The notes beneath the pieces are model-generated. The model was given only the letters and a program-made list of their open reading frames with translations, did not search any database and had not been told where the DNA came from. Below, piece by piece: positions 1 to 64,000 of a stretch of DNA of 64,000 nucleotides. The DNA is taken from NCBI GenBank assembly GCA_015069095.1, contig SVJH01000005.1, forward strand, positions 1 to 64,000, written 5' to 3'. This stretch comes from Oscillospiraceae bacterium (GTDB taxonomy: Bacteria > Bacillota > Clostridia > UMGS1810). Position 1 is the stretch's first letter. Each line of letters opens with the position of its first letter. The translations under genes were made by a program, and so were the position numbers.

Positions 1-1
1 G

Positions 2-97
2 ACAGTTAACTGGTATCTTGAAAATAAATCATGGTGGGAAGAAATAATCTCTGGCGAGTATCAGGATTATTATGAAAAAATGTATTCAAATAGATAA
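2..97 (+). CDS. rfbB: dTDP-glucose 4,6-dehydratase, C-terminal end (partial)
   Basis: Only the last 31 codons lie in the window; the gene starts to the left. The tail reads TVNWYLENKSWWEEIISGEY and then QDYYEKMYSNR, the characteristic W-Y-x-x-N-x-x-W-W ending of RfbB/RmlB. This NAD-dependent short-chain dehydrogenase converts dTDP-glucose to dTDP-4-keto-6-deoxyglucose in dTDP-rhamnose synthesis. The family assignment rests on this short tail alone. The following acyltransferase remnant fits the edge of a surface-polysaccharide cluster. Confidence 0.72.
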   Translation, partial: TVNWYLENKSWWEEIISGEYQDYYEKMYSNR

Positions 98-180
98 AAT
101 AAAATTTACAAAATAGGTACCCTTTTTGTAGGATGTATATACTACAAAACAAAGTTAATTACTTTAAATTGGAGAATTTT

Positions 181-481
181 ATGGGAAGTGAAAAAAGGAA
201 AAACCTTTCGGGATTAAACTATTTAAGAGCCATAAGAGATTTCATTTAAATATGATAAAGTGCTTGTATGGATTTCTAATATATCGTTTCCACTGTATTT
301 GGTACATCAAAAAGTGGGTTATACAATAATTTATTATTGTGAAAAGTTTTCACTTGGAATATGGATAGGAATAGTTTTAGCATTTTGTGTAAGTTTAATT
401 CTTGCTCATTTAATTCATGTTTTTGTTGAGAAACCTGTGCTTAATTTTTATAAAAAAAGAAACTTTAAAGGCAACTTATAA
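181..481 (+). pseudogene. acyltransferase-3 family remnant (internal deletion)
   Basis: The ATG at 181 opens MGSEKRKNLSGLNYLRAI, the usual beginning of a membrane O-acyltransferase 3 protein, but stops at 247-249. In another frame from about 239 the sequence resumes with ISFKYDKVLVWISNISFPLY and LVHQ, typical of the last two membrane helices of the same family, and ends at 481. Complete members have about 330-380 residues; here some 20 N-terminal codons are joined to about 80 C-terminal codons, so the central domain is gone. This is a non-functional fossil, probably of a sugar O-acetyltransferase next to the rfb locus. Confidence 0.75.
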
Positions 482-495
482 GTTGCCTTTATTTA
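467..495 (+). terminator. intrinsic terminator after the acyltransferase remnant
   Basis: An 11-bp inverted repeat, AAAGGCAACTT / AAGTTGCCTTT (467-477 and 480-490), is followed by an AT-rich tail. The remnant's stop codon lies inside it. The 3' arm also holds the -35 box of the next promoter. Confidence 0.75.
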
Positions 496-511
496 TTGCT
501 TATGATATAAT
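483..511 (+). promoter_or_regulatory. promoter for the gene at 547
   Basis: TTGCCT (483-488) lies in the terminator's 3' arm, followed by exactly 17 bp and TATAAT (506-511) with an extended -10 TGA directly before it. It is the first of four terminator/promoter overlaps of this design in the window. Confidence 0.6.
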
Positions 512-546
512 TATATTGAGCGCAAATATGAAAAGGAGGAATAAAA

Positions 547-1443
547 ATGAAAAAAATAGTATGTTTATTACTTATAACAATGCAAGTTTTTTGTTTTGTG
601 CCAAGTTGCTTTGCCAAAAATGGCGATGTAATTGGATATGCATGCTATACTGATATTGTTGCAACAATAAATGGTGCCAAGATTGCATCGTACAATGTTG
701 ACGGTAATACATATGTTATTGCTGAAGATTTAAAAGATTACGGTTTTAACGTAATTTGGGATGCGAACGATAGATTGATTGAAGTAAAAAGAAACTACAG
801 CGTGCGAGATATTTACACCAATTACCAAAATCCTTATATAAGCAAAAATCAAATCGGAAAAAAGGCGTATAATTTGTTGGAAACAGATATCAATGCTTCA
901 ATTGGCGGATATCATTTATTCTCCTATCGTGGAAAAGATTTTGTAAGGTCTTATAATATAGACGGCAAAACAATTATTCCTTTTGATATGCTTGATATTT
1001 TTGGAAAAGTTGAGTGGAATCCTTTAAAAAGAGAGTTGTCGTTAAGTATTCCCGGTGTTAACCAGGTTGATTGCGCAAATAAGAATTCTCAAGTTATTAA
1101 AAGTGAGTATCTTTCAAGAGTAAATGATATTGAAACAACCATAGAATACATGGCTAATAATGCAATCAGCCAAAGAGAAATGAACTCGGGTGCTCATCTA
1201 TATTACTGCATGGCGGATGTTTTGTTAAATGAAGTTTATCAGTATTTAAAATTAGCTCTTCCTTCTGATCAATTTGAATTACTCAAAAATGACGAAATCA
1301 GATGGATTGGCGAAAAAGAAGCATTGATGAAAGAAATGGAAAATATGTATGAAGGCGGTTCAATAAAGCAACTTATGGTAAGCGATAGTGGCGCTAAATA
1401 CACCATAGAGCGCTGTTATTACTTAATATCTTTAATTCAATAA
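547..1443 (+). CDS. secreted copper amine oxidase N-like / LprI-like (DUF1311) two-domain protein
   Basis: 298 residues with a signal peptide (KK, hydrophobic core, cut near CFA-KNG, about residue 24). Residues about 28-90 and 110-165 resemble the copper-amine-oxidase N-terminal fold of Clostridia exported proteins (INGAKIASYNVDGNTYVIAE, then a W-x-x-x-x-R-x-I-x-V strand), a wall-associated module rather than an oxidase. Residues about 190-298 look like an LprI/DUF1311 helical domain (SQREMNSGAHLYYCMADVLL, later NDEIRWI). The role may be in the cell envelope; LprI homologues inhibit lysozyme, but that activity is only a family hint. An AAGGAGG site precedes ATG 547. Confidence 0.6.
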   Translation: MKKIVCLLLITMQVFCFVPSCFAKNGDVIGYACYTDIVATINGAKIASYNVDGNTYVIAEDLKDYGFNVIWDANDRLIEVKRNYSVRDIYTNYQNPYISKNQIGKKAYNLLETDINASIGGYHLFSYRGKDFVRSYNIDGKTIIPFDMLDIFGKVEWNPLKRELSLSIPGVNQVDCANKNSQVIKSEYLSRVNDIETTIEYMANNAISQREMNSGAHLYYCMADVLLNEVYQYLKLALPSDQFELLKNDEIRWIGEKEALMKEMENMYEGGSIKQLMVSDSGAKYTIERCYYLISLIQ

Positions 1444-1470
1444 ATTATTATTAAATTACGGGGAAATAAC

Positions 1471-2274
1471 ATGATTACAAATTTTCACACTCATTCAACT
1501 TTTTGCGACGGAAAAAATACGCCGGAAGAAACAGTTTTATATGCAATAGATAATGGGTTTTGTTCAATAGGTTTTTCAGGGCACGGGTATACTGATTTTG
1601 ACCTTAGATACTGTATGAAACAAACGGACGAATATATAAAAGAAATAAACCGTTTAAAAGAAAAATATAAAGATAAAATACAAATATATTTAGGCGTTGA
1701 GGAAGATGCTTTTTGCTATGTAAACAGAGACGATTTTGACTACATAATCGGGTCGTCGCATTATTTTTTAAAAGACGGGAAGTACTATCCTATTGACTCA
1801 AATTACGATTACTTTAAAGAGTGTTTAAAAGTTTTTGACTACGATATCGAAAAACTTTCTAACGCTTATTATGAAACGTTTTGTGCATATATTTTAAAGA
1901 GAAAACCTGACATTGTAGGACATTTTGACCTTATTACAAAGTTTGATGAAATAGATGTAACACGTTTTTTAAATAATGAAAAATACTTTGAAATAGCCGA
2001 AAAATATATAAAATCTGTGGCAAATACAGATGTTGTATTTGAAATTAACACAGGTGCAATTTCAAGAGGGTTTCGAAAAAATCCGTATCCGCACGAAAGA
2101 CTTTTAAAGATTCTTAAAGAAAACGGCTCAAAAGTTATACTTGCATCTGATTGCCACGATAAAGAAAATTTATGCTACGGATTTTCTGATGCAAAAATTT
2201 TGCTTCGTGATATAGGTTTTGACTCTATTTATACAATTTATGACAATAGTTTTAAAAAAATCAGTATAAAATAA
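1471..2274 (+). CDS. histidinol-phosphatase-like PHP-domain protein
   Basis: 267 residues, near the usual length of HisK-type histidinol phosphatases. Metal-binding PHP motifs are visible: FHTHSTFCDG (residues 5-14), SGHGYTD (about 36-42), GSSHYF (about 92), GHFDLITKF (about 150) and ASDCHD near residue 226. HisK hydrolyses L-histidinol phosphate to histidinol. No other his gene is nearby, so it could instead be a general PHP phosphoesterase. The next gene starts 9 bp after its stop, so the two are probably cotranscribed. Confidence 0.72.
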   Translation: MITNFHTHSTFCDGKNTPEETVLYAIDNGFCSIGFSGHGYTDFDLRYCMKQTDEYIKEINRLKEKYKDKIQIYLGVEEDAFCYVNRDDFDYIIGSSHYFLKDGKYYPIDSNYDYFKECLKVFDYDIEKLSNAYYETFCAYILKRKPDIVGHFDLITKFDEIDVTRFLNNEKYFEIAEKYIKSVANTDVVFEINTGAISRGFRKNPYPHERLLKILKENGSKVILASDCHDKENLCYGFSDAKILLRDIGFDSIYTIYDNSFKKISIK

Positions 2275-2283
2275 GGAGAGGAA

Positions 2284-3219
2284 ATGAAACTTTATTTTGC
2301 GCCGATGGAGGGCGTTGCAACATATACATACCGAAATGCACATAACGAAATGTTTGGTGGATGTGATGACTATTTTGCACCGTTTATTGTGCCTACCGAA
2401 AACGAAAGGCTAAGTATTAAAAGTCTTCGTGATGTTTTGCCAAATAATAACGATGTAAAAGTAATACCGCAGGTTTTATGCAGCAGCGCTGGTGCATTTT
2501 GTGAATTTGTAAAAAAAATAAAAGAACTAAATTACGATACTGTTAATTTAAATCTCGGTTGCCCGTCAGGTACAGTTGTAAAAAAGAGGCGTGGTGCTGG
2601 AGCGCTACTTGATACAGATTTTTTAGATTCGCTTTTAGATGGCATTTTTAACAACAGTGATATTAAAATTTCTGTAAAGTGCCGTACAGGTTTTTACTCT
2701 CATGATGAATTTGACAAATTGCTAAAAATTTTCAATAAATATCCTATGGAAAAACTTATTGTTCATCCAAGAGTCAGGGAAGAATACTACAAGGGCGAGC
2801 CAAATATGAAGGTTTTTGATAAAGCGTATACCGAAGCAAAAATGCCTCTTTGCTATAACGGAAATATCTACACAGTGCATGATTTTGAAAATATAACGTA
2901 TAAATACAAAAATTTAGACAGCGTTATGATAGGACGCGGTGCGATAAAAAATCCTGCAATTTTTAGAGAAATAAAAGGCGGTAAAAAAATTAGCACCGAT
3001 GAACTTATTTCTTTTTCAAACGTTTTAGAAGAAAGATATCTTATTCTTTTGAAAAATGAGGATTATACTCTTCACAGATTAAAAGAAATGTGGATGTATA
3101 TGATGTTAAACTATCCTGATGAGAAAAAAATATTAAAGGCAATAAAAAAATCAAACAGACTTATTGATTTAAATAGTGCAATAAACTGTCTTGGACAAAT
3201 AGATGAAAATGCAGTATAA
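2284..3219 (+). CDS. tRNA-dihydrouridine synthase family flavoenzyme
   Basis: 311 residues forming a TIM barrel. Dus signatures: APMEGVATYTYR at the start, NLNLGCPSG with the catalytic cysteine near residue 97, GAGALL, VKCRTGF, IVHPR, CYNGNIYT and the FMN-phosphate-binding GRGAIKNPAIF near residue 220. Dus enzymes reduce uridines in the tRNA D-loop using FMN and NADPH. It is somewhat short and lacks the long helical tail of DusB, as in several Clostridia paralogues. An AAGGAGAGG-type site lies before ATG 2284. Confidence 0.85.
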   Translation: MKLYFAPMEGVATYTYRNAHNEMFGGCDDYFAPFIVPTENERLSIKSLRDVLPNNNDVKVIPQVLCSSAGAFCEFVKKIKELNYDTVNLNLGCPSGTVVKKRRGAGALLDTDFLDSLLDGIFNNSDIKISVKCRTGFYSHDEFDKLLKIFNKYPMEKLIVHPRVREEYYKGEPNMKVFDKAYTEAKMPLCYNGNIYTVHDFENITYKYKNLDSVMIGRGAIKNPAIFREIKGGKKISTDELISFSNVLEERYLILLKNEDYTLHRLKEMWMYMMLNYPDEKKILKAIKKSNRLIDLNSAINCLGQIDENAV

Positions 3220-3229
3220 GGAGTTTCAA

Positions 3230-3772
3230 ATGAAAAAAAGAACTTATGTTCAAATTTTATATTTATTATCTTTAATTGTACTTTTAAGTGCGGGGCTTGT
3301 TATTATAAATGTTCCTGATAAAAACCTTATAACTTATGCAAATTATTTAGGTTTTTCAATGCTTTATGCAGGGATTACAAATCTTTTTGTGTATTATAAA
3401 CAGCACAAAAGAATTCATGGTTCGCACTGGATATTAGCAGACGGATTAAGTACAACCTGCCTTTCATTCTTTCCGCTTTTTAATCAGATGATACTTCCTT
3501 CTGTTATACCGTTTTTCTTTGGAATATGGGAACTGTTTTCAGGAATACTAAAGTTTATTGAATCGACTGAACTTCAGGAGGAACACATTAAAGGGTGGGA
3601 GCAGTTTTTAATTATAGGTACATTTGAACTTGTTTCGGGGATAATGTCAATGATAAAACCGATAGACGATTTTGTTGGAATGAATCACGTAATAGCAATT
3701 ATATTTTTTGTTCAAAGTATCGGATTTTTGTTTAAAATATTTATATATCCTCATTTGGTAGACAGAAAATAA
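3230..3772 (+). CDS. HdeD/DUF308-like integral membrane protein
   Basis: 180 residues with about six hydrophobic helices in pairs and short loops, like HdeD/DUF308 proteins; the function in Bacillota is unknown. The start at 3230 was chosen because an AAGGAG site lies just before it; the in-frame ATG at 3203 lies inside the Dus gene with no ribosome binding site. It is likely the last gene of the 1471-3772 unit, because a terminator follows. Confidence 0.6.
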   Translation: MKKRTYVQILYLLSLIVLLSAGLVIINVPDKNLITYANYLGFSMLYAGITNLFVYYKQHKRIHGSHWILADGLSTTCLSFFPLFNQMILPSVIPFFFGIWELFSGILKFIESTELQEEHIKGWEQFLIIGTFELVSGIMSMIKPIDDFVGMNHVIAIIFFVQSIGFLFKIFIYPHLVDRK

Positions 3773-3782
3773 AATAAATGCT

Positions 3783-3811
3783 AAAAACTCTACGTATAGT
3801 AGAGTTTTTTT
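3783..3811 (+). terminator. intrinsic terminator after the HdeD-like gene
   Basis: Stem AAAACTCTAC / GTAGAGTTTT (3784-3793 and 3799-3808), 5-nt loop and a run of T. Confidence 0.85.
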
Positions 3812-3847
3812 GCTTTTTCGCTATTTTGTAGATGTTTGGTTAAATTA

Positions 3848-3876
3848 TTGTTTTTAAAAAAATTATGTGATAATAT
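3848..3876 (+). promoter_or_regulatory. promoter for the DUF4838-nagA-ROK unit
   Basis: TTGTTT (3848-3853), a 17-bp spacer ending in TGTGA, then TAATAT (3871-3876). The start codon follows 22 bp later after a GGGGGTG ribosome binding site. Confidence 0.5.
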
Positions 3877-3897
3877 TAAATAAATGGGGGTGTATTT

Positions 3898-5631
3898 ATG
3901 AGCCTTAAAATTGTCGAAAATGGCAAAAGCAACTATCATATAGTTAATTCATATTTTTCTGATGAATGTGAAAGATTTGCATCAAGTGAGCTCCAAAAAT
4001 ATATATATCAAAGTACAAACGTATTTGTGCCATATTTTTCAGATATTTGCCCCAAAAGAGGTCCTGAAATAATTATCGGAAAAAATGCAAGAGATATTAT
4101 TTTGGATAATGAAATAAACTTGCTTTCTGATGAAGGGTTTATTATAAAAACAGTCGGAGAAAATCTTGTAATATCGGGTAGGACATCGCGTGGAACACTG
4201 TATGGTGTTTACAGATTTTTAGAGATATATTTGGGTTTTAAATGTTTTACAAAAGATGTAGAAAAAACAGATAAAAAAACTGATTTAATAATAGATGAAA
4301 TAAATTTAACAGAAAATCCTGATTTTAAATATCGAGACGCATATTTCCGTGGTGCATTTGATGGTGGTTTTGCATCGAAAAACAGACTTAATTCATCGGT
4401 TGCCGATCTTTCAAGAGAAAAGGGCGGAAATATGAAGTTTTTTAGTGCTCATCATACATTTGAAACGCTTATGCCAAGCAAAATTTATTTTGAAAATCAT
4501 CCTGAGTATTATGCTTATATAAACGAAGAAAGAAAAAACACTCAGCTTTGCCTTTCAAACGATGATGTATTAAAAATCGTTTGTGAAAACCTATTTAAAC
4601 AGATAGAAGAAAATCCACATTGCAAAGTTTTTTCAGTTGCACAAAATGATAACGAACAGTACTGTCAATGCGAAAAATGCAGAAAAATCGATGATGCGGA
4701 AGGTTCGCCGTCGGGAAGTATGATAAACTTTGTAAACAAAGTGGCAGATAAGGTAAAAGAAAAATATCCTGATATTTTAATACATACATTTGCATATCAG
4801 TACACAAAGAAAGCACCAAAGCACATAAAACCAAGAGAAAATATAATTGTTCGTCTTTGTAATATTGAATGTGAATGGTCTATGCCGTTTTTGGAAAAAG
4901 CACAGCTGTATCCGGATTCTAAAGAGGCAGATTTTATAAATAATATTAAAGACTGGACAAGCATTTCAGATAATGTATATATATGGGATTATGCAGTTAA
5001 CTTTAGTAATTACCTCCAGTTTTTCCCTTGTTATTACCAGATGGCCGAAAATATTAAATTATACAAAAAACTTGGTGTAAAAGGTGTTTTACAGCAGGGC
5101 AATTTTTCTTACGGTGCAGCGGCAAATATGGAAGAGTTAAAATCATATCTTATTTCGCGTCTTTTGTGGAATGTAAATGAAAATCCTGACGAAATAATTG
5201 ATGAGTTTTTAGAAGGTGTATATGGAAACGGAGCACAATACATTAAAGAATATTTGCTTCTTACAACGAAGGCAGTAAAAGGACATTCGCTTGGAATTTA
5301 TAACTATCCTGAAAGTCCTTATATAACAGATGAGCTTTTAGAAAAATGCGAAGAACTTTTCAAAAAGGCAATGTTAAATGCAGAAAACGACGAAGTAAAA
5401 CAAAGGATTGAAAAAGAAAGCCTTGCAATAGAGTATCTTAAAGCGGCAAGGTGTGAAGATGATAAGGAAAGAGAAAAACGGGTAGATGTATTTAAAGAAA
5501 AAGTGAAAAAATTTAAACTTACCGAAATTATGGAAAGAATTAATCTTGAATTGTCATTTGAAATTATGAAAAACTCGCGCTTTGCAAGAAATCGCGAAGA
5601 TAAATATAGTATGTATTATGTAGTAAAATAG
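3898..5631 (+). CDS. DUF4838 family glycoside hydrolase-like protein
   Basis: 577 residues, no signal peptide. Residues 1-130 look like the GH20b/GH67-N fold common in front of glycosidase barrels (GTLYGVYRFLEIYLGFKCF). The middle shows DUF4838 features, including SVAQNDNEQYCQCEKC near residue 255 with clustered cysteines and NIIVRLCNIECEW near 320. The family is associated with glycan loci, but substrate and mechanism are not established. The neighbouring NagA and ROK proteins suggest release of an N-acetylhexosamine. Without an export signal it would act on imported oligosaccharides. nagA starts 12 bp downstream. Confidence 0.65.
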   Translation: MSLKIVENGKSNYHIVNSYFSDECERFASSELQKYIYQSTNVFVPYFSDICPKRGPEIIIGKNARDIILDNEINLLSDEGFIIKTVGENLVISGRTSRGTLYGVYRFLEIYLGFKCFTKDVEKTDKKTDLIIDEINLTENPDFKYRDAYFRGAFDGGFASKNRLNSSVADLSREKGGNMKFFSAHHTFETLMPSKIYFENHPEYYAYINEERKNTQLCLSNDDVLKIVCENLFKQIEENPHCKVFSVAQNDNEQYCQCEKCRKIDDAEGSPSGSMINFVNKVADKVKEKYPDILIHTFAYQYTKKAPKHIKPRENIIVRLCNIECEWSMPFLEKAQLYPDSKEADFINNIKDWTSISDNVYIWDYAVNFSNYLQFFPCYYQMAENIKLYKKLGVKGVLQQGNFSYGAAANMEELKSYLISRLLWNVNENPDEIIDEFLEGVYGNGAQYIKEYLLLTTKAVKGHSLGIYNYPESPYITDELLEKCEELFKKAMLNAENDEVKQRIEKESLAIEYLKAARCEDDKEREKRVDVFKEKVKKFKLTEIMERINLELSFEIMKNSRFARNREDKYSMYYVVK

Positions 5632-5643
5632 GGGGAATGAAAA

Positions 5644-6786
5644 ATGAAATGCATAGTAAATGGAAAAATTATTTTAGAAGATAAAGTGCTATTTAATAGT
5701 GTAATTATTTTTGATGAAAAAATACAAAAAATACTACCAGAAAACGAAGTAAACACAAATGAATATGAAGTAATAGATGCAAACGGAAACTTTGTAGCAC
5801 CAGGTCTTGTTGATATGCACATTCACGGATTTTTGGGATGCGATGCATCAGATGGCGATGAAGAAGGCATTAAAAAAATGGCAGAAGGAATTGTAAAAAA
5901 CGGTGTTACATCGTGGTGCCCTACAACAATGACTGTTTCAAAAAAAGAAATAGAAAAAGCATTTGATACAATAAGGGATGTTAAAAATCAAAAAGGATAT
6001 TATGGGGCAAAAATTATTGGCGTAAACAGCGAGGGTCCATTTATAAATTCCGCGAAAAAAGGAGCTCAGGCTGAGGAGCATATTTTAAAACCTGATGCAT
6101 CTTTTATCAAAAATCATAAAGATATAATTAAACTTTTTACAGTTGCACCTGAGGTTGACGGTGCGATTGAATGTATAAAAGAAGTAAAAAACGATACCGA
6201 CGTTTTAATATCTATGGGACATACAAATGCAACTTACGAAGAAGCAAAATGTGGTATTGAAAATGGAGTGGGGCATACAACACATCTTTTTAATGCAATG
6301 TCGCCACTTTCACATCGTTCACTTGGTGTAGTGGGTGCTGCACTTAAAGAAGACGTAACGGTAGAACTTATTGCAGATACATTCCATGTAGATAAAGGAC
6401 TTTTTGAAATTGTTGCAAAACTTAAAGACGATAAACTTTGCCTTATTACAGACTGCATAAGAGCAGGCGGAATGGAAGATGGAAACTATACCCTTGGCGG
6501 TCAGCCACTTAAAAAGGAAGGCATAAAATGTCTTATGGCAGACGGCACAATTGCAGGCAGCGTTTTAAATCTTAATGATGGTGTAAAAAACCTTTACGAA
6601 AACACTAACCTTGAAATTTACGATGCAGTTAAATGCGCAAGTTTAAATCCTGCAAAAGCGCTTAAAGTTGATGATAAAATTGGTTCAATTAAAGAGGGTA
6701 AATGTGCAGATTTAATTACTTTAGACGATAATTTCAGTGTAAAAATGACTGTGATTGACGGAGAAATAAGATATAAAGGAGAATGA
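5644..6786 (+). CDS. nagA: N-acetylglucosamine-6-phosphate deacetylase
   Basis: 380 residues, the normal NagA length. Amidohydrolase motifs: MHIHG (H59, H61), NSEGPF, SMGHTNA (H193), THLFNAM (H214) and LITDCIRAGG with catalytic D270. It removes acetate from GlcNAc-6-phosphate, giving GlcN-6-phosphate. The canonical HLFNAM loop makes this the classical NagA of the window; the second copy at 44572 differs there. It overlaps the next gene's upstream in-frame ATG and is probably translationally coupled. Confidence 0.92.
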   Translation: MKCIVNGKIILEDKVLFNSVIIFDEKIQKILPENEVNTNEYEVIDANGNFVAPGLVDMHIHGFLGCDASDGDEEGIKKMAEGIVKNGVTSWCPTTMTVSKKEIEKAFDTIRDVKNQKGYYGAKIIGVNSEGPFINSAKKGAQAEEHILKPDASFIKNHKDIIKLFTVAPEVDGAIECIKEVKNDTDVLISMGHTNATYEEAKCGIENGVGHTTHLFNAMSPLSHRSLGVVGAALKEDVTVELIADTFHVDKGLFEIVAKLKDDKLCLITDCIRAGGMEDGNYTLGGQPLKKEGIKCLMADGTIAGSVLNLNDGVKNLYENTNLEIYDAVKCASLNPAKALKVDDKIGSIKEGKCADLITLDDNFSVKMTVIDGEIRYKGE

Positions 6787-6788
6787 AA

Positions 6789-8156
6789 ATGATAGCAAAA
6801 TTAGAACCTGAATTTATGCCTATGGTAAAGGTTATAAATGATTTTAATGAAAAAGTTTCAAAAACAAAATCGAATAAAATTGTAATTTCCGTTGAAAGAA
6901 ATGCACATCTTGTATCTGTTTACAAAATGAATGTTTTTTGTGATAATACAGGTCATGACGAAGAAAACTATGAAATTGTAGAAAGAATTGTAAAAACACT
7001 ACTCTGGGCATACGGCGGCTTTAAAGTATATATTGCAGGTTCAAAAAACATTTACGAGCGTATTGCAAACGACTATAAAAAAGGCGGAAAAAGAGAATTT
7101 GACTTTAACTTTATGTCAAGAGTTTATGAAAACACTTTTGAAGTTATTTATGTCGAAAATATATGCGATGCACCAAAGGAAAATAATATTTCATCTCCTG
7201 TAGGGCGTCATCTTGATGGTTGCAGAATTGGTTTTGATGCCGGCGGAAGCGACAGAAAAGTTTCTGCAGTTGTTGATGGCGAAACAGTATATTCTGAAGA
7301 AGTTGTATGGTTTCCAAAAACAAATAGCGATCCTAAGTATCACTACGAAGGAATACTAAATGCTATGAAAACGGCAGCATCGAAAATGCCAAGAGTTGAT
7401 GCAATCGGTGTTTCGTCAGCAGGTGTGTATATCGATAACAAAATAATGGTTGCATCTTTGTTTTTAAAAGTAAATGATGAAGACTTTGAAAAACATGTTA
7501 AAAATATGTATATTGACGTTGCAAAAGAAATAGGAGATGTTCCTGTTGAAGTTGCAAATGACGGCGATGTAACAGCACTTGCAGGTGCCATGAGTCTTGA
7601 AGATAACAATGTAATGGGCATTGCAATGGGCACAAGTGAAGCTGCAGGTTATGTTGACAAAGAAGGAAATATTACAGGTTGGCTTAACGAACTTGCATTT
7701 GTTCCTGTAGACTTTAACAAAGGCGCAATGGTGGACGAATGGAGTGGAGATTACGGTTGTGGTGTTAAATATTTTTCACAGGATGCTGTAATTAAACTTG
7801 CACCAAAAGCGGGAATTTGCCTTGACGAAAACCTTTCTCCTGCGGAAAAACTAAAAGTAGTTCAGTCGCTTATGGAAAAAGGCGACGAGCGTGCAACAGA
7901 TATTTACGAAACAATTGGAACATATTTTGGCTATACAATAGCATACTACTCAATGTTTTACGATATAAAACACGTTCTTATTATGGGCAGAGTAACAAGC
8001 GGAATGGGCGGAACAGTTATTTTAAACAAAGCAAATGAAGTTTTAAGTAAAGAGTACCCAGACCTTTTTGCAAAAGTTAAACTTCATATCCCTGACGAAA
8101 AAGCAAGACGTGTAGGACAGTCTGTTGCAGCAGCAAGTCTGCCAAAAATAAACTAA
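6789..8156 (+). CDS. ROK-like sugar kinase with extra N-terminal domain
   Basis: 455 residues, longer than the usual 300-400 of ROK proteins. Residues 1-140 match nothing I recognise. From about residue 147 an actin-like ATPase fold starts with GFDAGGSDRKVSAVV, followed by IGVSSAGV, VANDGDVTALAG and GIAMGTSEAAG. The ROK zinc motif (CxCGxxGCxE) is absent; the segment carries GDYGCGVKYF instead. Context with NagA and glycosidase-like genes suggests a kinase for an N-acetylhexosamine. Start 6789 is preferred over ATG 6783 because the AAGGAG site sits 7 bp before it. A terminator follows. Confidence 0.7.
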   Translation: MIAKLEPEFMPMVKVINDFNEKVSKTKSNKIVISVERNAHLVSVYKMNVFCDNTGHDEENYEIVERIVKTLLWAYGGFKVYIAGSKNIYERIANDYKKGGKREFDFNFMSRVYENTFEVIYVENICDAPKENNISSPVGRHLDGCRIGFDAGGSDRKVSAVVDGETVYSEEVVWFPKTNSDPKYHYEGILNAMKTAASKMPRVDAIGVSSAGVYIDNKIMVASLFLKVNDEDFEKHVKNMYIDVAKEIGDVPVEVANDGDVTALAGAMSLEDNNVMGIAMGTSEAAGYVDKEGNITGWLNELAFVPVDFNKGAMVDEWSGDYGCGVKYFSQDAVIKLAPKAGICLDENLSPAEKLKVVQSLMEKGDERATDIYETIGTYFGYTIAYYSMFYDIKHVLIMGRVTSGMGGTVILNKANEVLSKEYPDLFAKVKLHIPDEKARRVGQSVAAASLPKIN

Positions 8157-8160
8157 TTTA

Positions 8161-8189
8161 AAAATGACAAGGTTTCCTTGTCATTTTTT
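8161..8189 (+). terminator. intrinsic terminator after the ROK-like gene
   Basis: Perfect stem AAAATGACAAGG / CCTTGTCATTTT followed by T residues. Its stem matches the terminators at 15523 and 19078 almost exactly. Confidence 0.92.
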
Positions 8190-8206
8190 CTATATTGTGA
8201 TAAAAT
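8178..8206 (+). promoter_or_regulatory. promoter with -35 inside the terminator arm
   Basis: TTGTCA (8178-8183) is part of the terminator's 3' arm; 17 bp later comes TAAAAT (8201-8206) preceded by an extended -10 TGA. It faces the isomerase gene at 8385. Confidence 0.65.
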
Positions 8207-8231
8207 AGATTTAACTTAAGTTAAATCTATT
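8204..8231. promoter_or_regulatory. 28-bp perfect palindrome over the -10/start region (putative operator)
   Basis: AATAGATTTAACTT is followed by its exact reverse complement. It begins within the -10 box and covers the expected transcription start. A near-identical 27-bp palindrome occupies the same place in the minus-strand promoter near 60283. Confidence 0.6.
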
Positions 8232-8384
8232 CAACTTAATTTGCCTGATTTGACCGAGTCTAACAAATATTTTTCCGTATGTTTATGAGAATGAACTGGT
8301 AAGAATATAATATCGGAAATAATAATTCTGTTCGGTGCTTTCTCGTTATTTATTATAGCACTTGTAAAGAAAGGAATAGGAAAA

Positions 8385-9239
8385 ATGAAAAAATTAAGAA
8401 TATCTACAAAACTCAATCTTCATAATTGTCCGGAAGACAAGTTTTCAAAATGCATAAAGCAAGGTCTGATTCTTCTAAAAAATGCAGGATTTGATGCCGC
8501 TGATTTTTCAACAGATATGCTTGTTGATATTGAGGGCGACTGGACTCCATATATAGAAAAAACGAAGAAAGCATCGGTGGAAACGGAAATGAAGATTGAA
8601 ATTTGTCATCTTCCTTTCAGTTGGACAATATGCACTCGTCCTGAAGAAATACCGTCTTTTAACAAAAAAATGTATAAAGGTATTGATGCCGCTGCATTAT
8701 TGGGTGTTGATTATGCTGTACTGCATCCCAATACCACTACACTTCCAATGACGGAATTTGACCGTAAAGTACAGTATAAATCCGTTACAGAACATCTTGC
8801 TCCTTTTGTGGAATATGCGTCAAAATTAAATGTGAAGCTTGCAGTGGAAAATATGCGTCTTGTGCACAGCCATATTCCAGTACATCGTTATTGTCAGGAT
8901 CCTGATGAACTTTGTGAGGTTGCTGATGCTCTGGGAATAGGTGTTTGCTGGGATTTCGGACACGCAAATACCTGTTCGATTAAGCAGTCGGAAGCATTGT
9001 CTTATATAGGTTCAAGACTTAAAGTACTTCATGTAAATGACAACAACGGCATAGGTGATGACCATGTGGCACCATTTTGTGGAACAATCGACTGGAAGGA
9101 TGCAATGAAGGGTCTTTTTGATATAGGGTTTGATGGTCTTTTCAATTATGAAATAGAAATAGCAAAATTGCCTGAAGCAGTCAAAGACGCTTACGCACGC
9201 TACCTGGTAGCCTGTGCTCATGAAATGATGACCTATTAA
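8385..9239 (+). CDS. sugar phosphate isomerase/epimerase (xylose isomerase-like TIM barrel)
   Basis: 284 residues. Family signatures in order: EICHLPFSW, VLHPNTTTLP, KLAVENM (metal-binding Glu), GVCWDFGHAN (Asp and His), LKVLHVNDNNG and NYEIEIA near the C-terminus. These proteins isomerise or epimerise ketoses or inosose-type substrates with a divalent metal; the substrate here is unknown. It has its own promoter with a palindromic operator and a leader of about 170 nt, so it appears separately regulated. The start follows an AAAGGAATAGG site. Confidence 0.8.
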   Translation: MKKLRISTKLNLHNCPEDKFSKCIKQGLILLKNAGFDAADFSTDMLVDIEGDWTPYIEKTKKASVETEMKIEICHLPFSWTICTRPEEIPSFNKKMYKGIDAAALLGVDYAVLHPNTTTLPMTEFDRKVQYKSVTEHLAPFVEYASKLNVKLAVENMRLVHSHIPVHRYCQDPDELCEVADALGIGVCWDFGHANTCSIKQSEALSYIGSRLKVLHVNDNNGIGDDHVAPFCGTIDWKDAMKGLFDIGFDGLFNYEIEIAKLPEAVKDAYARYLVACAHEMMTY

Positions 9240-9343
9240 CAAATAAGAAATTAACAATACAATAGATTAGTTTAATGAATGAAAAAGTGGATTTAATGAA
9301 TTATAAAGTACGACGTAGAATGCTATAGAACGGAGAGAAAACT

Positions 9344-9652
9344 ATGGCTGATATTATCAACTATATAATAATTGCTATATGTTTGCTGTGTTGGATTTTA
9401 ATTATATTGAAGTTAATGCAAAGTAAATTTGCACCTGTAAAAACAGTTAAAGCGGAAGTATTTGATAAATATAAGCCAGATGTAATTTCTAAATATCCTA
9501 AAAATTTGAAATCGAAAAGATATGTTGTTGTATTTAAAACAAAAGATAAAAAACTTTCGTTTAATGTTTCGGAATTTTCGTACGGAAACTATAAAATAAA
9601 TGAAAAAGGAACTTTAAAATACAAGGGAACTAAGATTATAAGTTTCAAGTAA
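9344..9652 (+). CDS. DUF2500-like single-pass membrane protein
   Basis: 102 residues: one N-terminal transmembrane helix (about 6-26), then a small beta-rich domain with APVKTVKAEVFDK, KRYVVVFKTKDKKLSFNV and a GTLKYKGTKIISF ending. This matches DUF2500, a family of unknown function. ACGGAGAG precedes ATG 9344. It stands alone between the isomerase and the sialidase-like gene, with about 65-100 bp on each side. Confidence 0.65.
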   Translation: MADIINYIIIAICLLCWILIILKLMQSKFAPVKTVKAEVFDKYKPDVISKYPKNLKSKRYVVVFKTKDKKLSFNVSEFSYGNYKINEKGTLKYKGTKIISFK

Positions 9653-9717
9653 TTTTTATCTTAACTTGATAAAATTTTATAATCAATATATAAATTTATT
9701 GGAAGGAAAAAACAATA

Positions 9718-11457
9718 ATGAATTATATTAAAAATTTAGAAAAAAATCTTACTAAGGACCAGAAAGATATTTTAAAACACATATATGAGCCGACAGTTGT
9801 TGCAACTCCGCTTGCAGATTCCAGACGTGATATATGCATACTTCCTGATGGAGAAATACGCTCTTACGGCAGACTTTACTCTAAAAAACATGGAGATAAA
9901 ACAGGTCAGGTGGCGTATCTTTCATCTAAAGACTGCGGACTATCGTGGAGCATAAATTATTCTCATTCTAAAATGAACTCATGTACATATATGGAAAAAG
10001 GCGACGTCTATATTAACGTATGCGAAAAATCCAATAACTACAACGGCATTGAAGAAGGCCTTTATGTTATGCGTTCAAAAATAGGTCCTGATGATGAAAA
10101 TCCTGAAATTATAAAAGTGTCAGATAAGCCTTATGCTGATTCATTTCTTCCAAAACAGTCGCAGTATACAAACCGCATTTGGTTTACCGCACAGATAAAA
10201 CATAGCCCTGCATTTTTTTATTCAGATGATTTTGGCTTAACATGGACAATAAGAGAAATTCCAAATCCAAATAATTTTGAAATAGTGTTTCCTCATAAGG
10301 GACTCAGATGGTGTAAAAAAAGCGGAACAGAACCCAATGTTATTGAAATATCAAAAAACAATATGATGATGATAATCCGCACTCCAATGGACTGTTTTTA
10401 TAAAAGTTATTCAAAAGATGGCGGCGATAGCTGGAGCGCACCAGAACCTACTAACTTTTACGGAACAAATACAACGGCGTATTTATTAAAACTTTCTGAT
10501 GGAAGAATTATTAACTTCTGGAATAATACAAAACCACTTTCTCAGCCAAATTTAAAAAACACTTTGGGCTCTACCGAAAGTGTAATTGAAGGATATGGCG
10601 AAAACGCATTTACAAACCGTGATGCTGCTCACGCTGCCATAAGTTTAGATGGCGGAAAAACTTTTAAAGGATATCGCGAAATCATTTTAAATCCAATTCG
10701 CAATAACTCTGATTTCAGATATATTGGCGGTGTAAATGATACTTTAGATAAAAGCGTACATCAGTTCCAGGCGTTTGAACTTCCGTTTAATAAAGTGCTT
10801 GTTTCAGCAGGACAAAATGCCGCATCAAGAAGAATTTTAATTTTTGATGTTGACTGGTTATGCGAAACAAATCGCAAAGAAGATTTTCTTTCAGGGATGA
10901 AAAATGTTACATCGCATACTTATTTAAAAAGCGTTTCGGGAAGTCATTATGCAGAAGTTGGGAACGGGCATTGTTCGTGGAACAGAATTCAAAGTGCTTA
11001 TCCTTTTCCAGATACAGAAGATACATTTGGCGAAGTTATTTTAGTTTCAAAATATGCTGATGACAGAAAAATAAATGATATAAGTGGTATATGCTGGAAT
11101 TTTCCATTGTCTAAAAAGGGCAGAGTAAGTGTAAAAATTAAAATTTTAGAAAAACAGGCAAGATTTATCCTTTCTGACCGTTGGTATAATGTATGCGATA
11201 TGTATGCTGCGTACCAGTCGCCGTTCTTTTTTGAACTTGATAAACTTGATACGGGCGATGGATACGCAGATATTGATATTGACTACGATGTAAATAATAA
11301 AATGGCACAGGTTAAAATAAACGGTGAGTTTGCTTTTAAAGTAAAAATGAACGTTGAGAGCAGTGTGGGGCTATGTTATCTTTTGCTTCAGTGTGCGTGC
11401 GATGGAGATAGCAAAGGATTTTGTATTAAATCAATAGAAAAATGTGATTTAAATTAA
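9718..11457 (+). CDS. BNR-repeat sialidase-like protein
   Basis: 579 residues, no signal peptide. Asp-box (S-x-D-x-G-x-x-W) repeats near residues 71 (SSKDCGLSW), 168 (SDDFGLTW), 232 (SKDGGDSW) and about 310 (SLDGGKTF), as in six-bladed GH33 sialidase propellers. A beta-rich C-terminal domain (about 400-579) may bind carbohydrate. Exo-sialidases release sialic acid. Asp boxes also occur in non-sialidase propellers, and the arginine triad cannot be mapped confidently. A cytoplasmic location would be unusual for a sialidase on polymeric glycans. Confidence 0.7.
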   Translation: MNYIKNLEKNLTKDQKDILKHIYEPTVVATPLADSRRDICILPDGEIRSYGRLYSKKHGDKTGQVAYLSSKDCGLSWSINYSHSKMNSCTYMEKGDVYINVCEKSNNYNGIEEGLYVMRSKIGPDDENPEIIKVSDKPYADSFLPKQSQYTNRIWFTAQIKHSPAFFYSDDFGLTWTIREIPNPNNFEIVFPHKGLRWCKKSGTEPNVIEISKNNMMMIIRTPMDCFYKSYSKDGGDSWSAPEPTNFYGTNTTAYLLKLSDGRIINFWNNTKPLSQPNLKNTLGSTESVIEGYGENAFTNRDAAHAAISLDGGKTFKGYREIILNPIRNNSDFRYIGGVNDTLDKSVHQFQAFELPFNKVLVSAGQNAASRRILIFDVDWLCETNRKEDFLSGMKNVTSHTYLKSVSGSHYAEVGNGHCSWNRIQSAYPFPDTEDTFGEVILVSKYADDRKINDISGICWNFPLSKKGRVSVKIKILEKQARFILSDRWYNVCDMYAAYQSPFFFELDKLDTGDGYADIDIDYDVNNKMAQVKINGEFAFKVKMNVESSVGLCYLLLQCACDGDSKGFCIKSIEKCDLN

Positions 11458-11528
11458 GTATTAAATTTTTAAACAAATATAATTATGGCATAAATTATTG
11501 AAAATACTTATGTAAAAAGGAGGCAAAG

Positions 11529-12878
11529 ATGAAAAGAATAATAAAATCTTTATCTTCGGTGCAAATAATAATGATAACTTTTTTAATAGTAATTTTATTT
11601 GGAAGTTTTCTTTTATCATTACCTATAAGTTCGGCAACAGGTAAGAGTGTACCTTATGTAGATGCGCTTTTTACTGCTACCACCTCTACTTGTGTTACAG
11701 GTCTTGTAACACTTCCCGTTGCAACAACGTGGAGTTTTTTTGGACAGGTTGTTATACTTATTCTTATTCAAATCGGAGGACTTGGTGTTATAACTGTTTG
11801 TTCCGGTTTTATGATTTTACTAAAGAAAAAAATTGAAATTGATGACAGAATTTTAATTAGTGATTCGTTCAATCTAAACTCCTTATCGGGAATTGTAAAA
11901 TTTGTTAAAAAAGTAATAGCGATTACCTTTATTATTGAAACTTTAGGCGCGCTTAGTTATATGACTGTTTTTATACCTGAATTTGGTGTCAAGGGTATAT
12001 GGATTTCAGTATTTAATTCAGTGTCTGCTTTTTGTAATGCAGGTATTGATATAATTGGTGAAAACAGTTTATGTAATTATGTACTTAATCCTGTTGTTAA
12101 CGTAACAACAATGTTTCTTATTATTTTAGGTGGGATTGGATTTTTAGTATATATTGATTTTGAAAAGATTATAAGAAGTAAAAACAGAAAAAGTTTAAGG
12201 TTTTTAACACTTCACAGTAAAGTTGTGTTATGTGCAACTGGTATTCTTATTGTTTTTGGGACGATACTTATTATGCTTTTTGAATACAGCAATCCAGATA
12301 CAATAGGAGGGTATTCTTTTTTTGAAAAACTTATGGTATCGTGTTTTCAGTCGGTAACAACAAGAACAGCAGGTTTTGCGACTGTTATTCAGGAAAATCT
12401 TACCGATGCATCTTCGTTTATATCGATGGGTTTGATGTTTGTAGGTGGTTCTCCGGTAGGTACAGCAGGTGGTATTAAAACAACTACTTTGCTTGTTTTA
12501 TCGATATGTGCACTGTCTGTTATTAAAAATAAAAGAACGACAGATATCTTTAACAGACAAATTTCTGTTGATATAATTAAAAAGTCGATAGCAGTAGTCA
12601 TTACGTCAATATTTATAACGTTATCTTCAACAGTTTTACTTTTGTATTTTAGCGGGGCAGGTTTTATAGATGTACTTTATGAAACGATAAGTGCAACTGC
12701 AACTGTCGGACTTACAAGGAATTTTACTGCATCACTTGATACAATAGGTAAAATGATTATTATTATGACTATGTATTTTGGCAGAATAGGGCCGATTACG
12801 TTGGCGTTTGCATTTGGTGTAAATAAAAGTAAAGAAAATATGATAGAAAACCCATTTGAAGAAATAACTATAGGATAG
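11529..12878 (+). CDS. ktrB: Trk/Ktr-type potassium transporter membrane subunit
   Basis: 449 residues with the four-fold MPM architecture of TrkH/KtrB. The four selectivity-filter regions are visible: STCVTGLVTL, AFCNAGIDI, TRTAGFATV and ATVGLTRNF. The length fits KtrB rather than the longer TrkH. It imports K+ driven by Na+ or the membrane potential together with the RCK subunit encoded 13 bp downstream. AAAAGGAGG precedes ATG 11529. Confidence 0.9.
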   Translation: MKRIIKSLSSVQIIMITFLIVILFGSFLLSLPISSATGKSVPYVDALFTATTSTCVTGLVTLPVATTWSFFGQVVILILIQIGGLGVITVCSGFMILLKKKIEIDDRILISDSFNLNSLSGIVKFVKKVIAITFIIETLGALSYMTVFIPEFGVKGIWISVFNSVSAFCNAGIDIIGENSLCNYVLNPVVNVTTMFLIILGGIGFLVYIDFEKIIRSKNRKSLRFLTLHSKVVLCATGILIVFGTILIMLFEYSNPDTIGGYSFFEKLMVSCFQSVTTRTAGFATVIQENLTDASSFISMGLMFVGGSPVGTAGGIKTTTLLVLSICALSVIKNKRTTDIFNRQISVDIIKKSIAVVITSIFITLSSTVLLLYFSGAGFIDVLYETISATATVGLTRNFTASLDTIGKMIIIMTMYFGRIGPITLAFAFGVNKSKENMIENPFEEITIG

Positions 12879-12891
12879 GGGAGATAGAAAA

Positions 12892-13542
12892 ATGAATATT
12901 CACAAAAGTTATGCAGTTTTTGGTCTTGGAAGATATGGAAAAGCCGTAGCAAAAGAACTTTTAGATAATGGTGCCACAGTTTTAGCAATTGACAAGGACA
13001 GAAGAGTAGTTGACGATTTAGCAGGTGAAATTCCGCTTTGCAAATGCGCAGATGTAACTGAATTAGGTGTTATGAAACAACTTGGAATATCAAATATTGA
13101 TGTTGTCATAATATCAATGGCAGAAAACTTTGAAGCAAGCGTTATGGCGACAATGCTTTGTAAAGAAGAAGGAGTTAAAAGAATAATTGTAAAATGTGCT
13201 AATGAAGTACACTGCAATATACTAAAAAAAGTTGGAGCAGATGAAGTGGTGCTTCCGGAACGTGATTTTGGCATTCGCTTTGCAAAGAATATATTAACTT
13301 CGGGTTTTTTGGATATTGCAGATATTTCTTCAGATTTTTCAATTTTGGAAATAGATATTAAAGAAGACTGGATTGGAAAAACACTTCGTCAACTTGAACT
13401 TAGAAATAAATATAATATTAACGTAATTGCACTAAAAAAAGGTCAGGATGTAGATATAGTATTAGATCCTGATGGTATTATTGAAGAAAACACAAAAATG
13501 ATAGTAATAGCCGACAAAAAAAGCATAAAACGAATCAAATAG
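12892..13542 (+). CDS. ktrA: Ktr/Trk potassium uptake regulatory subunit (RCK domains)
   Basis: 216 residues: an N-terminal Rossmann RCK domain with AVFGLGRYGKAVAKELL and an acidic IDKD ending strand 2, then an RCK-C domain from about 135. KtrA forms the octameric ring that gates KtrB in response to ATP/ADP or c-di-AMP. It lies 13 bp after ktrB in the same operon, and a terminator follows. Confidence 0.9.
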   Translation: MNIHKSYAVFGLGRYGKAVAKELLDNGATVLAIDKDRRVVDDLAGEIPLCKCADVTELGVMKQLGISNIDVVIISMAENFEASVMATMLCKEEGVKRIIVKCANEVHCNILKKVGADEVVLPERDFGIRFAKNILTSGFLDIADISSDFSILEIDIKEDWIGKTLRQLELRNKYNINVIALKKGQDVDIVLDPDGIIEENTKMIVIADKKSIKRIK

Positions 13543-13582
13543 ATTAAAAGTTTAAAAATACATTTTTAAATAATTAGCAAAA

Positions 13583-13620
13583 ATAAACAGTTATACATTA
13601 AAGTATAACTGTTATTTTTA
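13583..13620 (+). terminator. intrinsic terminator after ktrA
   Basis: Stem AACAGTTATAC / GTATAACTGTT (13586-13596 and 13603-13613) with a T-rich tail. Confidence 0.85.
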
Positions 13621-13644
13621 TGAAAAATTTTGTCAGTTATTTTG

Positions 13645-13673
13645 TTGACAATAAATATGTAATATTGTACAAT
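13645..13673 (+). promoter_or_regulatory. promoter for the Na/Pi cotransporter gene
   Basis: TTGACA (13645-13650), 17 bp, TACAAT (13668-13673). Confidence 0.75.
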
Positions 13674-13757
13674 TTAATTGTAGTTTTGTTTAAATAGTCC
13701 ATATGAATAAAAATTCATATATTAAATAGAATAAACAGTGTATAAAGGAGGCAATAA

Positions 13758-15518
13758 ATGGACATTTTTTCGATTTTCAGTTTAGTAGGCGGACTTATTA
13801 TGTTCCTTTACGGTATGGATTTAATGGGCGACAGCCTTAAAAAACTTGCCGGTGGGAAGCTTGAGTCGATTCTTGAAAGACTTACTTCTACAAAACTAAG
13901 AGGATTTCTTTTAGGTCTTGGTGTAACTGCCGTAATTCAGTCATCAAGTGCAACAACTGTTATGCTTGTAGGGTTTGTTAACTCAGGTATTATGAAACTT
14001 GGTCAGACAATAAGCATAATTCTTGGTGCAAACATTGGTACAACCGTTACTTCATGGCTTTTAAGTACAGCAGAAATAGATGGTGCTGCAACAATAATAA
14101 AACTTTTTAAACCTGAATCTTTTACACCAATACTTGCAGTTGTTGGGTATTTAATGATTGCAATGGGTAAAAACGATAAAAAAAGAAATACAGGCGCAAT
14201 GCTTGTAGGTTTTGCAATACTTATGTTTGGTATGAGTGCAATGAGTGATTCTGTTTCAGATCTTAGAAACAACGAAACATTTAAATCAATACTTATAATG
14301 TTTTCAAATCCAATAATGGGGATTTTAGTTGGTACAATTTTTACCGCTGTAATTCAATCGTCATCGGCTTCCATCGGGGTACTTCAAGCGCTTGCACTTT
14401 CTTGTGCAATTCCTTATTCAACAGCAATACCTGTTATACTTGGTATGAATATTGGTACAACAATAACTCCTGTTCTTTCATCACTTTCAGGTAATACCGA
14501 TTCAAAACGTGTTGCAATTTTATGTGTATATATTAAAATGATAGGTGTTATAGTTGTAACAGTAGCATTTTATGTTTTACATTCTTTTATGAATTTTGCG
14601 TTTATGGATACAAACGTAAGTGCTCTTACAATTGCATTTGTACACACGCTGTTTAATATAATATCAACAGTTATTCTTTTGCCGTTTGAGGGCGCAATTG
14701 AAAAACTTGCTGTTAAAACTATTAAAAGCAAAAAAGACGAAAGAGAAACAGACGTATTTGATGCACTTGATGAACGTTTCCTTGCAATGCCTTCATTTGC
14801 TGTTGAAAAATGTAGAGAACTTGTTTGCGATATGGCAAATATGTCAAAAGAATGTTTTAAACGTGCAACAAATCTTCTTTTAAATGAATATAACGAAAAA
14901 GAATTTGAAGAAATACAAAAACTTGAACTTTTAATTGATAAATACGAAGATAAAACAAGCACATACTTAATAAGAATTGCAGCAAAACAGATGTCATCTA
15001 AAGACAGTAAAGTAGTTTCTGAACTTTTGCATTGTATAGGTGATTTAGAAAGAATTTCCGACCATGCTTTAAACGTTGCTGAAGTTGCAAAAGAAATACA
15101 CGATAAAGAAATTTCGTTCTCAGATATTGCAATTGGCGATATTAAAGTTATAACACGTGCAACAGATGAAGTTTTATCACTTGCAATAGAATCGCTTATC
15201 AATGACGACCTTTCGGTTGCAAAATGTGTTGAACCTTTAGAACAGGTTATTGACAGACTTAAACGTAAAATTAAAGCAGGACATATTTCACGTCTTCGTC
15301 AGGGAGATTGTACAATGGAACTTGGGTTTATTCTTTCAGACCTTTTAACAAACTACGAAAGAATTTCAGACCATTGTTCAAACATCGCCGTTTGTTGTAT
15401 AGAAATTTCTCACGATTCATTTGAAACTCACGAATATTTAAATCAGTTAAAATCGGGCGATGTTGAAGAATTTAAGAATATGTATGACGAATACAAACAA
15501 AAATATGCATTACAATAA
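13758..15518 (+). CDS. Na/Pi cotransporter family protein with PhoU-like tail
   Basis: 586 residues. The first 320 contain about eight to nine helices with the duplicated NaPi-II motif: QSSSATTVMLVGFV near residue 56 and QSSSASIGVLQ near residue 200. The rest (about 345-586) is a PhoU-like helical domain with two E-R-I-S-D-H signatures (LERISDHALN, YERISDHCSN). The family takes up phosphate with sodium; PhoU tails are thought to be regulatory. It is a single-gene unit between its own promoter and terminator. Confidence 0.88.
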   Translation: MDIFSIFSLVGGLIMFLYGMDLMGDSLKKLAGGKLESILERLTSTKLRGFLLGLGVTAVIQSSSATTVMLVGFVNSGIMKLGQTISIILGANIGTTVTSWLLSTAEIDGAATIIKLFKPESFTPILAVVGYLMIAMGKNDKKRNTGAMLVGFAILMFGMSAMSDSVSDLRNNETFKSILIMFSNPIMGILVGTIFTAVIQSSSASIGVLQALALSCAIPYSTAIPVILGMNIGTTITPVLSSLSGNTDSKRVAILCVYIKMIGVIVVTVAFYVLHSFMNFAFMDTNVSALTIAFVHTLFNIISTVILLPFEGAIEKLAVKTIKSKKDERETDVFDALDERFLAMPSFAVEKCRELVCDMANMSKECFKRATNLLLNEYNEKEFEEIQKLELLIDKYEDKTSTYLIRIAAKQMSSKDSKVVSELLHCIGDLERISDHALNVAEVAKEIHDKEISFSDIAIGDIKVITRATDEVLSLAIESLINDDLSVAKCVEPLEQVIDRLKRKIKAGHISRLRQGDCTMELGFILSDLLTNYERISDHCSNIAVCCIEISHDSFETHEYLNQLKSGDVEEFKNMYDEYKQKYALQ

Positions 15519-15522
15519 GTTT

Positions 15523-15554
15523 AAAATGACAAGATTAAATCTTGTCATTTTTTT
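15523..15554 (+). terminator. intrinsic terminator after the Na/Pi cotransporter
   Basis: AAAATGACAAGATT pairs with AATCTTGTCATTTT, followed by T residues. Practically the same hairpin as at 19078. Confidence 0.92.
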
Positions 15555-15591
15555 GATTTTGTGATATAATTTATACAGAAATTTTGTATAA
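15542..15591 (+). promoter_or_regulatory. promoter (with -35 in terminator arm) for the subtilase gene
   Basis: TTGTCA (15542-15547), 17 bp, TATAAT (15565-15570) with TGA before it. Immediately downstream an inverted repeat TTATACA-N7-TGTATAA (15571-15591) covers the expected start site and could be an operator. Confidence 0.65.
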
Positions 15592-15662
15592 CAAATATGT
15601 TATTTATGTGCTATACACATTCTTTATAGCGAAGTGCTATTTTTTACGGGGGTTAAATTAGT

Positions 15663-18600
15663 ATGAAGTGCAAACTGTTTTTTATAAGGTTGTTATCTTG
15701 TTTTATGATTATGACTTTTGCATTTGGCAATATGTTTACGGCAAATGCTATGCAAGGTATGGCACAAAAGTTATTGAATAATGAATCAGGCACTCAAAGT
15801 GCTTTAGTTGATTTAAATTCTTTAAATAGTGAAGTTGTAACTTTTATTGTAGAGGTTGAAGGCGAGCCTTTGGCTGTACAATCAGAAATATCGGGTGCAA
15901 ACGATGCAGAAAAAACAAGCAAACTTCTTTATAAGCAACAAATGGTAATGTCGCAAATAAATGATAAAGTTGATGAAAATGCAAAAAAAGGCTTTGTATA
16001 TACAACTGTGTTTAATGGTTTTTCTGTGGAAGCAAATATTGACCAATTAGATGAAATCAAAGCTTTGGATGGCGTTAAGAATGTTTATATTTCATCAGAG
16101 ATGCAAATTATTAAACCGGTGTATGATGAAACTATTACACCTATGCTCGATAGTGCCGATAGTTTAACAAATACGGATTTTGCTTATGATTTGGGTTATA
16201 ACGGAGAGGGAACAGTTATTGCGATTGTAGATGCAGGTTGCGATACATCACATGAGTTCTTTTTAACACCCCCTGTAAATCCGCGTTACTCAAAAGATGA
16301 AATGGATGAAATTATAAAAAACAGTGTTTTAAATGCCGATGTAGACAGTGCTAATAATGTGTATAAAAATGAAAAAATCCCTTATGCATACAATTATTGT
16401 GATATGACTGCTGATACATATATGAGTACGCAGGAACATGGCAACCATGTGGCAGGTATTGCAGCAGGGAAAAACGGAACTTTACCTGACAATACTAAAT
16501 TTTCAGGAGTTGCACCTGAGGCACAACTCTTAATATTAAGTTGTGGTTCAAGATACGGTACATTCTCTACTGCTGATATTATGGCAGCAATAAATGATGC
16601 TATTGTTCTTGGTGCTGACGTTATAAATATGAGTTTTGGATTAGATTATCAGGATACAAATTGCGATACATTATATTCGACAGTGCTTGAAAATGCACAA
16701 AATGCAGGAATAACGGTTACTGCAGCAAATGGTAATTCAAGCCGTGGATTTTACGATGATATTCCATATACTGACAGACCGGATTACTCTGCAGCAGGTA
16801 CACCAAGCGGATTTGAAAAAACAACTGCAGTGGCATCTTGTAACAATTCTAATGTATGGAATGAGTATGTTGCACTTGTGTCGCCTGACGATGATGTGTT
16901 CAAAACATATACGGCACATAAGGACAATCCTATTAAAGATGCCTTTACTTTAGACGAGTATCTGGAATATGTTGATTGTAATTTAGGATACGCCGAAGAT
17001 TTTGAAGGAAAAGATTTAAGCGGTAAGATTGCTGTTGTAAAAAGAGGAGTGCTTTCTTTTACAGAAAAAGCCGATAATGCAAAATCTGCAGGTGCGGTAG
17101 GTATTATTATATACAATACAAATGAAGAAATTTTTGGTTGTGCCACTGCTTTGTCTTTACCGGCTGCAACTGCATCGCTTTCGACGGGCATGGAACTTAT
17201 TGCTTATGAGAACAAAAAGCTTTGCTTTAAAGGCGAAATGATAGAAAAAAATGAAAATACTTATCCTGCCAAAATATCAGAATTTTCATCTTGGGGAGTA
17301 GATTCAACACTTAGTCTAAAACCGGAAATTACTGCACCTGGCGGAAGTATATATTCTTCTGTTCCTGATGATAAATATGAAAGCATCAGTGGAACATCAA
17401 TGGCATCTCCTTATATGGCTGGGATTTCGGCACTGAGCCGACAATATTACAGAACAAACCCGTTTTTAGATGAATTTAACTTAAAAACAGGTAGGGAAAA
17501 AGTTCTTCTTCTTGAAAATCTTGCTATGAACTCGGCTGATATTATAAGACAGGAAAATGGTGTTCCGTATTCGCCAAGAGTTCAAGGTGCAGGGCTTGTA
17601 GATATGGAAGGTATTATAAAAAGCCGTGTGCTTCTTAGCGGTGATAGGGGCAAAGCAAAGATTAGTCTGGGTGATGACCTTACAGATTCAATAACAATCG
17701 AATTTGATATAACCAATTTATCTGATGAAATGCTTACGTTTGATAAGATATCTGTTGAAGTTTTTACTGATGGATATACTAAAAGCGGCAATAAATATCT
17801 GGTAAGCGATTCTGTATATATCCCTGTTGTTTCGGATAATATTCCAAAAACCATAGAGATTGCTTCGGGCAATACTGAAACATTTAGTGCAACTATAAAT
17901 CTCAGTTCTGAATTTATTGATGATAACAGTAAAATTTTTACCAACGGATTTTTTATAGACGGCTATGTTATTTTAGATACTCTAAATTCTACAACACGCG
18001 CGTCTTTGCCATTTACCGGTTTTTACGGCGATTGGGGAAGTTCACCGATTTTTGACAGTACGATTTACGATGATGGTGGTTCTTATCTTGTAGACCCGGA
18101 AGGTATCGGAGGTACATATCTTGCTTTGAATCTTGAAGAATATATAATGCCTCTTGGTCAAAATCCATTGTTTTCAAATACACTTGATAAGAAATATATT
18201 GCATATTCGGCTAATTTGGAATGTCCTTTAGCCTTAATAATGACGAATTTCCGTGCTATAAATAATATTGTAAAGTCGGTAACGGATGATGAAGGGAATG
18301 AAATAATAAGCGGAAAAATTACAGGAAACTTGCAAAAGTTTGCGCCATATATCATTTATTTCCAACCTGATGCACTTAAATCTCTTAAAGAAGGAAATTA
18401 TAATTTTAATATCAGTGCATCTGTGCTGGGCGATACAGAAAAAACAGATGAACTTAGTATTCCGTTTACAATTGATAACACTTATCCCGAAATTTTATCT
18501 GCAGTCTACGATAAAAATGACAACACCGTTACAATTACGGCAAAAGAAAATCATTACTTTTTAGCATTTTATGTATCATATAAGGAAAATTCTGAGCAAA

Positions 18601-19067
18601 AGTATAAATATGTTAAGATTGATGATGGAGATTATACACAGGATGGAACTGTTACAAAAGTCATTGATGTAAGTATGATAGAAAATATCTCTGATGCGGA
18701 AATCGGATGTATAGATTATGCTTATAATGAAACGTATTATGATATGGATTATTTTTTAGATAGAGTTGGTACGGAATTTACAAGTATTGAACAGTTAAGC
18801 AGTATGACGCAGGCGGAGCTTTGCGTGAGAAATAATACATCAGAAGAATTAAACGGAGATTTTGTCCTTGCATTTTATGATAATAGCGACAACATTGTAG
18901 CAACAAGTATTAAAAACGATTTTAAAATAGGTGCAAATCAAGAGGAAGAACTTGTATATTCATTCTTTAACAATACGCTTGGTGCATCTTATGTAAAACT
19001 TTTTGTATGGGATTTTGATAAGATGTATCCTGTTGATGTATTTAAACAATTTAATTTAAATAACTAA
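15663..19067 (+). CDS. exported S8 subtilisin-family protease with PA insert (lactocepin/C5a peptidase-like)
   Basis: 1134 residues. Signal peptide about 1-29 (cut near ANA-MQ), an I9-type propeptide about 45-155, then the catalytic domain with triad D190 (AIVDAGCD), H259 (HGNHVAG) and S579 (SGTSMASPYMAG). The large gap between His and Ser holds a PA domain (about 420-515), as in cell-envelope proteases. After the catalytic domain come Fn3/DUF1034-like beta domains (about 650-1130). No LPxTG sorting signal is present, so it may be released or held by its own domains. Likely role: digestion of host or dietary protein. Start 15663 follows an ACGGGGG site. Confidence 0.88.
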   Translation: MKCKLFFIRLLSCFMIMTFAFGNMFTANAMQGMAQKLLNNESGTQSALVDLNSLNSEVVTFIVEVEGEPLAVQSEISGANDAEKTSKLLYKQQMVMSQINDKVDENAKKGFVYTTVFNGFSVEANIDQLDEIKALDGVKNVYISSEMQIIKPVYDETITPMLDSADSLTNTDFAYDLGYNGEGTVIAIVDAGCDTSHEFFLTPPVNPRYSKDEMDEIIKNSVLNADVDSANNVYKNEKIPYAYNYCDMTADTYMSTQEHGNHVAGIAAGKNGTLPDNTKFSGVAPEAQLLILSCGSRYGTFSTADIMAAINDAIVLGADVINMSFGLDYQDTNCDTLYSTVLENAQNAGITVTAANGNSSRGFYDDIPYTDRPDYSAAGTPSGFEKTTAVASCNNSNVWNEYVALVSPDDDVFKTYTAHKDNPIKDAFTLDEYLEYVDCNLGYAEDFEGKDLSGKIAVVKRGVLSFTEKADNAKSAGAVGIIIYNTNEEIFGCATALSLPAATASLSTGMELIAYENKKLCFKGEMIEKNENTYPAKISEFSSWGVDSTLSLKPEITAPGGSIYSSVPDDKYESISGTSMASPYMAGISALSRQYYRTNPFLDEFNLKTGREKVLLLENLAMNSADIIRQENGVPYSPRVQGAGLVDMEGIIKSRVLLSGDRGKAKISLGDDLTDSITIEFDITNLSDEMLTFDKISVEVFTDGYTKSGNKYLVSDSVYIPVVSDNIPKTIEIASGNTETFSATINLSSEFIDDNSKIFTNGFFIDGYVILDTLNSTTRASLPFTGFYGDWGSSPIFDSTIYDDGGSYLVDPEGIGGTYLALNLEEYIMPLGQNPLFSNTLDKKYIAYSANLECPLALIMTNFRAINNIVKSVTDDEGNEIISGKITGNLQKFAPYIIYFQPDALKSLKEGNYNFNISASVLGDTEKTDELSIPFTIDNTYPEILSAVYDKNDNTVTITAKENHYFLAFYVSYKENSEQKYKYVKIDDGDYTQDGTVTKVIDVSMIENISDAEIGCIDYAYNETYYDMDYFLDRVGTEFTSIEQLSSMTQAELCVRNNTSEELNGDFVLAFYDNSDNIVATSIKNDFKIGANQEEELVYSFFNNTLGASYVKLFVWDFDKMYPVDVFKQFNLNN

Positions 19068-19077
19068 GTATATATTT

Positions 19078-19109
19078 AAAAATGACAAGATTAAATCTTG
19101 TCATTTTTT
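19078..19109 (+). terminator. intrinsic terminator after the subtilase
   Basis: AAAATGACAAGATT / AATCTTGTCATTTT stem and a T tail. Confidence 0.92.
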
Positions 19110-19126
19110 CTGTTATGTGATAGAAT
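19098..19126 (+). promoter_or_regulatory. promoter with -35 inside the terminator arm (MFS-EamA-AraC unit)
   Basis: TTGTCA (19098-19103), 17 bp, TAGAAT (19121-19126) preceded by TGA; third use of the same TTGTCA terminator arm. Confidence 0.6.
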
Positions 19127-19158
19127 AAAATGAAATTAAAACAACCAGGAGAAATAAA

Positions 19159-20406
19159 ATGGAAAAACCAAATTATAAAATAACAAAATATGCGTGTTTC
19201 TACGAAACGCTTGCAGGCGCATCGGCATTTTGCCTTCCACCGCTTCTTTTTGCAACGTTTAGAAATATGTATGGAATATCATATTCGTTGCTTGGATTTT
19301 TGGTGCTTTTGAATTTTTGTACGCAACTTTTTGTAGACCTTATATTTTCGTTTTTTTCAAATAAATTCAACATACATAAAACAATACGTATAATGCCAAT
19401 TTTAACATCAATTGGTTTTATAGTATATGCGATTTTGCCAAGTATTTTTCCGCAGTATGCTTACATAGGACTTGTTATTGGAACACTTATATTTTCTGTT
19501 GCGGCAGGGCTTTCAGAAGTGCTTTTAAGTCCGCTTGTTGCAGCGCTTCCTTCGGATAATCCCGAAAGAGATATGAGCGCACTGCATTCTCTTTACGCAT
19601 ACGGTTTTGTAACTGTTGTAATTGTAAGTACATTATATCTTGAATTTGTAGGAAGCAAATATTGGGCGTTTCTTGTTATGTTTTGGGCTATACTTCCTCT
19701 TATTGGGGCATTTTTACTTTTTAAATCTCCTATGCCTGATATGAGTATGGATAACGAAAAAGAGAAAAACACAAAATCAAAATCACGAACAAAGAGCCTT
19801 GTTTTGTGTATGGGATGCATTTTTCTTGGTGCGGCAGCAGAATGTACTATGTCAAACTGGATTTCTGTTTATGCAGAAAATGCACTTCATATGCCAAAAG
19901 TGGTGGGAGATATTTTTGGTATGTCGCTTTTTGCACTGCTTCTTGGTTTTGCAAGAACGGCGTATTCAAAATTTGGAAAAAACATTTACAATGTACTGTT
20001 TTTAAGTATGCTTTTTGCATCAATGTGTTATGTAATAGTTGCATTTTCAACTAATGCAATAGTTTCGCTTATATTTTGCGCAATGCTTGGTATTTTTACA
20101 GCAATGTTATGGCCTGGAACACTAATTTTTATGGAAGAAAAAATTCCTTATGTTTCAGTTTCAGCATATGCTCTTATGGCATCGGGAGGCGACCTTGGCG
20201 CATCTTTTGCACCACAGGCGCTTGGAATTGTTGTAGATAACGTTTCTGTGTCTGAGTGGGCGCAGAACTTATCTGTAAAATTGGGATTTACACCTGAACT
20301 TATAGGTTTTAAAGTTGGCATACTTATGGCAGCCATATTCCCGCTTCTTGGAGTAATTCTTTTACTTTATATGAAAAAATACTTTAAAAAAATATCAGAA
20401 GAATGA
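19159..20406 (+). CDS. MFS transporter
   Basis: 415 residues with twelve predicted hydrophobic segments and a charged central loop (residues about 195-215, rich in E, K and S), the normal major-facilitator layout. Sequence such as YGISYSLLGFLVLLNF resembles fucose/glucose-permease-type MFS proteins, but no substrate motif is clear. It begins a run of three closely spaced genes (MFS, EamA, AraC). An AGGAG site precedes ATG 19159. Confidence 0.8.
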   Translation: MEKPNYKITKYACFYETLAGASAFCLPPLLFATFRNMYGISYSLLGFLVLLNFCTQLFVDLIFSFFSNKFNIHKTIRIMPILTSIGFIVYAILPSIFPQYAYIGLVIGTLIFSVAAGLSEVLLSPLVAALPSDNPERDMSALHSLYAYGFVTVVIVSTLYLEFVGSKYWAFLVMFWAILPLIGAFLLFKSPMPDMSMDNEKEKNTKSKSRTKSLVLCMGCIFLGAAAECTMSNWISVYAENALHMPKVVGDIFGMSLFALLLGFARTAYSKFGKNIYNVLFLSMLFASMCYVIVAFSTNAIVSLIFCAMLGIFTAMLWPGTLIFMEEKIPYVSVSAYALMASGGDLGASFAPQALGIVVDNVSVSEWAQNLSVKLGFTPELIGFKVGILMAAIFPLLGVILLLYMKKYFKKISEE

Positions 20407-20413
20407 GGTTAAT

Positions 20414-21280
20414 ATGAAAAAAGTATCACTTTTTTATATAGTGCTTGCATCTGTTTTGTGGGGCACATCGGTAATATTTTTCAATATTCTGTCGCCGTGC
20501 GGATTTTCACCGATTCAATTAGCATCACTTCGGGCAATTGTTGCAGCACTTGTTATGATGCTTTATGCACTTTTATTTAACAGAAATCTGTTTAAGGTAT
20601 CACTTAAAGAACTATTGCTTTATGCTCTTAGCGGTGCCTCAGTTTTTGGAACTGCATCGTGCTATTTTTGGTCAATGAAACTTACAAGTGCATCAACAGG
20701 GGTTGTACTTATGTATACAGCACCGATTTTTGTTATGTTTTATTCTGTTATGTTTCTTAGTGAAAAAATGACAAAAACAAAACTTGTCGCGGTAGTTCTT
20801 ATGATTTTAGGGTGCGTTTTAGTTTCAGGCATTATAGGTGGATTTAAGTTTAATGTTTTTGGAATACTAATCGGTCTTGCATCAGGTGTAAGTTATAGCG
20901 TGTATAATATAATTACAAAAATTGAAATGATTAAAAAATACGATTCTACAAAAGCATCACTTTACTGTTTTGTATTTTTTGCACTTGTTTCGCTTTTCTT
21001 TTCGCCGCTTTTTGATACGGTAAATTTAGTAGTAAAAACAAATTCTGCCATTTATGTAATTTTAATGGGACTTGCAACAAGCGCCCTTCCTTACTTTTTT
21101 TATACAAAGGCGCTTAAGGTAATACCTGCCGGCACAGCAACATCACTTGGAATAATTGAACCTATGTCTGCTACGCTTTTTTCAGTATTCATATTTGGAG
21201 AAGTTTTAAGTGTAACTTCTTTTTTGGGAATTGTTTTAATTTTAACTTCAGTATGTATGCTAAGTAAAACTAAAGAATAA
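20414..21280 (+). CDS. EamA/DMT-family transporter
   Basis: 288 residues, about ten hydrophobic helices in two EamA repeats (first around 5-135, second around 150-285), with the typical end-of-repeat pattern SFLGIVLILTSVCML. DMT proteins export metabolites or amino acids; the substrate is not predictable. It starts 7 bp after the MFS stop and its stop is 12 bp before the regulator. Confidence 0.8.
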   Translation: MKKVSLFYIVLASVLWGTSVIFFNILSPCGFSPIQLASLRAIVAALVMMLYALLFNRNLFKVSLKELLLYALSGASVFGTASCYFWSMKLTSASTGVVLMYTAPIFVMFYSVMFLSEKMTKTKLVAVVLMILGCVLVSGIIGGFKFNVFGILIGLASGVSYSVYNIITKIEMIKKYDSTKASLYCFVFFALVSLFFSPLFDTVNLVVKTNSAIYVILMGLATSALPYFFYTKALKVIPAGTATSLGIIEPMSATLFSVFIFGEVLSVTSFLGIVLILTSVCMLSKTKE

Positions 21281-21292
21281 TAGGTGATAAAT

Positions 21293-22126
21293 ATGTATAA
21301 TGATTCTTTTAAATTAAGATATCAAAGTGCACCGCTTGCTGTAGATGAGAAAAATGATTATACTGTTACATATCCTCATATACATAATGAAATTGAAGTT
21401 TTGTATATAGAAAAAGGAAAGACAGATGTAAAAATTTCGGATTTTAGTTCTGTTGCGCAAAAAGGCGATATAATATTTGTAAATCCGCTTGAGGTTCACA
21501 CATTTATTCCGCATAAAGATGAAGAATATAAGCATAAATGTTTGTGCTTTGACACATCACTTGTTGCCGATAAAAAAGTTTGTGAAAAACTTGTAAACGG
21601 AAATATTAAAATTGATTATCATTTAAAAGGCGAAACTAAAATCACAGATTTGTTTTTAAAAATATATGATGCTGTTATAAAAAATGAAGATACACTTATG
21701 TTTGAAAGCATGGAATGTATTTCAGGAATATTTTGTCATCTTATGAAAAATCAATTACTAAAAGATGAGAATAAAAGTCAAAAAAGTGAAATTTTTTGTC
21801 ATATGGTTATGGAGTATATTTCAAAGAACTTTGATAAACAAATCACATCGGCAGATGTAGCAGAACAGTTTTTTTATACACAAAGTTATTTTTGCAGAAT
21901 TTTTAATGAAAACTTTGGAGTATCGTTTTCAAATTATTTAAACATATACAGAATTTATGCAGCAAAACAAATGCTTGAAAAAACAGACAAAAAAATATCG
22001 GATATTGCATATGAATGCGGATTTTTAAATCCTGAATATTTTACAAAGACGTTTAAAAAATATACAGGAAAACTTCCGTCAGATTATAAAAAAAGTCAAT
22101 ACAGTACAAAAAACGTGGCAAGATAG
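21293..22126 (+). CDS. AraC-family transcriptional regulator with cupin sensor
   Basis: 277 residues. The N-terminal half is a cupin-like sensing domain (HIHNEIEVLYIEKG, GDIIFVNPLEVHTF). The last 100 residues form the double HTH of AraC, ending with ISDIAYECGFLNPEYFTKTF and a K-x-x-G-x-x-P-S-x-Y signature. Such proteins usually activate nearby sugar genes; candidates are the GH-like and AGE genes immediately downstream. ATG 21293 was chosen over GTG 21284 because AGGTGA lies 5 bp before the ATG. Confidence 0.85.
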   Translation: MYNDSFKLRYQSAPLAVDEKNDYTVTYPHIHNEIEVLYIEKGKTDVKISDFSSVAQKGDIIFVNPLEVHTFIPHKDEEYKHKCLCFDTSLVADKKVCEKLVNGNIKIDYHLKGETKITDLFLKIYDAVIKNEDTLMFESMECISGIFCHLMKNQLLKDENKSQKSEIFCHMVMEYISKNFDKQITSADVAEQFFYTQSYFCRIFNENFGVSFSNYLNIYRIYAAKQMLEKTDKKISDIAYECGFLNPEYFTKTFKKYTGKLPSDYKKSQYSTKNVAR

Positions 22127-22148
22127 TTCTATTTTGCCACATTTTTTG
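22115..22148 (+). terminator. intrinsic terminator after the AraC regulator
   Basis: GTGGCAA / TTGCCAC stem whose loop contains the gene's stop codon, followed by ATTTTTT. Confidence 0.75.
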
Positions 22149-22157
22149 TGGTATAAT
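22149..22157 (+). promoter_or_regulatory. extended -10 promoter for the GH-like/AGE pair
   Basis: TGGTATAAT is a full extended -10, directly after the terminator T run and 21 bp before the start codon at 22179. No convincing -35 is present, which fits dependence on an activator such as the adjacent AraC protein. Confidence 0.5.
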
Positions 22158-22178
22158 TAGAATAAAGGGGGCTTTAAA

Positions 22179-23576
22179 ATGAAAAAAATAGCCATTGTTT
22201 GCGGTAATTTAAAAAGTGATATTCAAAAAAAAGCAGTAGAGGTGCTTTCATCTTTTTTGCTTGATTATACATTGGAATATCCTATATGTGTAAAATACGG
22301 TGAGATGGACCTAAAAGATTTTCGCTGTATTTATATCGGAACAAAAAACGATAATGAGTACATACTTAAAAATTCAAAATCAATCCTAAAAAACGAAGAA
22401 GGATATTATATAAACGTAAATGAAAATACAGTTATTATAGAAGGTTACGACGACAAAGGTGTGCTTTATGGCTGTATTGACTTTTACAACAAATATATCA
22501 TTAAAAATGAACATCCTCATACAGACAAATACTGGATAAATATTTTTGAAAAAGATACGCTTGCACCTTTTGAATGTTATTCTTTTCCTTCTGTAAAAAC
22601 AAGAGGGCTCTGGACATGGGGGCACGTTATTTATGATTATAAAAACTACATTGACAATATGGTAAAACTTAAAATGAATTCCATTATTATATGGAACGAT
22701 TTTGTGCCTGTTAACGCAAAAGAAATTATTGAATACGCACATAAGTGCGGTATTAAAATTATTTGGGGATATGCATGGATGTGGGATACAAACTGCAAAA
22801 AGTTTGATATAAAATTATTAGAAGATGAGCCACTAAAAATATTTGAAAAATACGAAAAAGAATATGCGCATCTTGGTGGCGACGGAATATATTTTCAGTC
22901 GTTTACAGAACTTAACACTGATTCAATAGACGGCGTTTTAATTGCCGATGCAGTTACAGACCTTGTTAACAGAACATCGGATTTGTTTTTTGAAAAGTAT
23001 CCTGATATTCTTCTTCAGTTTGGACTTCACGCAACAAGCGTAAAAGAAAAACTTGAGTATATTAAAAAAGTTGACAATCGCATTTGTATTGTTTGGGAAA
23101 ACTGCGGTTCGTTCCCGTTTTCGTATGTTCCAAACGATGTTGGCGATTTTGAAAATACATTGTCATTTGTAGAAAAAATAGCAAGTTTAAGAGGGGAAGA
23201 TGATAACTTCGGCGTTGTTACAAAAGGTCTTGTTAAACTTGACTGGTCATGTTTTGAGCATCTTTCAAATGCGCATTATCTTGGAGTAAGTTCAAAGCAA
23301 ATGAAAGAAAACAGAATTATAAGAAAAAGAAGAATATGGCGATATATTCAGGCATACTGGCTTACAAATGCAGACAAAGTTTATGATATGATAAAATATA
23401 TAGATAAAATTAAAAAAGGTGATTTTTATTCATATGCACTTGTAGAAGATGGTATGTTTGAGGAAAATATTATGTATCCTGTTGCGCTTTATAGCGAAAT
23501 GCTGTGGAATACAAACGGAAACTTAAATGAAATTATGGAAAACGTTGCTCTTAGAAGTTATGTTGATTTTGCGTGA
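22179..23576 (+). CDS. putative glycoside hydrolase, GH20/GH67-N-like fold
   Basis: 465 residues, no signal peptide. Residues 1-110 resemble the non-catalytic N-domain found before GH20, GH84 and GH67 barrels (YYINVNENTVIIEGYDDKGV, GCIDFYNKYI). A barrel follows with MVKLKMNSIIIWNDF, CGIKIIWGYAWMWD and GGDGIYFQSFTELN near residue 235, the place where GH20 enzymes carry their D-E pair. The general architecture suggests a beta-hexosaminidase-like or related enzyme, but exact family and substrate are open. It precedes the AGE epimerase by 9 bp. Confidence 0.55.
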   Translation: MKKIAIVCGNLKSDIQKKAVEVLSSFLLDYTLEYPICVKYGEMDLKDFRCIYIGTKNDNEYILKNSKSILKNEEGYYINVNENTVIIEGYDDKGVLYGCIDFYNKYIIKNEHPHTDKYWINIFEKDTLAPFECYSFPSVKTRGLWTWGHVIYDYKNYIDNMVKLKMNSIIIWNDFVPVNAKEIIEYAHKCGIKIIWGYAWMWDTNCKKFDIKLLEDEPLKIFEKYEKEYAHLGGDGIYFQSFTELNTDSIDGVLIADAVTDLVNRTSDLFFEKYPDILLQFGLHATSVKEKLEYIKKVDNRICIVWENCGSFPFSYVPNDVGDFENTLSFVEKIASLRGEDDNFGVVTKGLVKLDWSCFEHLSNAHYLGVSSKQMKENRIIRKRRIWRYIQAYWLTNADKVYDMIKYIDKIKKGDFYSYALVEDGMFEENIMYPVALYSEMLWNTNGNLNEIMENVALRSYVDFA

Positions 23577-23585
23577 GGTGTAATT

Positions 23586-24740
23586 ATGAATTTTAAAAAA
23601 GATTTAACAGAAAATATACTTCCTTTTTGGCTTGATAATGCTATAGATAAAGAAAACGGAGGCATTTTTACACAACTTGACGAAAAAGGTAACATATACG
23701 GCACAGAAAAAAGTGTATGGTTTCAGGGAAGAGCATTGTGGACTTTTTCAAAAGCGTATAATGTAATAGAAAAAAATCCAAAATACCTTGAAGCATCAAA
23801 AATAATATACGAATTTTTACCAAAATGCGTGGATACCGACGGAAGAATGTTTTTTACAGTAACAAAAGAAGGGGTAGAACTTCAAAAACGACGCTATTAT
23901 TTTTCCGAAACATTTGCTGCAATAGGGTGTGCCGAATACTACAAGGCGTGTGGCGATAAAAAAGTTATGGAAGATGCCGAAAAGTATTTTGATGTGGCAT
24001 ATAAATGTTATAAGGGAGAAATTAAAACAGAGCCAAAGATAAAAAATCTTGATACAAAAGCACTTTCGCCTGTTATGATAATGCTTTCAACTGCTCAGGT
24101 TTTAAGAAGTTTGAATAATGAAAATTATGAAAAATATAATAACATCTGCAAAGAATGTCTGGATGAAATTATAAACGGTGGATTTTTAAAAGAGAAAATG
24201 CTGCTCGAAAGTGTTGGAAAAGATAAATCATTTAAAAATACACCTACTGGAAGAATTGTAAATCCCGGACACAGCATGGAATGTGCTTGGTTTGTAATGA
24301 TGGAAGGAATAATTACAAACAATAAAAAGGCAATAGAAGAAGGTAAAAGAATAATAGATATAACTTATCCTATCGGATGGGACGAAAAAAACGGTGGAAT
24401 AATTGCATTTTGCGATGCACTTGGATTTCCACCTGTGCAACTTGAATGGGATATGAAACTTTGGTGGCCACAATGCGAAACAATGATTGCACTATATCTT
24501 GCATATCTTATTTATAAAGATGAAAAGTATCTTAAAATGTATGAAAATATAAAATCGTATTGCGAAAAATATTTTGTCGATACAAAAAATGGAGAGTGGT
24601 ATGGATACCTTCATTATGATAATTCTGTATCGACAACACTTAAAGGTAATATATTTAAAGGACCATTTCATATTCCGCGTCTTTACATGATTATGTCTAT
24701 ACTTGAAGAAGAGAAAAGTATAATGTCATATGCAAAATAA
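23586..24740 (+). CDS. N-acylglucosamine 2-epimerase (AGE) family protein
   Basis: 384 residues, an (alpha/alpha)6 barrel. Signatures: KSVWFQGRALWTFSKAYN near residue 40, NPGHSMECAWFVM near 228 with the conserved His, LEWDMKLWWPQCETM near 290 and GNIFKGPFHIPRLYM near the end with the second conserved His. AGE enzymes interconvert GlcNAc and ManNAc; relatives isomerise cellobiose or mannose. With a sialidase-like protein and NagA in the same window, ManNAc to GlcNAc conversion is reasonable, though the local partner is the GH-like gene. Confidence 0.82.
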   Translation: MNFKKDLTENILPFWLDNAIDKENGGIFTQLDEKGNIYGTEKSVWFQGRALWTFSKAYNVIEKNPKYLEASKIIYEFLPKCVDTDGRMFFTVTKEGVELQKRRYYFSETFAAIGCAEYYKACGDKKVMEDAEKYFDVAYKCYKGEIKTEPKIKNLDTKALSPVMIMLSTAQVLRSLNNENYEKYNNICKECLDEIINGGFLKEKMLLESVGKDKSFKNTPTGRIVNPGHSMECAWFVMMEGIITNNKKAIEEGKRIIDITYPIGWDEKNGGIIAFCDALGFPPVQLEWDMKLWWPQCETMIALYLAYLIYKDEKYLKMYENIKSYCEKYFVDTKNGEWYGYLHYDNSVSTTLKGNIFKGPFHIPRLYMIMSILEEEKSIMSYAK

Positions 24741-24751
24741 ATCGGTTTTTG

Positions 24752-24780
24752 TTGACAAATGGAAATTAAAGTATTATAAT
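24752..24780 (+). promoter_or_regulatory. promoter of the first DUF4854 lipoprotein gene
   Basis: Consensus TTGACA (24752-24757), 17 bp, TATAAT (24775-24780); a strong sigma-A promoter. Confidence 0.85.
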
Positions 24781-24823
24781 TATACTTGCAATAAAAAATT
24801 TTTTATTAAAGGGGTAAAAACAA

Positions 24824-25318
24824 ATGAAGAAATTTTTAAACACATTATTATGTCTTATGTTATCTTTAGCGTTAGTATTAAGTTTTGCTGCTTGCTCTAA
24901 AGATAAAGACGACGCAAAAGATGATGAAGAAACATCTAAAAGCGACACAGTAAAAGAAGACGAAAAAGATTCAGAAAAAGAAGACGAAAAAGATTCAGAA
25001 AAAGAAGACGAAAAAGAACCTGAAGAAGAAGCTGATGACGAAGCTGCAAAAAAAGTTAAAGAATATGTAGAAAAAAATCAGGATCAGGTTGACGAAGGTA
25101 TGTCAGTTTCTGCAAAAGGAACATCAGTAGTATTTACATTTGAAGTTCCTGAAGAAGAAGCAACAGAAGAAACAATCGATATGTTCTTTGAAATGATGGA
25201 AGAAGAAAGCGCTACGATGCTTGAAGGTATCCAGGAAGAAGAACCTGCAGTTACATCTTTAATTTTTGTATTAGTTGATCAAGACGGAAATGAATTAGGT
25301 TCAAAAGAATACAAATAA
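24824..25318 (+). CDS. DUF4854-like acidic lipoprotein, copy 1
   Basis: 164 residues. Lipoprotein signal with lipobox SFAAC (Cys 24), then a highly acidic, lysine/serine-containing linker (about 28-75) with imperfect KEDEKDSE repeats, and a small C-terminal domain (about 78-164) like DUF4854. The function is unknown; it should be tethered to the outer membrane surface of the cell. It has its own strong promoter, an AAAGGGG site and a terminator. Copy 2 follows at 25428. Confidence 0.7.
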   Translation: MKKFLNTLLCLMLSLALVLSFAACSKDKDDAKDDEETSKSDTVKEDEKDSEKEDEKDSEKEDEKEPEEEADDEAAKKVKEYVEKNQDQVDEGMSVSAKGTSVVFTFEVPEEEATEETIDMFFEMMEEESATMLEGIQEEEPAVTSLIFVLVDQDGNELGSKEYK

Positions 25319-25325
25319 GATTTTA

Positions 25326-25356
25326 AAAACGGAAACTTTTAGTTTCCGTTTTTTTG
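25326..25356 (+). terminator. intrinsic terminator after lipoprotein copy 1
   Basis: AAAACGGAAACT / AGTTTCCGTTTT stem with a T run; the same hairpin recurs after copy 2. Confidence 0.9.
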
Positions 25357-25357
25357 T

Positions 25358-25386
25358 TTGACATAATATGTAAAAAGTATTATAAT
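25358..25386 (+). promoter_or_regulatory. promoter of the second DUF4854 lipoprotein gene
   Basis: TTGACA (25358-25363) directly behind the terminator T run, 17 bp, TATAAT (25381-25386). The segment from the end of the spacer through the leader is nearly identical to copy 1. Confidence 0.85.
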
Positions 25387-25427
25387 TACACTGTAATAAA
25401 AAATTTTTATTAAAGGGGTAAAAACAA

Positions 25428-25961
25428 ATGAAAAAATTTTTAAACACATTATTATGTCTTATATTATCTTTAGCTTTAGTATTAAGTTTTGCTGCTTGCT
25501 CTAAAGATAAAGACGATGAAAAAGACGACGAAGAAACATCTAAAAGCGATACAGTAAAAGATGACGAAAAAGAAAATGATGAAGATGAAGAGATAGTAGA
25601 TGAAGATGAAGAAGTAGTCGATGAAGACGAAGAAATTGATGAAGAAAATGATGAAGATGCCGACGAGAAGGTTAAAGCTTATGTAGAAAAAGCAGCATCT
25701 GCTACTGAAGAAATGTTATCAAATGATACTATGACAATGAAGGTTAAATCAGAGGGTACAAAAGTAGTTTACGAATGTACTATACTAACAGAAGTAGATG
25801 ATGACAAAAAAGCTGCATTAGAAGAATATATGGATTCAGTTGAAGATACAATGAAATCAATGCTTACACAAATGCAAAAAGAAGAACCTTGTGTCAGCGC
25901 AATCCTATACAGATACTTAGATAAAAACGGCGACCTTATTGCTGAAGCAACAATAAAATAA
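25428..25961 (+). CDS. DUF4854-like acidic lipoprotein, copy 2
   Basis: 177 residues. The first 45 residues, including lipobox SFAAC, are almost the same as copy 1. The acidic linker is expanded with EDEEVVDEDEEI-type repeats. The C-terminal domain (about 80-177) is of the same family but clearly diverged. Tandem duplication including promoter and leader, followed by divergence of the mature part. Function unknown. Confidence 0.7.
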   Translation: MKKFLNTLLCLILSLALVLSFAACSKDKDDEKDDEETSKSDTVKDDEKENDEDEEIVDEDEEVVDEDEEIDEENDEDADEKVKAYVEKAASATEEMLSNDTMTMKVKSEGTKVVYECTILTEVDDDKKAALEEYMDSVEDTMKSMLTQMQKEEPCVSAILYRYLDKNGDLIAEATIK

Positions 25962-25970
25962 TAAAAACTA

Positions 25971-26000
25971 AAAACGGAAACTTTTAGTTTCCGTTTTTTT
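25971..26000 (+). terminator. intrinsic terminator after lipoprotein copy 2
   Basis: AAAACGGAAACT / AGTTTCCGTTTT and T run; a copy of the 25326 terminator. Confidence 0.9.
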
Positions 26001-26011
26001 ATGTGAAGATA

Positions 26012-26040
26012 TTGAATTTATCTTTATAATAATGTACAAT
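26012..26040 (+). promoter_or_regulatory. promoter for sstT
   Basis: TTGAAT (26012-26017), 17 bp, TACAAT (26035-26040). Confidence 0.6.
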
Positions 26041-26071
26041 ATAATAAGTACAATATGAAAGGTAAGTGAAT

Positions 26072-27328
26072 ATGAAAAAAGTATTTTTGTGGTATTTAAA
26101 AACTCCTTTGATTTTAAGGATAATTGTAGGTCTTATTTTTGGCGTTATATTAGGTTTATACCTTCCAAGTGCAAGTTTTGTTAAAATATTCGGTGATGTT
26201 TTTGTCGGACTTTTAAAAGCAATTGCGCCAATACTTGTATTTGTGCTTGTTATATCTTCTTTAGCAAGCGCAGGTAAGGGGATAGGTAAAAGATTTACTT
26301 CTGTAATTACTTATTATATGGTAAGTACATTTATTGCGGCAGTAGTTGCAACTTTGGCAAGTTTTATGTTCAAGGTTACAATTCCGCTTGTCCAAAGCGA
26401 GCAATCACTTGTTCCGCCTTCATCATTGTATGAAGTTTTAAATAACTTACTTAATAATATGATACAAAATCCTGTAGTTTCACTTTCAAACGGGAATTAC
26501 ATTGGTATTTTAACATGGTCTATAATTTTAGGATTAACAATAAGAAAAGTTGCATCAGATACAACAAAAGAAGTGTTAGAAGATATTTCGAGCGCTGTAT
26601 CGGGCGCAATAGGTGCTATCATTCAACTTGCACCATTTGGAATTATGGGGCTTGTTTTTGCATCGGTTAATGAATATGGTCTTGCAATTTTTGCAGATTA
26701 CGGACGCTTGGTACTACTGCTTGTAGGATGTATGCTTGTTGTTTCACTTTTGGTAAATCCTTTTATAGTATTTTTATCACTCAAGAAAAATCCATATCCG
26801 CTTCTTTTTAAATGCCTTAAAGAATCGGGCGTAACTGCATTTTTTACAAGAAGCAGTGCGGCAAATATTCCGGTTAATATGGCACTTTGTGAAAGACTTG
26901 GACTTGAAAAAGAATACTACAGTGTTGCAATACCACTTGGTGCTACTATAAACATGGATGGTGCAGCAATAACAATTACTGTAATGACACTTGCCGCGGC
27001 ATTTACAAAAGGAATATCAGTTAACATCTTTACAGCAATACTTTTAAGTTTTGTTGCTACACTTGGTGCGTGCGGTGCATCGGGAGTTGCGGGTGGATCG
27101 CTACTTTTGATACCTATGGCATGTTCACTTTTTGGTATAAGTGCAGATATAGCAATGCAGGTTGTAAGCGTTGGATTTATAATCGGTGTAATTCAGGACT
27201 CACTTGAAACTGCATTGAATTCAACTGGTGATGTTTACTTTGCAGCAGCTGCAGAGTTTAAACAAAGGATGAAAAACGGAGAAAGAATACCTTTCTTTGA
27301 AAATAAAAATCAGAAGAGGAAAAAATAA
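26072..27328 (+). CDS. sstT: serine/threonine:sodium symporter
   Basis: 418 residues of the dicarboxylate/amino acid:cation symporter fold (eight helices and two hairpins). The motif TAFFTRSSAANIPVNMALCE is characteristic of SstT, and NMDGAAITITVMTL is the family helix 7 motif. It imports serine and threonine with Na+. ATG 26072 was chosen (GAAAGG upstream); GTG 26066 is an in-frame alternative. The AgcS reading frame starts at its stop codon, so two sodium-amino acid symporters share a unit. Confidence 0.9.
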   Translation: MKKVFLWYLKTPLILRIIVGLIFGVILGLYLPSASFVKIFGDVFVGLLKAIAPILVFVLVISSLASAGKGIGKRFTSVITYYMVSTFIAAVVATLASFMFKVTIPLVQSEQSLVPPSSLYEVLNNLLNNMIQNPVVSLSNGNYIGILTWSIILGLTIRKVASDTTKEVLEDISSAVSGAIGAIIQLAPFGIMGLVFASVNEYGLAIFADYGRLVLLLVGCMLVVSLLVNPFIVFLSLKKNPYPLLFKCLKESGVTAFFTRSSAANIPVNMALCERLGLEKEYYSVAIPLGATINMDGAAITITVMTLAAAFTKGISVNIFTAILLSFVATLGACGASGVAGGSLLLIPMACSLFGISADIAMQVVSVGFIIGVIQDSLETALNSTGDVYFAAAAEFKQRMKNGERIPFFENKNQKRKK

Positions 27329-28718
27329 TGAGCGAAATAATATCACTAATCAGTAACTATTTGTACACTTATATTTTAATAATTTTACTTATTTTTGGCG
27401 GAATATATTTTACATTCAAAACAAAACTTGTTCAGTTTAGACTTTTTAAAGAACAAATAAAATCGGTAACAGAAAATTTACTTCCGGTGTATCGTCTTTT
27501 CAGGCGCTTATGGTTTCTACTGCATCAAGAGTAGGAACAGGTAATATCATAGGTGTTTCTACTGCACTTTGTCTTGGCGGATTTGGTTCTGTTTTTTGGA
27601 TGTGGATTATTGCAATACTTGGAAGTGCAATGGCGTTTATTGAAAGTACGCTTGCCCAGATTTATAAAAGACGTGATAACACGGGGTGCTATGGCGGACC
27701 TGCATATTATATAGAAACTGCGCTTAAAAAAAGATGGCTTGCTGTACTTTTTTCAATTTTTCTTATTTTAACTTACGGAATAGGCTTTAATATGCTTGCA
27801 TCGTACAATTTGCAGTCTACATTTTCTGCATATTCGTTCTATAACGAGAGCACATCGCCTGTAATTATAGGTTTTATTTTGGCAGTTTTGGTAGGCTACT
27901 GTTTAATTGGCGGTGGAAAAAGAATAATAAAAATAACAAGTTTTTTAGTTCCAATAATGGGTGTTTTATATATTTTTGTGGCACTTGTTATTGTGATTTT
28001 AAATATTAACGCTTTGCCAAACGTTTTTTCAAGAATATTTGCGGAAGCATTTGATTTTAAATCTATTTTTGCAGGGTTTACCGGATCTTGTGTGATGTAC
28101 GGAATAAAAAGAGGACTTTTCTCAAACGAAGCAGGTGTCGGCTCAGCGCCAAATGCTTCGGCGTCGGCAGAAGTAAGTCATCCTGCAAAACAGGGACTTG
28201 TACAGGTATTGTCAGTATTTATCGATACACTTTTAGTTTGCAGCGCAACCGCGTTTATGTGTATGTGTTCAGGCATCGAGCCAACTAAGGAACTTGAAGG
28301 TGCACTATATGTACAAAAGTCGCTTCAGGCAAGTTTGGGTGATATCGGACCTGTGTTTATAACAATTTCAATGATACTTTTTGCATTTACAACACTTCTT
28401 GGAAATCTTTATTATGTAGACAGAAGTATAATTCATTTAAATAAAAAAGTACCAGAAAGAAAGTATATGGTTATTTACTACATTGTTGCATCGATTGTAA
28501 TTTTTGTAGGTGCACTTTTAGATTCAAAACTTTTATGGGATATTGCAGATATAACAATGGGACTTATGACAATTATAAATGTTCCTGTAATATTGATACT
28601 TGGAAAATATGCCTTAAGAACGCTTAAAGATTATGAGATGCAAATAAAAGATGGAAAAGAACCTGTGTTTTATGCAAAAAATATAGACTTGCCACATAAA
28701 ACAGATTATTGGAATTAA
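27328..28718 (+). pseudogene. AgcS-family sodium:alanine/glycine symporter, frameshifted
   Basis: Two overlapping frames together make one AgcS protein. The first (from 27328) gives IYFTFKTKLVQFRLFKEQIK and ends in nonsense at 27534. The second, readable from about 27471, continues with TSGVSSFQALMVSTASRVGT and the family motifs VFWMWIIAILGSAMAFIEST and KRGLFSNEAGVGSAPNASA. The whole span is 3n+2 long, so one missing base restores a frame of about 463 codons. The likeliest site is the A run in GAAAATTTA (about 27472-27480). Everything downstream is intact, so this is either a very recent mutation or a sequencing error. Confidence 0.85.
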
Positions 28719-28755
28719 AAAAAGTCAGGATGAAAATCCTGACTTTTCTTTTTTT
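28717..28755. terminator. bidirectional terminator between convergent genes
   Basis: AAAAGTCAGGAT / ATCCTGACTTTT stem (28719-28747 region) with T runs on both sides, serving AgcS and the minus-strand EamA gene. Confidence 0.88.
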
Positions 28756-29611
28756 ATAAAAGTGCAATAAATATTCCAAGAAGAACTATAAGACAGCAAA
28801 GAAGTTTGTATAGAATGTGCTTTTCTTTAAAGAAAAAATATCCCGTAAAAACTGTTACAAATACAGATGACTGTTTTATTACAGTCATAAGTGTAACTTC
28901 GCTAAGCGTGCTTTTATTCGCCTCGAAAAGAAGCCTATCGCCAACAAGGAGCGATATACTCATTATTGGAATAAAATAGTTTGTTTTTATATTTTTTATT
29001 GATATTTTTTCTTTTTTTATAAGAATAATTACACCGTAAATTACTGTCATAAAAAACATAAACCAAAACTGAAGCTCGCAAGGTGTCATATACTTCATAA
29101 GCACCTTGTCCATTGTGCCAGATACTGCATTAAAAAAGCAGTTTGAAATGGCAAAAAAGAGGACTGAAAACGTCATACTTTTGTTTTCGGTATTCTTTTT
29201 AAGGTTTACGAGCATAAGACCTAAAATAACAAGAGTAACACCAATGCATTTTTGATATGTAAATGATTCGCCAAGTATAAACACGCCAAGAAGTGTTGAA
29301 AATACCATTCTTAAAAGGTCCATTATGCCGTATAAACTTACGCTCATATTTTTAAGTGCGGCAAACGAAAAAAGCCACGCCGTGCATACTATACCTGCCT
29401 TTAAAAAAGCATAAAAAATATAAATTGGCTCAAGTGAAAATGCATCAAACGAAAACGGCAAAACCAAAATAGTACCGATAAGTGTGTAAAAAAACAGTAT
29501 TTCGGTCGAACTGCTTTTTTTAAGAGCCGCTTTTTTTAATCCGTCGCGTGAGCCTTTAAGTAAACTGTATATAACTACAAAAAGTATCCATAAATGTTCC
29601 AATAAATTCAC
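28754..29611 (-). CDS. EamA/DMT-family transporter
   Basis: 285 residues, about ten transmembrane helices in two EamA repeats, with repeat-end signatures FTYQKCIGVTLVILGLMLVN near residue 120 and the C-terminal ILYKLLCCLIVLLGIFIALL. The substrate is unknown. It is the only minus-strand gene between 0.5 and 34 kb and sits alone between a convergent terminator and the divergent GH28 operon. Confidence 0.78.
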   Translation of the reverse strand: MNLLEHLWILFVVIYSLLKGSRDGLKKAALKKSSSTEILFFYTLIGTILVLPFSFDAFSLEPIYIFYAFLKAGIVCTAWLFSFAALKNMSVSLYGIMDLLRMVFSTLLGVFILGESFTYQKCIGVTLVILGLMLVNLKKNTENKSMTFSVLFFAISNCFFNAVSGTMDKVLMKYMTPCELQFWFMFFMTVIYGVIILIKKEKISIKNIKTNYFIPIMSISLLVGDRLLFEANKSTLSEVTLMTVIKQSSVFVTVFTGYFFFKEKHILYKLLCCLIVLLGIFIALL

Positions 29612-29701
29612 CTTCTAAAACAACTTTTTGTATTGTAACACAAATTGCATTTTATTTCAACACAATTTGCCAAAAAATACTTATAAAATCAGTTTGCGCA
29701 A

Positions 29702-29730
29702 TTGACAAAACAATCCTTTTATTTTATAAT
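29702..29730 (+). promoter_or_regulatory. promoter of the GH28/SGNH operon
   Basis: TTGACA (29702-29707), 17 bp, TATAAT (29725-29730). Confidence 0.82.
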
Positions 29731-29780
29731 GAACTTGGAATGAAAAACGCATCGTATTAAGATTTTTGGAGGAAGAATAT

Positions 29781-31181
29781 ATGAAAAAATTTTTTAAACC
29801 ATTTGAGGCTCCCGTGCCTCCGACATTTAATGATTTAACTGTAGATATCCGTGATTTTGGTGCAGTTGAAGGCGGAATTGAAAAAGTAACAGATGCAATT
29901 AAAAAAGCCATTGAATATGTAAATGAAAACGGTGGCGGACGTGTTGTAATTCCTGAGGGAAAATGGTACACAGGTCCAATCCACTTTAAAAGTAATATAG
30001 ACCTTCATTTTGCCGAAGGTTCATACGTTGAATTTTCAACCGATTTTGAAGATTATCTACCTGTTGTAAGAAGTACAATAGAAGGTATAAGATGTTATAC
30101 GTTTTCACATCTTTTATATGCCGATACTTGTGAAAACATTGCAGTTACAGGTAGCGGTGTTTTAAACGGTAACGGACAAAACTGGTGGTATATGAAATTT
30201 GCCTGCCCTGGTATGGTTGATTTAATTAAAGCCGGAAAAGAGCACAGACCTTTAGAACAAAGGGTATATGACAAATTAGAAGACGGTGTTCGTCCAAGAT
30301 TTGTTGAATTTTTAAACTGTAAAAACGTTCTTGTTGAAGGTATTACATTTATTAACAGTCCTTCGTGGACAGTTCTTCCTCTATGGTGCGAAAATATTAT
30401 TTTAAGAAAAATTACAATAAGAAACCCTGAAATTTCGCCTAATACAGACGGACTTAACTTTGAATGTTGCAAGCGCGGTCTTATTGAATACTGCGATATT
30501 TCAGGCGGCGATGATATGATTTGTATTAAAGCCGGACGTGATGAAGATGCGTGGGAAGTTGGTATTCCATCTGAAGATATTGAAATAAGATATTGTACAA
30601 CAAGATGGGCTAAAGGTAGCGGTATTACAATCGGTAGCGAAATGAGTGCAGGCGTTAAAAATGCATATATTCACGATCTTGACCTTGGCAGAGTTTGCTG
30701 TGGTATTAACATTAAATCTATGCGTGGCAGAGGCGGATATGTAGAAAATATTGACTACGAAAACATTAAAATTGATAAATGTCCTCGTTCAGTTGTTAAA
30801 ATTTCTATGTTCTATACAGGCGGAGACTGTGTTGACAGTATGAACACAGAACTTATCAATATGCCAACACTTAAAAATATTTCTGTTGAAAATGTAACTT
30901 GTAACAAGGCGACTACAGGTATTACTGTAGAAGGTTACATCGATCACGAAGTTGAAAATGTATATCTTAAAGATATTACAGCAAACGCTGAAACACCTAC
31001 AGTAATTAAATACGTTAAAAATCTTAACTTTGAAAACGTAAGTATAAACTTATGCGATGAAGAGCCATATTTTAAAAGTTTTAAAGGTGTAGATTTTAAC
31101 GAAGTTAAAGATGATATTAAAATCATTTACGATTATGAAAACAAAAGAATAATTGAAGATGACAGAAGGAAAAATATATGA
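29781..31181 (+). CDS. GH28-family (polygalacturonase-like) protein, copy 1
   Basis: 466 residues, right-handed beta-helix, no signal peptide. The start reads DIRDFGAVEGGIEKVTDAIK, typical of GH28. NTDGLNF near residue 225 and GGDDMICIK near 246 carry the three catalytic aspartates. The next motif reads KGSGITIGSEM where GH28 enzymes have GHG-x-x-IGS, so the conserved His is missing; the usual R-I-K reads N-I-K. It may cleave a galacturonide different from plain polygalacturonan. ATG 29781 follows a GGAGG site; upstream TTG 29766 would overlap it. Confidence 0.82.
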   Translation: MKKFFKPFEAPVPPTFNDLTVDIRDFGAVEGGIEKVTDAIKKAIEYVNENGGGRVVIPEGKWYTGPIHFKSNIDLHFAEGSYVEFSTDFEDYLPVVRSTIEGIRCYTFSHLLYADTCENIAVTGSGVLNGNGQNWWYMKFACPGMVDLIKAGKEHRPLEQRVYDKLEDGVRPRFVEFLNCKNVLVEGITFINSPSWTVLPLWCENIILRKITIRNPEISPNTDGLNFECCKRGLIEYCDISGGDDMICIKAGRDEDAWEVGIPSEDIEIRYCTTRWAKGSGITIGSEMSAGVKNAYIHDLDLGRVCCGINIKSMRGRGGYVENIDYENIKIDKCPRSVVKISMFYTGGDCVDSMNTELINMPTLKNISVENVTCNKATTGITVEGYIDHEVENVYLKDITANAETPTVIKYVKNLNFENVSINLCDEEPYFKSFKGVDFNEVKDDIKIIYDYENKRIIEDDRRKNI

Positions 31182-32506
31182 AGTTTTTTAAACCGTTTGA
31201 AATGCCGGTGCCACCGGTGTTTAATGATTTGACAGTCAACATAAAAGATTTTGGCGCAAAGGAAAACGAAAAGGTTACAAAAGCAATTAAAAAAGCCATT
31301 GAATGCGTAAATGAAAACGGCGGAGGACGCGTTGTAATTCCAAAAGGAAGGTGGATTAGCGGTGCAATTCATTTAAAAGATAATGTTAATCTTCATTTGG
31401 AAGATGGCGCATATGTTGAGTTTTCAAAAGATTTTGAAGACTATCTTCCTGCGGTATACGGAATACTTAACGGCGCACGTCTTTATAGTGCATCTCATTT
31501 TCTTTATGCGCTCCGATGCAAAAATATTGCTATAACAGGTAGTGGAATATTTGATGGGAACGGCGATGCGTGGTGGTATATGAAGGATATGGAAAGCGGA
31601 CTTTATGACCTTGCAAAATGTGCAAAAGAAGGCGTGCCGGTAGAAAAAAGGGTATACGATAAAAAGGAAGACGGCGTAAGACCACGTTTTTTACAGTTTG
31701 TAGAGTGCGAAAATGTGCTTATTGAAGGCGTTACATTTAAAGACAGCCCTTCGTGGACAGTTCATCCTGCGTGGTGTAAAAACATAATTGTAAGAGATAT
31801 AAAAATAATAAATCCTTTAGATGCTCCAAATACAGACGGAATAAATTTGGAATCGTGCAAACGCGGTCTTGTTGAAAGATGCGAAGTTTCAGGCGGCGAT
31901 GATATGGTTTGCCTTAAAGCCGGAAAAGATGAAGATGCGTGGGAAGTTGGTATTCCTTGCGAGGATATTGAAGTAAGAGACTGTCATTCTAAATGTTCAA
32001 AAGGCGGGCTTACAATCGGTAGTGAAATGAGCGCCTCAGTTAGAAATGCATATATTCACGATTGCAGTTTTGGCAGAATTTCAAATGGAATCAGAATTAA
32101 ATCGATGAAAGGCAGACGCGGAGTTGTTGAAAATATCGACTACGAAAACTTGTATCTTGACATCGGTGTTGACCACGCGATTTCCATTACTATGAAATAC
32201 AATGGTGAGCCACTTGATGACCAGTCAATACCAATGGAAAATATGCCTGCAATAAGAAATATTTCTGTTGAAAATCTTGTTTGCAACAATTCAAACAAGG
32301 GAATCTTTTTGGAAGGTATAAAAGGATACGAAATGGAAAACTTCTATTTTAAAAATGTTAAAGTTACAAGTGCAAATCCAATTTGTATTGAAAACGTAAA
32401 AAATGTAAATTTTGAAGGATTAAAACTTCAAATAGGAAGCGAGCAGGAAAAGTTTCCTCGAAACAGATTCAGGGGAAAATCTCCTATCAATCCGAAAGAG
32501 GTATAA
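31178..32506 (+). CDS. GH28-family (polygalacturonase-like) protein, copy 2
   Basis: 442 residues, a close paralogue of copy 1 and coupled to it by an ATGA overlap. NTDGINLE and GGDDMVCLK keep the catalytic aspartates and RIKSMKG keeps Arg and Lys, but the GHG motif is replaced by KGGLTIGSEM. No signal peptide, so it would act on imported pectic oligosaccharides. Tandem duplication with selective loss of active-site residues suggests related but different substrates. Confidence 0.82.
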   Translation: MKFFKPFEMPVPPVFNDLTVNIKDFGAKENEKVTKAIKKAIECVNENGGGRVVIPKGRWISGAIHLKDNVNLHLEDGAYVEFSKDFEDYLPAVYGILNGARLYSASHFLYALRCKNIAITGSGIFDGNGDAWWYMKDMESGLYDLAKCAKEGVPVEKRVYDKKEDGVRPRFLQFVECENVLIEGVTFKDSPSWTVHPAWCKNIIVRDIKIINPLDAPNTDGINLESCKRGLVERCEVSGGDDMVCLKAGKDEDAWEVGIPCEDIEVRDCHSKCSKGGLTIGSEMSASVRNAYIHDCSFGRISNGIRIKSMKGRRGVVENIDYENLYLDIGVDHAISITMKYNGEPLDDQSIPMENMPAIRNISVENLVCNNSNKGIFLEGIKGYEMENFYFKNVKVTSANPICIENVKNVNFEGLKLQIGSEQEKFPRNRFRGKSPINPKEV

Positions 32507-32508
32507 AT

Positions 32509-33519
32509 ATGATTTGGAAAAACGTATATTTTCATAATGTTGCAAGTTTAGTTACAAATGAAGATGGCAGTGTTTCGTGGCGAAGAGTTCCTGATTACGT
32601 TTATGATAATCTTGCAAAAGGCGAGCATTCAAAAATTCAGGCATCTAATGCCACAGGTGTTGAAATGCGTTTTATTTTAAAGGGAGAAAATGCAAAAATA
32701 ACAATTTCTGCCGATGGCGAGGGTGCGTTTCATATTTACCGTGGTTCAATCCAGGGAAGATGGCAGGATGAGTTTAAGTATGTAACAAGCACCCAAAAAG
32801 AATTTATAATAGACAGATGTGAAAAAGAAGAACGACTTAAGATAATGAAAGAAAAGTGCGACTATCCTTTTTCGTGGGATGTCGTACGAATTATTTTTGA
32901 CAGAGGACATTTTAAAATTCACAATATTGAAGGCGATATTGTACCTGCAACAAAAGAAAATTTTCCTAAGAAAACAATTCTTACATATGGTTCATCAATT
33001 ACACACGGTTCAAATGCACTTGACTCATCTCATACATGGGCATCTGTTTTAGCACATAACCTTAAAATGGACGTAAGAAATCTTGGTATGGCAGGATGCT
33101 GTATTATAGAAAATGAATTTGCAAACTATATTGCAAAAGAAGGCGAAGAGGGTAAGTGGGATATAGCAATACTTGAACTCGGTATAAATGTTCTTTTATG
33201 GGAAGAAGAAAAAATATACGAAAAAGTAACCAACATAATAAATCAGGTGGCGGGAAGAAACAAAGATAAAAAAGTTTTTGTAATTTCACCGTTTTATCAT
33301 TGTGGAGATGATTTTCTCCCAGAAAAAAATGGCGATAAATGGCGAAGAATAATAAAAGAAATTATAGAAGAATTAAAACATGAAAATGTTACATATATAA
33401 ACGGGCTTGATGTGCTTGATAATATGGAATATATGAGCGCTGACTTTGTACACCCTAACATTTACGGGGCTATGAAAATTGCTCATACACTTACGCAAAT
33501 AATAAAAGAGAAAATTTAA
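32509..33519 (+). CDS. SGNH/GDSL-family esterase, two-domain
   Basis: 336 residues. An N-terminal beta-sandwich (about 1-145), like the CE2/acetyl-xylan-esterase-type N-domain, is followed by an SGNH hydrolase domain. The nucleophile is in TYGSSITHG (S163) and the Asp/His pair in DFVHPN (D312, H315); ELGINVLLW occupies the block with the oxyanion residue. It likely removes acetyl groups from pectic oligosaccharides before or after the two GH28 proteins. It starts 2 bp after copy 2. Confidence 0.8.
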   Translation: MIWKNVYFHNVASLVTNEDGSVSWRRVPDYVYDNLAKGEHSKIQASNATGVEMRFILKGENAKITISADGEGAFHIYRGSIQGRWQDEFKYVTSTQKEFIIDRCEKEERLKIMKEKCDYPFSWDVVRIIFDRGHFKIHNIEGDIVPATKENFPKKTILTYGSSITHGSNALDSSHTWASVLAHNLKMDVRNLGMAGCCIIENEFANYIAKEGEEGKWDIAILELGINVLLWEEEKIYEKVTNIINQVAGRNKDKKVFVISPFYHCGDDFLPEKNGDKWRRIIKEIIEELKHENVTYINGLDVLDNMEYMSADFVHPNIYGAMKIAHTLTQIIKEKI

Positions 33520-33571
33520 AGAATGAATAATTATTCATCATGCAGTCTGTAATTTTTAGCAGGAGGTTTAA

Positions 33572-34408
33572 ATGAGTAAAATTAAATCGATATTACTTAC
33601 AATACTTGGAACAATGATTACAGGTTTTGGAATAGGCGTGTTTTTAACGCCGAACAAAATTGTAGGTGGCGGTGCATCTGGTATTTCAACAATACTTTAT
33701 CATACATTAAAAATTGCACCCGGTGTAAGTTTTTTTGTGATAAATATATTGTTTTTGCTTATAGGATTAAAAGTTCTTGGTAAAGATTTTACACTTAAAA
33801 CAATTTTTGGCGTAGCGCTTATATCAATATTTGTTCAACTGTTTTCATATATCCCGTTTTACACTGAAAATACATTTCTTGCAGTAATATTTGGCGGTGT
33901 ACTTTACGGACTTGGAATTGGTCTTGGCTTTGCTGCAGGTGCATCAACAGGCGGAACAGATATTTTAGGAAGGCTTATTCAGTATAAATTTCCAACAGTG
34001 CCGATTGGAAAACTTCTTTTAATAATAGACGGAATAATAATTTTAGTATCGCTTATCATATTTAAAAATCTGGAACTTACACTATTTGGCATAATAACAC
34101 TTTTTATATCAAGTTACACAATAGATATGGTAATAAATATGTTAAATATTTCCCGTCTTGCATTTGTAATAACTGAAAAAGGCGAAGAAATATCAAATAC
34201 GCTTGTTTCTACATCGCCTCGTGGTGTAACAATTATAGATGTTGTAGGAGCATACACAAACGATAAAAAGAAAATGCTCTTTTGTGCGCTAAAAGAAGGG
34301 GAGTCTGATGCTTTCCAAAGAAAAATTCTTGCAGCTGATAAAGATGCATTTATAGTGTTTGCTGAATCGCAAAGAATAAAAGGAAACGGTTTTTACATTT
34401 ATAAGTAA
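33572..34408 (+). CDS. YitT family membrane protein (DUF161 + DUF2179)
   Basis: 278 residues: five to six hydrophobic helices (about 8-185) with GIGVFLTPNKIVGGGASGIS and LGFAAGASTGGTDILGRLIQ, then a cytosolic DUF2179 domain (about 195-278). The family is widespread in Bacillota; function unproven. GCAGGAGG precedes ATG 33572. A bidirectional terminator separates it from pflA. Confidence 0.82.
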   Translation: MSKIKSILLTILGTMITGFGIGVFLTPNKIVGGGASGISTILYHTLKIAPGVSFFVINILFLLIGLKVLGKDFTLKTIFGVALISIFVQLFSYIPFYTENTFLAVIFGGVLYGLGIGLGFAAGASTGGTDILGRLIQYKFPTVPIGKLLLIIDGIIILVSLIIFKNLELTLFGIITLFISSYTIDMVINMLNISRLAFVITEKGEEISNTLVSTSPRGVTIIDVVGAYTNDKKKMLFCALKEGESDAFQRKILAADKDAFIVFAESQRIKGNGFYIYK

Positions 34409-34412
34409 ATTT

Positions 34413-34448
34413 AAAAGGTATCTCAAAATATGAGATACCTTTTAATTA
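34413..34448. terminator. bidirectional terminator between yitT-like gene and pflA
   Basis: AAAAGGTATCTCA / TGAGATACCTTTT perfect stem with a 5-nt loop and T-rich flanks on both sides. Confidence 0.9.
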
Positions 34449-35186
34449 TTTTATCATTATACTTTCAGCCTTTTTAATTTCTTCTTTTGATGGACTTCTT
34501 ACATCTTTAAGCGGATAATCTATTTTTAAATTTTCCCATTTAAAAAGTCCAAGTGTATGATACGGAAGAATTTCAACTTTTTCAACTGTTTTAAGAGTAT
34601 CAATAAATTCTCTTAAATTTCTAAGGCTTTCCTCATCATCTGTAACTGAAGGAACAAGAACGTGTCTTATCCACATAGGAACATTTTTATCAGATAAATA
34701 TTTTGCCATTTTGAATATATTTTCGTTACCAAATCCTGTAAGTTCTTTGTGTTTTTGCGTATCAAATTCTTTTATATCCAAAAGTACAAGGTCTGTGTAT
34801 TTAATAAGACTATCAAATTTTTCTAAAAATTCTTTGTCGTTTTTAAACGGCTGACCTGCTGTATCAAGTGCTGTGTGAACACCTTTTGATTTTAAAAGTT
34901 TAAAAAACTCAGTAACAAATTCTATTTGGCAAAGTGGCTCACCACCGCTAACGGTAACGCCGCCGTTTTTCATATCTTTTCCCCAGTAGGTTTTGTATTT
35001 TAGTGCTTCTTTTAAAAGTTCTTCCGGTAAGTATTCTTTGCCGCCTTTGAAACTCCAAGTATCAGGATTGTGGCAGTATTTACATCTCAAATGACACCCT
35101 TGCATAAAAACTACAAATCTTACGCCGGGGCCATCAACCGAGCCGAAACTTTCTAAAACATGCACATAGCCTTTACAGTTTTCCAT
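34446..35186 (-). CDS. pflA: pyruvate formate-lyase activating enzyme (radical SAM)
   Basis: 246 residues. The CxxxCxxC iron-sulfur motif is in [15 protein letters not shown] near residue 30; [11 protein letters not shown] is the SAM-binding GGE motif. It reduces SAM to form the 5'-deoxyadenosyl radical that installs the glycyl radical on PflB. Its start overlaps the end of pflB by 14 bp, indicating translational coupling. Confidence 0.93.
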
Positions 35187-37422
35187 GGCAAGTACGCGAA
35201 ATAACGTCTAACTGTTGTTCTCTTGTAAGGTCAATAAATTTAACAGCATAACCAGATACACGGATTGTAAAGTTAGCGTATTCTTCTTTTTCAGGATGTT
35301 CCATAGCATCGTAAAGTTTTTCAATGCCAAATACGTTCACATTCAAGTGATGTGCGCCCTGATCAAAGTAACCGTCCATAATCTGAACAAGATTTTTAGT
35401 TTGTTCTTCTTCGTTATGGCCAAGTGCATCAGGGTTAATTGTCTGTGTGTTTGAAATACCGTCAAGTGCCCAGTGATATGGAAGTTTAGCAACAGAGTTA
35501 AGTGATGCTAAAAGACCGTTCATTTCTGCACCATAAGCAGGGTTAGCACCAGGAGATAAAGGCGCGCCCGCTCTTCTTCCGTTAGGCATATTACCTGTTG
35601 CTTTACCATAAACAACGTTAGATGTAATTGTAAGGATAGATGTTGTTGCTTCACTGTCGCGGTATGTGTGATTACGTTTTAATTTTTCAAGGAATGTCTG
35701 AAGAAGCCATATAGCAATATCATCTGCTCTGTCGTCGTCATTTCCGTATTTTGGAAAATCGCCTTCAGTTTCAAAATCAACTGCAATACCATCTTCATCA
35801 CGAATTACTTTTACTTTTGCGTATTTGATTGCGCTAAGTGAGTCTACAACGTGAGAAAATCCAGCAATACCAGTTGCAAATGTACGGCGAACGTGTGTAT
35901 CAATAAGTGCCATTTCTGCTGCTTCATAGAAGTATTTATCGTGCATATACTGAATTATATTTAGTGTGTTGATGTAAAGTTTTGCAAGCCATTCCATCAT
36001 AACAACATATTTATCAATAACTTCGTCGTAGTCTAAATATTCACTTGTAATAGGTCTGTATGCAGGTGCAACCTGTTCTCTTGTTTTGATGTCAATACCG
36101 CCGTTGATAGCGTAAAGAAGACATTTTGCAAGATTTGCTCTTGCACCGAAGAACTGCATTTCTTTACCTGTCTGTGTAGCAGATACACAGCAGCAGATTG
36201 AATAGTCATCGCCCCATACAGGTTTCATAACATCGTCATTTTCATACTGAACAGAACTTGTACGGATTGAGATTTCTGCTGAATATTTTTTAAAGTTCTC
36301 AGGAAGCGCACTTGAGTAAAGAACAGTTAAGTTCGGTTCCGGAGAAGGACCCATATTTTCAAGTGTATGAAGGAAACGGAAGTCTGTTTTTGTAACCATG
36401 CTTCTTCCGTCAACGCCAATACCGCCAACTTCAAGTGTAGCCCATACAGGGTCGCCGCTAAATAGTTGATTGTATGCTTCAGGACGTGCAAATTTAACCA
36501 TTCTGAATTTCATAACCATATGGTCAATGATTTCTTGTGCCTGAGTTTCTGTAAGTATACCTTTATCAATATCACGTTTGATATAAATATCAAGGAATGT
36601 AGAAATACGGCCAACACTCATTGCAGCACCATTTTGTGTTTTTATTGCTGCAAGATAACCAAAGTATAACCACTGAGCTGCTTCGTAAGCATTTGTAGCA
36701 GGTTTAGAAATATCATAGCCGTAAATTTCAGCCATTTTTTTCATATCGTAAAGAGCTTTAATTTGAAGTGCTACTTCTTCTCTTAAACGAATTTTATCGT
36801 CTGTCATATGACCGCCAAGGTTGAATAAATCTCTGTTTTTAAATTCGATAAGTGCATCAATACCGTAAAGTGCAACACGGCGATAGTCGCCAACAATTCT
36901 TCCTCTTCCGTATGAATCAGGAAGACCTGTTATAATTTTATTATGTCTTGCTTTTTTCATTTCAGGTGTGTAAGCATCAAAAACGCCCTGATTGTGAGTA
37001 CGGCAATAATCTGTAAAAATTCTGTGAAGTTCTTCATCAGGAGTATATCCGTATGCAAGGCAAGCTTTTTCTGCCATTTTAATACCACCATATGGCATAA
37101 ACGCACGTTTTAAAGGCTTGTCTGTTTGAAGACCTACAATTTTTTCTAAATCTTTGTATTCTTCACATATATATCCAGGACCATAAGCAGTAAGTGATGA
37201 AACTTTACTTGTTTCCATATCAAGAACTCCGCCTTTGGCACGTTCTTCTTTCTGAAGTTTTTGTAAAACTCCCCATAATTTATTTGTTGCATCTGTTGGA
37301 CCTGCTAAGAATGATGAATCTCCATCGTACGGTGTGTAGTTTTTCTGGATAAAGTCTCTTACATTAACTTCTTCTTTCCAGATGCGTCCTTCAAAGCCAT
37401 CCCATTGTTTAAATTCTAACAT
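35173..37422 (-). CDS. pflB: formate C-acetyltransferase (pyruvate formate-lyase)
   Basis: 749 residues, full length. Catalytic cysteines lie in [20 protein letters not shown] near residue 408 and the glycyl radical motif RVSGYAVKF is near the C-terminus. It converts pyruvate and CoA to acetyl-CoA and formate under strict anoxia. Together with pflA it marks an anaerobic mixed-acid metabolism. The GGGAG site and promoter are on the minus strand upstream. Confidence 0.96.
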
Positions 37423-37584
37423 AATAATCTCTCCCTTTCCGCCCTTTTAATTTTTAAGTTCTTGTCGTAGGCGTAAACAAGATTGCCACATGAAAAAGAT
37501 TTTATACTTTTCCTTTATATAGATGTGCAAAATTAAATGATACACAATATATAGTTGTTTTGTGCTTATACGCTACTTATATAA

Positions 37585-37613
37585 AGTATACACTATATGT
37601 TGTAAATTGTCAA
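37585..37613 (-). promoter_or_regulatory. promoter of pflBA
   Basis: On the minus strand TTGACA (37613-37608), 17 bp, TATACT (37590-37585). It predicts a leader of about 150 nt. Confidence 0.75.
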
Positions 37614-37654
37614 TGAAAATACACAATAAAATATTCACAAAAAATGAACTGTTA

Positions 37655-37683
37655 TTGACAGTTTTACTGTAATATGATACAAT
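37655..37683 (+). promoter_or_regulatory. promoter for the mntP-like gene
   Basis: TTGACA (37655-37660), 17 bp, TACAAT (37678-37683). The leader is about 40 nt, too short for a yybP-ykoY manganese riboswitch. Confidence 0.78.
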
Positions 37684-37728
37684 TTTATAACTTAAACATT
37701 TAAAAAATGGTAAAAGGGAGTTAAAAAA

Positions 37729-38319
37729 GTGGGATTTGTATTTTTTGTAAAAAGTATACTTCTCGGCGTAGGACTCGCTATGGATGCATTTTCAGTATCA
37801 CTTGCAAATGGTCTTAATGATTCAAAAATGAAAACAAAAAGAGTAGTTCTTATATCGTTTATATTTGCACTTTTTCAGTTTTTAATGCCACTTATAGGTT
37901 GGCTTTGTGTTCACACAATAGCGAACGAATTTAAAATTTTTGAAAAATGTATACCATATATAGCATTAGTACTTTTAGTTTTTATTGGTGGAAAAATGCT
38001 TTTGGACTGCAAAAACGAAGAATGTAGTGAATGCGGAAATACAATAAATTGCAAAGAAGTAGGAATTTTAGCGCTGATTATTCAGGGGATAGCAACTTCA
38101 ATCGATGCTCTATCGGTAGGATTTACAATTTCTGATTATACATTATATATGGCGTTTATAAGTTGTCTTGTAATTGCACTTGTTACATTTTTAATATGCT
38201 TTACAGGTGTTCTTTTGGGTAAAAAATTTGGAACATCACTTTCGGGAAAAGCATCACTTCTTGGAGGAATAATCCTTATTATTATAGGAATAGAAATATT
38301 TGTTACGGGCGTGTTTTAA
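37729..38319 (+). CDS. MntP/YtaF-like manganese efflux pump
   Basis: 196 residues, six helices in two repeats with the conserved aspartates in GLAMDAFSVSLANG near residue 14 and GIATSIDALSVGFTI near residue 125. A CxxCG-type loop (ECSECGNTINC, about 99-109) sits between the halves. MntP exports Mn2+; YtaF is the sporulation-associated paralogue of the same family. GTG is the start, 9 bp after an AAGGGAG site. Confidence 0.78.
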   Translation: MGFVFFVKSILLGVGLAMDAFSVSLANGLNDSKMKTKRVVLISFIFALFQFLMPLIGWLCVHTIANEFKIFEKCIPYIALVLLVFIGGKMLLDCKNEECSECGNTINCKEVGILALIIQGIATSIDALSVGFTISDYTLYMAFISCLVIALVTFLICFTGVLLGKKFGTSLSGKASLLGGIILIIIGIEIFVTGVF

Positions 38320-38322
38320 AAT

Positions 38323-38352
38323 TTGACAATATTTTGCTATTTGTGTTATTAT
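38323..38352 (+). promoter_or_regulatory. promoter for lipoprotein gene 38378
   Basis: TTGACA (38323-38328), 17-18 bp, TTATTA/TATTAT (38346-38352). Confidence 0.65.
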
Positions 38353-38377
38353 ATCATTAAGGAAGGAACGTGATAAA

Positions 38378-39418
38378 ATGTTTATAAAAAAATTTACAGC
38401 ACTAATTATGGTACTTGTGATTTCGGTTTCTTTTTTTGCTTGCGCAAAAGATGAAGAAACATATGATGAAGAGGATAAAAAAACATCACAGTCTAAATCA
38501 GTAAGTAAGAAAGATGATGACAAAAAAGATGAGGATATAAAAGAAGATAAAGAAGATACTTCCAATGACACATTAAAACTTAACGAAACAAATAATATTG
38601 ATGGATATGCAACATTTTCTTTACAGTCAGTAACAACAGCACCTGAAATTTTTGCACTTAACGGAAGATATGGGCATTATGCTAATTCAACAACCGGCAA
38701 CATATATATAGATGCGGTTTTTGAAGTGAAAAACATAAGCGACGGTGTAATTGATTATCAAAAGTTTATGACAGCATATGCAACAAATGATGAAGGTAAA
38801 AAATACAAAGCAGAGTTATTCGGTTCTGAAGATGAAGAAAGAACAGTTGTAATACAAACAGGAAATATAAATCCCGGTGAAATAGCATATTTTCACGCAG
38901 CAATAAGCGTTCCGTCAACGCAGGAAGTTTACGGACTTACTTTTAAAATAAAAGAAAAAGAGTATAAAATTACATACAAACTAAATGAAACATTAAAAAA
39001 AGTAACTCATTTAAGAGTAGGAGATATGCATGAAAATCCTGATTATGCGACACTTGAATTTTTGAATTTGGAATTTAGTGATGAACTTATCGCAGAAAAA
39101 GGTGATAGCCCCAGACATAAAGTAGACAATTCAAATGATACTCTTATGTTATTAACTTTTAATATAACAAACTTTACTGAAGGAGAAAAAAGTTGTGCTG
39201 ATCTTATAACACTCTTTCCTTTGTTTGATAAAAAATACACTTATGAATATGAAATATTTACAGAGGAAAGAGATGGTGAACACCTTTCTGAAAATGGATA
39301 CATTGCACCATTGGCAACAAGAAAAGTTGTTGTAATGATTGAAATTCCAAAAGCAGCGGCGGAAAAATCATACGAAATTAGAACAATATTTGATAATAAA
39401 GAATTTATGATAAAATAA
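38378..39418 (+). CDS. lipoprotein with DUF4352-like domains
   Basis: 346 residues. Lipobox SFFAC gives Cys 22, followed by an acidic/lysine-rich linker (about 24-62) very like that of the DUF4854 lipoproteins at 24.8 kb. Two beta-sandwich-like halves follow (about 70-205 and 210-346); the first has IYIDAVFEVKNISDGVIDYQ, a DUF4352/telokin-like pattern. Probably a surface-anchored protein of unknown function, transcribed alone between its promoter and a bidirectional terminator. Confidence 0.65.
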   Translation: MFIKKFTALIMVLVISVSFFACAKDEETYDEEDKKTSQSKSVSKKDDDKKDEDIKEDKEDTSNDTLKLNETNNIDGYATFSLQSVTTAPEIFALNGRYGHYANSTTGNIYIDAVFEVKNISDGVIDYQKFMTAYATNDEGKKYKAELFGSEDEERTVVIQTGNINPGEIAYFHAAISVPSTQEVYGLTFKIKEKEYKITYKLNETLKKVTHLRVGDMHENPDYATLEFLNLEFSDELIAEKGDSPRHKVDNSNDTLMLLTFNITNFTEGEKSCADLITLFPLFDKKYTYEYEIFTEERDGEHLSENGYIAPLATRKVVVMIEIPKAAAEKSYEIRTIFDNKEFMIK

Positions 39419-39421
39419 AAA

Positions 39422-39456
39422 TAAACCCATATCGGCTTTTCCGATATGGGTTTTTA
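39422..39456. terminator. bidirectional terminator (lipoprotein / mscS)
   Basis: AAACCCATATCGG / CCGATATGGGTTT stem with T-rich tails on both strands. Confidence 0.9.
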
Positions 39457-39458
39457 TT

Positions 39459-40253
39459 CTACTTGTTTATTATTGTTACATCAAGTTTATTAAATGGTAT
39501 TTCAATTCCGTTTTCGTTAAGGTTTTTTCTTACGCTTTCTATTATATCATAGTTTAAATCCCAGTAGTTTTCAGATTTACACCATGTTTTTGTTGCTATA
39601 TTAACTGCGCTTTCGCCGTATCCTGAAACTCTTACAAGAGGAAGAGCAGGCTCATTTATTGCCAAAGGATGACTGTTTATTGTATCGTATATAATTTTTT
39701 TTGCCAGTTCAACATCGCAATTGTATGGTACACAAAATGTAATGTCAAGGCGGCGTGTTTCTGCCTGTGTACAGTTTATAATATGACTGTTTACTAAAGT
39801 TCCGTTTGGTATGTATATAAGTTTGTTGTCAAATGATTTAATAGTTGTATGAAGTAGGTCAACATTAACAACAGTTCCTTTTACTTCTTCAACTTCTATA
39901 AAATCGCCTGTTGCAAATCTTGGCGATATTAAAAGCAGTATACCTCCTGCTACGTTGCTTAGAGAATCTTTAAGTGCAACTGCTATTGCAACACCTGCTG
40001 CCGAAAGTGCTGCAAGCATACCTGTTGTGGAAATCCCTATGCTTGAAAGCGCAGAAAGTACTATTATAATATGTAAAAGAACATTTGCCGTTTTCAAAAT
40101 TATTGAAATAAACGATGCATCAAGTGTTGTTCTTTTAAATGCTTTTCTTAGTACTCTGAGTATATACTTTATCACATAATGTCCGATTATAAAAATTAAA
40201 AGCATTTTAATAAATGGTTGTGTATAAATCCATATTGTTTGTAAACTTGGCAT
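39459..40253 (-). CDS. mscS: small-conductance mechanosensitive channel
   Basis: 264 residues: three helices, with the pore-lining TM3 rich in Gly and Ala (MLAALSAAGVAIAVALKDSL near residue 85), followed by the MscS beta domain (GDFIEVEEVKGTVVNVDL, IPNGTLVNSHIINC) and the C-terminal cage. It opens under hypo-osmotic membrane tension to release solutes. AAGGAG precedes its start. Confidence 0.9.
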   Translation of the reverse strand: MPSLQTIWIYTQPFIKMLLIFIIGHYVIKYILRVLRKAFKRTTLDASFISIILKTANVLLHIIIVLSALSSIGISTTGMLAALSAAGVAIAVALKDSLSNVAGGILLLISPRFATGDFIEVEEVKGTVVNVDLLHTTIKSFDNKLIYIPNGTLVNSHIINCTQAETRRLDITFCVPYNCDVELAKKIIYDTINSHPLAINEPALPLVRVSGYGESAVNIATKTWCKSENYWDLNYDIIESVRKNLNENGIEIPFNKLDVTIINK

Positions 40254-40320
40254 TTTTTTATCTCCTTGTATATTTAATTTAAATTATTCTAACATAAATA
40301 CATCTAAAAAGCAAGATGTG

Positions 40321-40350
40321 TTGACATAACACAAAAATAAATGTTATAAT
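40321..40350 (+). promoter_or_regulatory. promoter for metF
   Basis: TTGACA (40321-40326), 18 bp, TATAAT (40345-40350). The leader is only about 20-25 nt, so there is no room for a SAM riboswitch. Confidence 0.72.
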
Positions 40351-40379
40351 TGTTTAAAATAACAAGAATGGTGAAAAAT

Positions 40380-41258
40380 ATGAAAATTATAGACATAATA
40401 AACAGCGGAAAAAGATCTCTTTCGTTTGAAGTTTTTCCGCCGAAAAATGAGATGGGATTTGAAAGTGTAAAAAGTGCGACAGAAGAAATTGCAAAATTAA
40501 AGCCGTCGTTTATGAGTGTTACATATGGTGCAGGCGGCGGAACAAGTAAGTTTACACTTGATATAGCAAAAAATATAAAAGAAATGTACAATGTGCCAAC
40601 TTTGGCACATCTGACTTGTGTTTCATCTACAAAAGAAACTGTAAAGGAAAAAATAAAACAGATAAAAGAAGCAGGAATACAAAATGTAATGGCACTAAGA
40701 GGGGATATCCCTGAGAGTCTTTTAGGGCAGGACAGAACCAAATGGGATTACAAATATGCAATAGACCTTATATATGAACTAAAAAGCGAAAATGAAGATT
40801 TTTGTATTGGATGCGCGTGTTATCCTGAAGTTCATCCCGAAAGTGCAAATCAAAAAGAAGATATTTTGCATCTTAAAGAAAAGGTGGATGCAGGGTGCGA
40901 TTTTATTACAACACAGATGTTTTTTGATAATAATCTGCTTTATAACTTCTTGTATAAAATACGCGAAGCCGGAATAACAGTACCTGTTGTACCCGGCATT
41001 ATGCCTATAACAAATGCAAATCAGGTAGATAGGGCAATTAAACTTTCAGGCTCGTTTATGCCTCAGCGTTTTAAAAGCCTTGTAGATAAATTCGGCGATG
41101 ATGCACCTTGTATGAAACAGGCAGGTATTACATATGCACTTGACCAGATAATCGACCTTTATGCAAACGGTATTACAAATATTCATGTTTACTCAATGAA
41201 TAAACCTGATGTAGCAATGACAATACAAAACAGTTTGTCGGACATTTTATGGAAATAG
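40380..41258 (+). CDS. metF: methylenetetrahydrofolate reductase
   Basis: 292 residues, FAD-binding TIM barrel. MetF motifs: LSFEVFPPKNE near residue 14, SVTYGAGGGTS near 45, THLTC-like AHLTCVSSTK near 76, VMALRGDIP and VVPGIMPI. It reduces 5,10-methylene-THF to 5-methyl-THF. ATG 40380 was chosen because the in-frame TTG 40350 overlaps the -10 box. It is a single-gene unit. Confidence 0.92.
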   Translation: MKIIDIINSGKRSLSFEVFPPKNEMGFESVKSATEEIAKLKPSFMSVTYGAGGGTSKFTLDIAKNIKEMYNVPTLAHLTCVSSTKETVKEKIKQIKEAGIQNVMALRGDIPESLLGQDRTKWDYKYAIDLIYELKSENEDFCIGCACYPEVHPESANQKEDILHLKEKVDAGCDFITTQMFFDNNLLYNFLYKIREAGITVPVVPGIMPITNANQVDRAIKLSGSFMPQRFKSLVDKFGDDAPCMKQAGITYALDQIIDLYANGITNIHVYSMNKPDVAMTIQNSLSDILWK

Positions 41259-41290
41259 AAAAAACCTCGGATTTATCCGAGGTTTTTTTA
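41259..41290. terminator. bidirectional terminator (metF / rpiR)
   Basis: AAAAAACCTCGGA / TCCGAGGTTTTTT stem; it ends the convergent metF and RpiR genes. Confidence 0.9.
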
Positions 41291-42124
41291 ATATTTTTTT
41301 GAAAGCAGTGAATGTTCTGTTTCTTTTATTGATTCAATTGCTTTTGACGAATGGCTTAATACAACATAAAAATAAAGTGAATCAACAATCGCAAGTTGGG
41401 CAATTCTTGAGTTTAGCGCAAGAATGTTGTATTCGGTTTCGTCCGAACTTGTAGGAAGGACGATATCTGTATATTTTAAAATAGGCGATTTGCCTTTGTT
41501 TGTAATGGCAATTGTGCTTGCTCCGTGTTCTTTTGCAATTTTTAATGCTTCAACGATATCTTTTGATGAACCCGAATGTGAAACTCCTATTGCAAGGTCG
41601 CTTTTTGTAAGATGTGATGCAGCAATAACCTGCATATGATTATCTGTATATGCAACGGCATTAAGTCCTGCACGAAGAAGTTTATGGCTTGCATCAATTG
41701 CAACTGATGCAGAGTTTCCAAGACCGAAAATAACAATTTTTTTCGCTTTGCATATTTCGTTTGCAGCTTCATTCATTAAAGAAGGAGAGAGCGATTTTTT
41801 TGTTTTTTCAAGTGATAAATAAATATCGTTACATACTTTTTCGTAAATATCGTATGCTTTGTCATCTTTTGTGATGTTTGTGCTGACGTGTGATTTTCCG
41901 CCTTCTTGCGCAAGTGAAATTTTAAGTTCCTGATATCCTGAAAGACCAAGTCTTTTTGAAAAACGCACAATTGTTGCTTCGCTGCACTTGCATTGCTCGG
42001 CAAGTTCTACAATAGATAAAGAAATTATCTTTCCCGGATTTTTCTCAATCCAGTCTGCTATTTGTTTTTCTGCTTTTCCCATTTCGTTATAAAGCATTTT
42101 TATATTAAGTAAAGTTTTTGCCAT
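41288..42124 (-). CDS. RpiR/MurR-family transcriptional regulator (HTH + SIS)
   Basis: 278 residues. N-terminal HTH_6 domain (about 1-75: MYNEMGKAEKQIADWI, CSEATIVRFSKRLGLSGYQE) and C-terminal SIS domain (about 105-270: IFGLGNSASVAIDASHKLLR, GVSHSGSSKDIVEALKIA) that senses a phosphosugar. It diverges from the 12-gene operon with dyads of its family type between them and most likely represses the operon and itself. ATG 42124 was chosen over TTG 42139, whose codons overlap the GGGG ribosome binding site. Confidence 0.88.
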   Translation of the reverse strand: MAKTLLNIKMLYNEMGKAEKQIADWIEKNPGKIISLSIVELAEQCKCSEATIVRFSKRLGLSGYQELKISLAQEGGKSHVSTNITKDDKAYDIYEKVCNDIYLSLEKTKKSLSPSLMNEAANEICKAKKIVIFGLGNSASVAIDASHKLLRAGLNAVAYTDNHMQVIAASHLTKSDLAIGVSHSGSSKDIVEALKIAKEHGASTIAITNKGKSPILKYTDIVLPTSSDETEYNILALNSRIAQLAIVDSLYFYVVLSHSSKAIESIKETEHSLLSKKY

Positions 42125-42157
42125 ATTATAACCCCGCAAAAAAATTTCGTCATTACT

Positions 42158-42186
42158 ATTTTATAATATGAAAAAAATTTTGTCAA
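42158..42186 (-). promoter_or_regulatory. promoter of the RpiR regulator gene
   Basis: Minus strand TTGACA (42186-42181), 17 bp, TAAAAT (42163-42158). An operator-like TGAAA-N4-TTTTG (42169-42182) fills the spacer, consistent with autorepression. Confidence 0.7.
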
Positions 42187-42187
42187 A

Positions 42188-42279
42188 TAAAAATTTTTTC
42201 ATAAAAAGTATTGAAATTTTTTTCATAATATGTTATAATTTGCACGTAATTTGGAGTTAAAAAATGAAAATTATTTTCA
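42188..42279. promoter_or_regulatory. cluster of RpiR-type dyads TGAAA-N4/5-TTTCA
   Basis: TGAAATTTTTTTCA (42212-42225) overlaps the operon's -35. TGAAAATTATTTTCA (42265-42279), a perfect 15-bp inverted repeat, lies just before the ribosome binding site. TAAAAATTTTTTCA (42188-42201) is a close variant. The pattern fits binding sites reported for RpiR-family regulators, so these are the likely operators. Confidence 0.6.
42211..42239 (+). promoter_or_regulatory. promoter of the 42.3-54.3 kb catabolic operon
   Basis: TTGAAA (42211-42216), 17 bp, TATAAT (42234-42239), overlapped by one of the dyads. Confidence 0.78.
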
Positions 42280-42291
42280 CGAGGTGATAAA

Positions 42292-43695
42292 ATGCTTGAT
42301 TACAGAGTAAAAATCGGACTTATTCCTGATATTCGTGATCTTGGTGATTTTGCCACACGAAAAGGGATTTTTGAACCGGCAAAAGGTGTTGAAAACAAAA
42401 ATAAAGTTGTTAAGTACATAAAAGAAAACTTTACAGATGACCTTACAGAGTTTTGTGATTTGGAATGGCTTAACGAACTTGGTGTTCTTTATAAAACAAC
42501 CGATGCTGGGAAAGTATGTGAGTATTTAAAAAAGGAAAAAGTTGATGCCATCTTTATTATCAACTGTAACTTTGGTAACGAGGAAGTATGCGGTCGTGTT
42601 GCTAAAGAAATGAATCTTCCTGTACTTCTTTGGGGACCACAGGATATGGTTTTTGAAGAAGACGGTTTAAGATACACAGATGCGCAGTGCGGTCTTTTTG
42701 CAATAAGTAAACAACTTCGACGTTATGACATTCCGTTTTCATATATTGAAAACTCTCCTGTTGAAAGTGATGTTTTCAAAGACGGACTAAATAGATTTTT
42801 ATCTGTTGTAACAATGGTTAAAAATTTTAAAAAATTAAATGTGGTTCAGGTAGGTACACGTCTTACACCGTTTAAAAGCGTTATGTATAACGAACTTGAA
42901 CTTATGCAGAAATTCGGAATAAATTTAAACAACGTAAATATGGCACAGTTTGAAGATAAGTTTGCAAAAGTACTTGTTTCAAAATCAGGCGAAATTATAA
43001 ATGATTTAGTTAAACTTAAACAAACTTATGACACAGCAAATCTTGATGATGAAACACTTAAGAAAATGCTTGCGTTTGTTTATGCATATATTGAAGTGTT
43101 TAGCGAACTTGATGCTGATGTTCTATCGAGTGAATGCTGGACAAGTATGCCACTTGCATTTGGTGCAAATCCTTGCCTTGCAATGAGTATTCTTTACGAT
43201 ATGGGATACATCGTAACTTGCGAATCTGATATTCACGGTGCTATTACAAATGCACTTTTAATGTGCGCTGCAAGAGGAAAAAAAGCACCTACATTCGGAG
43301 AATTTACAGTAAGACATCCACAAAATAAAAATGCAGAACTTTTGTGGCATTGCGGACCATTTCCAATGTCAGTTAAAGATGAAAACTCAAAGCCTAAACT
43401 TTACAATACAAAACCAAGTTTCAAAGCCAAAGACGGAAACTACACAATTGCACGTTTCCAAGGCGATAACGGCAAATACACACTGCTTGGTGGCGAATTT
43501 GAAACAGTTGAAGGACCTCATACATTCGGCACATATATGTGGGCACAGTTCAAAGACCTTTCAAAAGTAGAAAAGAAACTTATAAACGGACCATACATTC
43601 ATCATATGAGCGAAGTATACGGGCAGTATAAAGATGTACTTGAAGAATTTTGTAAGTTCATACCTGAACTTGAATTTGACCCAATAGAAGAATAA
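42292..43695 (+). CDS. L-fucose/L-arabinose isomerase-family protein
   Basis: 467 residues, shorter than FucI (about 590) but with its C-terminal active-site blocks: SSECWTSMPLAFGANPC (E281) and CESDIHGA (E311, D313), the metal-binding Glu and Asp of FucI/AraA. Members interconvert aldoses and ketoses with Mn2+; several family proteins have unknown or non-fucose substrates. As first gene of the operon it may make the ketose later phosphorylated by the FGGY kinase. GAGGTG precedes ATG 42292; the next gene starts 26 bp downstream. Confidence 0.75.
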   Translation: MLDYRVKIGLIPDIRDLGDFATRKGIFEPAKGVENKNKVVKYIKENFTDDLTEFCDLEWLNELGVLYKTTDAGKVCEYLKKEKVDAIFIINCNFGNEEVCGRVAKEMNLPVLLWGPQDMVFEEDGLRYTDAQCGLFAISKQLRRYDIPFSYIENSPVESDVFKDGLNRFLSVVTMVKNFKKLNVVQVGTRLTPFKSVMYNELELMQKFGINLNNVNMAQFEDKFAKVLVSKSGEIINDLVKLKQTYDTANLDDETLKKMLAFVYAYIEVFSELDADVLSSECWTSMPLAFGANPCLAMSILYDMGYIVTCESDIHGAITNALLMCAARGKKAPTFGEFTVRHPQNKNAELLWHCGPFPMSVKDENSKPKLYNTKPSFKAKDGNYTIARFQGDNGKYTLLGGEFETVEGPHTFGTYMWAQFKDLSKVEKKLINGPYIHHMSEVYGQYKDVLEEFCKFIPELEFDPIEE

Positions 43696-43721
43696 AAAAT
43701 TTACATAAAGGAGTAATAAAA

Positions 43722-44570
43722 ATGGATATTAACAGAATCAAAAGAGAGGATTTAGGAAAAGGTTCAAATATTAAACTTAATGTTTGTGAAGCAGAAGTTG
43801 ATATGTACTGGAAAGTTGCAATCGAAGTGCTTGAAACTATCGAAGAAAACAACAAAAAAGGCGAACCTACAATTATGGTAGTTCCTTATGGACCACTTGG
43901 CCCATACGCAAGAATTGTTTATCTTGTAAACAAATACAGAATCAGTCTTAAAAACTGTACTTTCATCAATATGGATGAATATCTTACAGACGACAAAAAA
44001 TACATTGATAAAAACGATCCGTTATCATTCAGAGGCGGTATGGACAGAATTTTCTACAGCCAGATTGATGATGAACTAAATGTATTACCTGAAAACAGAT
44101 ACTTCCCAGATCCTGAAAATCCGGGTAAAGTAATGGAACTTATTGAAAAACACGGAAAACTTGATATGGTATTTGGCGGTGTTGGTATTAACGGACACTA
44201 TGCATTTAATGAACCACCATACGGCGATGAAGAATTTACAAATGAAGAATTCTTAAACCGTCCTACAAGAGTACTTGAAGTTTCAAGAGAAACAAGAACA
44301 ATCAACTCATTTATGAACTGCGGCGGCGACCTTAACGGCATTCCAAAATACTGTATTACAGTTGGTATGAAAGAAATGTTTATGGCTAAAAAAGTAAGAA
44401 TGTGTATGCCACGTGACTGGAACGCAGGCGCACTTAGAAAAGTTCTTCATGGAGAAGTTACTGCAAAAGTTCCATGCTCACTATTCCAGAATCATCCTGA
44501 TGCTATGCTTTATGCTGCAGAAGTTGCACTTGCATCTCCGGTTCCTGAAATAAGAGTGTACAATAAATAA
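43722..44570 (+). CDS. glucosamine-6-phosphate deaminase-like protein (NagB family)
   Basis: 282 residues, NagB/RpiA/SOL fold. MDEYLTDD near residue 86 retains the first catalytic Asp region. The second block reads GVGINGHYAFNEP, with H159 and E164 conserved, but Asn 157 replaces the Asp (D141 of E. coli NagB) that normally pairs with the His. The C-terminal substrate-binding blocks are recognisable (RPTRVLEVSRETRTINSF, ITVGMKEM). It may act on a related amino-sugar phosphate or as an isomerase. The next gene begins 1 bp after its stop. Confidence 0.75.
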   Translation: MDINRIKREDLGKGSNIKLNVCEAEVDMYWKVAIEVLETIEENNKKGEPTIMVVPYGPLGPYARIVYLVNKYRISLKNCTFINMDEYLTDDKKYIDKNDPLSFRGGMDRIFYSQIDDELNVLPENRYFPDPENPGKVMELIEKHGKLDMVFGGVGINGHYAFNEPPYGDEEFTNEEFLNRPTRVLEVSRETRTINSFMNCGGDLNGIPKYCITVGMKEMFMAKKVRMCMPRDWNAGALRKVLHGEVTAKVPCSLFQNHPDAMLYAAEVALASPVPEIRVYNK

Positions 44571-44571
44571 T

Positions 44572-45735
44572 ATGAGTTACTTATTGATAAAAGGCGGTAA
44601 TGTAATTACCGGCGGAAAAATAACCAAAAAAGATGTTTTAATTAAAGATGAAAAAATAGTTGATACCGATTTTTCAGGCGAAATTCCTTGCGGATGCAAA
44701 ATTATTGATGCAAATAAAAAATACGTAAGTGCAGGATTTATTGATATTCATCTTCATGGCGGCGGTGGATATGATTTTATGGATTGTACAAAAGAAGCAT
44801 TTTGTGCTATTTCAAAAACGCATCTTGAAAACGGAACAACTCTTCTTGTGCCGACTGCAGTATCGAGCACATTTGAAAACATTTTGAATCTTATTAAAAC
44901 TTATAAAGAATGTATAGATGAGTGCCCTAACTTTTACGGAATTCATCTTGAAGGCCCATATATTTCAAAAAATCAGAAGGGTGCGCATAAAGAGTATTTA
45001 CTTCACAGCCCTACAAATGAAGAAATTGATATTTTGCTTTCTGAAGGCAATGGGGTAATTAAAAGAATTACGGCAGCACCTGAACTTGATAATATGGAGT
45101 ATTTTGCAAACAAGATGAAAGAAAACGGTATTAACCTTGCAATAGGTCATAGCGATGCAACAAGTGATGTTGCTCTTAAAGCCTTTAAAGACGGTTTTTC
45201 ACATGTTACACATCTTTATAGCGCAACACCGAGCGTAAGAAAAATAAATCAGGTTGTAAAAGCAGGTGTAGTTGAAGCAGCGTATCTTGATGATGACGTA
45301 ACTGTTGAACTTATTGCAGACGGAAAACATGCGGCAGTTGATGCACTTCGCCTTGCGGTAAAAATAAAAGGTACAGATAAAGTTGCTCTTGTAACAGATG
45401 CCTTAAGACCTGCAGGTACAGATGCGCGCGAAAGTTATCTTGGAGAAAAAATACCTGAAAACAGAGTTATTATTGAGGACGGAGTTGCAAAACTTCCAGA
45501 CCGTTCAACGTTTGCAGGAAGCATAGCAACAAGCAGTATGCTGCTTGAACGCGGTGTAAATCACTACGGACTTTCGCTTACTGATACAGTTAAAATGATT
45601 ACTGAAACGCCTGCAAAAATTTTAGGTGTTGAAAACAAAGGAAAAATACAAAATTCATTTATAGCAGATATCACTATATTTGATGAAAATTATAAAATAG
45701 AAAAAGTAATACTAAACGGAAAAATTATAAAGTAA
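44572..45735 (+). CDS. NagA-family amino-sugar-phosphate deacetylase, divergent
   Basis: 387 residues. All metal and catalytic residues align with the window's other NagA: HLHG (H60, H62), GHSDA (H193), THLYSA (H214) and TDALRPAG (D276). The substrate loop after H214 reads LYSATPSVRKINQ rather than LFNAM. This subgroup is common in Clostridia and its substrate could be GalNAc-6-phosphate or another N-acetylhexosamine phosphate. Coupled to the NagB-like gene; together they would deacetylate and deaminate or isomerise one substrate. Confidence 0.82.
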   Translation: MSYLLIKGGNVITGGKITKKDVLIKDEKIVDTDFSGEIPCGCKIIDANKKYVSAGFIDIHLHGGGGYDFMDCTKEAFCAISKTHLENGTTLLVPTAVSSTFENILNLIKTYKECIDECPNFYGIHLEGPYISKNQKGAHKEYLLHSPTNEEIDILLSEGNGVIKRITAAPELDNMEYFANKMKENGINLAIGHSDATSDVALKAFKDGFSHVTHLYSATPSVRKINQVVKAGVVEAAYLDDDVTVELIADGKHAAVDALRLAVKIKGTDKVALVTDALRPAGTDARESYLGEKIPENRVIIEDGVAKLPDRSTFAGSIATSSMLLERGVNHYGLSLTDTVKMITETPAKILGVENKGKIQNSFIADITIFDENYKIEKVILNGKIIK

Positions 45736-45750
45736 GAAAGGAAAAATAAA

Positions 45751-47175
45751 ATGACAGATTTTTTATTTGATGTAATTGCCACTGAACTTGAAGATGCGGT
45801 TGGCAGAGAAAACTGTTCTACAAGAACAATCGACAAAATTTCACACAGCGTTGACTACTTCTGGTTATCAAGAATGTGGGCAGACAGAGGTTTAAGAATG
45901 CCAGAAGGCGACTTTATTGTTGCTCCTAAAGATGCAAAAGAAGTTAGCGCAGTTTTAAAAATTGCGAACTACTATAAAATTCCTGTAACAACATGGGGTG
46001 CAGGTGGCGGTACACAGGGTGGTGCTATTCCTGTATGCGGCGGTATTGTACTTGATACAAAAAGAATGAACAAAATTTACGATGTTAACGAACAGGGTAT
46101 GTACATAGAATGTGGCACAGGTGCTATTTACAAACATATTGAATGGGCTGCAAATGAAAAAGGTTATGCAACAATGCATTATCCTTCATCACTTACTTGC
46201 TCAACTGTAGGCGGATTTTTAGCACATCGTGGTATTGGTGTATCATCTACAAAATATGGTAAAATTGATGATATGGTACTTCAGATGGAAGTTGTTCTTC
46301 CAAATGGTGATATCATCGAAACTTCTCCTGCTCCAAAACACGCTGCAGGTCCTGACCTTAACCAGATTTTCATTGGTTCTGAAGGCACACTAGGTGTTAT
46401 GACAAAAGCGCAGATGAGAATATACGAACAGCCTGAATCAAGACAGTTCAGAGGATTTTTATTCCACAATATGACAGATGCATTCAATGCAGGAAGAGAA
46501 CTACTACAGAAATTTAAACCTTCTGTAATGCGTTTATATGACGAAGCAGAAACTGCATCACTTATCAAAAAAATTGTTGGTGTTGAGAAAAAAGGCGCAT
46601 TTATGAACATCGCTATTGAAGGTGTTAAAGAAATGGCTGATCTTGAAATGAAAATTCTTCTTGAAACTTTTGGCAAATATGGTGCAGAAGATTTGGGAAG
46701 TGAATACGGCGAAAAATGGTGGAAAGAAAAAATCACTTTCTTCTATCCAGGTCATATGATGGATATTCCACAGTGCTTTGGTACAATGGATACAATTGCG
46801 CCTTACGATAAAATTGAAAAAATCTACTGGGCAATGAAAGAAGCAATCGAAACAAACTTCCCACAGGCAAAATTTATTGCACACTTCTCTCACTGGTATG
46901 AATGGGGTTGTATGATTTACGACAGATTTATTGTTGACGGAAAAGATGTTCCTAAGGATCCTCACGAAGCATTCAGACTTCATCAGGCAATCTGGAATTG
47001 CGGTGTTAGAACAGCACTTGCAAACGGCGGTGTTGTAAATGACCATCACGGCGTAGGCATTAAACTTGGACGTCTTATGAAAGAACAGTATGGCCCTGCA
47101 ATGCAGGTATTTGAAGGTATTAAAAAACAACTTGACCCTAACGGTATTATGAATCCGTTTAAACTTGGATTATAA
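45751..47175 (+). CDS. FAD-linked oxidoreductase (GlcD / alkyl-DHAP synthase-like)
   Basis: 474 residues. PCMH-type FAD domain with TWGAGGGTQGGAIPVCGGIV near residue 90, YPSSLTCSTVGGFLAHRGIG near 145 and GSEGTLGVMTKAQM near 208; the C-terminal substrate domain carries NDHHGVG near 431 and ends LDPNGIMNPFKLGL. Relatives oxidise 2-hydroxy acids such as D-lactate and glycolate, or bind DHAP-type substrates. The Fe-S protein encoded next and the operon's ETF are plausible electron acceptors. The presence of an oxidation step is unusual in an amino-sugar operon. Confidence 0.82.
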   Translation: MTDFLFDVIATELEDAVGRENCSTRTIDKISHSVDYFWLSRMWADRGLRMPEGDFIVAPKDAKEVSAVLKIANYYKIPVTTWGAGGGTQGGAIPVCGGIVLDTKRMNKIYDVNEQGMYIECGTGAIYKHIEWAANEKGYATMHYPSSLTCSTVGGFLAHRGIGVSSTKYGKIDDMVLQMEVVLPNGDIIETSPAPKHAAGPDLNQIFIGSEGTLGVMTKAQMRIYEQPESRQFRGFLFHNMTDAFNAGRELLQKFKPSVMRLYDEAETASLIKKIVGVEKKGAFMNIAIEGVKEMADLEMKILLETFGKYGAEDLGSEYGEKWWKEKITFFYPGHMMDIPQCFGTMDTIAPYDKIEKIYWAMKEAIETNFPQAKFIAHFSHWYEWGCMIYDRFIVDGKDVPKDPHEAFRLHQAIWNCGVRTALANGGVVNDHHGVGIKLGRLMKEQYGPAMQVFEGIKKQLDPNGIMNPFKLGL

Positions 47176-47191
47176 TAAGGAGGTAAAAACA

Positions 47192-48262
47192 ATGCAATTT
47201 ACACAGAAATCAAAAGAACACATAGATAGTTGCCGTTTTTGCTGGATGTGCCACCATGTATGTCCAATCGGAAACGCAACAGGACTTGAAAGAAATACAG
47301 CAAGAGCAAGAGCACTTGGACTTTCTCTTGTAGCAAGAGATGCTATTGAATATTCAGATGATATTATAAATAACGTTTATGAATGTTCACTTTGTGGCGG
47401 ATGTATGACAGACTGCGTAACCGGATGGGATCCTGTTATGTTTACTAAAGAAGCTCGTCTTGGCGCTGCGCTTGATGGAAAATTACCTTCTTATGTTATG
47501 AATATGCTAAATAATTTTAACGAAAAAGGTAATATTTACGGAGCAGAAAAAAATCCTAATATCCCTGTTTTTGAAGATGACGAAATTCTTTTCTTCCTTG
47601 GCGAAGATACAAGAAGTAAAGGATGCGCAAAAGAAGCAGTTGAACTTCTTAAAAAAGCAGGCGTTAAATTTGCAATGCTTGATAATGAACCAAATAGCGG
47701 TTATTCTTTAGACTTTTTAATAGGTGCCGCACAGGAAACAAAAACTGTTATGGAAGAATGTGCAAAAGTACTTAACAACTACAAAAAAGTAATCTGCTAT
47801 GACGGTTTTGACGCAAAAGTTATGATGCGTGAATATAAAGAATGGGGAATAGACCTTAAAGCAGAAGTTGTTACATTTACATCTTTTGTTGCAAGTCTTA
47901 TTGAAGAAGGTAAACTAAATGTTAAAAAAGGCGATTTGGTATTTACACCACAAGATAGCCCTGTTCTTGCAAGAGATTTAGAAGAAACAGAACCAATCCG
48001 TAAAATTCTATCTGCTTGCGGAACTGTTAACGAAATGCTACTTAACAAAGAACATACACAACTTGCAGGTAACCTTATTATGAACGAATATATGCCAAAT
48101 GTAATTGAGCAGGTTGCAAAAGACAGATGGAAAAATGCTCTTAATATGAATGCAAAAATTGTCGTAACTGAAAGCTGTGCAGAATACATTATGCTTTCAA
48201 AAACAAAACCTGAAAATGTTGAACTTTTAAAACTTGAGGAGGCAGTTCTAAAATGCTTGTAA
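47192..48262 (+). CDS. Fe-S protein, GlcF/LutA-like partner of the FAD dehydrogenase
   Basis: 356 residues. Two [4Fe-4S] motifs at the N-terminus: CRFCWMCHHVCP near residue 14 and CSLCGGCMTDC near residue 68. The remainder resembles the CCG-domain region of GlcF/HdrD proteins but with few of its cysteines. It likely relays electrons from the FAD subunit. ATG 47192 was chosen because AAGGAGG lies 8 bp before it. Its end overlaps the aldolase start by 10 bp. Confidence 0.8.
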   Translation: MQFTQKSKEHIDSCRFCWMCHHVCPIGNATGLERNTARARALGLSLVARDAIEYSDDIINNVYECSLCGGCMTDCVTGWDPVMFTKEARLGAALDGKLPSYVMNMLNNFNEKGNIYGAEKNPNIPVFEDDEILFFLGEDTRSKGCAKEAVELLKKAGVKFAMLDNEPNSGYSLDFLIGAAQETKTVMEECAKVLNNYKKVICYDGFDAKVMMREYKEWGIDLKAEVVTFTSFVASLIEEGKLNVKKGDLVFTPQDSPVLARDLEETEPIRKILSACGTVNEMLLNKEHTQLAGNLIMNEYMPNVIEQVAKDRWKNALNMNAKIVVTESCAEYIMLSKTKPENVELLKLEEAVLKCL

Positions 48263-49092
48263 GTCTTGGAGAAATTCTTAATATAGCAGAAAAAGGTAGC
48301 TTTGCTATTCCTGCATTCAATGTTTATAATATGGAAACTGTTATGGGCGTTTTAAAAGCGGCAGAAGAAACAAAAGCACCTATAATTATGCAGGTTTATC
48401 CTCGTCTTATGAAAGAAGAAGCAGGATACTTCTTATCTCCTGTAATTGTGGCAGCTGCTAAAAAAGCAACAGTTCCTGTATGTTTCCACTTAGACCATGG
48501 TCCAAGTGAACTTGAAACTACACGTTCAATCCGCTATGGCGCAACAGGAATAATGCTTGATGGCTCAACACTTCCGTTTGAAGAAAATATTGCTCTTACT
48601 AAAAGAGTAGTTGAAGTATGCTCATATGCAGGAATTCAGGTTGAAGGCGAACTTGGTCACGTTGGCACAACAAATGATGATTCGATGGATGAATTTACTA
48701 CAGCAGATGATGCTAAACGTTTTATTGAAGAAACAGGCGTTTCTTGTCTTGCAGTAGCAGTAGGTACAGCACATGGAAGATATAAAAAACCGCCTAAACT
48801 TGATATTGATAGAATTAAAGAAATAAGAAAAGCAACAAATAATGCCGCACTTGTGCTTCACGGCGGAAGCGGTGTGGGCGAAGATGAAGTTAAAAAAGCA
48901 GTAGCAGCAGGTATTCGCAAAATGAATTTTGCAACAGATATTTGTTATTCTTTCCTTGATACTTGTCTTGAAGAACTTAATAAACCTGACAGAGCAATTG
49001 CTATTGATAACTTTATGAAAAAACCAATCGAAGCAGTAAAAGAGTTCTGTATTACAAAAATTAAACTTGTAGGTGCAGACGGAAAGGCTTAA
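48253..49092 (+). CDS. class II (zinc) ketose-bisphosphate aldolase
   Basis: 279 residues, FbaA/KbaY/IolJ family. Zinc ligands and catalytic blocks: CFHLDHGPS near residue 80, EGELGHVG near 132, VGTAHGRY near 175 and LHGGSGV near 203. It cleaves a ketose 1-phosphate or bisphosphate to DHAP plus an aldehyde. Directly followed by PfkB and IolB, it could be a tagatose-1,6-bisphosphate aldolase (GalNAc route) or an IolJ-like aldolase (inositol route); sequence alone does not decide. Confidence 0.85.
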   Translation: MLVSLGEILNIAEKGSFAIPAFNVYNMETVMGVLKAAEETKAPIIMQVYPRLMKEEAGYFLSPVIVAAAKKATVPVCFHLDHGPSELETTRSIRYGATGIMLDGSTLPFEENIALTKRVVEVCSYAGIQVEGELGHVGTTNDDSMDEFTTADDAKRFIEETGVSCLAVAVGTAHGRYKKPPKLDIDRIKEIRKATNNAALVLHGGSGVGEDEVKKAVAAGIRKMNFATDICYSFLDTCLEELNKPDRAIAIDNFMKKPIEAVKEFCITKIKLVGADGKA

Positions 49093-49095
49093 AAA

Positions 49096-50007
49096 ATGGC
49101 AGATATAGTTGGAATTGGTGCAAATGTATGTGATACACTGTTTGAAGTACCGCATTACCCTAAAGAAGATACAAAACTAAAAGCTGAAGGTGTTAAACTT
49201 TCAGGCGGAGGACCTTGCGCAACAGGTCTTGTTGCGGCATCTAAACTTGGTGCAGATTGCGCTTATATAGGCGCTCTTACAGATGATGCATCTGGCGTAT
49301 TTTTAAACGATGATTTAAAAAAATACAATGTGTCAACAGAATTTGTAACTTATGAAAAAGGGTATAATTCGTTTTCATCGTGCATCTGGCTTTCAAAAGA
49401 AAGTGCATCGAGAACTTGCGTGTTTTTTAGGGGTAACATTCCCCCAGTAAAACTTAATGATAATCAAAAAAATGCAATAAAAGAAGCAAAAATTCTTATG
49501 ATAGACGGAAACGAAATGGACGCGGCGATAGAAGGCGCACGTATTGCAAACGAAAACGGCACAAAAGTTTTATACGATGCCGGTGGACTTTATGAAGGTG
49601 TTGAAAACCTTTTGCCTTATGCCGATATTTTAATTCCGTCAGAGGAATTTGCCGTCGGTCATACAGGCGCAAAAGATGCGCGCGCTGCTGCAAAAATTCT
49701 TTATGAAAAATATAATCCTGAAATTGTAGTTATTACGCAGGGCAAAAAAGGCGGAATAATTTTTGATGGAAAACAGGTAAAAGAATATCCTGCATTTTTG
49801 GTTGATGCAGTAGATTCTAATGGTAGCGGCGACGTTTTTCACGGAGCATTTGCATTTAGTGTAAATAAAGGTTATAATTATTATGATGCTTGTGTATTTT
49901 CAAGTGCCGTTTCAGCACTTAAATGCACAAAGGTCGGCTCAAGAGAGTCTGTTCCGACATTTGAGGAAACAATTAACTTTTTAAAGGAGCGTGGCATAAA
50001 TGTATAA
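49096..50007 (+). CDS. PfkB-family carbohydrate kinase
   Basis: 303 residues, ribokinase fold. N-terminal VGIGANVCDTLFEV and LSGGGPCATG motifs, and the C-terminal active site DSNGSGDVFHGAFAFS near residue 245 with the catalytic Asp. It probably phosphorylates the substrate of the aldolase encoded just upstream (3 bp gap); candidates are tagatose-6-phosphate or 5-keto-2-deoxygluconate. Its end overlaps iolB-like by 8 bp. Confidence 0.85.
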   Translation: MADIVGIGANVCDTLFEVPHYPKEDTKLKAEGVKLSGGGPCATGLVAASKLGADCAYIGALTDDASGVFLNDDLKKYNVSTEFVTYEKGYNSFSSCIWLSKESASRTCVFFRGNIPPVKLNDNQKNAIKEAKILMIDGNEMDAAIEGARIANENGTKVLYDAGGLYEGVENLLPYADILIPSEEFAVGHTGAKDARAAAKILYEKYNPEIVVITQGKKGGIIFDGKQVKEYPAFLVDAVDSNGSGDVFHGAFAFSVNKGYNYYDACVFSSAVSALKCTKVGSRESVPTFEETINFLKERGINV

Positions 50008-50785
50008 AAGAAGTTGGAATAAAAAATTTGGTAAAAGCGAAATTTTTAAATTTGAAGATAGCTATTGCCAGAAAGTAGAAATGGATATGCTTCGTCTTAA
50101 AGACGGAGATAAAAAATCATACAGAGAAGAAAACAAAGAATATGCTCTTGTAATTCTTGGTGGTAAATGTACAGTAAAAGGAGAAGGATTTGCGTTTGAA
50201 AATGCAGGTAAAAGAAAAGATGTGTTTGATGGCGCGGCAACTTGTATATATGTTCCTGCAAATAATCCTTTTACAGTTGAAGCGGTAGGCGAAGTTTCAA
50301 TTGCTGTATGTAAATCTCCTTCAGATAAGGATTTTGCACCTGCTATTGTAAATCCTGAAGATGTAATAATCAAAAATTTAGGAAAACCTGGCTGGGAAAG
50401 AGAAGCACACTTTATTTTGGATGAAAGAGTAGATTCAAATATGCTTTATATAGGCGAAGCATTTGTTAAAGGCGGTCAGTGGGCAAGTTATCCACCTCAC
50501 AAACACGATGACGACAATATGCCAACAGAAGCCGAAACAGAAGAAATTTATTACTATGAATTTAAACAGCCTCAGGGCTTTGGTATTCAGAAAGTTTACA
50601 CAATGGAAGGCGATATTGACGAAACATACACAGTTAAAAGTGGCGATTTTGTAGAAATCCCTCGCGGATACCATCCTTTCCACGCTGCACCTGGATATGA
50701 TAACTATTATCTTTGGATAATGGCAGGAAAAGACAGAGGCTTTTATATGACAACAGATGAGGACCACAAATGGCTTAATAACTAA
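50000..50785 (+). CDS. 5-deoxy-glucuronate isomerase family (IolB-like)
   Basis: 261 residues, two-cupin fold. The IolB signature SYPPHKHDDDNMPTEAETEE, then IYYYEF, lies near residues 163-187, with GDFVEIPRGYHPFHAAPGYD near 215 giving metal-binding His. IolB converts 5-deoxy-glucuronate to 5-keto-2-deoxygluconate in myo-inositol degradation. The earlier inositol genes (iolG, iolE, iolD) and iolA are not in the window, so an altered substrate is quite possible. Confidence 0.85.
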   Translation: MYKRSWNKKFGKSEIFKFEDSYCQKVEMDMLRLKDGDKKSYREENKEYALVILGGKCTVKGEGFAFENAGKRKDVFDGAATCIYVPANNPFTVEAVGEVSIAVCKSPSDKDFAPAIVNPEDVIIKNLGKPGWEREAHFILDERVDSNMLYIGEAFVKGGQWASYPPHKHDDDNMPTEAETEEIYYYEFKQPQGFGIQKVYTMEGDIDETYTVKSGDFVEIPRGYHPFHAAPGYDNYYLWIMAGKDRGFYMTTDEDHKWLNN

Positions 50786-50796
50786 GAGGTAAAAAT

Positions 50797-51447
50797 ATGC
50801 TTGAAATATTAAGAAAACTAAATCCAGATATCGAAATGTACAGTATACACGATGAAAAATTCAAAACGTACGGAAAAGTTCTTGATATTGATACAGATGA
50901 AATTGTAAACATATGCAAAAAAATACAGCTGCCACAAGAGGGCAGCTTGTATTTGATGCAGGAAAAAGAACTTGAAAATGCAAAAAATGCAAATAAAATA
51001 AAAGAAATGCTTTTCGGCACTTTGGATGCTCAGATTGGTCTTTGTATGGGGTACAATTCGTATCTTAATGCACTTGAGTATCACAATAGCAGTGAAATAA
51101 ACATAGCAGCAACGGATCTTGTTTTAATACTTGCACATCGCTATGAAATGGATAAAGACAACAGACTTGACAGCAAAAAGGCAGTGGCGTTTTATCTTAA
51201 AAAAGGCGATGCAGTTGAAGTTTTTGCTACAACTATGCATTTTTGCCCATGTCAGGTTTTGGATGACGGATTTTTGTGTGTTGTTGTTTTGCCAAAAGGT
51301 ACAAACGACATTTTAGATAAAGAAAGTGATGACAAACTTTTATTTAAAAAGAATAAATGGATTATTTGCCATGAAGATAACACATCACTTATAGAAAGAA
51401 AAGTTCGGCCAGGAATTTACGGACCGAACTACGAAATAAAATATTAA
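50797..51447 (+). CDS. DUF4867 family protein
   Basis: 216 residues of uncharacterised family DUF4867. Visible features: QIGLCMGYNSYLNALEYHNS near residue 75, VLILAHRYEMD and a cupin-like stretch FATTMHFCPCQV near 150 with His and two Cys, and a conserved C-terminal GPNYEIKY. The cupin-like pattern and position between IolB and a kinase suggest a sugar isomerase or binding protein, which is only inference. Confidence 0.72.
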   Translation: MLEILRKLNPDIEMYSIHDEKFKTYGKVLDIDTDEIVNICKKIQLPQEGSLYLMQEKELENAKNANKIKEMLFGTLDAQIGLCMGYNSYLNALEYHNSSEINIAATDLVLILAHRYEMDKDNRLDSKKAVAFYLKKGDAVEVFATTMHFCPCQVLDDGFLCVVVLPKGTNDILDKESDDKLLFKKNKWIICHEDNTSLIERKVRPGIYGPNYEIKY

Positions 51448-51458
51448 CGGTGAAAAAA

Positions 51459-52931
51459 ATGAAATATTTACTTGGTATAGATTTTGGCGGCGGTGCATCA
51501 AAAGCCACGCTTATAGGCGATGACGGAAAAATTTATGCAACGCACACAACTGAATATGAAACAATATATTCAAAACCAGGCTTCGCAGAGCAAAATCCTG
51601 AAGAATGGGTAAGTGCTACGATTGAAAACATTAAAGGTGTTTTAAGTAAAAGTAGGGTAGATGCTGGCGATATAATTGCCATTTCGCTTGATGCTGCAAC
51701 TCATACTGCAGTAATTATGGATGAAAACTTTAAACCAATAAGAAATGCAATATACTGGACAGATACAAGAAGCACTAAGGAAGTTGAATTTTTAAAAGAA
51801 AATTATGCAGATGTAATAGATAAAGAGGTGCTTCATAAGCCCGATACAATCTGGACACTTCCTGAACTTTTATGGATAAAAAACAATGACAAGGAAAATT
51901 GGGCAAATGTAGAAAAAATACTTTTTGCAAAGGACTATGTAAGACATAAACTTACAGGCGATTATGTAACAGACTATATAGAAGCCGAAGGCAGTATGAT
52001 GTTTGATATCAATACACTTAAATGGTCTGATGAACTTTTAGGCATTTTAGGTCTTGATGCGTCAATGATGCCAGAAATTAAAAAACCTACAGATATAGTA
52101 GGCACTGTTACAAAAGAAGCAGAACTTCTTACAGGTCTTAAAGAAGGGACAAAAGTTCTTTGCGGTACAACTGATACTGTTATGGAAGTTTTCGCATCTG
52201 GTGCGGTTAAAAAAGGTCAGATGACACTTAAACTTGCAACGGCAGGAAGAATTTGCGTAATTACAGATAAGCCGTATCCTGATGTTAATCTTATAAACTA
52301 TTCTCATGTAATCGATTCACTTTTCTATCCTGGTACTGCAACAAAATCGTGTGCAGCATCATACAGATGGTTTCGTGATACTTTCGGCGGAGATTATAAG
52401 GAACTTGACAAAATGGCACAAAGCATACCGATAGGTAGTGACGGACTTGTTTTTCATCCGTATTTGAACGGTGAACTTACGCCGTATGCAAACCCTAATC
52501 TTTGTGCAGATTTTGTAGGTGTAAGAGCATCTCATACAAAAGCGCATTTTACAAGAAGTGTTTTAGAAGGCGTTGCAATGAGTATGCTCGACTCAAAAGA
52601 GGCGCTTGACAGTTTAAACATTGAGCACGATGATGCAGCAGTTATTATTGGTGGTGGTGGCAAAAGCCCACTTTGGCGTCAGATGATTTCAGATGCACTT
52701 GGAATTAAACTTTATGAAATGAAATATGCAGATTCATCTTTTGGCAGTGCTATGCTTGCGGGCGTTGCAATGGGCATTTTTGAAAACTACGAAGATGCAC
52801 TTAATAAATGCAACGAAGTAATAAGCGAAACCCTGCCAAACGAAGAAAACACAAAACAGTACAGAAAACTATTTAAAAAATACAAAGCCGTTCAAAAGGC
52901 ACTTGAGCCAATTTACAACGGGAATTATTAA
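51459..52931 (+). CDS. FGGY-family carbohydrate kinase (xylulokinase-like)
   Basis: 490 residues, actin-like ATPase fold. LGIDFGGGASKATLI at the start (phosphate 1), AATHTAVIMD, YWTDTRS near residue 105, GTTDTVMEVFASGAV near 240, and IGGGGKSPLWRQMISDALG near 400 (adenosine motif). It phosphorylates a ketose or polyol, most likely the product of the operon's isomerase. ATG 51459 is preferred to GTG 51450, which overlaps the weak GGTGA site. Confidence 0.85.
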   Translation: MKYLLGIDFGGGASKATLIGDDGKIYATHTTEYETIYSKPGFAEQNPEEWVSATIENIKGVLSKSRVDAGDIIAISLDAATHTAVIMDENFKPIRNAIYWTDTRSTKEVEFLKENYADVIDKEVLHKPDTIWTLPELLWIKNNDKENWANVEKILFAKDYVRHKLTGDYVTDYIEAEGSMMFDINTLKWSDELLGILGLDASMMPEIKKPTDIVGTVTKEAELLTGLKEGTKVLCGTTDTVMEVFASGAVKKGQMTLKLATAGRICVITDKPYPDVNLINYSHVIDSLFYPGTATKSCAASYRWFRDTFGGDYKELDKMAQSIPIGSDGLVFHPYLNGELTPYANPNLCADFVGVRASHTKAHFTRSVLEGVAMSMLDSKEALDSLNIEHDDAAVIIGGGGKSPLWRQMISDALGIKLYEMKYADSSFGSAMLAGVAMGIFENYEDALNKCNEVISETLPNEENTKQYRKLFKKYKAVQKALEPIYNGNY

Positions 52932-52952
52932 GCAAAAAGGAGAGTGCACAAT

Positions 52953-54308
52953 ATGAAAATACTTGTATGTGTAAAAGTTATAAAGGGCGAAGTTAACCCA
53001 TTTGATGCTTCTGCGCTTGAATGTGCACTCACACTTTCAAATGATGTAACAGTTATTTCAATGGGACCGCAATCGGCTAAAGAAACACTAAAACCACTTA
53101 CACGCCTTGGTGCAAAAGTAAAACTTATAAGTGATGCACTATATGCAGGGTCCGATACACTTGCTACTTCTTATGTGCTTTCAACCGCAATAAAAAATAT
53201 GGAATATGACCTTATTTTATGCGGAAGACAAAGTATAGACGGCGATACTGCACAGGTTGGTCCTATGCTTTCTGATATGCTTGGTATTGGTCTTATAACA
53301 AATGCACTGAGTGTAGAAATAAAAGATAACGACGTTTTTGCAAAAACACGTTTTGGAGAAGAAAAGACACCACTTCCTGCACTTGTAACGGTTGAAAGAG
53401 GTTATGTACTTAGATTTCCAAGTATTTTTTCGCTCATTGGCGAAGTTGAAATAATAGATAATTCTAATTTGAATTGCGACGAAAAAAGATGCGGTTTGAG
53501 CGGTTCACCAACAAAAGTGCTTAAAACTTTTGAAAACGAACGCGGAAAAAGAAAATGCAAGTTTATCCCGTTTTCTGAGCTTGATTCTTTAATAGAAACT
53601 TTAAAAAATGAAAAAGAAGAAAAAGAAGACATTAAAAGTGATGAAAATGTAAAACTAAAAAGCGTATGGGCAGTTGGAGAAGATGTTTATAAAAAGGCTG
53701 AAGAAATCTCAGATGAAGTTATTTTAATAGAAGAAACACAGCCTGAAATTATTGCAAAAAAGGCAAGAGAAGAAAACCCTGAAGTAATACTTTTTGATGC
53801 ATCACTTTGGGGAAGAAAATATGCACCTATTGTGGCATCGATGCTAAATACAGGACTTTGTGCAGACTGCACACATCTTGAAACAGACGGAAAACTTCTT
53901 TATATGTACCGACCTGCTGGGGGCGGAAATATAACGGCAAAAATAAAGTGCGACACATTTCCTCAAATGGCAACAGTAAGAACAAAATCAAAGAGTAGTG
54001 ATATAATAGTTTCAGGCGGTAAAGGAGTTTTTGGAAAACTTGACAAATTAAATGAATTTGCCAAAAAATACGATGCCGAAATTGCAGGATCCCGAGGTCT
54101 TGTTGATTTAAACGGTATTTCATACGATAAGCAAATAGGTCTTACAGGCAAAACTGTAAGTCCAAAAATTTATATTGCTGTTGGAATTTCAGGCGCTGTG
54201 CATCATACTTGTGCGGTAGAAGGCGCAAAAACAGTGATTGCAATAAATCCTGATAAAGATGCACGTATTTTTGAATATGCAGATTATGGAATATTAGAAG
54301 AGTTTTAA
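52953..54308 (+). CDS. single-chain electron transfer flavoprotein (EtfB-EtfA fusion)
   Basis: 451 residues. Residues 1-210 are EtfB: MKILVCVKVIKGEVNPFDAS, GSDTLATSY, GRQSIDGDTAQVGPMLSDML near 93. Residues about 240-451 are EtfA: ILFDASLWGRKYAPIVASML, PAGGGNITAKI and the FAD-binding SRGLVDLNG, QIGLTGKTVSPKIYIAVGIS and INPDKDARIFEYADYGI. Both parts are shortened compared with separate subunits. ETFs carry electrons from flavin dehydrogenases; the likely donor is the FAD/Fe-S pair in this operon. A hairpin terminator follows at 54345. Confidence 0.85.
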   Translation: MKILVCVKVIKGEVNPFDASALECALTLSNDVTVISMGPQSAKETLKPLTRLGAKVKLISDALYAGSDTLATSYVLSTAIKNMEYDLILCGRQSIDGDTAQVGPMLSDMLGIGLITNALSVEIKDNDVFAKTRFGEEKTPLPALVTVERGYVLRFPSIFSLIGEVEIIDNSNLNCDEKRCGLSGSPTKVLKTFENERGKRKCKFIPFSELDSLIETLKNEKEEKEDIKSDENVKLKSVWAVGEDVYKKAEEISDEVILIEETQPEIIAKKAREENPEVILFDASLWGRKYAPIVASMLNTGLCADCTHLETDGKLLYMYRPAGGGNITAKIKCDTFPQMATVRTKSKSSDIIVSGGKGVFGKLDKLNEFAKKYDAEIAGSRGLVDLNGISYDKQIGLTGKTVSPKIYIAVGISGAVHHTCAVEGAKTVIAINPDKDARIFEYADYGILEEF

Positions 54309-54600
54309 AAGGCACCCTTAAGGGCGTTGGTCTTAAGGATAAAATTAAAACCGAGTGAAAATAAATCACTCGGTAATTTTATTGTTTGAATATTGTAGGG
54401 GACGGCCTCCTGGACGTCCCGTAAAGCCTCCCTTGTGTAAAGGGAGGGGGACCACATTAGTGGTGGAGGGATTGTAAATGTTAAAATTGCTACAGAAACA
54501 ATCCCTCAGTCTTTCCTTACGGAAATCCAGCTCCCTTTACACAAGGGAGCCTTTTTTAAAAATCCCTAACACGCACCCACTTAAGGGAGCCTTTTTTATT
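54308..54600 (+). repeat. composite palindromic intergenic repeat, copy 1
   Basis: Three modules: 54308-54385 (GGCACCCTTAAGGG, GGTCTTAAGGATAAAA and a terminator hairpin), 54392-54557 (ATTGTAGGGGACGG, CCTCCCTTGTGTAAAGGGAG, GACCACATTAGTGGTGGAGG, ACAATCCCTCAGT, CTCCCTTTACACAAGGGAG) and a short tail to 54600 (CACCCACTTAAGGGAGCC). The same modules occur in reverse orientation at 56671-57014. It is much more GC-rich than its surroundings and has no coding capacity that I trust; it resembles a MITE-like family. Confidence 0.8.
54345..54384 (+). terminator. intrinsic terminator of the 12-gene operon
   Basis: CCGAGTGA / TCACTCGG stem (54351-54358 and 54366-54373), 7-nt loop, then TAATTTTATT. Confidence 0.78.
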
Positions 54601-54627
54601 GACAAAAGTATTGTAAGATGATAATAT
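54599..54627 (+). promoter_or_regulatory. promoter for the FAD oxidoreductase gene
   Basis: TTGACA (54599-54604) directly after the T run at the repeat's end, 17 bp, TAATAT (54622-54627). Confidence 0.7.
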
Positions 54628-54658
54628 GTACTTGAAAATAATATAAGGGGGAATTTTA

Positions 54659-55852
54659 ATGGATACTGTATATGACGTAGTTGTTTGCGGTGGTGGTGTT
54701 GCCGGTGTAAGTGCGGCTCTTGCAAGTGCAAGGGGAGGAGCAAAAACACTTTTAATTGAAAAAGGATACAACCTTGGTGGCCTTGCTACACTTGGACTTA
54801 TTGTTATATATCTTCCGCTTGATGACGGCGATGGCGTTAAAATGAGCAGTGGAATATGTGAAGAACTTATAAAAAATGCATATAAGTACGGTCCAAAATG
54901 CGGAAAGCCAAATGGCTGGCTTAAGTCATCCGAAATTCCTAAAGTTTGGCAAGATGAAAATGCTACAAGTATAGAAGATAGAAAAGGTATAAGATATCTT
55001 ACACAGTATAATCCGGCATCATTTATGATTTCTATGGAAGAACTTCTTTTGGAAAATGGTGTTAAAATACTTTATGATGCACATTTAACAGACGTAGTTT
55101 GCGATGATAAAAAAGTAAAGGAAATTGTAATTTCAACTAAAAAAGGTCCTTTGAAACTCTCAGCAAAAGCGTTTATAGATGCGACAGGCGATGCAGATCT
55201 TTGCTATTTTGCAGGCGAAAAAACAATAGACGATAACACAAACAGAAGAACAGGTTGGTATTATTCATACAATGGAAATACAGTAGCACTTCATCAGCAA
55301 ACAGACCCTGTTTACAGTGAAATTCCACCTACAAGCAGACTTTATTCCGGAACAGATATTGAAGATATATCTCAAAATGTAATTGATGGAAGAAAAATGA
55401 TTCTTGACCACATTACAAAACTTAATGGTGGAGATTTTGATAAAGAATATCCAATTATTATTCCTTCGTATCACGGACTTCGTGTTACAAGACGACTTGA
55501 CACAGGATTTTATTTTAGTGAAAACAAACACGACAGAGTATGGTTTAATGATGCAATCGGTATGATTGGCAACTGGAAAAAAGATAGCCACAGATATTCA
55601 ATTCCGTACAGAAGCATAAAAGCGGTTAAAAATAACAATCTTTTTGCGGCAGGAAGATGCGTTGCAGCATCAAAAAGTGGAAGTGATTTAACAAGAGTAA
55701 TTCCTTCTTGTGCTGTAACAGGTGAGGCAAGTGGTGTTGCGGCTGCGTTTATTGCTAAAAACGGATATGAAGCTGATATTAAAACATTGCAAAACGAACT
55801 TGTAAGAAATGGCGTATTGCTTAATAAAACCCTTTTTGACAAAGAAGAATAA
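54659..55852 (+). CDS. FAD-dependent oxidoreductase (FAD_oxidored family)
   Basis: 397 residues. Rossmann GxGxxG in VVVCGGGVAGVSAALASARG (about 8-27), followed by LLIEKGYNLGGLATLG; FIDATGDADLCYFAGE near residue 174 and LFAAGRCVAASKSGSDLTRV near 325 are the second and third FAD motifs. The family is poorly characterised and found near carbohydrate genes in Bacillota. It has its own promoter and AAGGGGG site. It is flanked by the composite repeats together with yajC and the TIGR04086 gene. Confidence 0.8.
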   Translation: MDTVYDVVVCGGGVAGVSAALASARGGAKTLLIEKGYNLGGLATLGLIVIYLPLDDGDGVKMSSGICEELIKNAYKYGPKCGKPNGWLKSSEIPKVWQDENATSIEDRKGIRYLTQYNPASFMISMEELLLENGVKILYDAHLTDVVCDDKKVKEIVISTKKGPLKLSAKAFIDATGDADLCYFAGEKTIDDNTNRRTGWYYSYNGNTVALHQQTDPVYSEIPPTSRLYSGTDIEDISQNVIDGRKMILDHITKLNGGDFDKEYPIIIPSYHGLRVTRRLDTGFYFSENKHDRVWFNDAIGMIGNWKKDSHRYSIPYRSIKAVKNNNLFAAGRCVAASKSGSDLTRVIPSCAVTGEASGVAAAFIAKNGYEADIKTLQNELVRNGVLLNKTLFDKEE

Positions 55853-55859
55853 AAAATAC

Positions 55860-55888
55860 TTGAAAATTTATGCAATATAGGGTATAAT
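55860..55888 (+). promoter_or_regulatory. promoter for yajC
   Basis: TTGAAA (55860-55865), 17 bp, TATAAT (55883-55888). Confidence 0.75.
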
Positions 55889-55919
55889 TTATTTATTATT
55901 ATTTTTGGAGGTGTAGTTA

Positions 55920-56207
55920 ATGCCAGCAGGAGATATGTATTCAATGATTATAATGCCTGTTGCAATGATTGCAATATTCTACTTTATTTTAATACGTCCA
56001 CAACGTAAAAAAGATAAACTTGTTAAAGAAATGCTTTCTCAACTTGTTGTAGGAGATAAAATCATTACAATTGGTGGTATTCACGGCAAAATCACATCTA
56101 TTAAAGATGACGATTTAGTGCTTGAAACAGGCAGTGCTCAGGATAAATCTTACATCAAGATTTGCAGATGGGCAGTTCGTGAAGTTGTAAAACCATTTGA
56201 AGGTTAA
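55920..56207 (+). CDS. yajC: preprotein translocase subunit YajC
   Basis: 95 residues: one N-terminal transmembrane helix (about 6-25, MYSMIIMPVAMIAIFYFILI) followed directly by the family signature RPQRKKDK and a basic cytosolic domain with LVVGDKIITIGGIHGKI. YajC associates with SecDF at the Sec translocon. TTGGAGGTG precedes ATG 55920. SecD/SecF are not adjacent here; a TIGR04086 gene follows instead, a pairing seen in other Clostridia. Confidence 0.92.
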   Translation: MPAGDMYSMIIMPVAMIAIFYFILIRPQRKKDKLVKEMLSQLVVGDKIITIGGIHGKITSIKDDDLVLETGSAQDKSYIKICRWAVREVVKPFEG

Positions 56208-56226
56208 TAAAAAAGGAATTAAATTA

Positions 56227-56276
56227 AATCCCTCTGAATAATCATTAGTAAATGGTTATTGGAGGGATTTTTTATG
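56227..56276 (+). promoter_or_regulatory. hairpin that holds the ribosome binding site of the next gene
   Basis: AAATCCCTC (56227-56235) can pair with GAGGGATTT (56262-56270), with AATAATCATT / AATGGTTATT pairing inside. The 3' arm contains the GGAGGG ribosome binding site of the gene at 56274 and is followed by TTTTTT. It can act as a yajC terminator or hide the ribosome binding site. Confidence 0.6.
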
Positions 56277-56672
56277 AATAAAAACGAATATGTATTAAAA
56301 GATACTCTTTTTACAAAAGTAATAAATATATTTACAAGTGTATTAAAAGGATATTTAGTGTCGGTAATTTTGATTTTTATTCTTTCACTTGTTATTACAT
56401 ATACATCTTTTAGTGAAACTTACTCAAATATAGCAATGACGGTAATTTCTTCTTTAGGAATACTTATTGCATCTTTATGTGCATCGAAAAAATACACCTC
56501 TCTTGGATGGCTACATGGAATTATTTGTGGAATAGTTTATAATCTTGTTCTGTATCTTTTTTCAATAGCGTTTTTATCGTTTTTGCCTGCCCAAAAAGGC
56601 GTACTGTCATTTGTACTTAGCGGAGCGATATTTGGCATTATAGGTGGAATTATCGGCGTGAATTTAAAATAA
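56274..56672 (+). CDS. TIGR04086 family membrane protein
   Basis: 132 residues with four hydrophobic helices and a short charged N-terminus. IFTSVLKGYLVSVILIFILS and the end SGAIFGIIGGIIGVNLK fit TIGR04086, a Clostridia family of unknown function often next to yajC. ATG 56274 was chosen since GGAGGG stands at proper distance; ATG 56259 would lie inside the hairpin loop with no site of its own. The composite repeat starts at its stop codon. Confidence 0.72.
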   Translation: MNKNEYVLKDTLFTKVINIFTSVLKGYLVSVILIFILSLVITYTSFSETYSNIAMTVISSLGILIASLCASKKYTSLGWLHGIICGIVYNLVLYLFSIAFLSFLPAQKGVLSFVLSGAIFGIIGGIIGVNLK

Positions 56673-57014
56673 AAAAGGCACCCACTTATGTGGGTGCGAC
56701 TTATGGATTTTTGAAAAAGGCTCCCTTGCCTAAAGGGAGCTGTCGAGCAAATGCGAGACTGAGGGATTGTGTCTATAGTAATTTTAATAATTACAATCCC
56801 TCCACCACTAAAGTGGTCCCCCTCCCTTTACACAAGGGAGGCTTTACGGAATGTCGAAAATCGCCATTCCCTACAACAATAGCAAAAACACCCAAGAAAA
56901 ACGGGAGGGGACAGAGCCCCTCCCCTACAATATTAATAAAAATACCCAAGTGACTTTAAAATTACTTGGGTTGTTTTTTATCCCTAAGACCACCCCACTT
57001 AAGTGAGTCTTTTT
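56671..57014 (-). repeat. composite palindromic intergenic repeat, copy 2 (inverted)
   Basis: Reverse-orientation counterpart of 54308-54600. 56671-56880 matches the 54392-54600 part (GGCTCCCTTG, AAAGGGAGCTG, GACTGAGGGATTGT, ACAATCCCTCCACCACTA, GTGGTCCCCCTCCCTTTA, GGAGGCTTTACGGA). An extra small hairpin GGGAGGGG / CCCCTCCC (56903-56924) is inserted. 56941-57014 matches the 54308-54385 part, including a hairpin of different sequence (ACCCAAGT / ACTTGGGT) that can serve as terminator. Confidence 0.8.
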
Positions 57015-57862
57015 TATCCTTCATAGAACTTTTTTATTTCATCTAATTTTTCAAGTGCCGCTTCTCTTCCCAATTCGTACACTTTTTTTAGTTTTTCGCC
57101 ATCTTTTTCTATTCTTCCTATCGGAAGTTTTTCTTTTGGACGAATAACTAAAATTTCGCCTTTTTCTTCTTTTTTGCAAACATAATCAACTGCGTCGTTA
57201 TATTGAATATGCCTTTTTTTCATTGCATCTATCACACCGGGATATTTTTTCATAAACATTTTCATTGCAAATAAAAGATTATTCTTTTTCTTTTTGTAAT
57301 CTTTTGCCTGAGTAAGAACTACGATATTTTTATCATATCCCTTTTCTTCCATAAATTTAAGAGGAATAGAATCAGAAATTCCGCCATCTAAAAGTTTTAG
57401 TCCGTCAACTTCTACAATAGTTGATACAAGTGGCATTGACGCTGATGCTCTAAACCATTCGAGATATGTTTCGTCGCATCTGTCTATTTTTTTATAAACA
57501 GGCTTTCCCGTTACTATATCTGTTGCAACAACATAAAACTCCATAGGATTGCTATTAAAAGTTTCGTTATCAAATTTATCAAGTTTATTCGGAATTTCCT
57601 TATAACAAAATTCCTTTCCGTACAAATCACCCGTTGTAATAAGAGAATGAAGGCTACAGTATCTTTTATCGCCTGCATACTTTACGTTATAGCGGATTGT
57701 ACGCCCTATTTGTTTTGATTTATAATTACACCCGAAAACAGCGCCGGCACTTACACCCACAATTCCGTCGGGTTCAATATTGTTTTCGAGCATTACATCA
57801 ATAACCCCTGCCGTAAACATACCACGCATTGCGCCACCTTCAAGGACCAATCCTCTTTTCAT
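57014..57862 (-). CDS. patatin-like phospholipase family protein
   Basis: 282 residues. Oxyanion motif GLVLEGGAMRGMF at the start, nucleophile motif GVSAG (about residue 38) and the catalytic Asp motif DGGISDSIP near residue 158: a complete Ser-Asp dyad. Patatins hydrolyse acyl esters of lipids; bacterial relatives act in membrane turnover or remain uncharacterised. It has no signal peptide. It lies 52 bp downstream of the NhaC-type gene on the same strand. Confidence 0.88.
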   Translation of the reverse strand: MKRGLVLEGGAMRGMFTAGVIDVMLENNIEPDGIVGVSAGAVFGCNYKSKQIGRTIRYNVKYAGDKRYCSLHSLITTGDLYGKEFCYKEIPNKLDKFDNETFNSNPMEFYVVATDIVTGKPVYKKIDRCDETYLEWFRASASMPLVSTIVEVDGLKLLDGGISDSIPLKFMEEKGYDKNIVVLTQAKDYKKKKNNLLFAMKMFMKKYPGVIDAMKKRHIQYNDAVDYVCKKEEKGEILVIRPKEKLPIGRIEKDGEKLKKVYELGREAALEKLDEIKKFYEG

Positions 57863-57914
57863 AAAATCTCACCTTCTTACCATTTGTTTTATATTATACA
57901 CATATTTAATTATT

Positions 57915-59240
57915 TTATATACCTTTATTCTTGTTTCTGTTCTTTTTTGTAAGTCCGATTGCAACAAACGAACTTATACACAAAAGATACGGATAAAACA
58001 GTTTAGGAATAATATCAATTGCCGAAATATGTAATCCGAGAGATGCAACTGCTGAAATTGCCACAAGCATCTGTGCACCATAAGGCAAAATTGACTGGAT
58101 TACACAAGAAAAAGTATCAAGAATTGATGCTGATTTTTTTGGAGAAATTCCGTAATCTTTCGCAATTTCATTTGCAATAGGATTTGCCATTACAATTGCT
58201 ACTGTATTATTTGCGGTAGCAATATCTAAAACACCAACAAGAACTCCCATACCAATCTGACCGCCTTTTTTTCCACGAAAAATCTTTTTAATTCCGTAAA
58301 GCAGTGCATCAAAACCGCCATATTCACGAATTAGTGCACATATCGCAGAAACCAAAACAGTAATAATTATTGTTTCAAACATATTTGAAGCGCCATTTCC
58401 CATATTTGAAAGAAGTGATATGAAAGATGCACTTTTTGTAATAAGCATTATTGCCGATCCTGACACAATACCTAATAAAAGCACAAGAAAAACATTGATT
58501 CCAGCAACCCCGCCTATTAAAACAAGTACATAAGGAATTATCTGTACAAGATTGTAATCATTTATAATAACACCATTAGTTTTTGTGTTAAACGACAAAA
58601 CAAGTATAAGAACAAGCGAAACTAACGCCGCAGGAAGTGCTATAAAAAAGTTTTCCTTAAATTTATCTTTCATCTTACATCCTTGACCGTTACAAGCTGC
58701 AATAGTAGTATCTGAAATGAATGATAAATTATCGCCAAACATCGACCCACCAATTACTGTTGCAACACAAAGCGACAAATCAAATCCCGACGCTGACGAA
58801 ACGGCTACTGCTATTGGCGTTAAAAGAGTTATTGTTCCAACTGATGTTCCCATTGCAAGTGATACAAAACAACTTACTATAAAAAGAACAACAACAGCAT
58901 ATTGTGCATCAATTATCGACAACATAAAGTATGCTACACTTTCTGCACTTTCTTTGCCTACAACACCAACAAAAATTCCTGCCTCTAAAAATATAAGTAT
59001 CATGGTAAATATGTTTTTATCCCCTACACCATGTCCCATAATTTCGAGTTTTTTATCAAGATTAAGTTCTCGGTTTTGAAGACACGCTATAAATAGCGAC
59101 ACTAAAAACGCCACAACTATAGGAACATTATAAAATCCCATAGGAATTTTCAAAAAATATTCAAATGAAATCCCAATTCCAAGATATAAAACCAAAAACA
59201 CGCCTATCGGAAGAAGTGCTATTGCATTTCCTTTTTTCAT
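57915..59240 (-). CDS. NhaC-family Na+/H+ antiporter-like transporter
   Basis: 441 residues with about eleven to twelve helices. Family motifs: FLVSLFIACLQNR, SLAMGTSVGTITLLTPIAVA near residue 130, GGSMFGDNLSFISDTTIAAC near 170 and VLDIATANNTVAIVMANPIA near 340. NhaC-type proteins exchange Na+ for H+, or metabolites such as malate and lactate. ATG 59240 was chosen (AAGGAG upstream); the ATG at 59312 would overlap the pyrophosphatase end. Confidence 0.82.
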   Translation of the reverse strand: MKKGNAIALLPIGVFLVLYLGIGISFEYFLKIPMGFYNVPIVVAFLVSLFIACLQNRELNLDKKLEIMGHGVGDKNIFTMILIFLEAGIFVGVVGKESAESVAYFMLSIIDAQYAVVVLFIVSCFVSLAMGTSVGTITLLTPIAVAVSSASGFDLSLCVATVIGGSMFGDNLSFISDTTIAACNGQGCKMKDKFKENFFIALPAALVSLVLILVLSFNTKTNGVIINDYNLVQIIPYVLVLIGGVAGINVFLVLLLGIVSGSAIMLITKSASFISLLSNMGNGASNMFETIIITVLVSAICALIREYGGFDALLYGIKKIFRGKKGGQIGMGVLVGVLDIATANNTVAIVMANPIANEIAKDYGISPKKSASILDTFSCVIQSILPYGAQMLVAISAVASLGLHISAIDIIPKLFYPYLLCISSFVAIGLTKKNRNKNKGI

Positions 59241-59311
59241 TTTGTTCTCCTTTTTTAAAATTTTTACACCAGTTGAATCTATTTTAGAATCAGTGAACGT
59301 TTTAGATGCCA

Positions 59312-59635
59312 CTAAACAATAACATCTATATTAAAAAACTTTTCTTGAAATTCAGTTGCTTCTATAATTTCTTCTTTAGTAAATCTATTACCTTTAGGTG
59401 CTACAACCCATTTGTCCTCTATATCATTTATGCGATGTATAATTGCAATAATCTCGCCTTCAAATTTTTCCAAAGGATAATCTATACCCATAATATATAC
59501 GTCTTGTTCTTCTCCATCCCCTGCAAGGACTCCATCAACATACCCATAATTAAGCGGATAAACTATATCTTTATATTGGGGATGAAAACTTCCTTTAGGT
59601 CTATCAACAATGACTTTTACTATTTTTCCTATCAT
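59312..59635 (-). CDS. small inorganic pyrophosphatase-like protein
   Basis: 107 residues, shorter than the classic type I enzyme (about 170-180). The pattern KGSFHPQYKDIVYPLNYGYV and GDGEEQDVYIMG keeps the KGSxHP, YPxNYGY and acidic metal-binding features of family I pyrophosphatases. Short proteins of this type are common in Clostridia. Hydrolysis of pyrophosphate is likely but not proven for the short form. Its ATG overlaps the stop of the four-helix gene by 1 nt (TAATG), so it is translationally coupled. Confidence 0.72.
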   Translation of the reverse strand: MIGKIVKVIVDRPKGSFHPQYKDIVYPLNYGYVDGVLAGDGEEQDVYIMGIDYPLEKFEGEIIAIIHRINDIEDKWVVAPKGNRFTKEEIIEATEFQEKFFNIDVIV

Positions 59636-60054
59636 TACAGACCACCTTTTTGAGAGTTCTCTTTAACTGTATTTATTGATGAAATCAACATTTTGCGAAT
59701 TTGTCCACAATCATTTACTGTATTTATTGATGAAATCAACATTTTGCGAATTTGTCCACAATCATTTAATATCTTTTTATATTTTTCATCATCAATATAT
59801 CCTGTTCTATTAAGAAGCTCCAGCCAATACTCTGACTCATAACATTCTTTCAAAGATATTTGCATTTTTGAAATAAAATCAGCAGTTCCGTGAGCATATT
59901 TTGATTCGTGAATATTTGCACCAATTGATGTACCTGAACGCATAAGCTGATTTGTTAAAACACTTTCTCTTTTTGCTTCTTTGATATTTTTACACATATT
60001 TATAATTTCAACTGCAAAATCTTTTGCTTTATCAAGCATTATGCTTTCTGCCAT
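59635..60054 (-). CDS. four helix bundle protein (S23/23S rRNA-IVP family) with internal duplication
   Basis: 139 residues; normal relatives have about 115-125. Helices carry KAKDFAVEIINMCKNI, LTNQLMRSGTSIGANIHESK and KMQISLKECYESEYWLELLN, the S23/IVP signature (SVxxNIxE-type block). Near the C-terminus a 17-residue unit NDCGQIRKMLISSINTV occurs twice in tandem from a perfect 51-bp DNA duplication. The family was first seen in 23S rRNA intervening sequences, and DGR Avd proteins are related; free-standing copies have no known role. ATG 60054 was chosen (AGGATG upstream) over TTG 60072. Confidence 0.82.
   Translation of the reverse strand: MAESIMLDKAKDFAVEIINMCKNIKEAKRESVLTNQLMRSGTSIGANIHESKYAHGTADFISKMQISLKECYESEYWLELLNRTGYIDDEKYKKILNDCGQIRKMLISSINTVNDCGQIRKMLISSINTVKENSQKGGL
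59666..59767. repeat. perfect 51-bp tandem duplication
   Basis: Unit 59666-59716 is repeated without a mismatch at 59717-59767. The length is 17 codons, so the reading frame of the four-helix gene is kept. Confidence 0.95.
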
Positions 60055-60079
60055 ATACTCACATCCTATCAATTTCTTT

Positions 60080-60247
60080 TAGCTAAATTTTGCAACAAGT
60101 TGCAAATCTAAATTATTACGCTTTGCTCCATAGCTAAATAACTCCTTCGGAGTAGCTAAATTAAATTCACATTATAGCTGACCGCAGGTCAATTTAGCTA
60201 CGAAGTAATTTAGCGTGCGTCAGCACATTTAGCTCGCTGCCAAGCGA
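60080..60247 (-). repeat. array of six mini-hairpins joined by GCTAAAT linkers
   Basis: Short inverted repeats of different sequence: TTGCAAC/GTTGCAA (60090-60105), ACTCC/GGAGT (60141-60153), TGACC/GGTCA (60179-60191), TAC/GTA (60199-60207), GTGC/GCAC (60215-60226) and TCGCT/AGCGA (60234-60247). Between them runs an almost constant linker TTTAGCT or AGCTAAAT. It lies between the promoter at 60281 and the four-helix gene, so it would be transcribed as leader RNA. Confidence 0.7.
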
Positions 60248-60256
60248 ATTTAGCTG

Positions 60257-60309
60257 AATAGATTTAACTTTGTTAAATCTATTCTATCACATTTATTATT
60301 TTTTTACAA
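60257..60309 (-). promoter_or_regulatory. minus-strand promoter with 27-bp palindrome
   Basis: On the minus strand TTGTAA (60309-60304), 17 bp ending TGTGA, TAGAAT (60286-60281), overlapped by the palindrome AATAGATTTAAC-AAA-GTTAAATCTATT (60283-60257). Sequence and spacing match the promoter/operator at 8178-8231. Confidence 0.62.
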
Positions 60310-60310
60310 C

Positions 60311-60370
60311 AAAAAAGCATCTTTGGGCGTTTTCATTTAAGAATTGTTCGCCTGAAAAATGCTTTTTTAA
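60311..60370 (-). terminator. terminator after rqcP
   Basis: AAAAAAGCAT and ATGCTTTTTT arms with a second GGCG/CGCC pairing inside and a long loop; T run on the minus strand directly before the -35 of the next promoter. Confidence 0.75.
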
Positions 60371-60380
60371 AAATATTTTT

Positions 60381-60620
60381 TTACAATATTTTGTAAAGGT
60401 CAGAAGCATCTTGTTTTAAAGTGTGCTCTGCAATTTTTATAACCTCAACCTTTATTATTTTTTCGCCAAAAGTTATTTCTATGATATCGCCTTCCTTAAC
60501 ATTAGATGAAGGTTTGGCTACTTTTGAATTTATCATAACTTTTCCATTATCGCACGCTTCTTGTGCAACAGTGCGTCTTTTTATAAGTCGCGATACTTTT
60601 AAATACTTGTCAAGCCTCAT
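60381..60620 (-). CDS. rqcP: RNA-binding S4 domain protein, RqcP (YabO-like)
   Basis: 79 residues, all S4 domain: MRLDKYLKVSRLIKRRTVAQ, ACDNGKVMINSKVAKPSSNV and KEGDIIEITFGEKIIKVEV. RqcP works with RqcH in Bacillota ribosome quality control, adding C-terminal alanine tails to stalled chains on 50S subunits. Its place after HU and the SpoVB-like gene matches the yabM-yabO neighbourhood of Bacillus; mazG is missing here. GGGAGG precedes the start. Confidence 0.88.
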   Translation of the reverse strand: MRLDKYLKVSRLIKRRTVAQEACDNGKVMINSKVAKPSSNVKEGDIIEITFGEKIIKVEVIKIAEHTLKQDASDLYKIL

Positions 60621-60648
60621 TAAAGTGTCCTCCCAAAGTATAAAAATT

Positions 60649-60678
60649 AAAAGGCACAGAACATATCCTGTGCCTTTT
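60649..60678 (-). terminator. hairpin terminator between HU and rqcP
   Basis: AAAAGGCACAG / CTGTGCCTTTT stem; on the minus strand it is followed by TAATTTTTATA. Some read-through into rqcP is likely because no separate promoter is visible. Confidence 0.8.
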
Positions 60679-60697
60679 GTTACTAAATAATGTTAAA

Positions 60698-60970
60698 TTA
60701 TTTAATAGCGTCTTTAAGAGCTTTACCAGCTTTGAAAGCAGGAACTTTAGAAGCAGGAATTGTGATTTCTGCTTTTGTTAAAGGATTTCTACCTTTTCTT
60801 TCAGCACGTGCTCTAACTTCGAATGTACCAAAACCAACAAGCTGTACTTTGTCGTCTTTAGCAAGAGCATCTGTGATGCTTTCGATTAAAGCTGTGATAG
60901 CTTTGTCTGCGTCTTTTTTTGTAAGACCGCTTTTGTCTGCAACTTTTGCGATTAATTCTGTTTTATTCAT
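60698..60970 (-). CDS. hup: HU-family DNA-binding protein
   Basis: 90 residues, the standard HU length. [20 protein letters not shown] at the start, [20 protein letters not shown] in the DNA-binding arm and the ending [20 protein letters not shown] dimeric nucleoid protein that bends and compacts DNA. GAGGTGG precedes its ATG. Confidence 0.95.
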
Positions 60971-61125
60971 TATAAATCCACCTCTTCATTTGATTTTGTT
61001 ACAAGTGTAAACTCGCAACCCTTATATACCATATTATAATTGATTTGAAACACTTTTACCAGTCTTTTTTTCATTTTTTACGTTTTGTACAAAAAATATG
61101 TACATTTTTTGTGTATTTTAACAAA

Positions 61126-62721
61126 TTATTTGGTAATTATACCAAATTTAAGCATTATATTTGCTAATTTTTCCCCTTTTGGAAGCATTAAAATATCATT
61201 ATAATTTATTGTTTTCAATGCAAAAATCATCACTACATATACCAAAGCACCTACTAAGATAGAAAGAAGTGTTGAAATTGCATAATGAATTCCCGATGTA
61301 AAATGCGTAGTTAAAAGGACTGCTACTGCCATTACCAATACACATAAAATTGGCTTTATTACAAATTCTTTTACACTTAATTTTACTTTCATTTCTTTTA
61401 TAATAAAGAAAATATTAAGAATAAGTATTACAACGTAGCAACATATTGTACCTATTGGTGCACCGTTTATATTTACATTTGGTATTCCTACCAAGATATA
61501 ATTTATTACAATTTTGAAAATACCACCGATAAGCATATTTATTACAGGTATTTTTTCTTTTTGCATCGCCTGAAGCACAGCGTTTGTTACCATTACAAGC
61601 GATACAAATACAACTGCATATCCTAAAAGCGAAAGTGTACCTGTTGCCGATGTATCACTGTATACAAGTTGCAAAATAGGTTTTGCAAGTACAGAAAGTC
61701 CAACTGCACAAGGAAGTGCAAATATTGTTGTTACTTTCAGTGCCATTGACACAGTTGAATTTACTGTTTTTCTGTCTTTTAATGCATACGCACTTGCGAT
61801 TGCAGGCACTATGCTTACGCTTATTGATGAAATAAGTGTTGCAGGCAAATTAAACATTGGAACGGCATATCCTGAATATGAGCCGTAAAGAAATTTACAT
61901 GTATCTTCGTTAAATCCCGCATCTTTAAGTCTTCTCATTATCATTGCGAGGTCAATTAAACTTGTAAGAGAAAATACCGATGCTCCAAGCGTAATCGGGA
62001 TTGCTATTTTTATTAAGTTTTTTACTATATTTCTTCTTGATGAAACTACAGAATCTGTTTTTTTATCAAAAAGTTTCTTTCTGTTTTTTATAAATATCGC
62101 AACAACTACCACACAAGCTAAAAGCGAACCGAGTGATACACCTAAAACCGCACCTGCCGCACCCATGTCTACATTAGATGTAATATTTATAAAATAATAT
62201 GCAAGTCCAAAACCAAAAACAAGTTTACCTGTTGATTCTACAACTTCTGACCACGCAGTTGGAACCATATTTTGATGTCCCTGAAAAAATCCGCGGAATG
62301 CCGATACTATTCCGACAAAGAATATAGAAGGCGCTATTGCACGGATTGCATTTGCTGCACTTGGGCAACTTATTGCATTTGCAAACATATCTGCACCGAA
62401 AAATAGTGCGAGCATTCCCGCAAAGCATATCGAAGTAAGAACTAATAAACTTACGCTTAGTATTCTTTTTGATTCTTCCTTATTACCTTTTACTTCACTT
62501 TCACTTACCATTTTTGAAATTGCAACAGGAAGTCCTGCTGTTGCAATAATGAACATAACAGTATAAATCTGGTATGCTGCACCAAACACTGCCATTCCTT
62601 CAGGCTTTAAAAGATATGTAAGAGGTATTTTAAATATCATGCCTATTACTTTTGTAACCATATTGGCTATCAAAAGTATAAGCGCACCTTTCATAAAAGT
62701 TTGATTTTTATTATCGTTCAA
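61126..62721 (-). CDS. MOP-superfamily flippase (SpoVB/YabM/MurJ-like)
   Basis: 531 residues, about fourteen helices. It begins FMKGALILLIANMVTKVIGM and IFKIPLTYLL, typical for SpoVB/YabM polysaccharide flippases; AFRGFFQGHQNMVPTAWSEV near residue 141 is a hallmark of the group. It likely flips lipid-linked peptidoglycan or polysaccharide precursors. Location before HU and rqcP matches the yabM locus, so a YabM/Amj-type or SpoVB role cannot be separated here. Confidence 0.87.
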   Translation of the reverse strand: MNDNKNQTFMKGALILLIANMVTKVIGMIFKIPLTYLLKPEGMAVFGAAYQIYTVMFIIATAGLPVAISKMVSESEVKGNKEESKRILSVSLLVLTSICFAGMLALFFGADMFANAISCPSAANAIRAIAPSIFFVGIVSAFRGFFQGHQNMVPTAWSEVVESTGKLVFGFGLAYYFINITSNVDMGAAGAVLGVSLGSLLACVVVVAIFIKNRKKLFDKKTDSVVSSRRNIVKNLIKIAIPITLGASVFSLTSLIDLAMIMRRLKDAGFNEDTCKFLYGSYSGYAVPMFNLPATLISSISVSIVPAIASAYALKDRKTVNSTVSMALKVTTIFALPCAVGLSVLAKPILQLVYSDTSATGTLSLLGYAVVFVSLVMVTNAVLQAMQKEKIPVINMLIGGIFKIVINYILVGIPNVNINGAPIGTICCYVVILILNIFFIIKEMKVKLSVKEFVIKPILCVLVMAVAVLLTTHFTSGIHYAISTLLSILVGALVYVVMIFALKTINYNDILMLPKGEKLANIMLKFGIITK

Positions 62722-62751
62722 ATTAACACATCCTATTATTTACTAAACAGT

Positions 62752-62780
62752 ATTTTATCATTTTTTGCAATATACGTCAA
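62752..62780 (-). promoter_or_regulatory. promoter for the flippase gene
   Basis: Minus strand TTGACG (62780-62775), 17 bp ending TGA, TAAAAT (62757-62752). Confidence 0.65.
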
Positions 62781-62903
62781 CTTGAAAAATGTATATATTT
62801 ATCGAATGTCATTTTTGCGCAAGTGTGCATCCGCAGTCTGTTTTATAAAAATCGTCATATACTGCATAAGAATTATTCAGTTTATACATTATAACATATT
62901 ATT

Positions 62904-62939
62904 ACAAAAAATTAGCAATGGCAAAGTCCATTGCTAATT
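62904..62939 (-). terminator. terminator after the Ser/Thr kinase gene
   Basis: ATTAGCAATGG / CCATTGCTAAT stem followed by TTTTTTG on the minus strand. Confidence 0.85.
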
Positions 62940-62945
62940 CAGATT

Positions 62946-63992
62946 TTATAAATCTCCACCAGTTGAAAACCACTCATCTTTTTTCTCTTTTGTTTTTACC
63001 GAACTATCTAAAACAGTTGTACTCTCGTTTCCAAAACTTCCCATTCCAATAATTCTGCTTGAACCTTTAGAAGAAACAAACGTCGATGATTCTCCTGTAC
63101 GCGTAATATCAATATCCGATTTTACCTGCTCATGAGATATTCCATTTACATATTCTACGATTTCTTTTGCACTTGGTCTGTTTTCGGGATTTGCATCAAG
63201 CATCCTTCTTATAAGAGATGCCATTTCGTCTCCGGTTTTTGTTGCATCTATATCAATATTCGCACCCTCTAAGGCTGCACCAAAGTAATACTCATATTCT
63301 TCAATATTAAAATTTGGTAATTCTCCCGTAAAATACTGATAAAATACAAGTCCGAGTGCAAAGATATCTATTTTTTCTGTAATATTTACATCTTCGCCAC
63401 GCATTTTTAAAAACGTTTCAGGCGCAAGATATGTCAAATCCCCACCAAGTTCTATTTCGCCTATTATGTCATCTTTAAACATTCCGGTGTCAAAATCAAT
63501 AATTTTTCCCGTATACCTGCCTCCCGATGTTTTCTTAACAAATATATTAGACGGTTTTACATCAAAATGTATTACACCTGCATCATGCAAACACCAAAAA
63601 GCAAATGCAACAGTTTTAACAAGAAGATATTTGTCGTTTAAAGAAATTTTCGATATTTCTTCTAAAGAAACCGAATTTGAAGAAACCTTTTCCATAACAA
63701 TGTAATATTTGCTGTCATATCTGAAAAACTCTTCTATTCTTACCAAATTGCCAAATCCAGCCCTGTTTACCGCATTGTATAGTTTTCTGTATTTTTGTTC
63801 AAACTCTTCGCAATACTTTCTCTTTTCATCTAAAAGCTCTTTTGACATAGTTCCGTCATCCATAGGATACACTGGGTCAAGTAATCTTTTAATGAAAAAT
63901 TCACGCGTTCCCTTTCTTGCAAAAGTCCACATTGAGCATCCGCTGTTATCATTTATAAAATTGTCTATTTTATAGCCATTTATTACTTCCAT
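62946..63992 (-). CDS. serine/threonine protein kinase, cytosolic
   Basis: 348 residues; the start ATG lies 8 bp from the window end, so an upstream extension cannot be excluded. Kinase features: FFIKRLL (ATP-binding Lys 35), VIHFDVKPSNIFV (catalytic loop, HxDxKxxN), DFDTG in place of DFG, LTYLAPETF (APE) and ENRPSAKEIVEYV. No transmembrane helix or PASTA repeats, unlike PrkC. The C-terminal 60 residues are Ser/Thr-rich with DITRTGESSTF and ESTTVLDSSV, possible autophosphorylation or FHA-binding sites. The substrate is unknown. Confidence 0.82.
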   Translation of the reverse strand: MEVINGYKIDNFINDNSGCSMWTFARKGTREFFIKRLLDPVYPMDDGTMSKELLDEKRKYCEEFEQKYRKLYNAVNRAGFGNLVRIEEFFRYDSKYYIVMEKVSSNSVSLEEISKISLNDKYLLVKTVAFAFWCLHDAGVIHFDVKPSNIFVKKTSGGRYTGKIIDFDTGMFKDDIIGEIELGGDLTYLAPETFLKMRGEDVNITEKIDIFALGLVFYQYFTGELPNFNIEEYEYYFGAALEGANIDIDATKTGDEMASLIRRMLDANPENRPSAKEIVEYVNGISHEQVKSDIDITRTGESSTFVSSKGSSRIIGMGSFGNESTTVLDSSVKTKEKKDEWFSTGGDL

Positions 63993-64000
63993 TTATGTAC

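Follow-up and report, generated by a model that had tools for sequence, protein, structure and literature searches.

The window, by which we mean the whole stretch of 64,000 nucleotides that was analyzed, contains eleven tightly packed plus-strand genes (42292-54308) with intergenic gaps of about -11 to +26 bp, and these diverge from the gene of an RpiR/MurR-family regulator on the minus strand (41288..42139; Pfam HTH_6 85 bits, SIS 79 bits). A previous sequence-only reading had described twelve same-strand genes; the order, strand and spacing it gave are correct, and the count is eleven, the divergent RpiR gene that it also recognized being the twelfth. Operon proteins were assigned to families with Pfam and NCBIfam models by comparing bits with each model's cut-off. 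The earlier family calls are borne out for RpiR, NagA, the FAD domains, 4Fe-4S, aldolase, PfkB, IolB, DUF4867, FGGY and EtfBA, and are weaker for the NagB-like and GlcD assignments, which fall below cut-offs, and for the isomerase, which falls below that of Pfam though its fold agrees. As had been stated, no transporter gene lies within the operon.

Upstream of the operon is a promoter-like site, TTGAAA-17-TATAAT (42211..42239, plus strand; 11/12 matches, with TG before the -10); promoter-like sites overall are no commoner than in shuffles, and the case for this one is its position. A candidate RpiR operator, the TGAAA-N3-7-TTTCA palindrome TGAAATTTTTTTCA (42212..42225), overlaps the -35 box, and a second candidate, TGAAAATTATTTTCA (42265..42279), lies 12 bp ahead of ISO, with which the operon begins. 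An RpiR homolog diverges from the operon in many relatives, and a palindrome of this type (TGAAA-N4/5-TTTCA) stands ahead of the operon in 18 of the 22 copies, a count that takes in copies split over two contigs, against a background of 0.02 per 250 bp. In genome G126 the same palindrome precedes both ISO and the flavin dehydrogenase gene FAD, on separate contigs; it is also found before ISO-NAGA-NAGB in G006 and before the FAD operon in G005.

The gene-neighborhood comparison suggested by the earlier reading was run, and the genes recur together; they are not unrelated, non-conserved neighbors. A core set of FAD, FES, ALD, PFKB, IOLB, either DUF4867 or aldose 1-epimerase, FGGY and fused EtfBA is found in about 28 genomes drawn from many families; the carriers are gut and rumen Clostridia, which have in common about nine enzymes under RpiR control. 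ISO lies beside the core operon or elsewhere in the genome, and FAD is present in 21 of the 22 ISO genomes (at least 45% identity) as compared with 26 of 391 genomes overall (Fisher p 5e-29, phylogeny ignored). Its recurrence across many families marks the operon as a conserved functional unit, more than a group of chance neighbors. Its parts belong to known families and their combination is undescribed in the literature searched, as the sequence-only reading had supposed; its view that no standard pathway needs all of these genes is likewise supported.

ISO is followed by NAGB (43722..44570, plus strand) and NAGA (44572..45735, plus strand), optional genes on which that reading had built a pathway for an amino sugar or amino-sugar acid. 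NAGA belongs to the N-acetylglucosamine-6-phosphate deacetylase family (TIGR00221, 281 vs 226 bits), and the operon palindrome is similar to the consensus of NanR-regulated promoters (PMC4509764); both points favor such a pathway, as does the occurrence of NAGA/NAGB within the operon in G011, G182 and G402 and their adjacency to ISO in G005 and G006. However, the operons of the window and of G011, G182 and G402 are the only ones that contain the pair, which is missing from most copies. NAGB itself, a NagB-like subfamily protein, has no Pfam match and lies below every NCBIfam cut-off (nagB, 104 vs 237 bits; galactosamine-6-phosphate isomerase, 45 vs 271 bits). GINGH replaces GxDGH, with Asn at the canonical active-site Asp position in the six aligned members of the subfamily, and judged by its sequence NAGB is not a canonical deaminase. 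Of the features of GlcNAc/GalNAc catabolism, then, NagA reaches its model cut-off and the NagB-type deaminase/isomerase does not; the likeness to GalNAc (aga) catabolism takes in NagA-like, NagB-like, PfkB and class II aldolase proteins, but here NagA/NagB are optional and the operon has no PTS. We regard an amino-sugar pathway as improbable, and the sugar-acid half of the earlier proposal fares better.

FAD (45751..47175, plus strand; FAD_binding_4/FAD-oxidase_C domains), an ADPS/GlcD-like flavin dehydrogenase, is the most conserved gene of the operon set. It is 97-99% identical across families with silent sites nearly saturated; recent horizontal transfer is an unlikely cause, since fourfold sites have diverged as much as in neighboring genes. 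The active-site motifs of GlcD and D-lactate dehydrogenase are HxGDGNxH and GEHG. FAD lacks these and scores 197 bits against the GlcD model (cut-off 568); its nearest solved relatives, by sequence and by fold, are alkyl-DHAP synthases (ADPS/AGPS), with which it has the motifs AHFSHWYEWG and DHHGVG in common, and residues H378, H381, Y383 and H432-H433-G434 are invariant in 15/15 aligned relatives. Unlike alkyl-DHAP synthase, FAD sits in a catabolic operon with an Fe-S protein and an ETF, and there are no ether-lipid genes in the operon. FES (47165..48262, plus strand; possible ATG start 47192) carries two 4Fe-4S motifs (Fer4_8, Fer4_17) and lies 3' of FAD in the relatives with contigs reaching that far; ETF (52944..54308, plus strand) is a fused electron-transfer flavoprotein beta-alpha (PF01012 and PF00766) with bifurcating ETFs among its best PDB matches.

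The pairing of a GlcD-superfamily flavoenzyme with an ETF recalls the EtfAB-lactate dehydrogenase LctBCD and, with the homology of FAD to GlcD and D-lactate dehydrogenase, speaks for lactate or glycolate oxidation by FAD, FES and ETF, as an extension of a deoxy-sugar pathway with lactaldehyde or glycolaldehyde as its product. The present system differs from LctBCD in its fused ETF, its additional Fe-S subunit, its ADPS-like active-site motifs and its place in a sugar operon. Those motifs, not being of the 2-hydroxy-acid dehydrogenase type, argue against 2-hydroxy-acid oxidation, and the operon has no aldehyde dehydrogenase; we find this explanation quite improbable.

ISO (42292..43695, plus strand) belongs to a divergent subfamily of FucI/AraA-fold aldose-ketose isomerases. 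It is below the Pfam cut-off (20.6 vs 29.3); its AlphaFold model (pLDDT 93.6) has the L-arabinose/L-fucose isomerase fold, with TM scores mostly of 0.80-0.84 to arabinose isomerases and of 0.73-0.77 to fucose isomerases, and the sole model it matches is SftI (E 3e-32, yet 112 vs a cut-off of 700 bits). ALD (48253..49092, plus strand; F_bP_aldolase 293 bits) is a class II DHAP-dependent aldolase about equally close to the solved structures 7NCC and 8Q58. PFKB (49096..50007, plus strand) is a PfkB-family kinase whose closest solved relative is sulfofructose kinase (7AG6 111.6 bits; ribokinase 91.8, ketohexokinase 83.7). D4867 (50797..51447, plus strand; PF16161 223 bits) is a DUF4867 cupin of the SftX/SqvB family and a putative mutarotase, matching 9GYY with 191 bits and preserving the metal-site motifs EYHxSSE and TTxHF. 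The slot between IOLB and FGGY holds aldose 1-epimerase in four operons, DUF4867 in others and both in G011, and this swap supports the unproven mutarotase role of DUF4867; mutarotase activity was not detected for the family member SftX (PMC11968277). In some sulfoglycolysis clusters, too, an aldose epimerase, YihR, takes the place of SqvB (PMC9594981), and the swap is a direct testable handle on the role of DUF4867 (SftX/SqvB) in sulfoglycolysis and related pathways.

These matches bring to mind sulfoquinovose degradation by a sulfo-EMP variant, in which ISO would be the SQ isomerase, DUF4867 SqvB, PFKB the sulfofructose kinase and ALD the sulfofructose-phosphate aldolase, with FAD acting on sulfolactate. 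The sulfo-EMP2/sulfo-TAL clusters (SqvD, SqvB, SqiK, SqiA) do have a FucI-like isomerase, DUF4867, a ketose kinase and a class II aldolase in common with the operon. Their kinase SqiK, however, is of PF00365, whereas those found here are PfkB and FGGY, and in the neighborhoods read a PF00365 protein occurs near one relative's operon only (L077). Of the sulfo-EMP2 features, SqvB is present but the SftI/SqvD cut-off is missed by a wide interval; IOLB, FGGY and FAD/FES/ETF are extra, the first two being left without a role, and no sulfoquinovosidase, sulfolactaldehyde reductase or sulfolactaldehyde dehydrogenase was recognized in the neighborhoods read. DUF4867 also occurs in non-sulfo clusters: the DUF4867-FucI-FGGY 'aldose/ketose' clusters are the largest DUF4867 network cluster (PMC11968277). 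Sulfoquinovose as the substrate is thus very doubtful.

That family triad is common to the present operon, whose core has IOLB, PFKB, ALD and FAD/FES/ETF as well. In C. saccharobutylicum the kinase of a FucI-like/DUF4867/FGGY operon is required for growth on xylose (PMC6158908), which would fit pentose (xylose-like) catabolism in which ISO acted as the isomerase and FGGY as the kinase. FGGY (51450..52931, plus strand), an FGGY-family sugar kinase, comes close to the XylB/xylulokinase cut-off (378 vs 380 bits), XylA has no match in the window genome, and the single above-threshold match to the FGGY protein in that genome is the operon copy itself. The standard xylose pathway is nonetheless unlikely because G009, G025 and G182 hold both the operon and a separate XylA-XylB pair; IOLB and FAD/FES/ETF would also go unexplained, and we give the pentose explanation very little credence.

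IOLB (50000..50785, plus strand) is a core gene for an IolB/KduI-family isomerase (TIGR04378, 250 vs 205 bits), 84-92% identical in many copies and with the residues PHKHD ... EE ... GYH preserved in nearly all members. Its adjacency to a PfkB kinase and a class II aldolase is that of myo-inositol catabolism (IolB-IolC-IolJ steps). The canonical inositol pathway is ruled out because the ring-cleaving hydrolase IolD is absent (0/22 operon genomes above the TIGR04377 cut-off); PFKB is far below the IolC cut-off (96 vs 300 bits).

Across relatives the operon resolves into module A (ISO, PFKB and ALD) and module B (FAD, FES, IOLB, the mutarotase slot, FGGY and ETF). Module B followed by module A is contiguous in L046, L047, L048 and L051, the two are apart in G126, and PFKB-ISO-ALD-D4867 stands alone in L073-L076. 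This separable, contiguous arrangement and the arabinose/fucose isomerase fold of ISO favor a two-substrate operon, in which module A would take a neutral aldose through ketose and ketose-1-phosphate to DHAP and an aldehyde while module B handled an acidic sugar, the two sugars coming from a single conjugate, for instance an aldobiuronic acid or a glycoside. Against this, ISO and FAD co-occur almost always and have an operator in common, and G503, the most distant copy, keeps ALD with module B; we judge it fairly unlikely.

The explanation we prefer, plausible though short of probable, is that the RpiR-repressed operon serves to break down a carboxylated sugar of the hexuronate or aldonate type by an oxidative route under anaerobic conditions, ending in aldol cleavage to DHAP; both the substrate and the order of steps are what we infer. 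It draws on the IolB/KduI-family isomerase in the core, on the TRAP transporter of the one distant genome G503, and on the kinase and isomerase being closest to enzymes of C6-anionic sugars, the nearest relative of PFKB being a ketose-1-kinase for an anionic sugar. The recurrence of the core, the co-occurrence of ISO with FAD, the palindrome found before both gene groups and its likeness to the NanR consensus, the contiguity of the modules and the conservation of IOLB also speak for it; the ADPS-like motifs of FAD, which differ from those of 2-hydroxy-acid dehydrogenases, count against it. After uptake through a transporter encoded elsewhere in the genome, the mutarotase (DUF4867 or aldose 1-epimerase) would open the sugar ring, IOLB and ISO would convert aldose to ketose forms and back, the ketose or keto-acid would be phosphorylated by FGGY or PFKB, and ALD would cleave it to DHAP and a short aldehyde; FAD would oxidize a hydroxyl group on the sugar acid, free or phosphorylated, passing electrons to FES and then to the fused ETF. 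NagA/NagB, Gfo/Idh with a TIM-barrel protein, ManA-like and MurQ/GKRP-like proteins may be lineage-specific feeders for derivatized substrate. Two different sugars would account just as well for the presence of two isomerases and of two kinases. In L074, PFKB-ISO-ALD-D4867 is accompanied by aldehyde dehydrogenase, glycerate 2-kinase and enolase, which fits DHAP and a C3 aldehyde as products; most operon copies have no obvious enzyme for the aldehyde. A common glycoside hydrolase was sought as a substrate clue and rejected, the carbohydrate-active neighbors varying by genome (GH36, GH4, GH110-like, GH43).

More tentatively still, this may be a hitherto unknown way of degrading acidic sugars anaerobically: an ADPS-like flavoenzyme, working with an Fe-S protein and a fused ETF that is possibly electron-bifurcating, would oxidize a sugar acid, or the phosphate of one, ahead of the DHAP-yielding aldol cleavage. 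Uncultured Clostridia of the gut and rumen carry the operon widely, and it may give them a new means of using sugar acids from plants or hosts; the flavin dehydrogenase shows the conservation of a core enzyme while having no assigned reaction.

An operator scan of the window genome found no co-regulated transporter; the three other A/T-centered sites inspected there fall within coding sequence or at the start of a gene, with no transporter alongside, and in seven other genomes the only plausible target was a GH2/42-like gene in G011. No RNA elements were matched in Rfam. A terminator-like stem (54350..54374) follows the operon, and beyond it lies FADOX (54659..55852, plus strand), a FAD_oxidored protein that has a separate promoter-like site; a homolog (55%) lies directly 3' of FGGY in G402, and FADOX is a possible outlying member of the operon.

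From the ORF listing, eleven plus-strand genes run tightly together at 42292-54308, spaced by about -11 to +26 bp, and an RpiR gene at 41288-42139 faces the opposite way; the tight run of the twelve-gene operon described in the sequence-only reading is there, but the number is twelve only if the RpiR gene is counted. Most of its family names are backed by Pfam and NCBIfam; the isomerase (ISO) and the NagB-like protein are among the weaker cases. ISO scores under the Pfam cut-off, its sole match is the sulfoquinovose isomerase model at a score far under that model's cut-off, and its AlphaFold model (pLDDT 93.6) predicts an arabinose/fucose isomerase fold. The NagB-like protein has no Pfam hit, is under every NCBIfam cut-off and aligns GINGH at the site of the GxDGH motif of canonical NagB. 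The flavin dehydrogenase (FAD) is nearest to alkyl-DHAP synthase in sequence and fold, with D-lactate dehydrogenases next. The literature searched gave no description of this gene set, in keeping with the suggestion that its pathway may be undescribed. The closest systems there are the sulfoglycolysis and aldose/ketose clusters that contain DUF4867 (PMC11968277), the sulfo-EMP2 pathway (PMC9594981) and a xylose operon of C. saccharobutylicum (PMC6158908).

The gene set, its linkage, the folds and a shared operator-like site are established, and the operon is a conserved unit: in the gene-neighbourhood search that the earlier reading had proposed, the core genes FAD-FES-ALD-PFKB-IOLB-[DUF4867 or aldose 1-epimerase]-FGGY-ETF recur together in relatives. 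These are mostly MAGs whose genes were called by ORF and BLAST, and a missing neighbour may stem from a contig end. The ISO subfamily (at least 45% identity) is present in 22 of 391 genomes of the class and FAD in 26 of 391, with both in 21; the Fisher test of this co-occurrence ignores phylogeny. ISO adjoins the core in many relatives and lies elsewhere in genomes G005, G006, G057, G126 and G194. More distant copies occur beyond the class in G402 (71%) and G503 (59%), and where a carrier has a record title, gut, rumen or faeces is named as the sample source in several cases.

Across families, the FAD protein (45751-47175) of the window shows 97-99% identity to its counterparts in G009, G011, G057 and G074, while its fourfold-degenerate sites match at only 0.44-0.57, nearly saturated. 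Recent transfer of FAD would explain the protein identity, but these sites are as diverged as in the neighbouring FES, ALD, PFKB, FGGY and ETF, whose proteins are 58-86% identical; the comparison therefore indicates strong purifying selection on FAD. IOLB is second most conserved: many copies are 84-92% identical, but the one in G074 and a small number of further copies reach about 40%.

The operon consists of two separable modules. At loci L046, L047, L048 (which begins at FES, its contig end) and L051 the genes run FAD, FES, IOLB, (mutarotase), FGGY, ETF, then ISO/ALD/PFKB in varying order, and in G126 the FAD-to-ETF and ISO/ALD/PFKB groups are on separate contigs. PFKB-ISO-ALD-DUF4867 homologs stand at L073-L076 without the FAD-FES-IOLB-FGGY-ETF group adjoining. 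At L074:3350-15851 the operon also encodes an aldehyde dehydrogenase, an enolase and a glycerate 2-kinase, as would suit an aldolase yielding DHAP and a C3 aldehyde; it is likely a complete ketose-1-phosphate pathway.

Other genes are optional. NagA and NagB are inside the operon in the window genome, G011, G182 and G402, and beside ISO in G005/G006; Gfo/Idh and TIM-barrel genes are further additions in G402 and G182, as are a MurQ/GKRP-like and a ManA-like gene in G011. The MurQ/GKRP-like SIS protein (565 aa, L112:2137-3831) is flanked by NagA- and NagB-like genes. A 55% homolog of the window's FAD_oxidored protein (FADOX) lies immediately 3' of FGGY in G402; in the window, a terminator-like stem separates FADOX from the operon, and a promoter-like site of its own follows that stem. 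The ETF-FADOX intergenic stretch at 54400-54600 is rich in repeats with inverted CTCCCTT/AAGGGAG units, possibly a small mobile repeat.

The slot between IOLB and FGGY holds DUF4867 in the window, G009, G074, G126, G362, G005 and SVIL, an aldose 1-epimerase in G057, G194, L051 and L054 (assigned by Pfam in the latter two and by similarity in other operons), both together in G011, and only a short gap in the remaining operons. The same swap is seen in sulfoglycolysis, where SqvB and YihR are likewise exchanged (PMC9594981). The operon DUF4867 retains the metal-site motifs seen in the DUF4867 protein of known structure. For the family member SftX, mutarotase activity was undetected in an assay restricted to non-paramagnetic metals (PMC11968277). 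The exchange supports, but does not prove, a putative mutarotase role for DUF4867 in a second pathway.

We infer the substrate class and the step order of the pathway, and hypothesize that the substrate is an acid on three grounds: the core includes the IolB/KduI family, G503 has a TRAP transporter, and PFKB resembles a kinase that acts on an anionic ketose. Since IolD is absent from the 22 operon genomes, IOLB acts outside the inositol pathway. FAD carries AHFSHWYEWG and DHHGVG, motifs of the alkyl-DHAP synthase (ADPS) type, and the His, Tyr and HHG residues in them are the same in each of the 15 relatives aligned. In G411 (L143:9215-13479), homologs of FAD (35%) and FES (23%) adjoin genes that read as glycerol kinase-like and glycerol-3-phosphate dehydrogenase-like (GlpA-like), neighbours that would fit a phosphorylated substrate. 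Elsewhere in the window, a separate cluster at 3898-9239 encodes a DUF4838/GH67N-like protein, a second NagA-like amidohydrolase, a ROK-like protein and a TIM-barrel isomerase, and two GH28 proteins with a GDSL esterase (29766-33519) suggest pectin use; a further gene that looks GH28-like by sequence is on the same contig (L164:7868-9169).

A TGAAA-N3-7-TTTCA palindrome is found upstream of 18 of the 22 operon copies (expected 0.02 per 250 bp), and upstream of each operon half in split genomes. In the window, one copy shares bases with the -35 box of a strong promoter-like site, and the second is 12 bp upstream of the first operon gene. This candidate operator resembles the consensus at promoters under NanR control, which is GAAAAATATTTTC for C. 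perfringens and TCTGAAASTACTTTCARA for S. pneumoniae (PMC4509764). The palindrome also stands 107 bp upstream of a GH2/GH42-like gene in G011 (L190:4383-6308), a possible regulon member.
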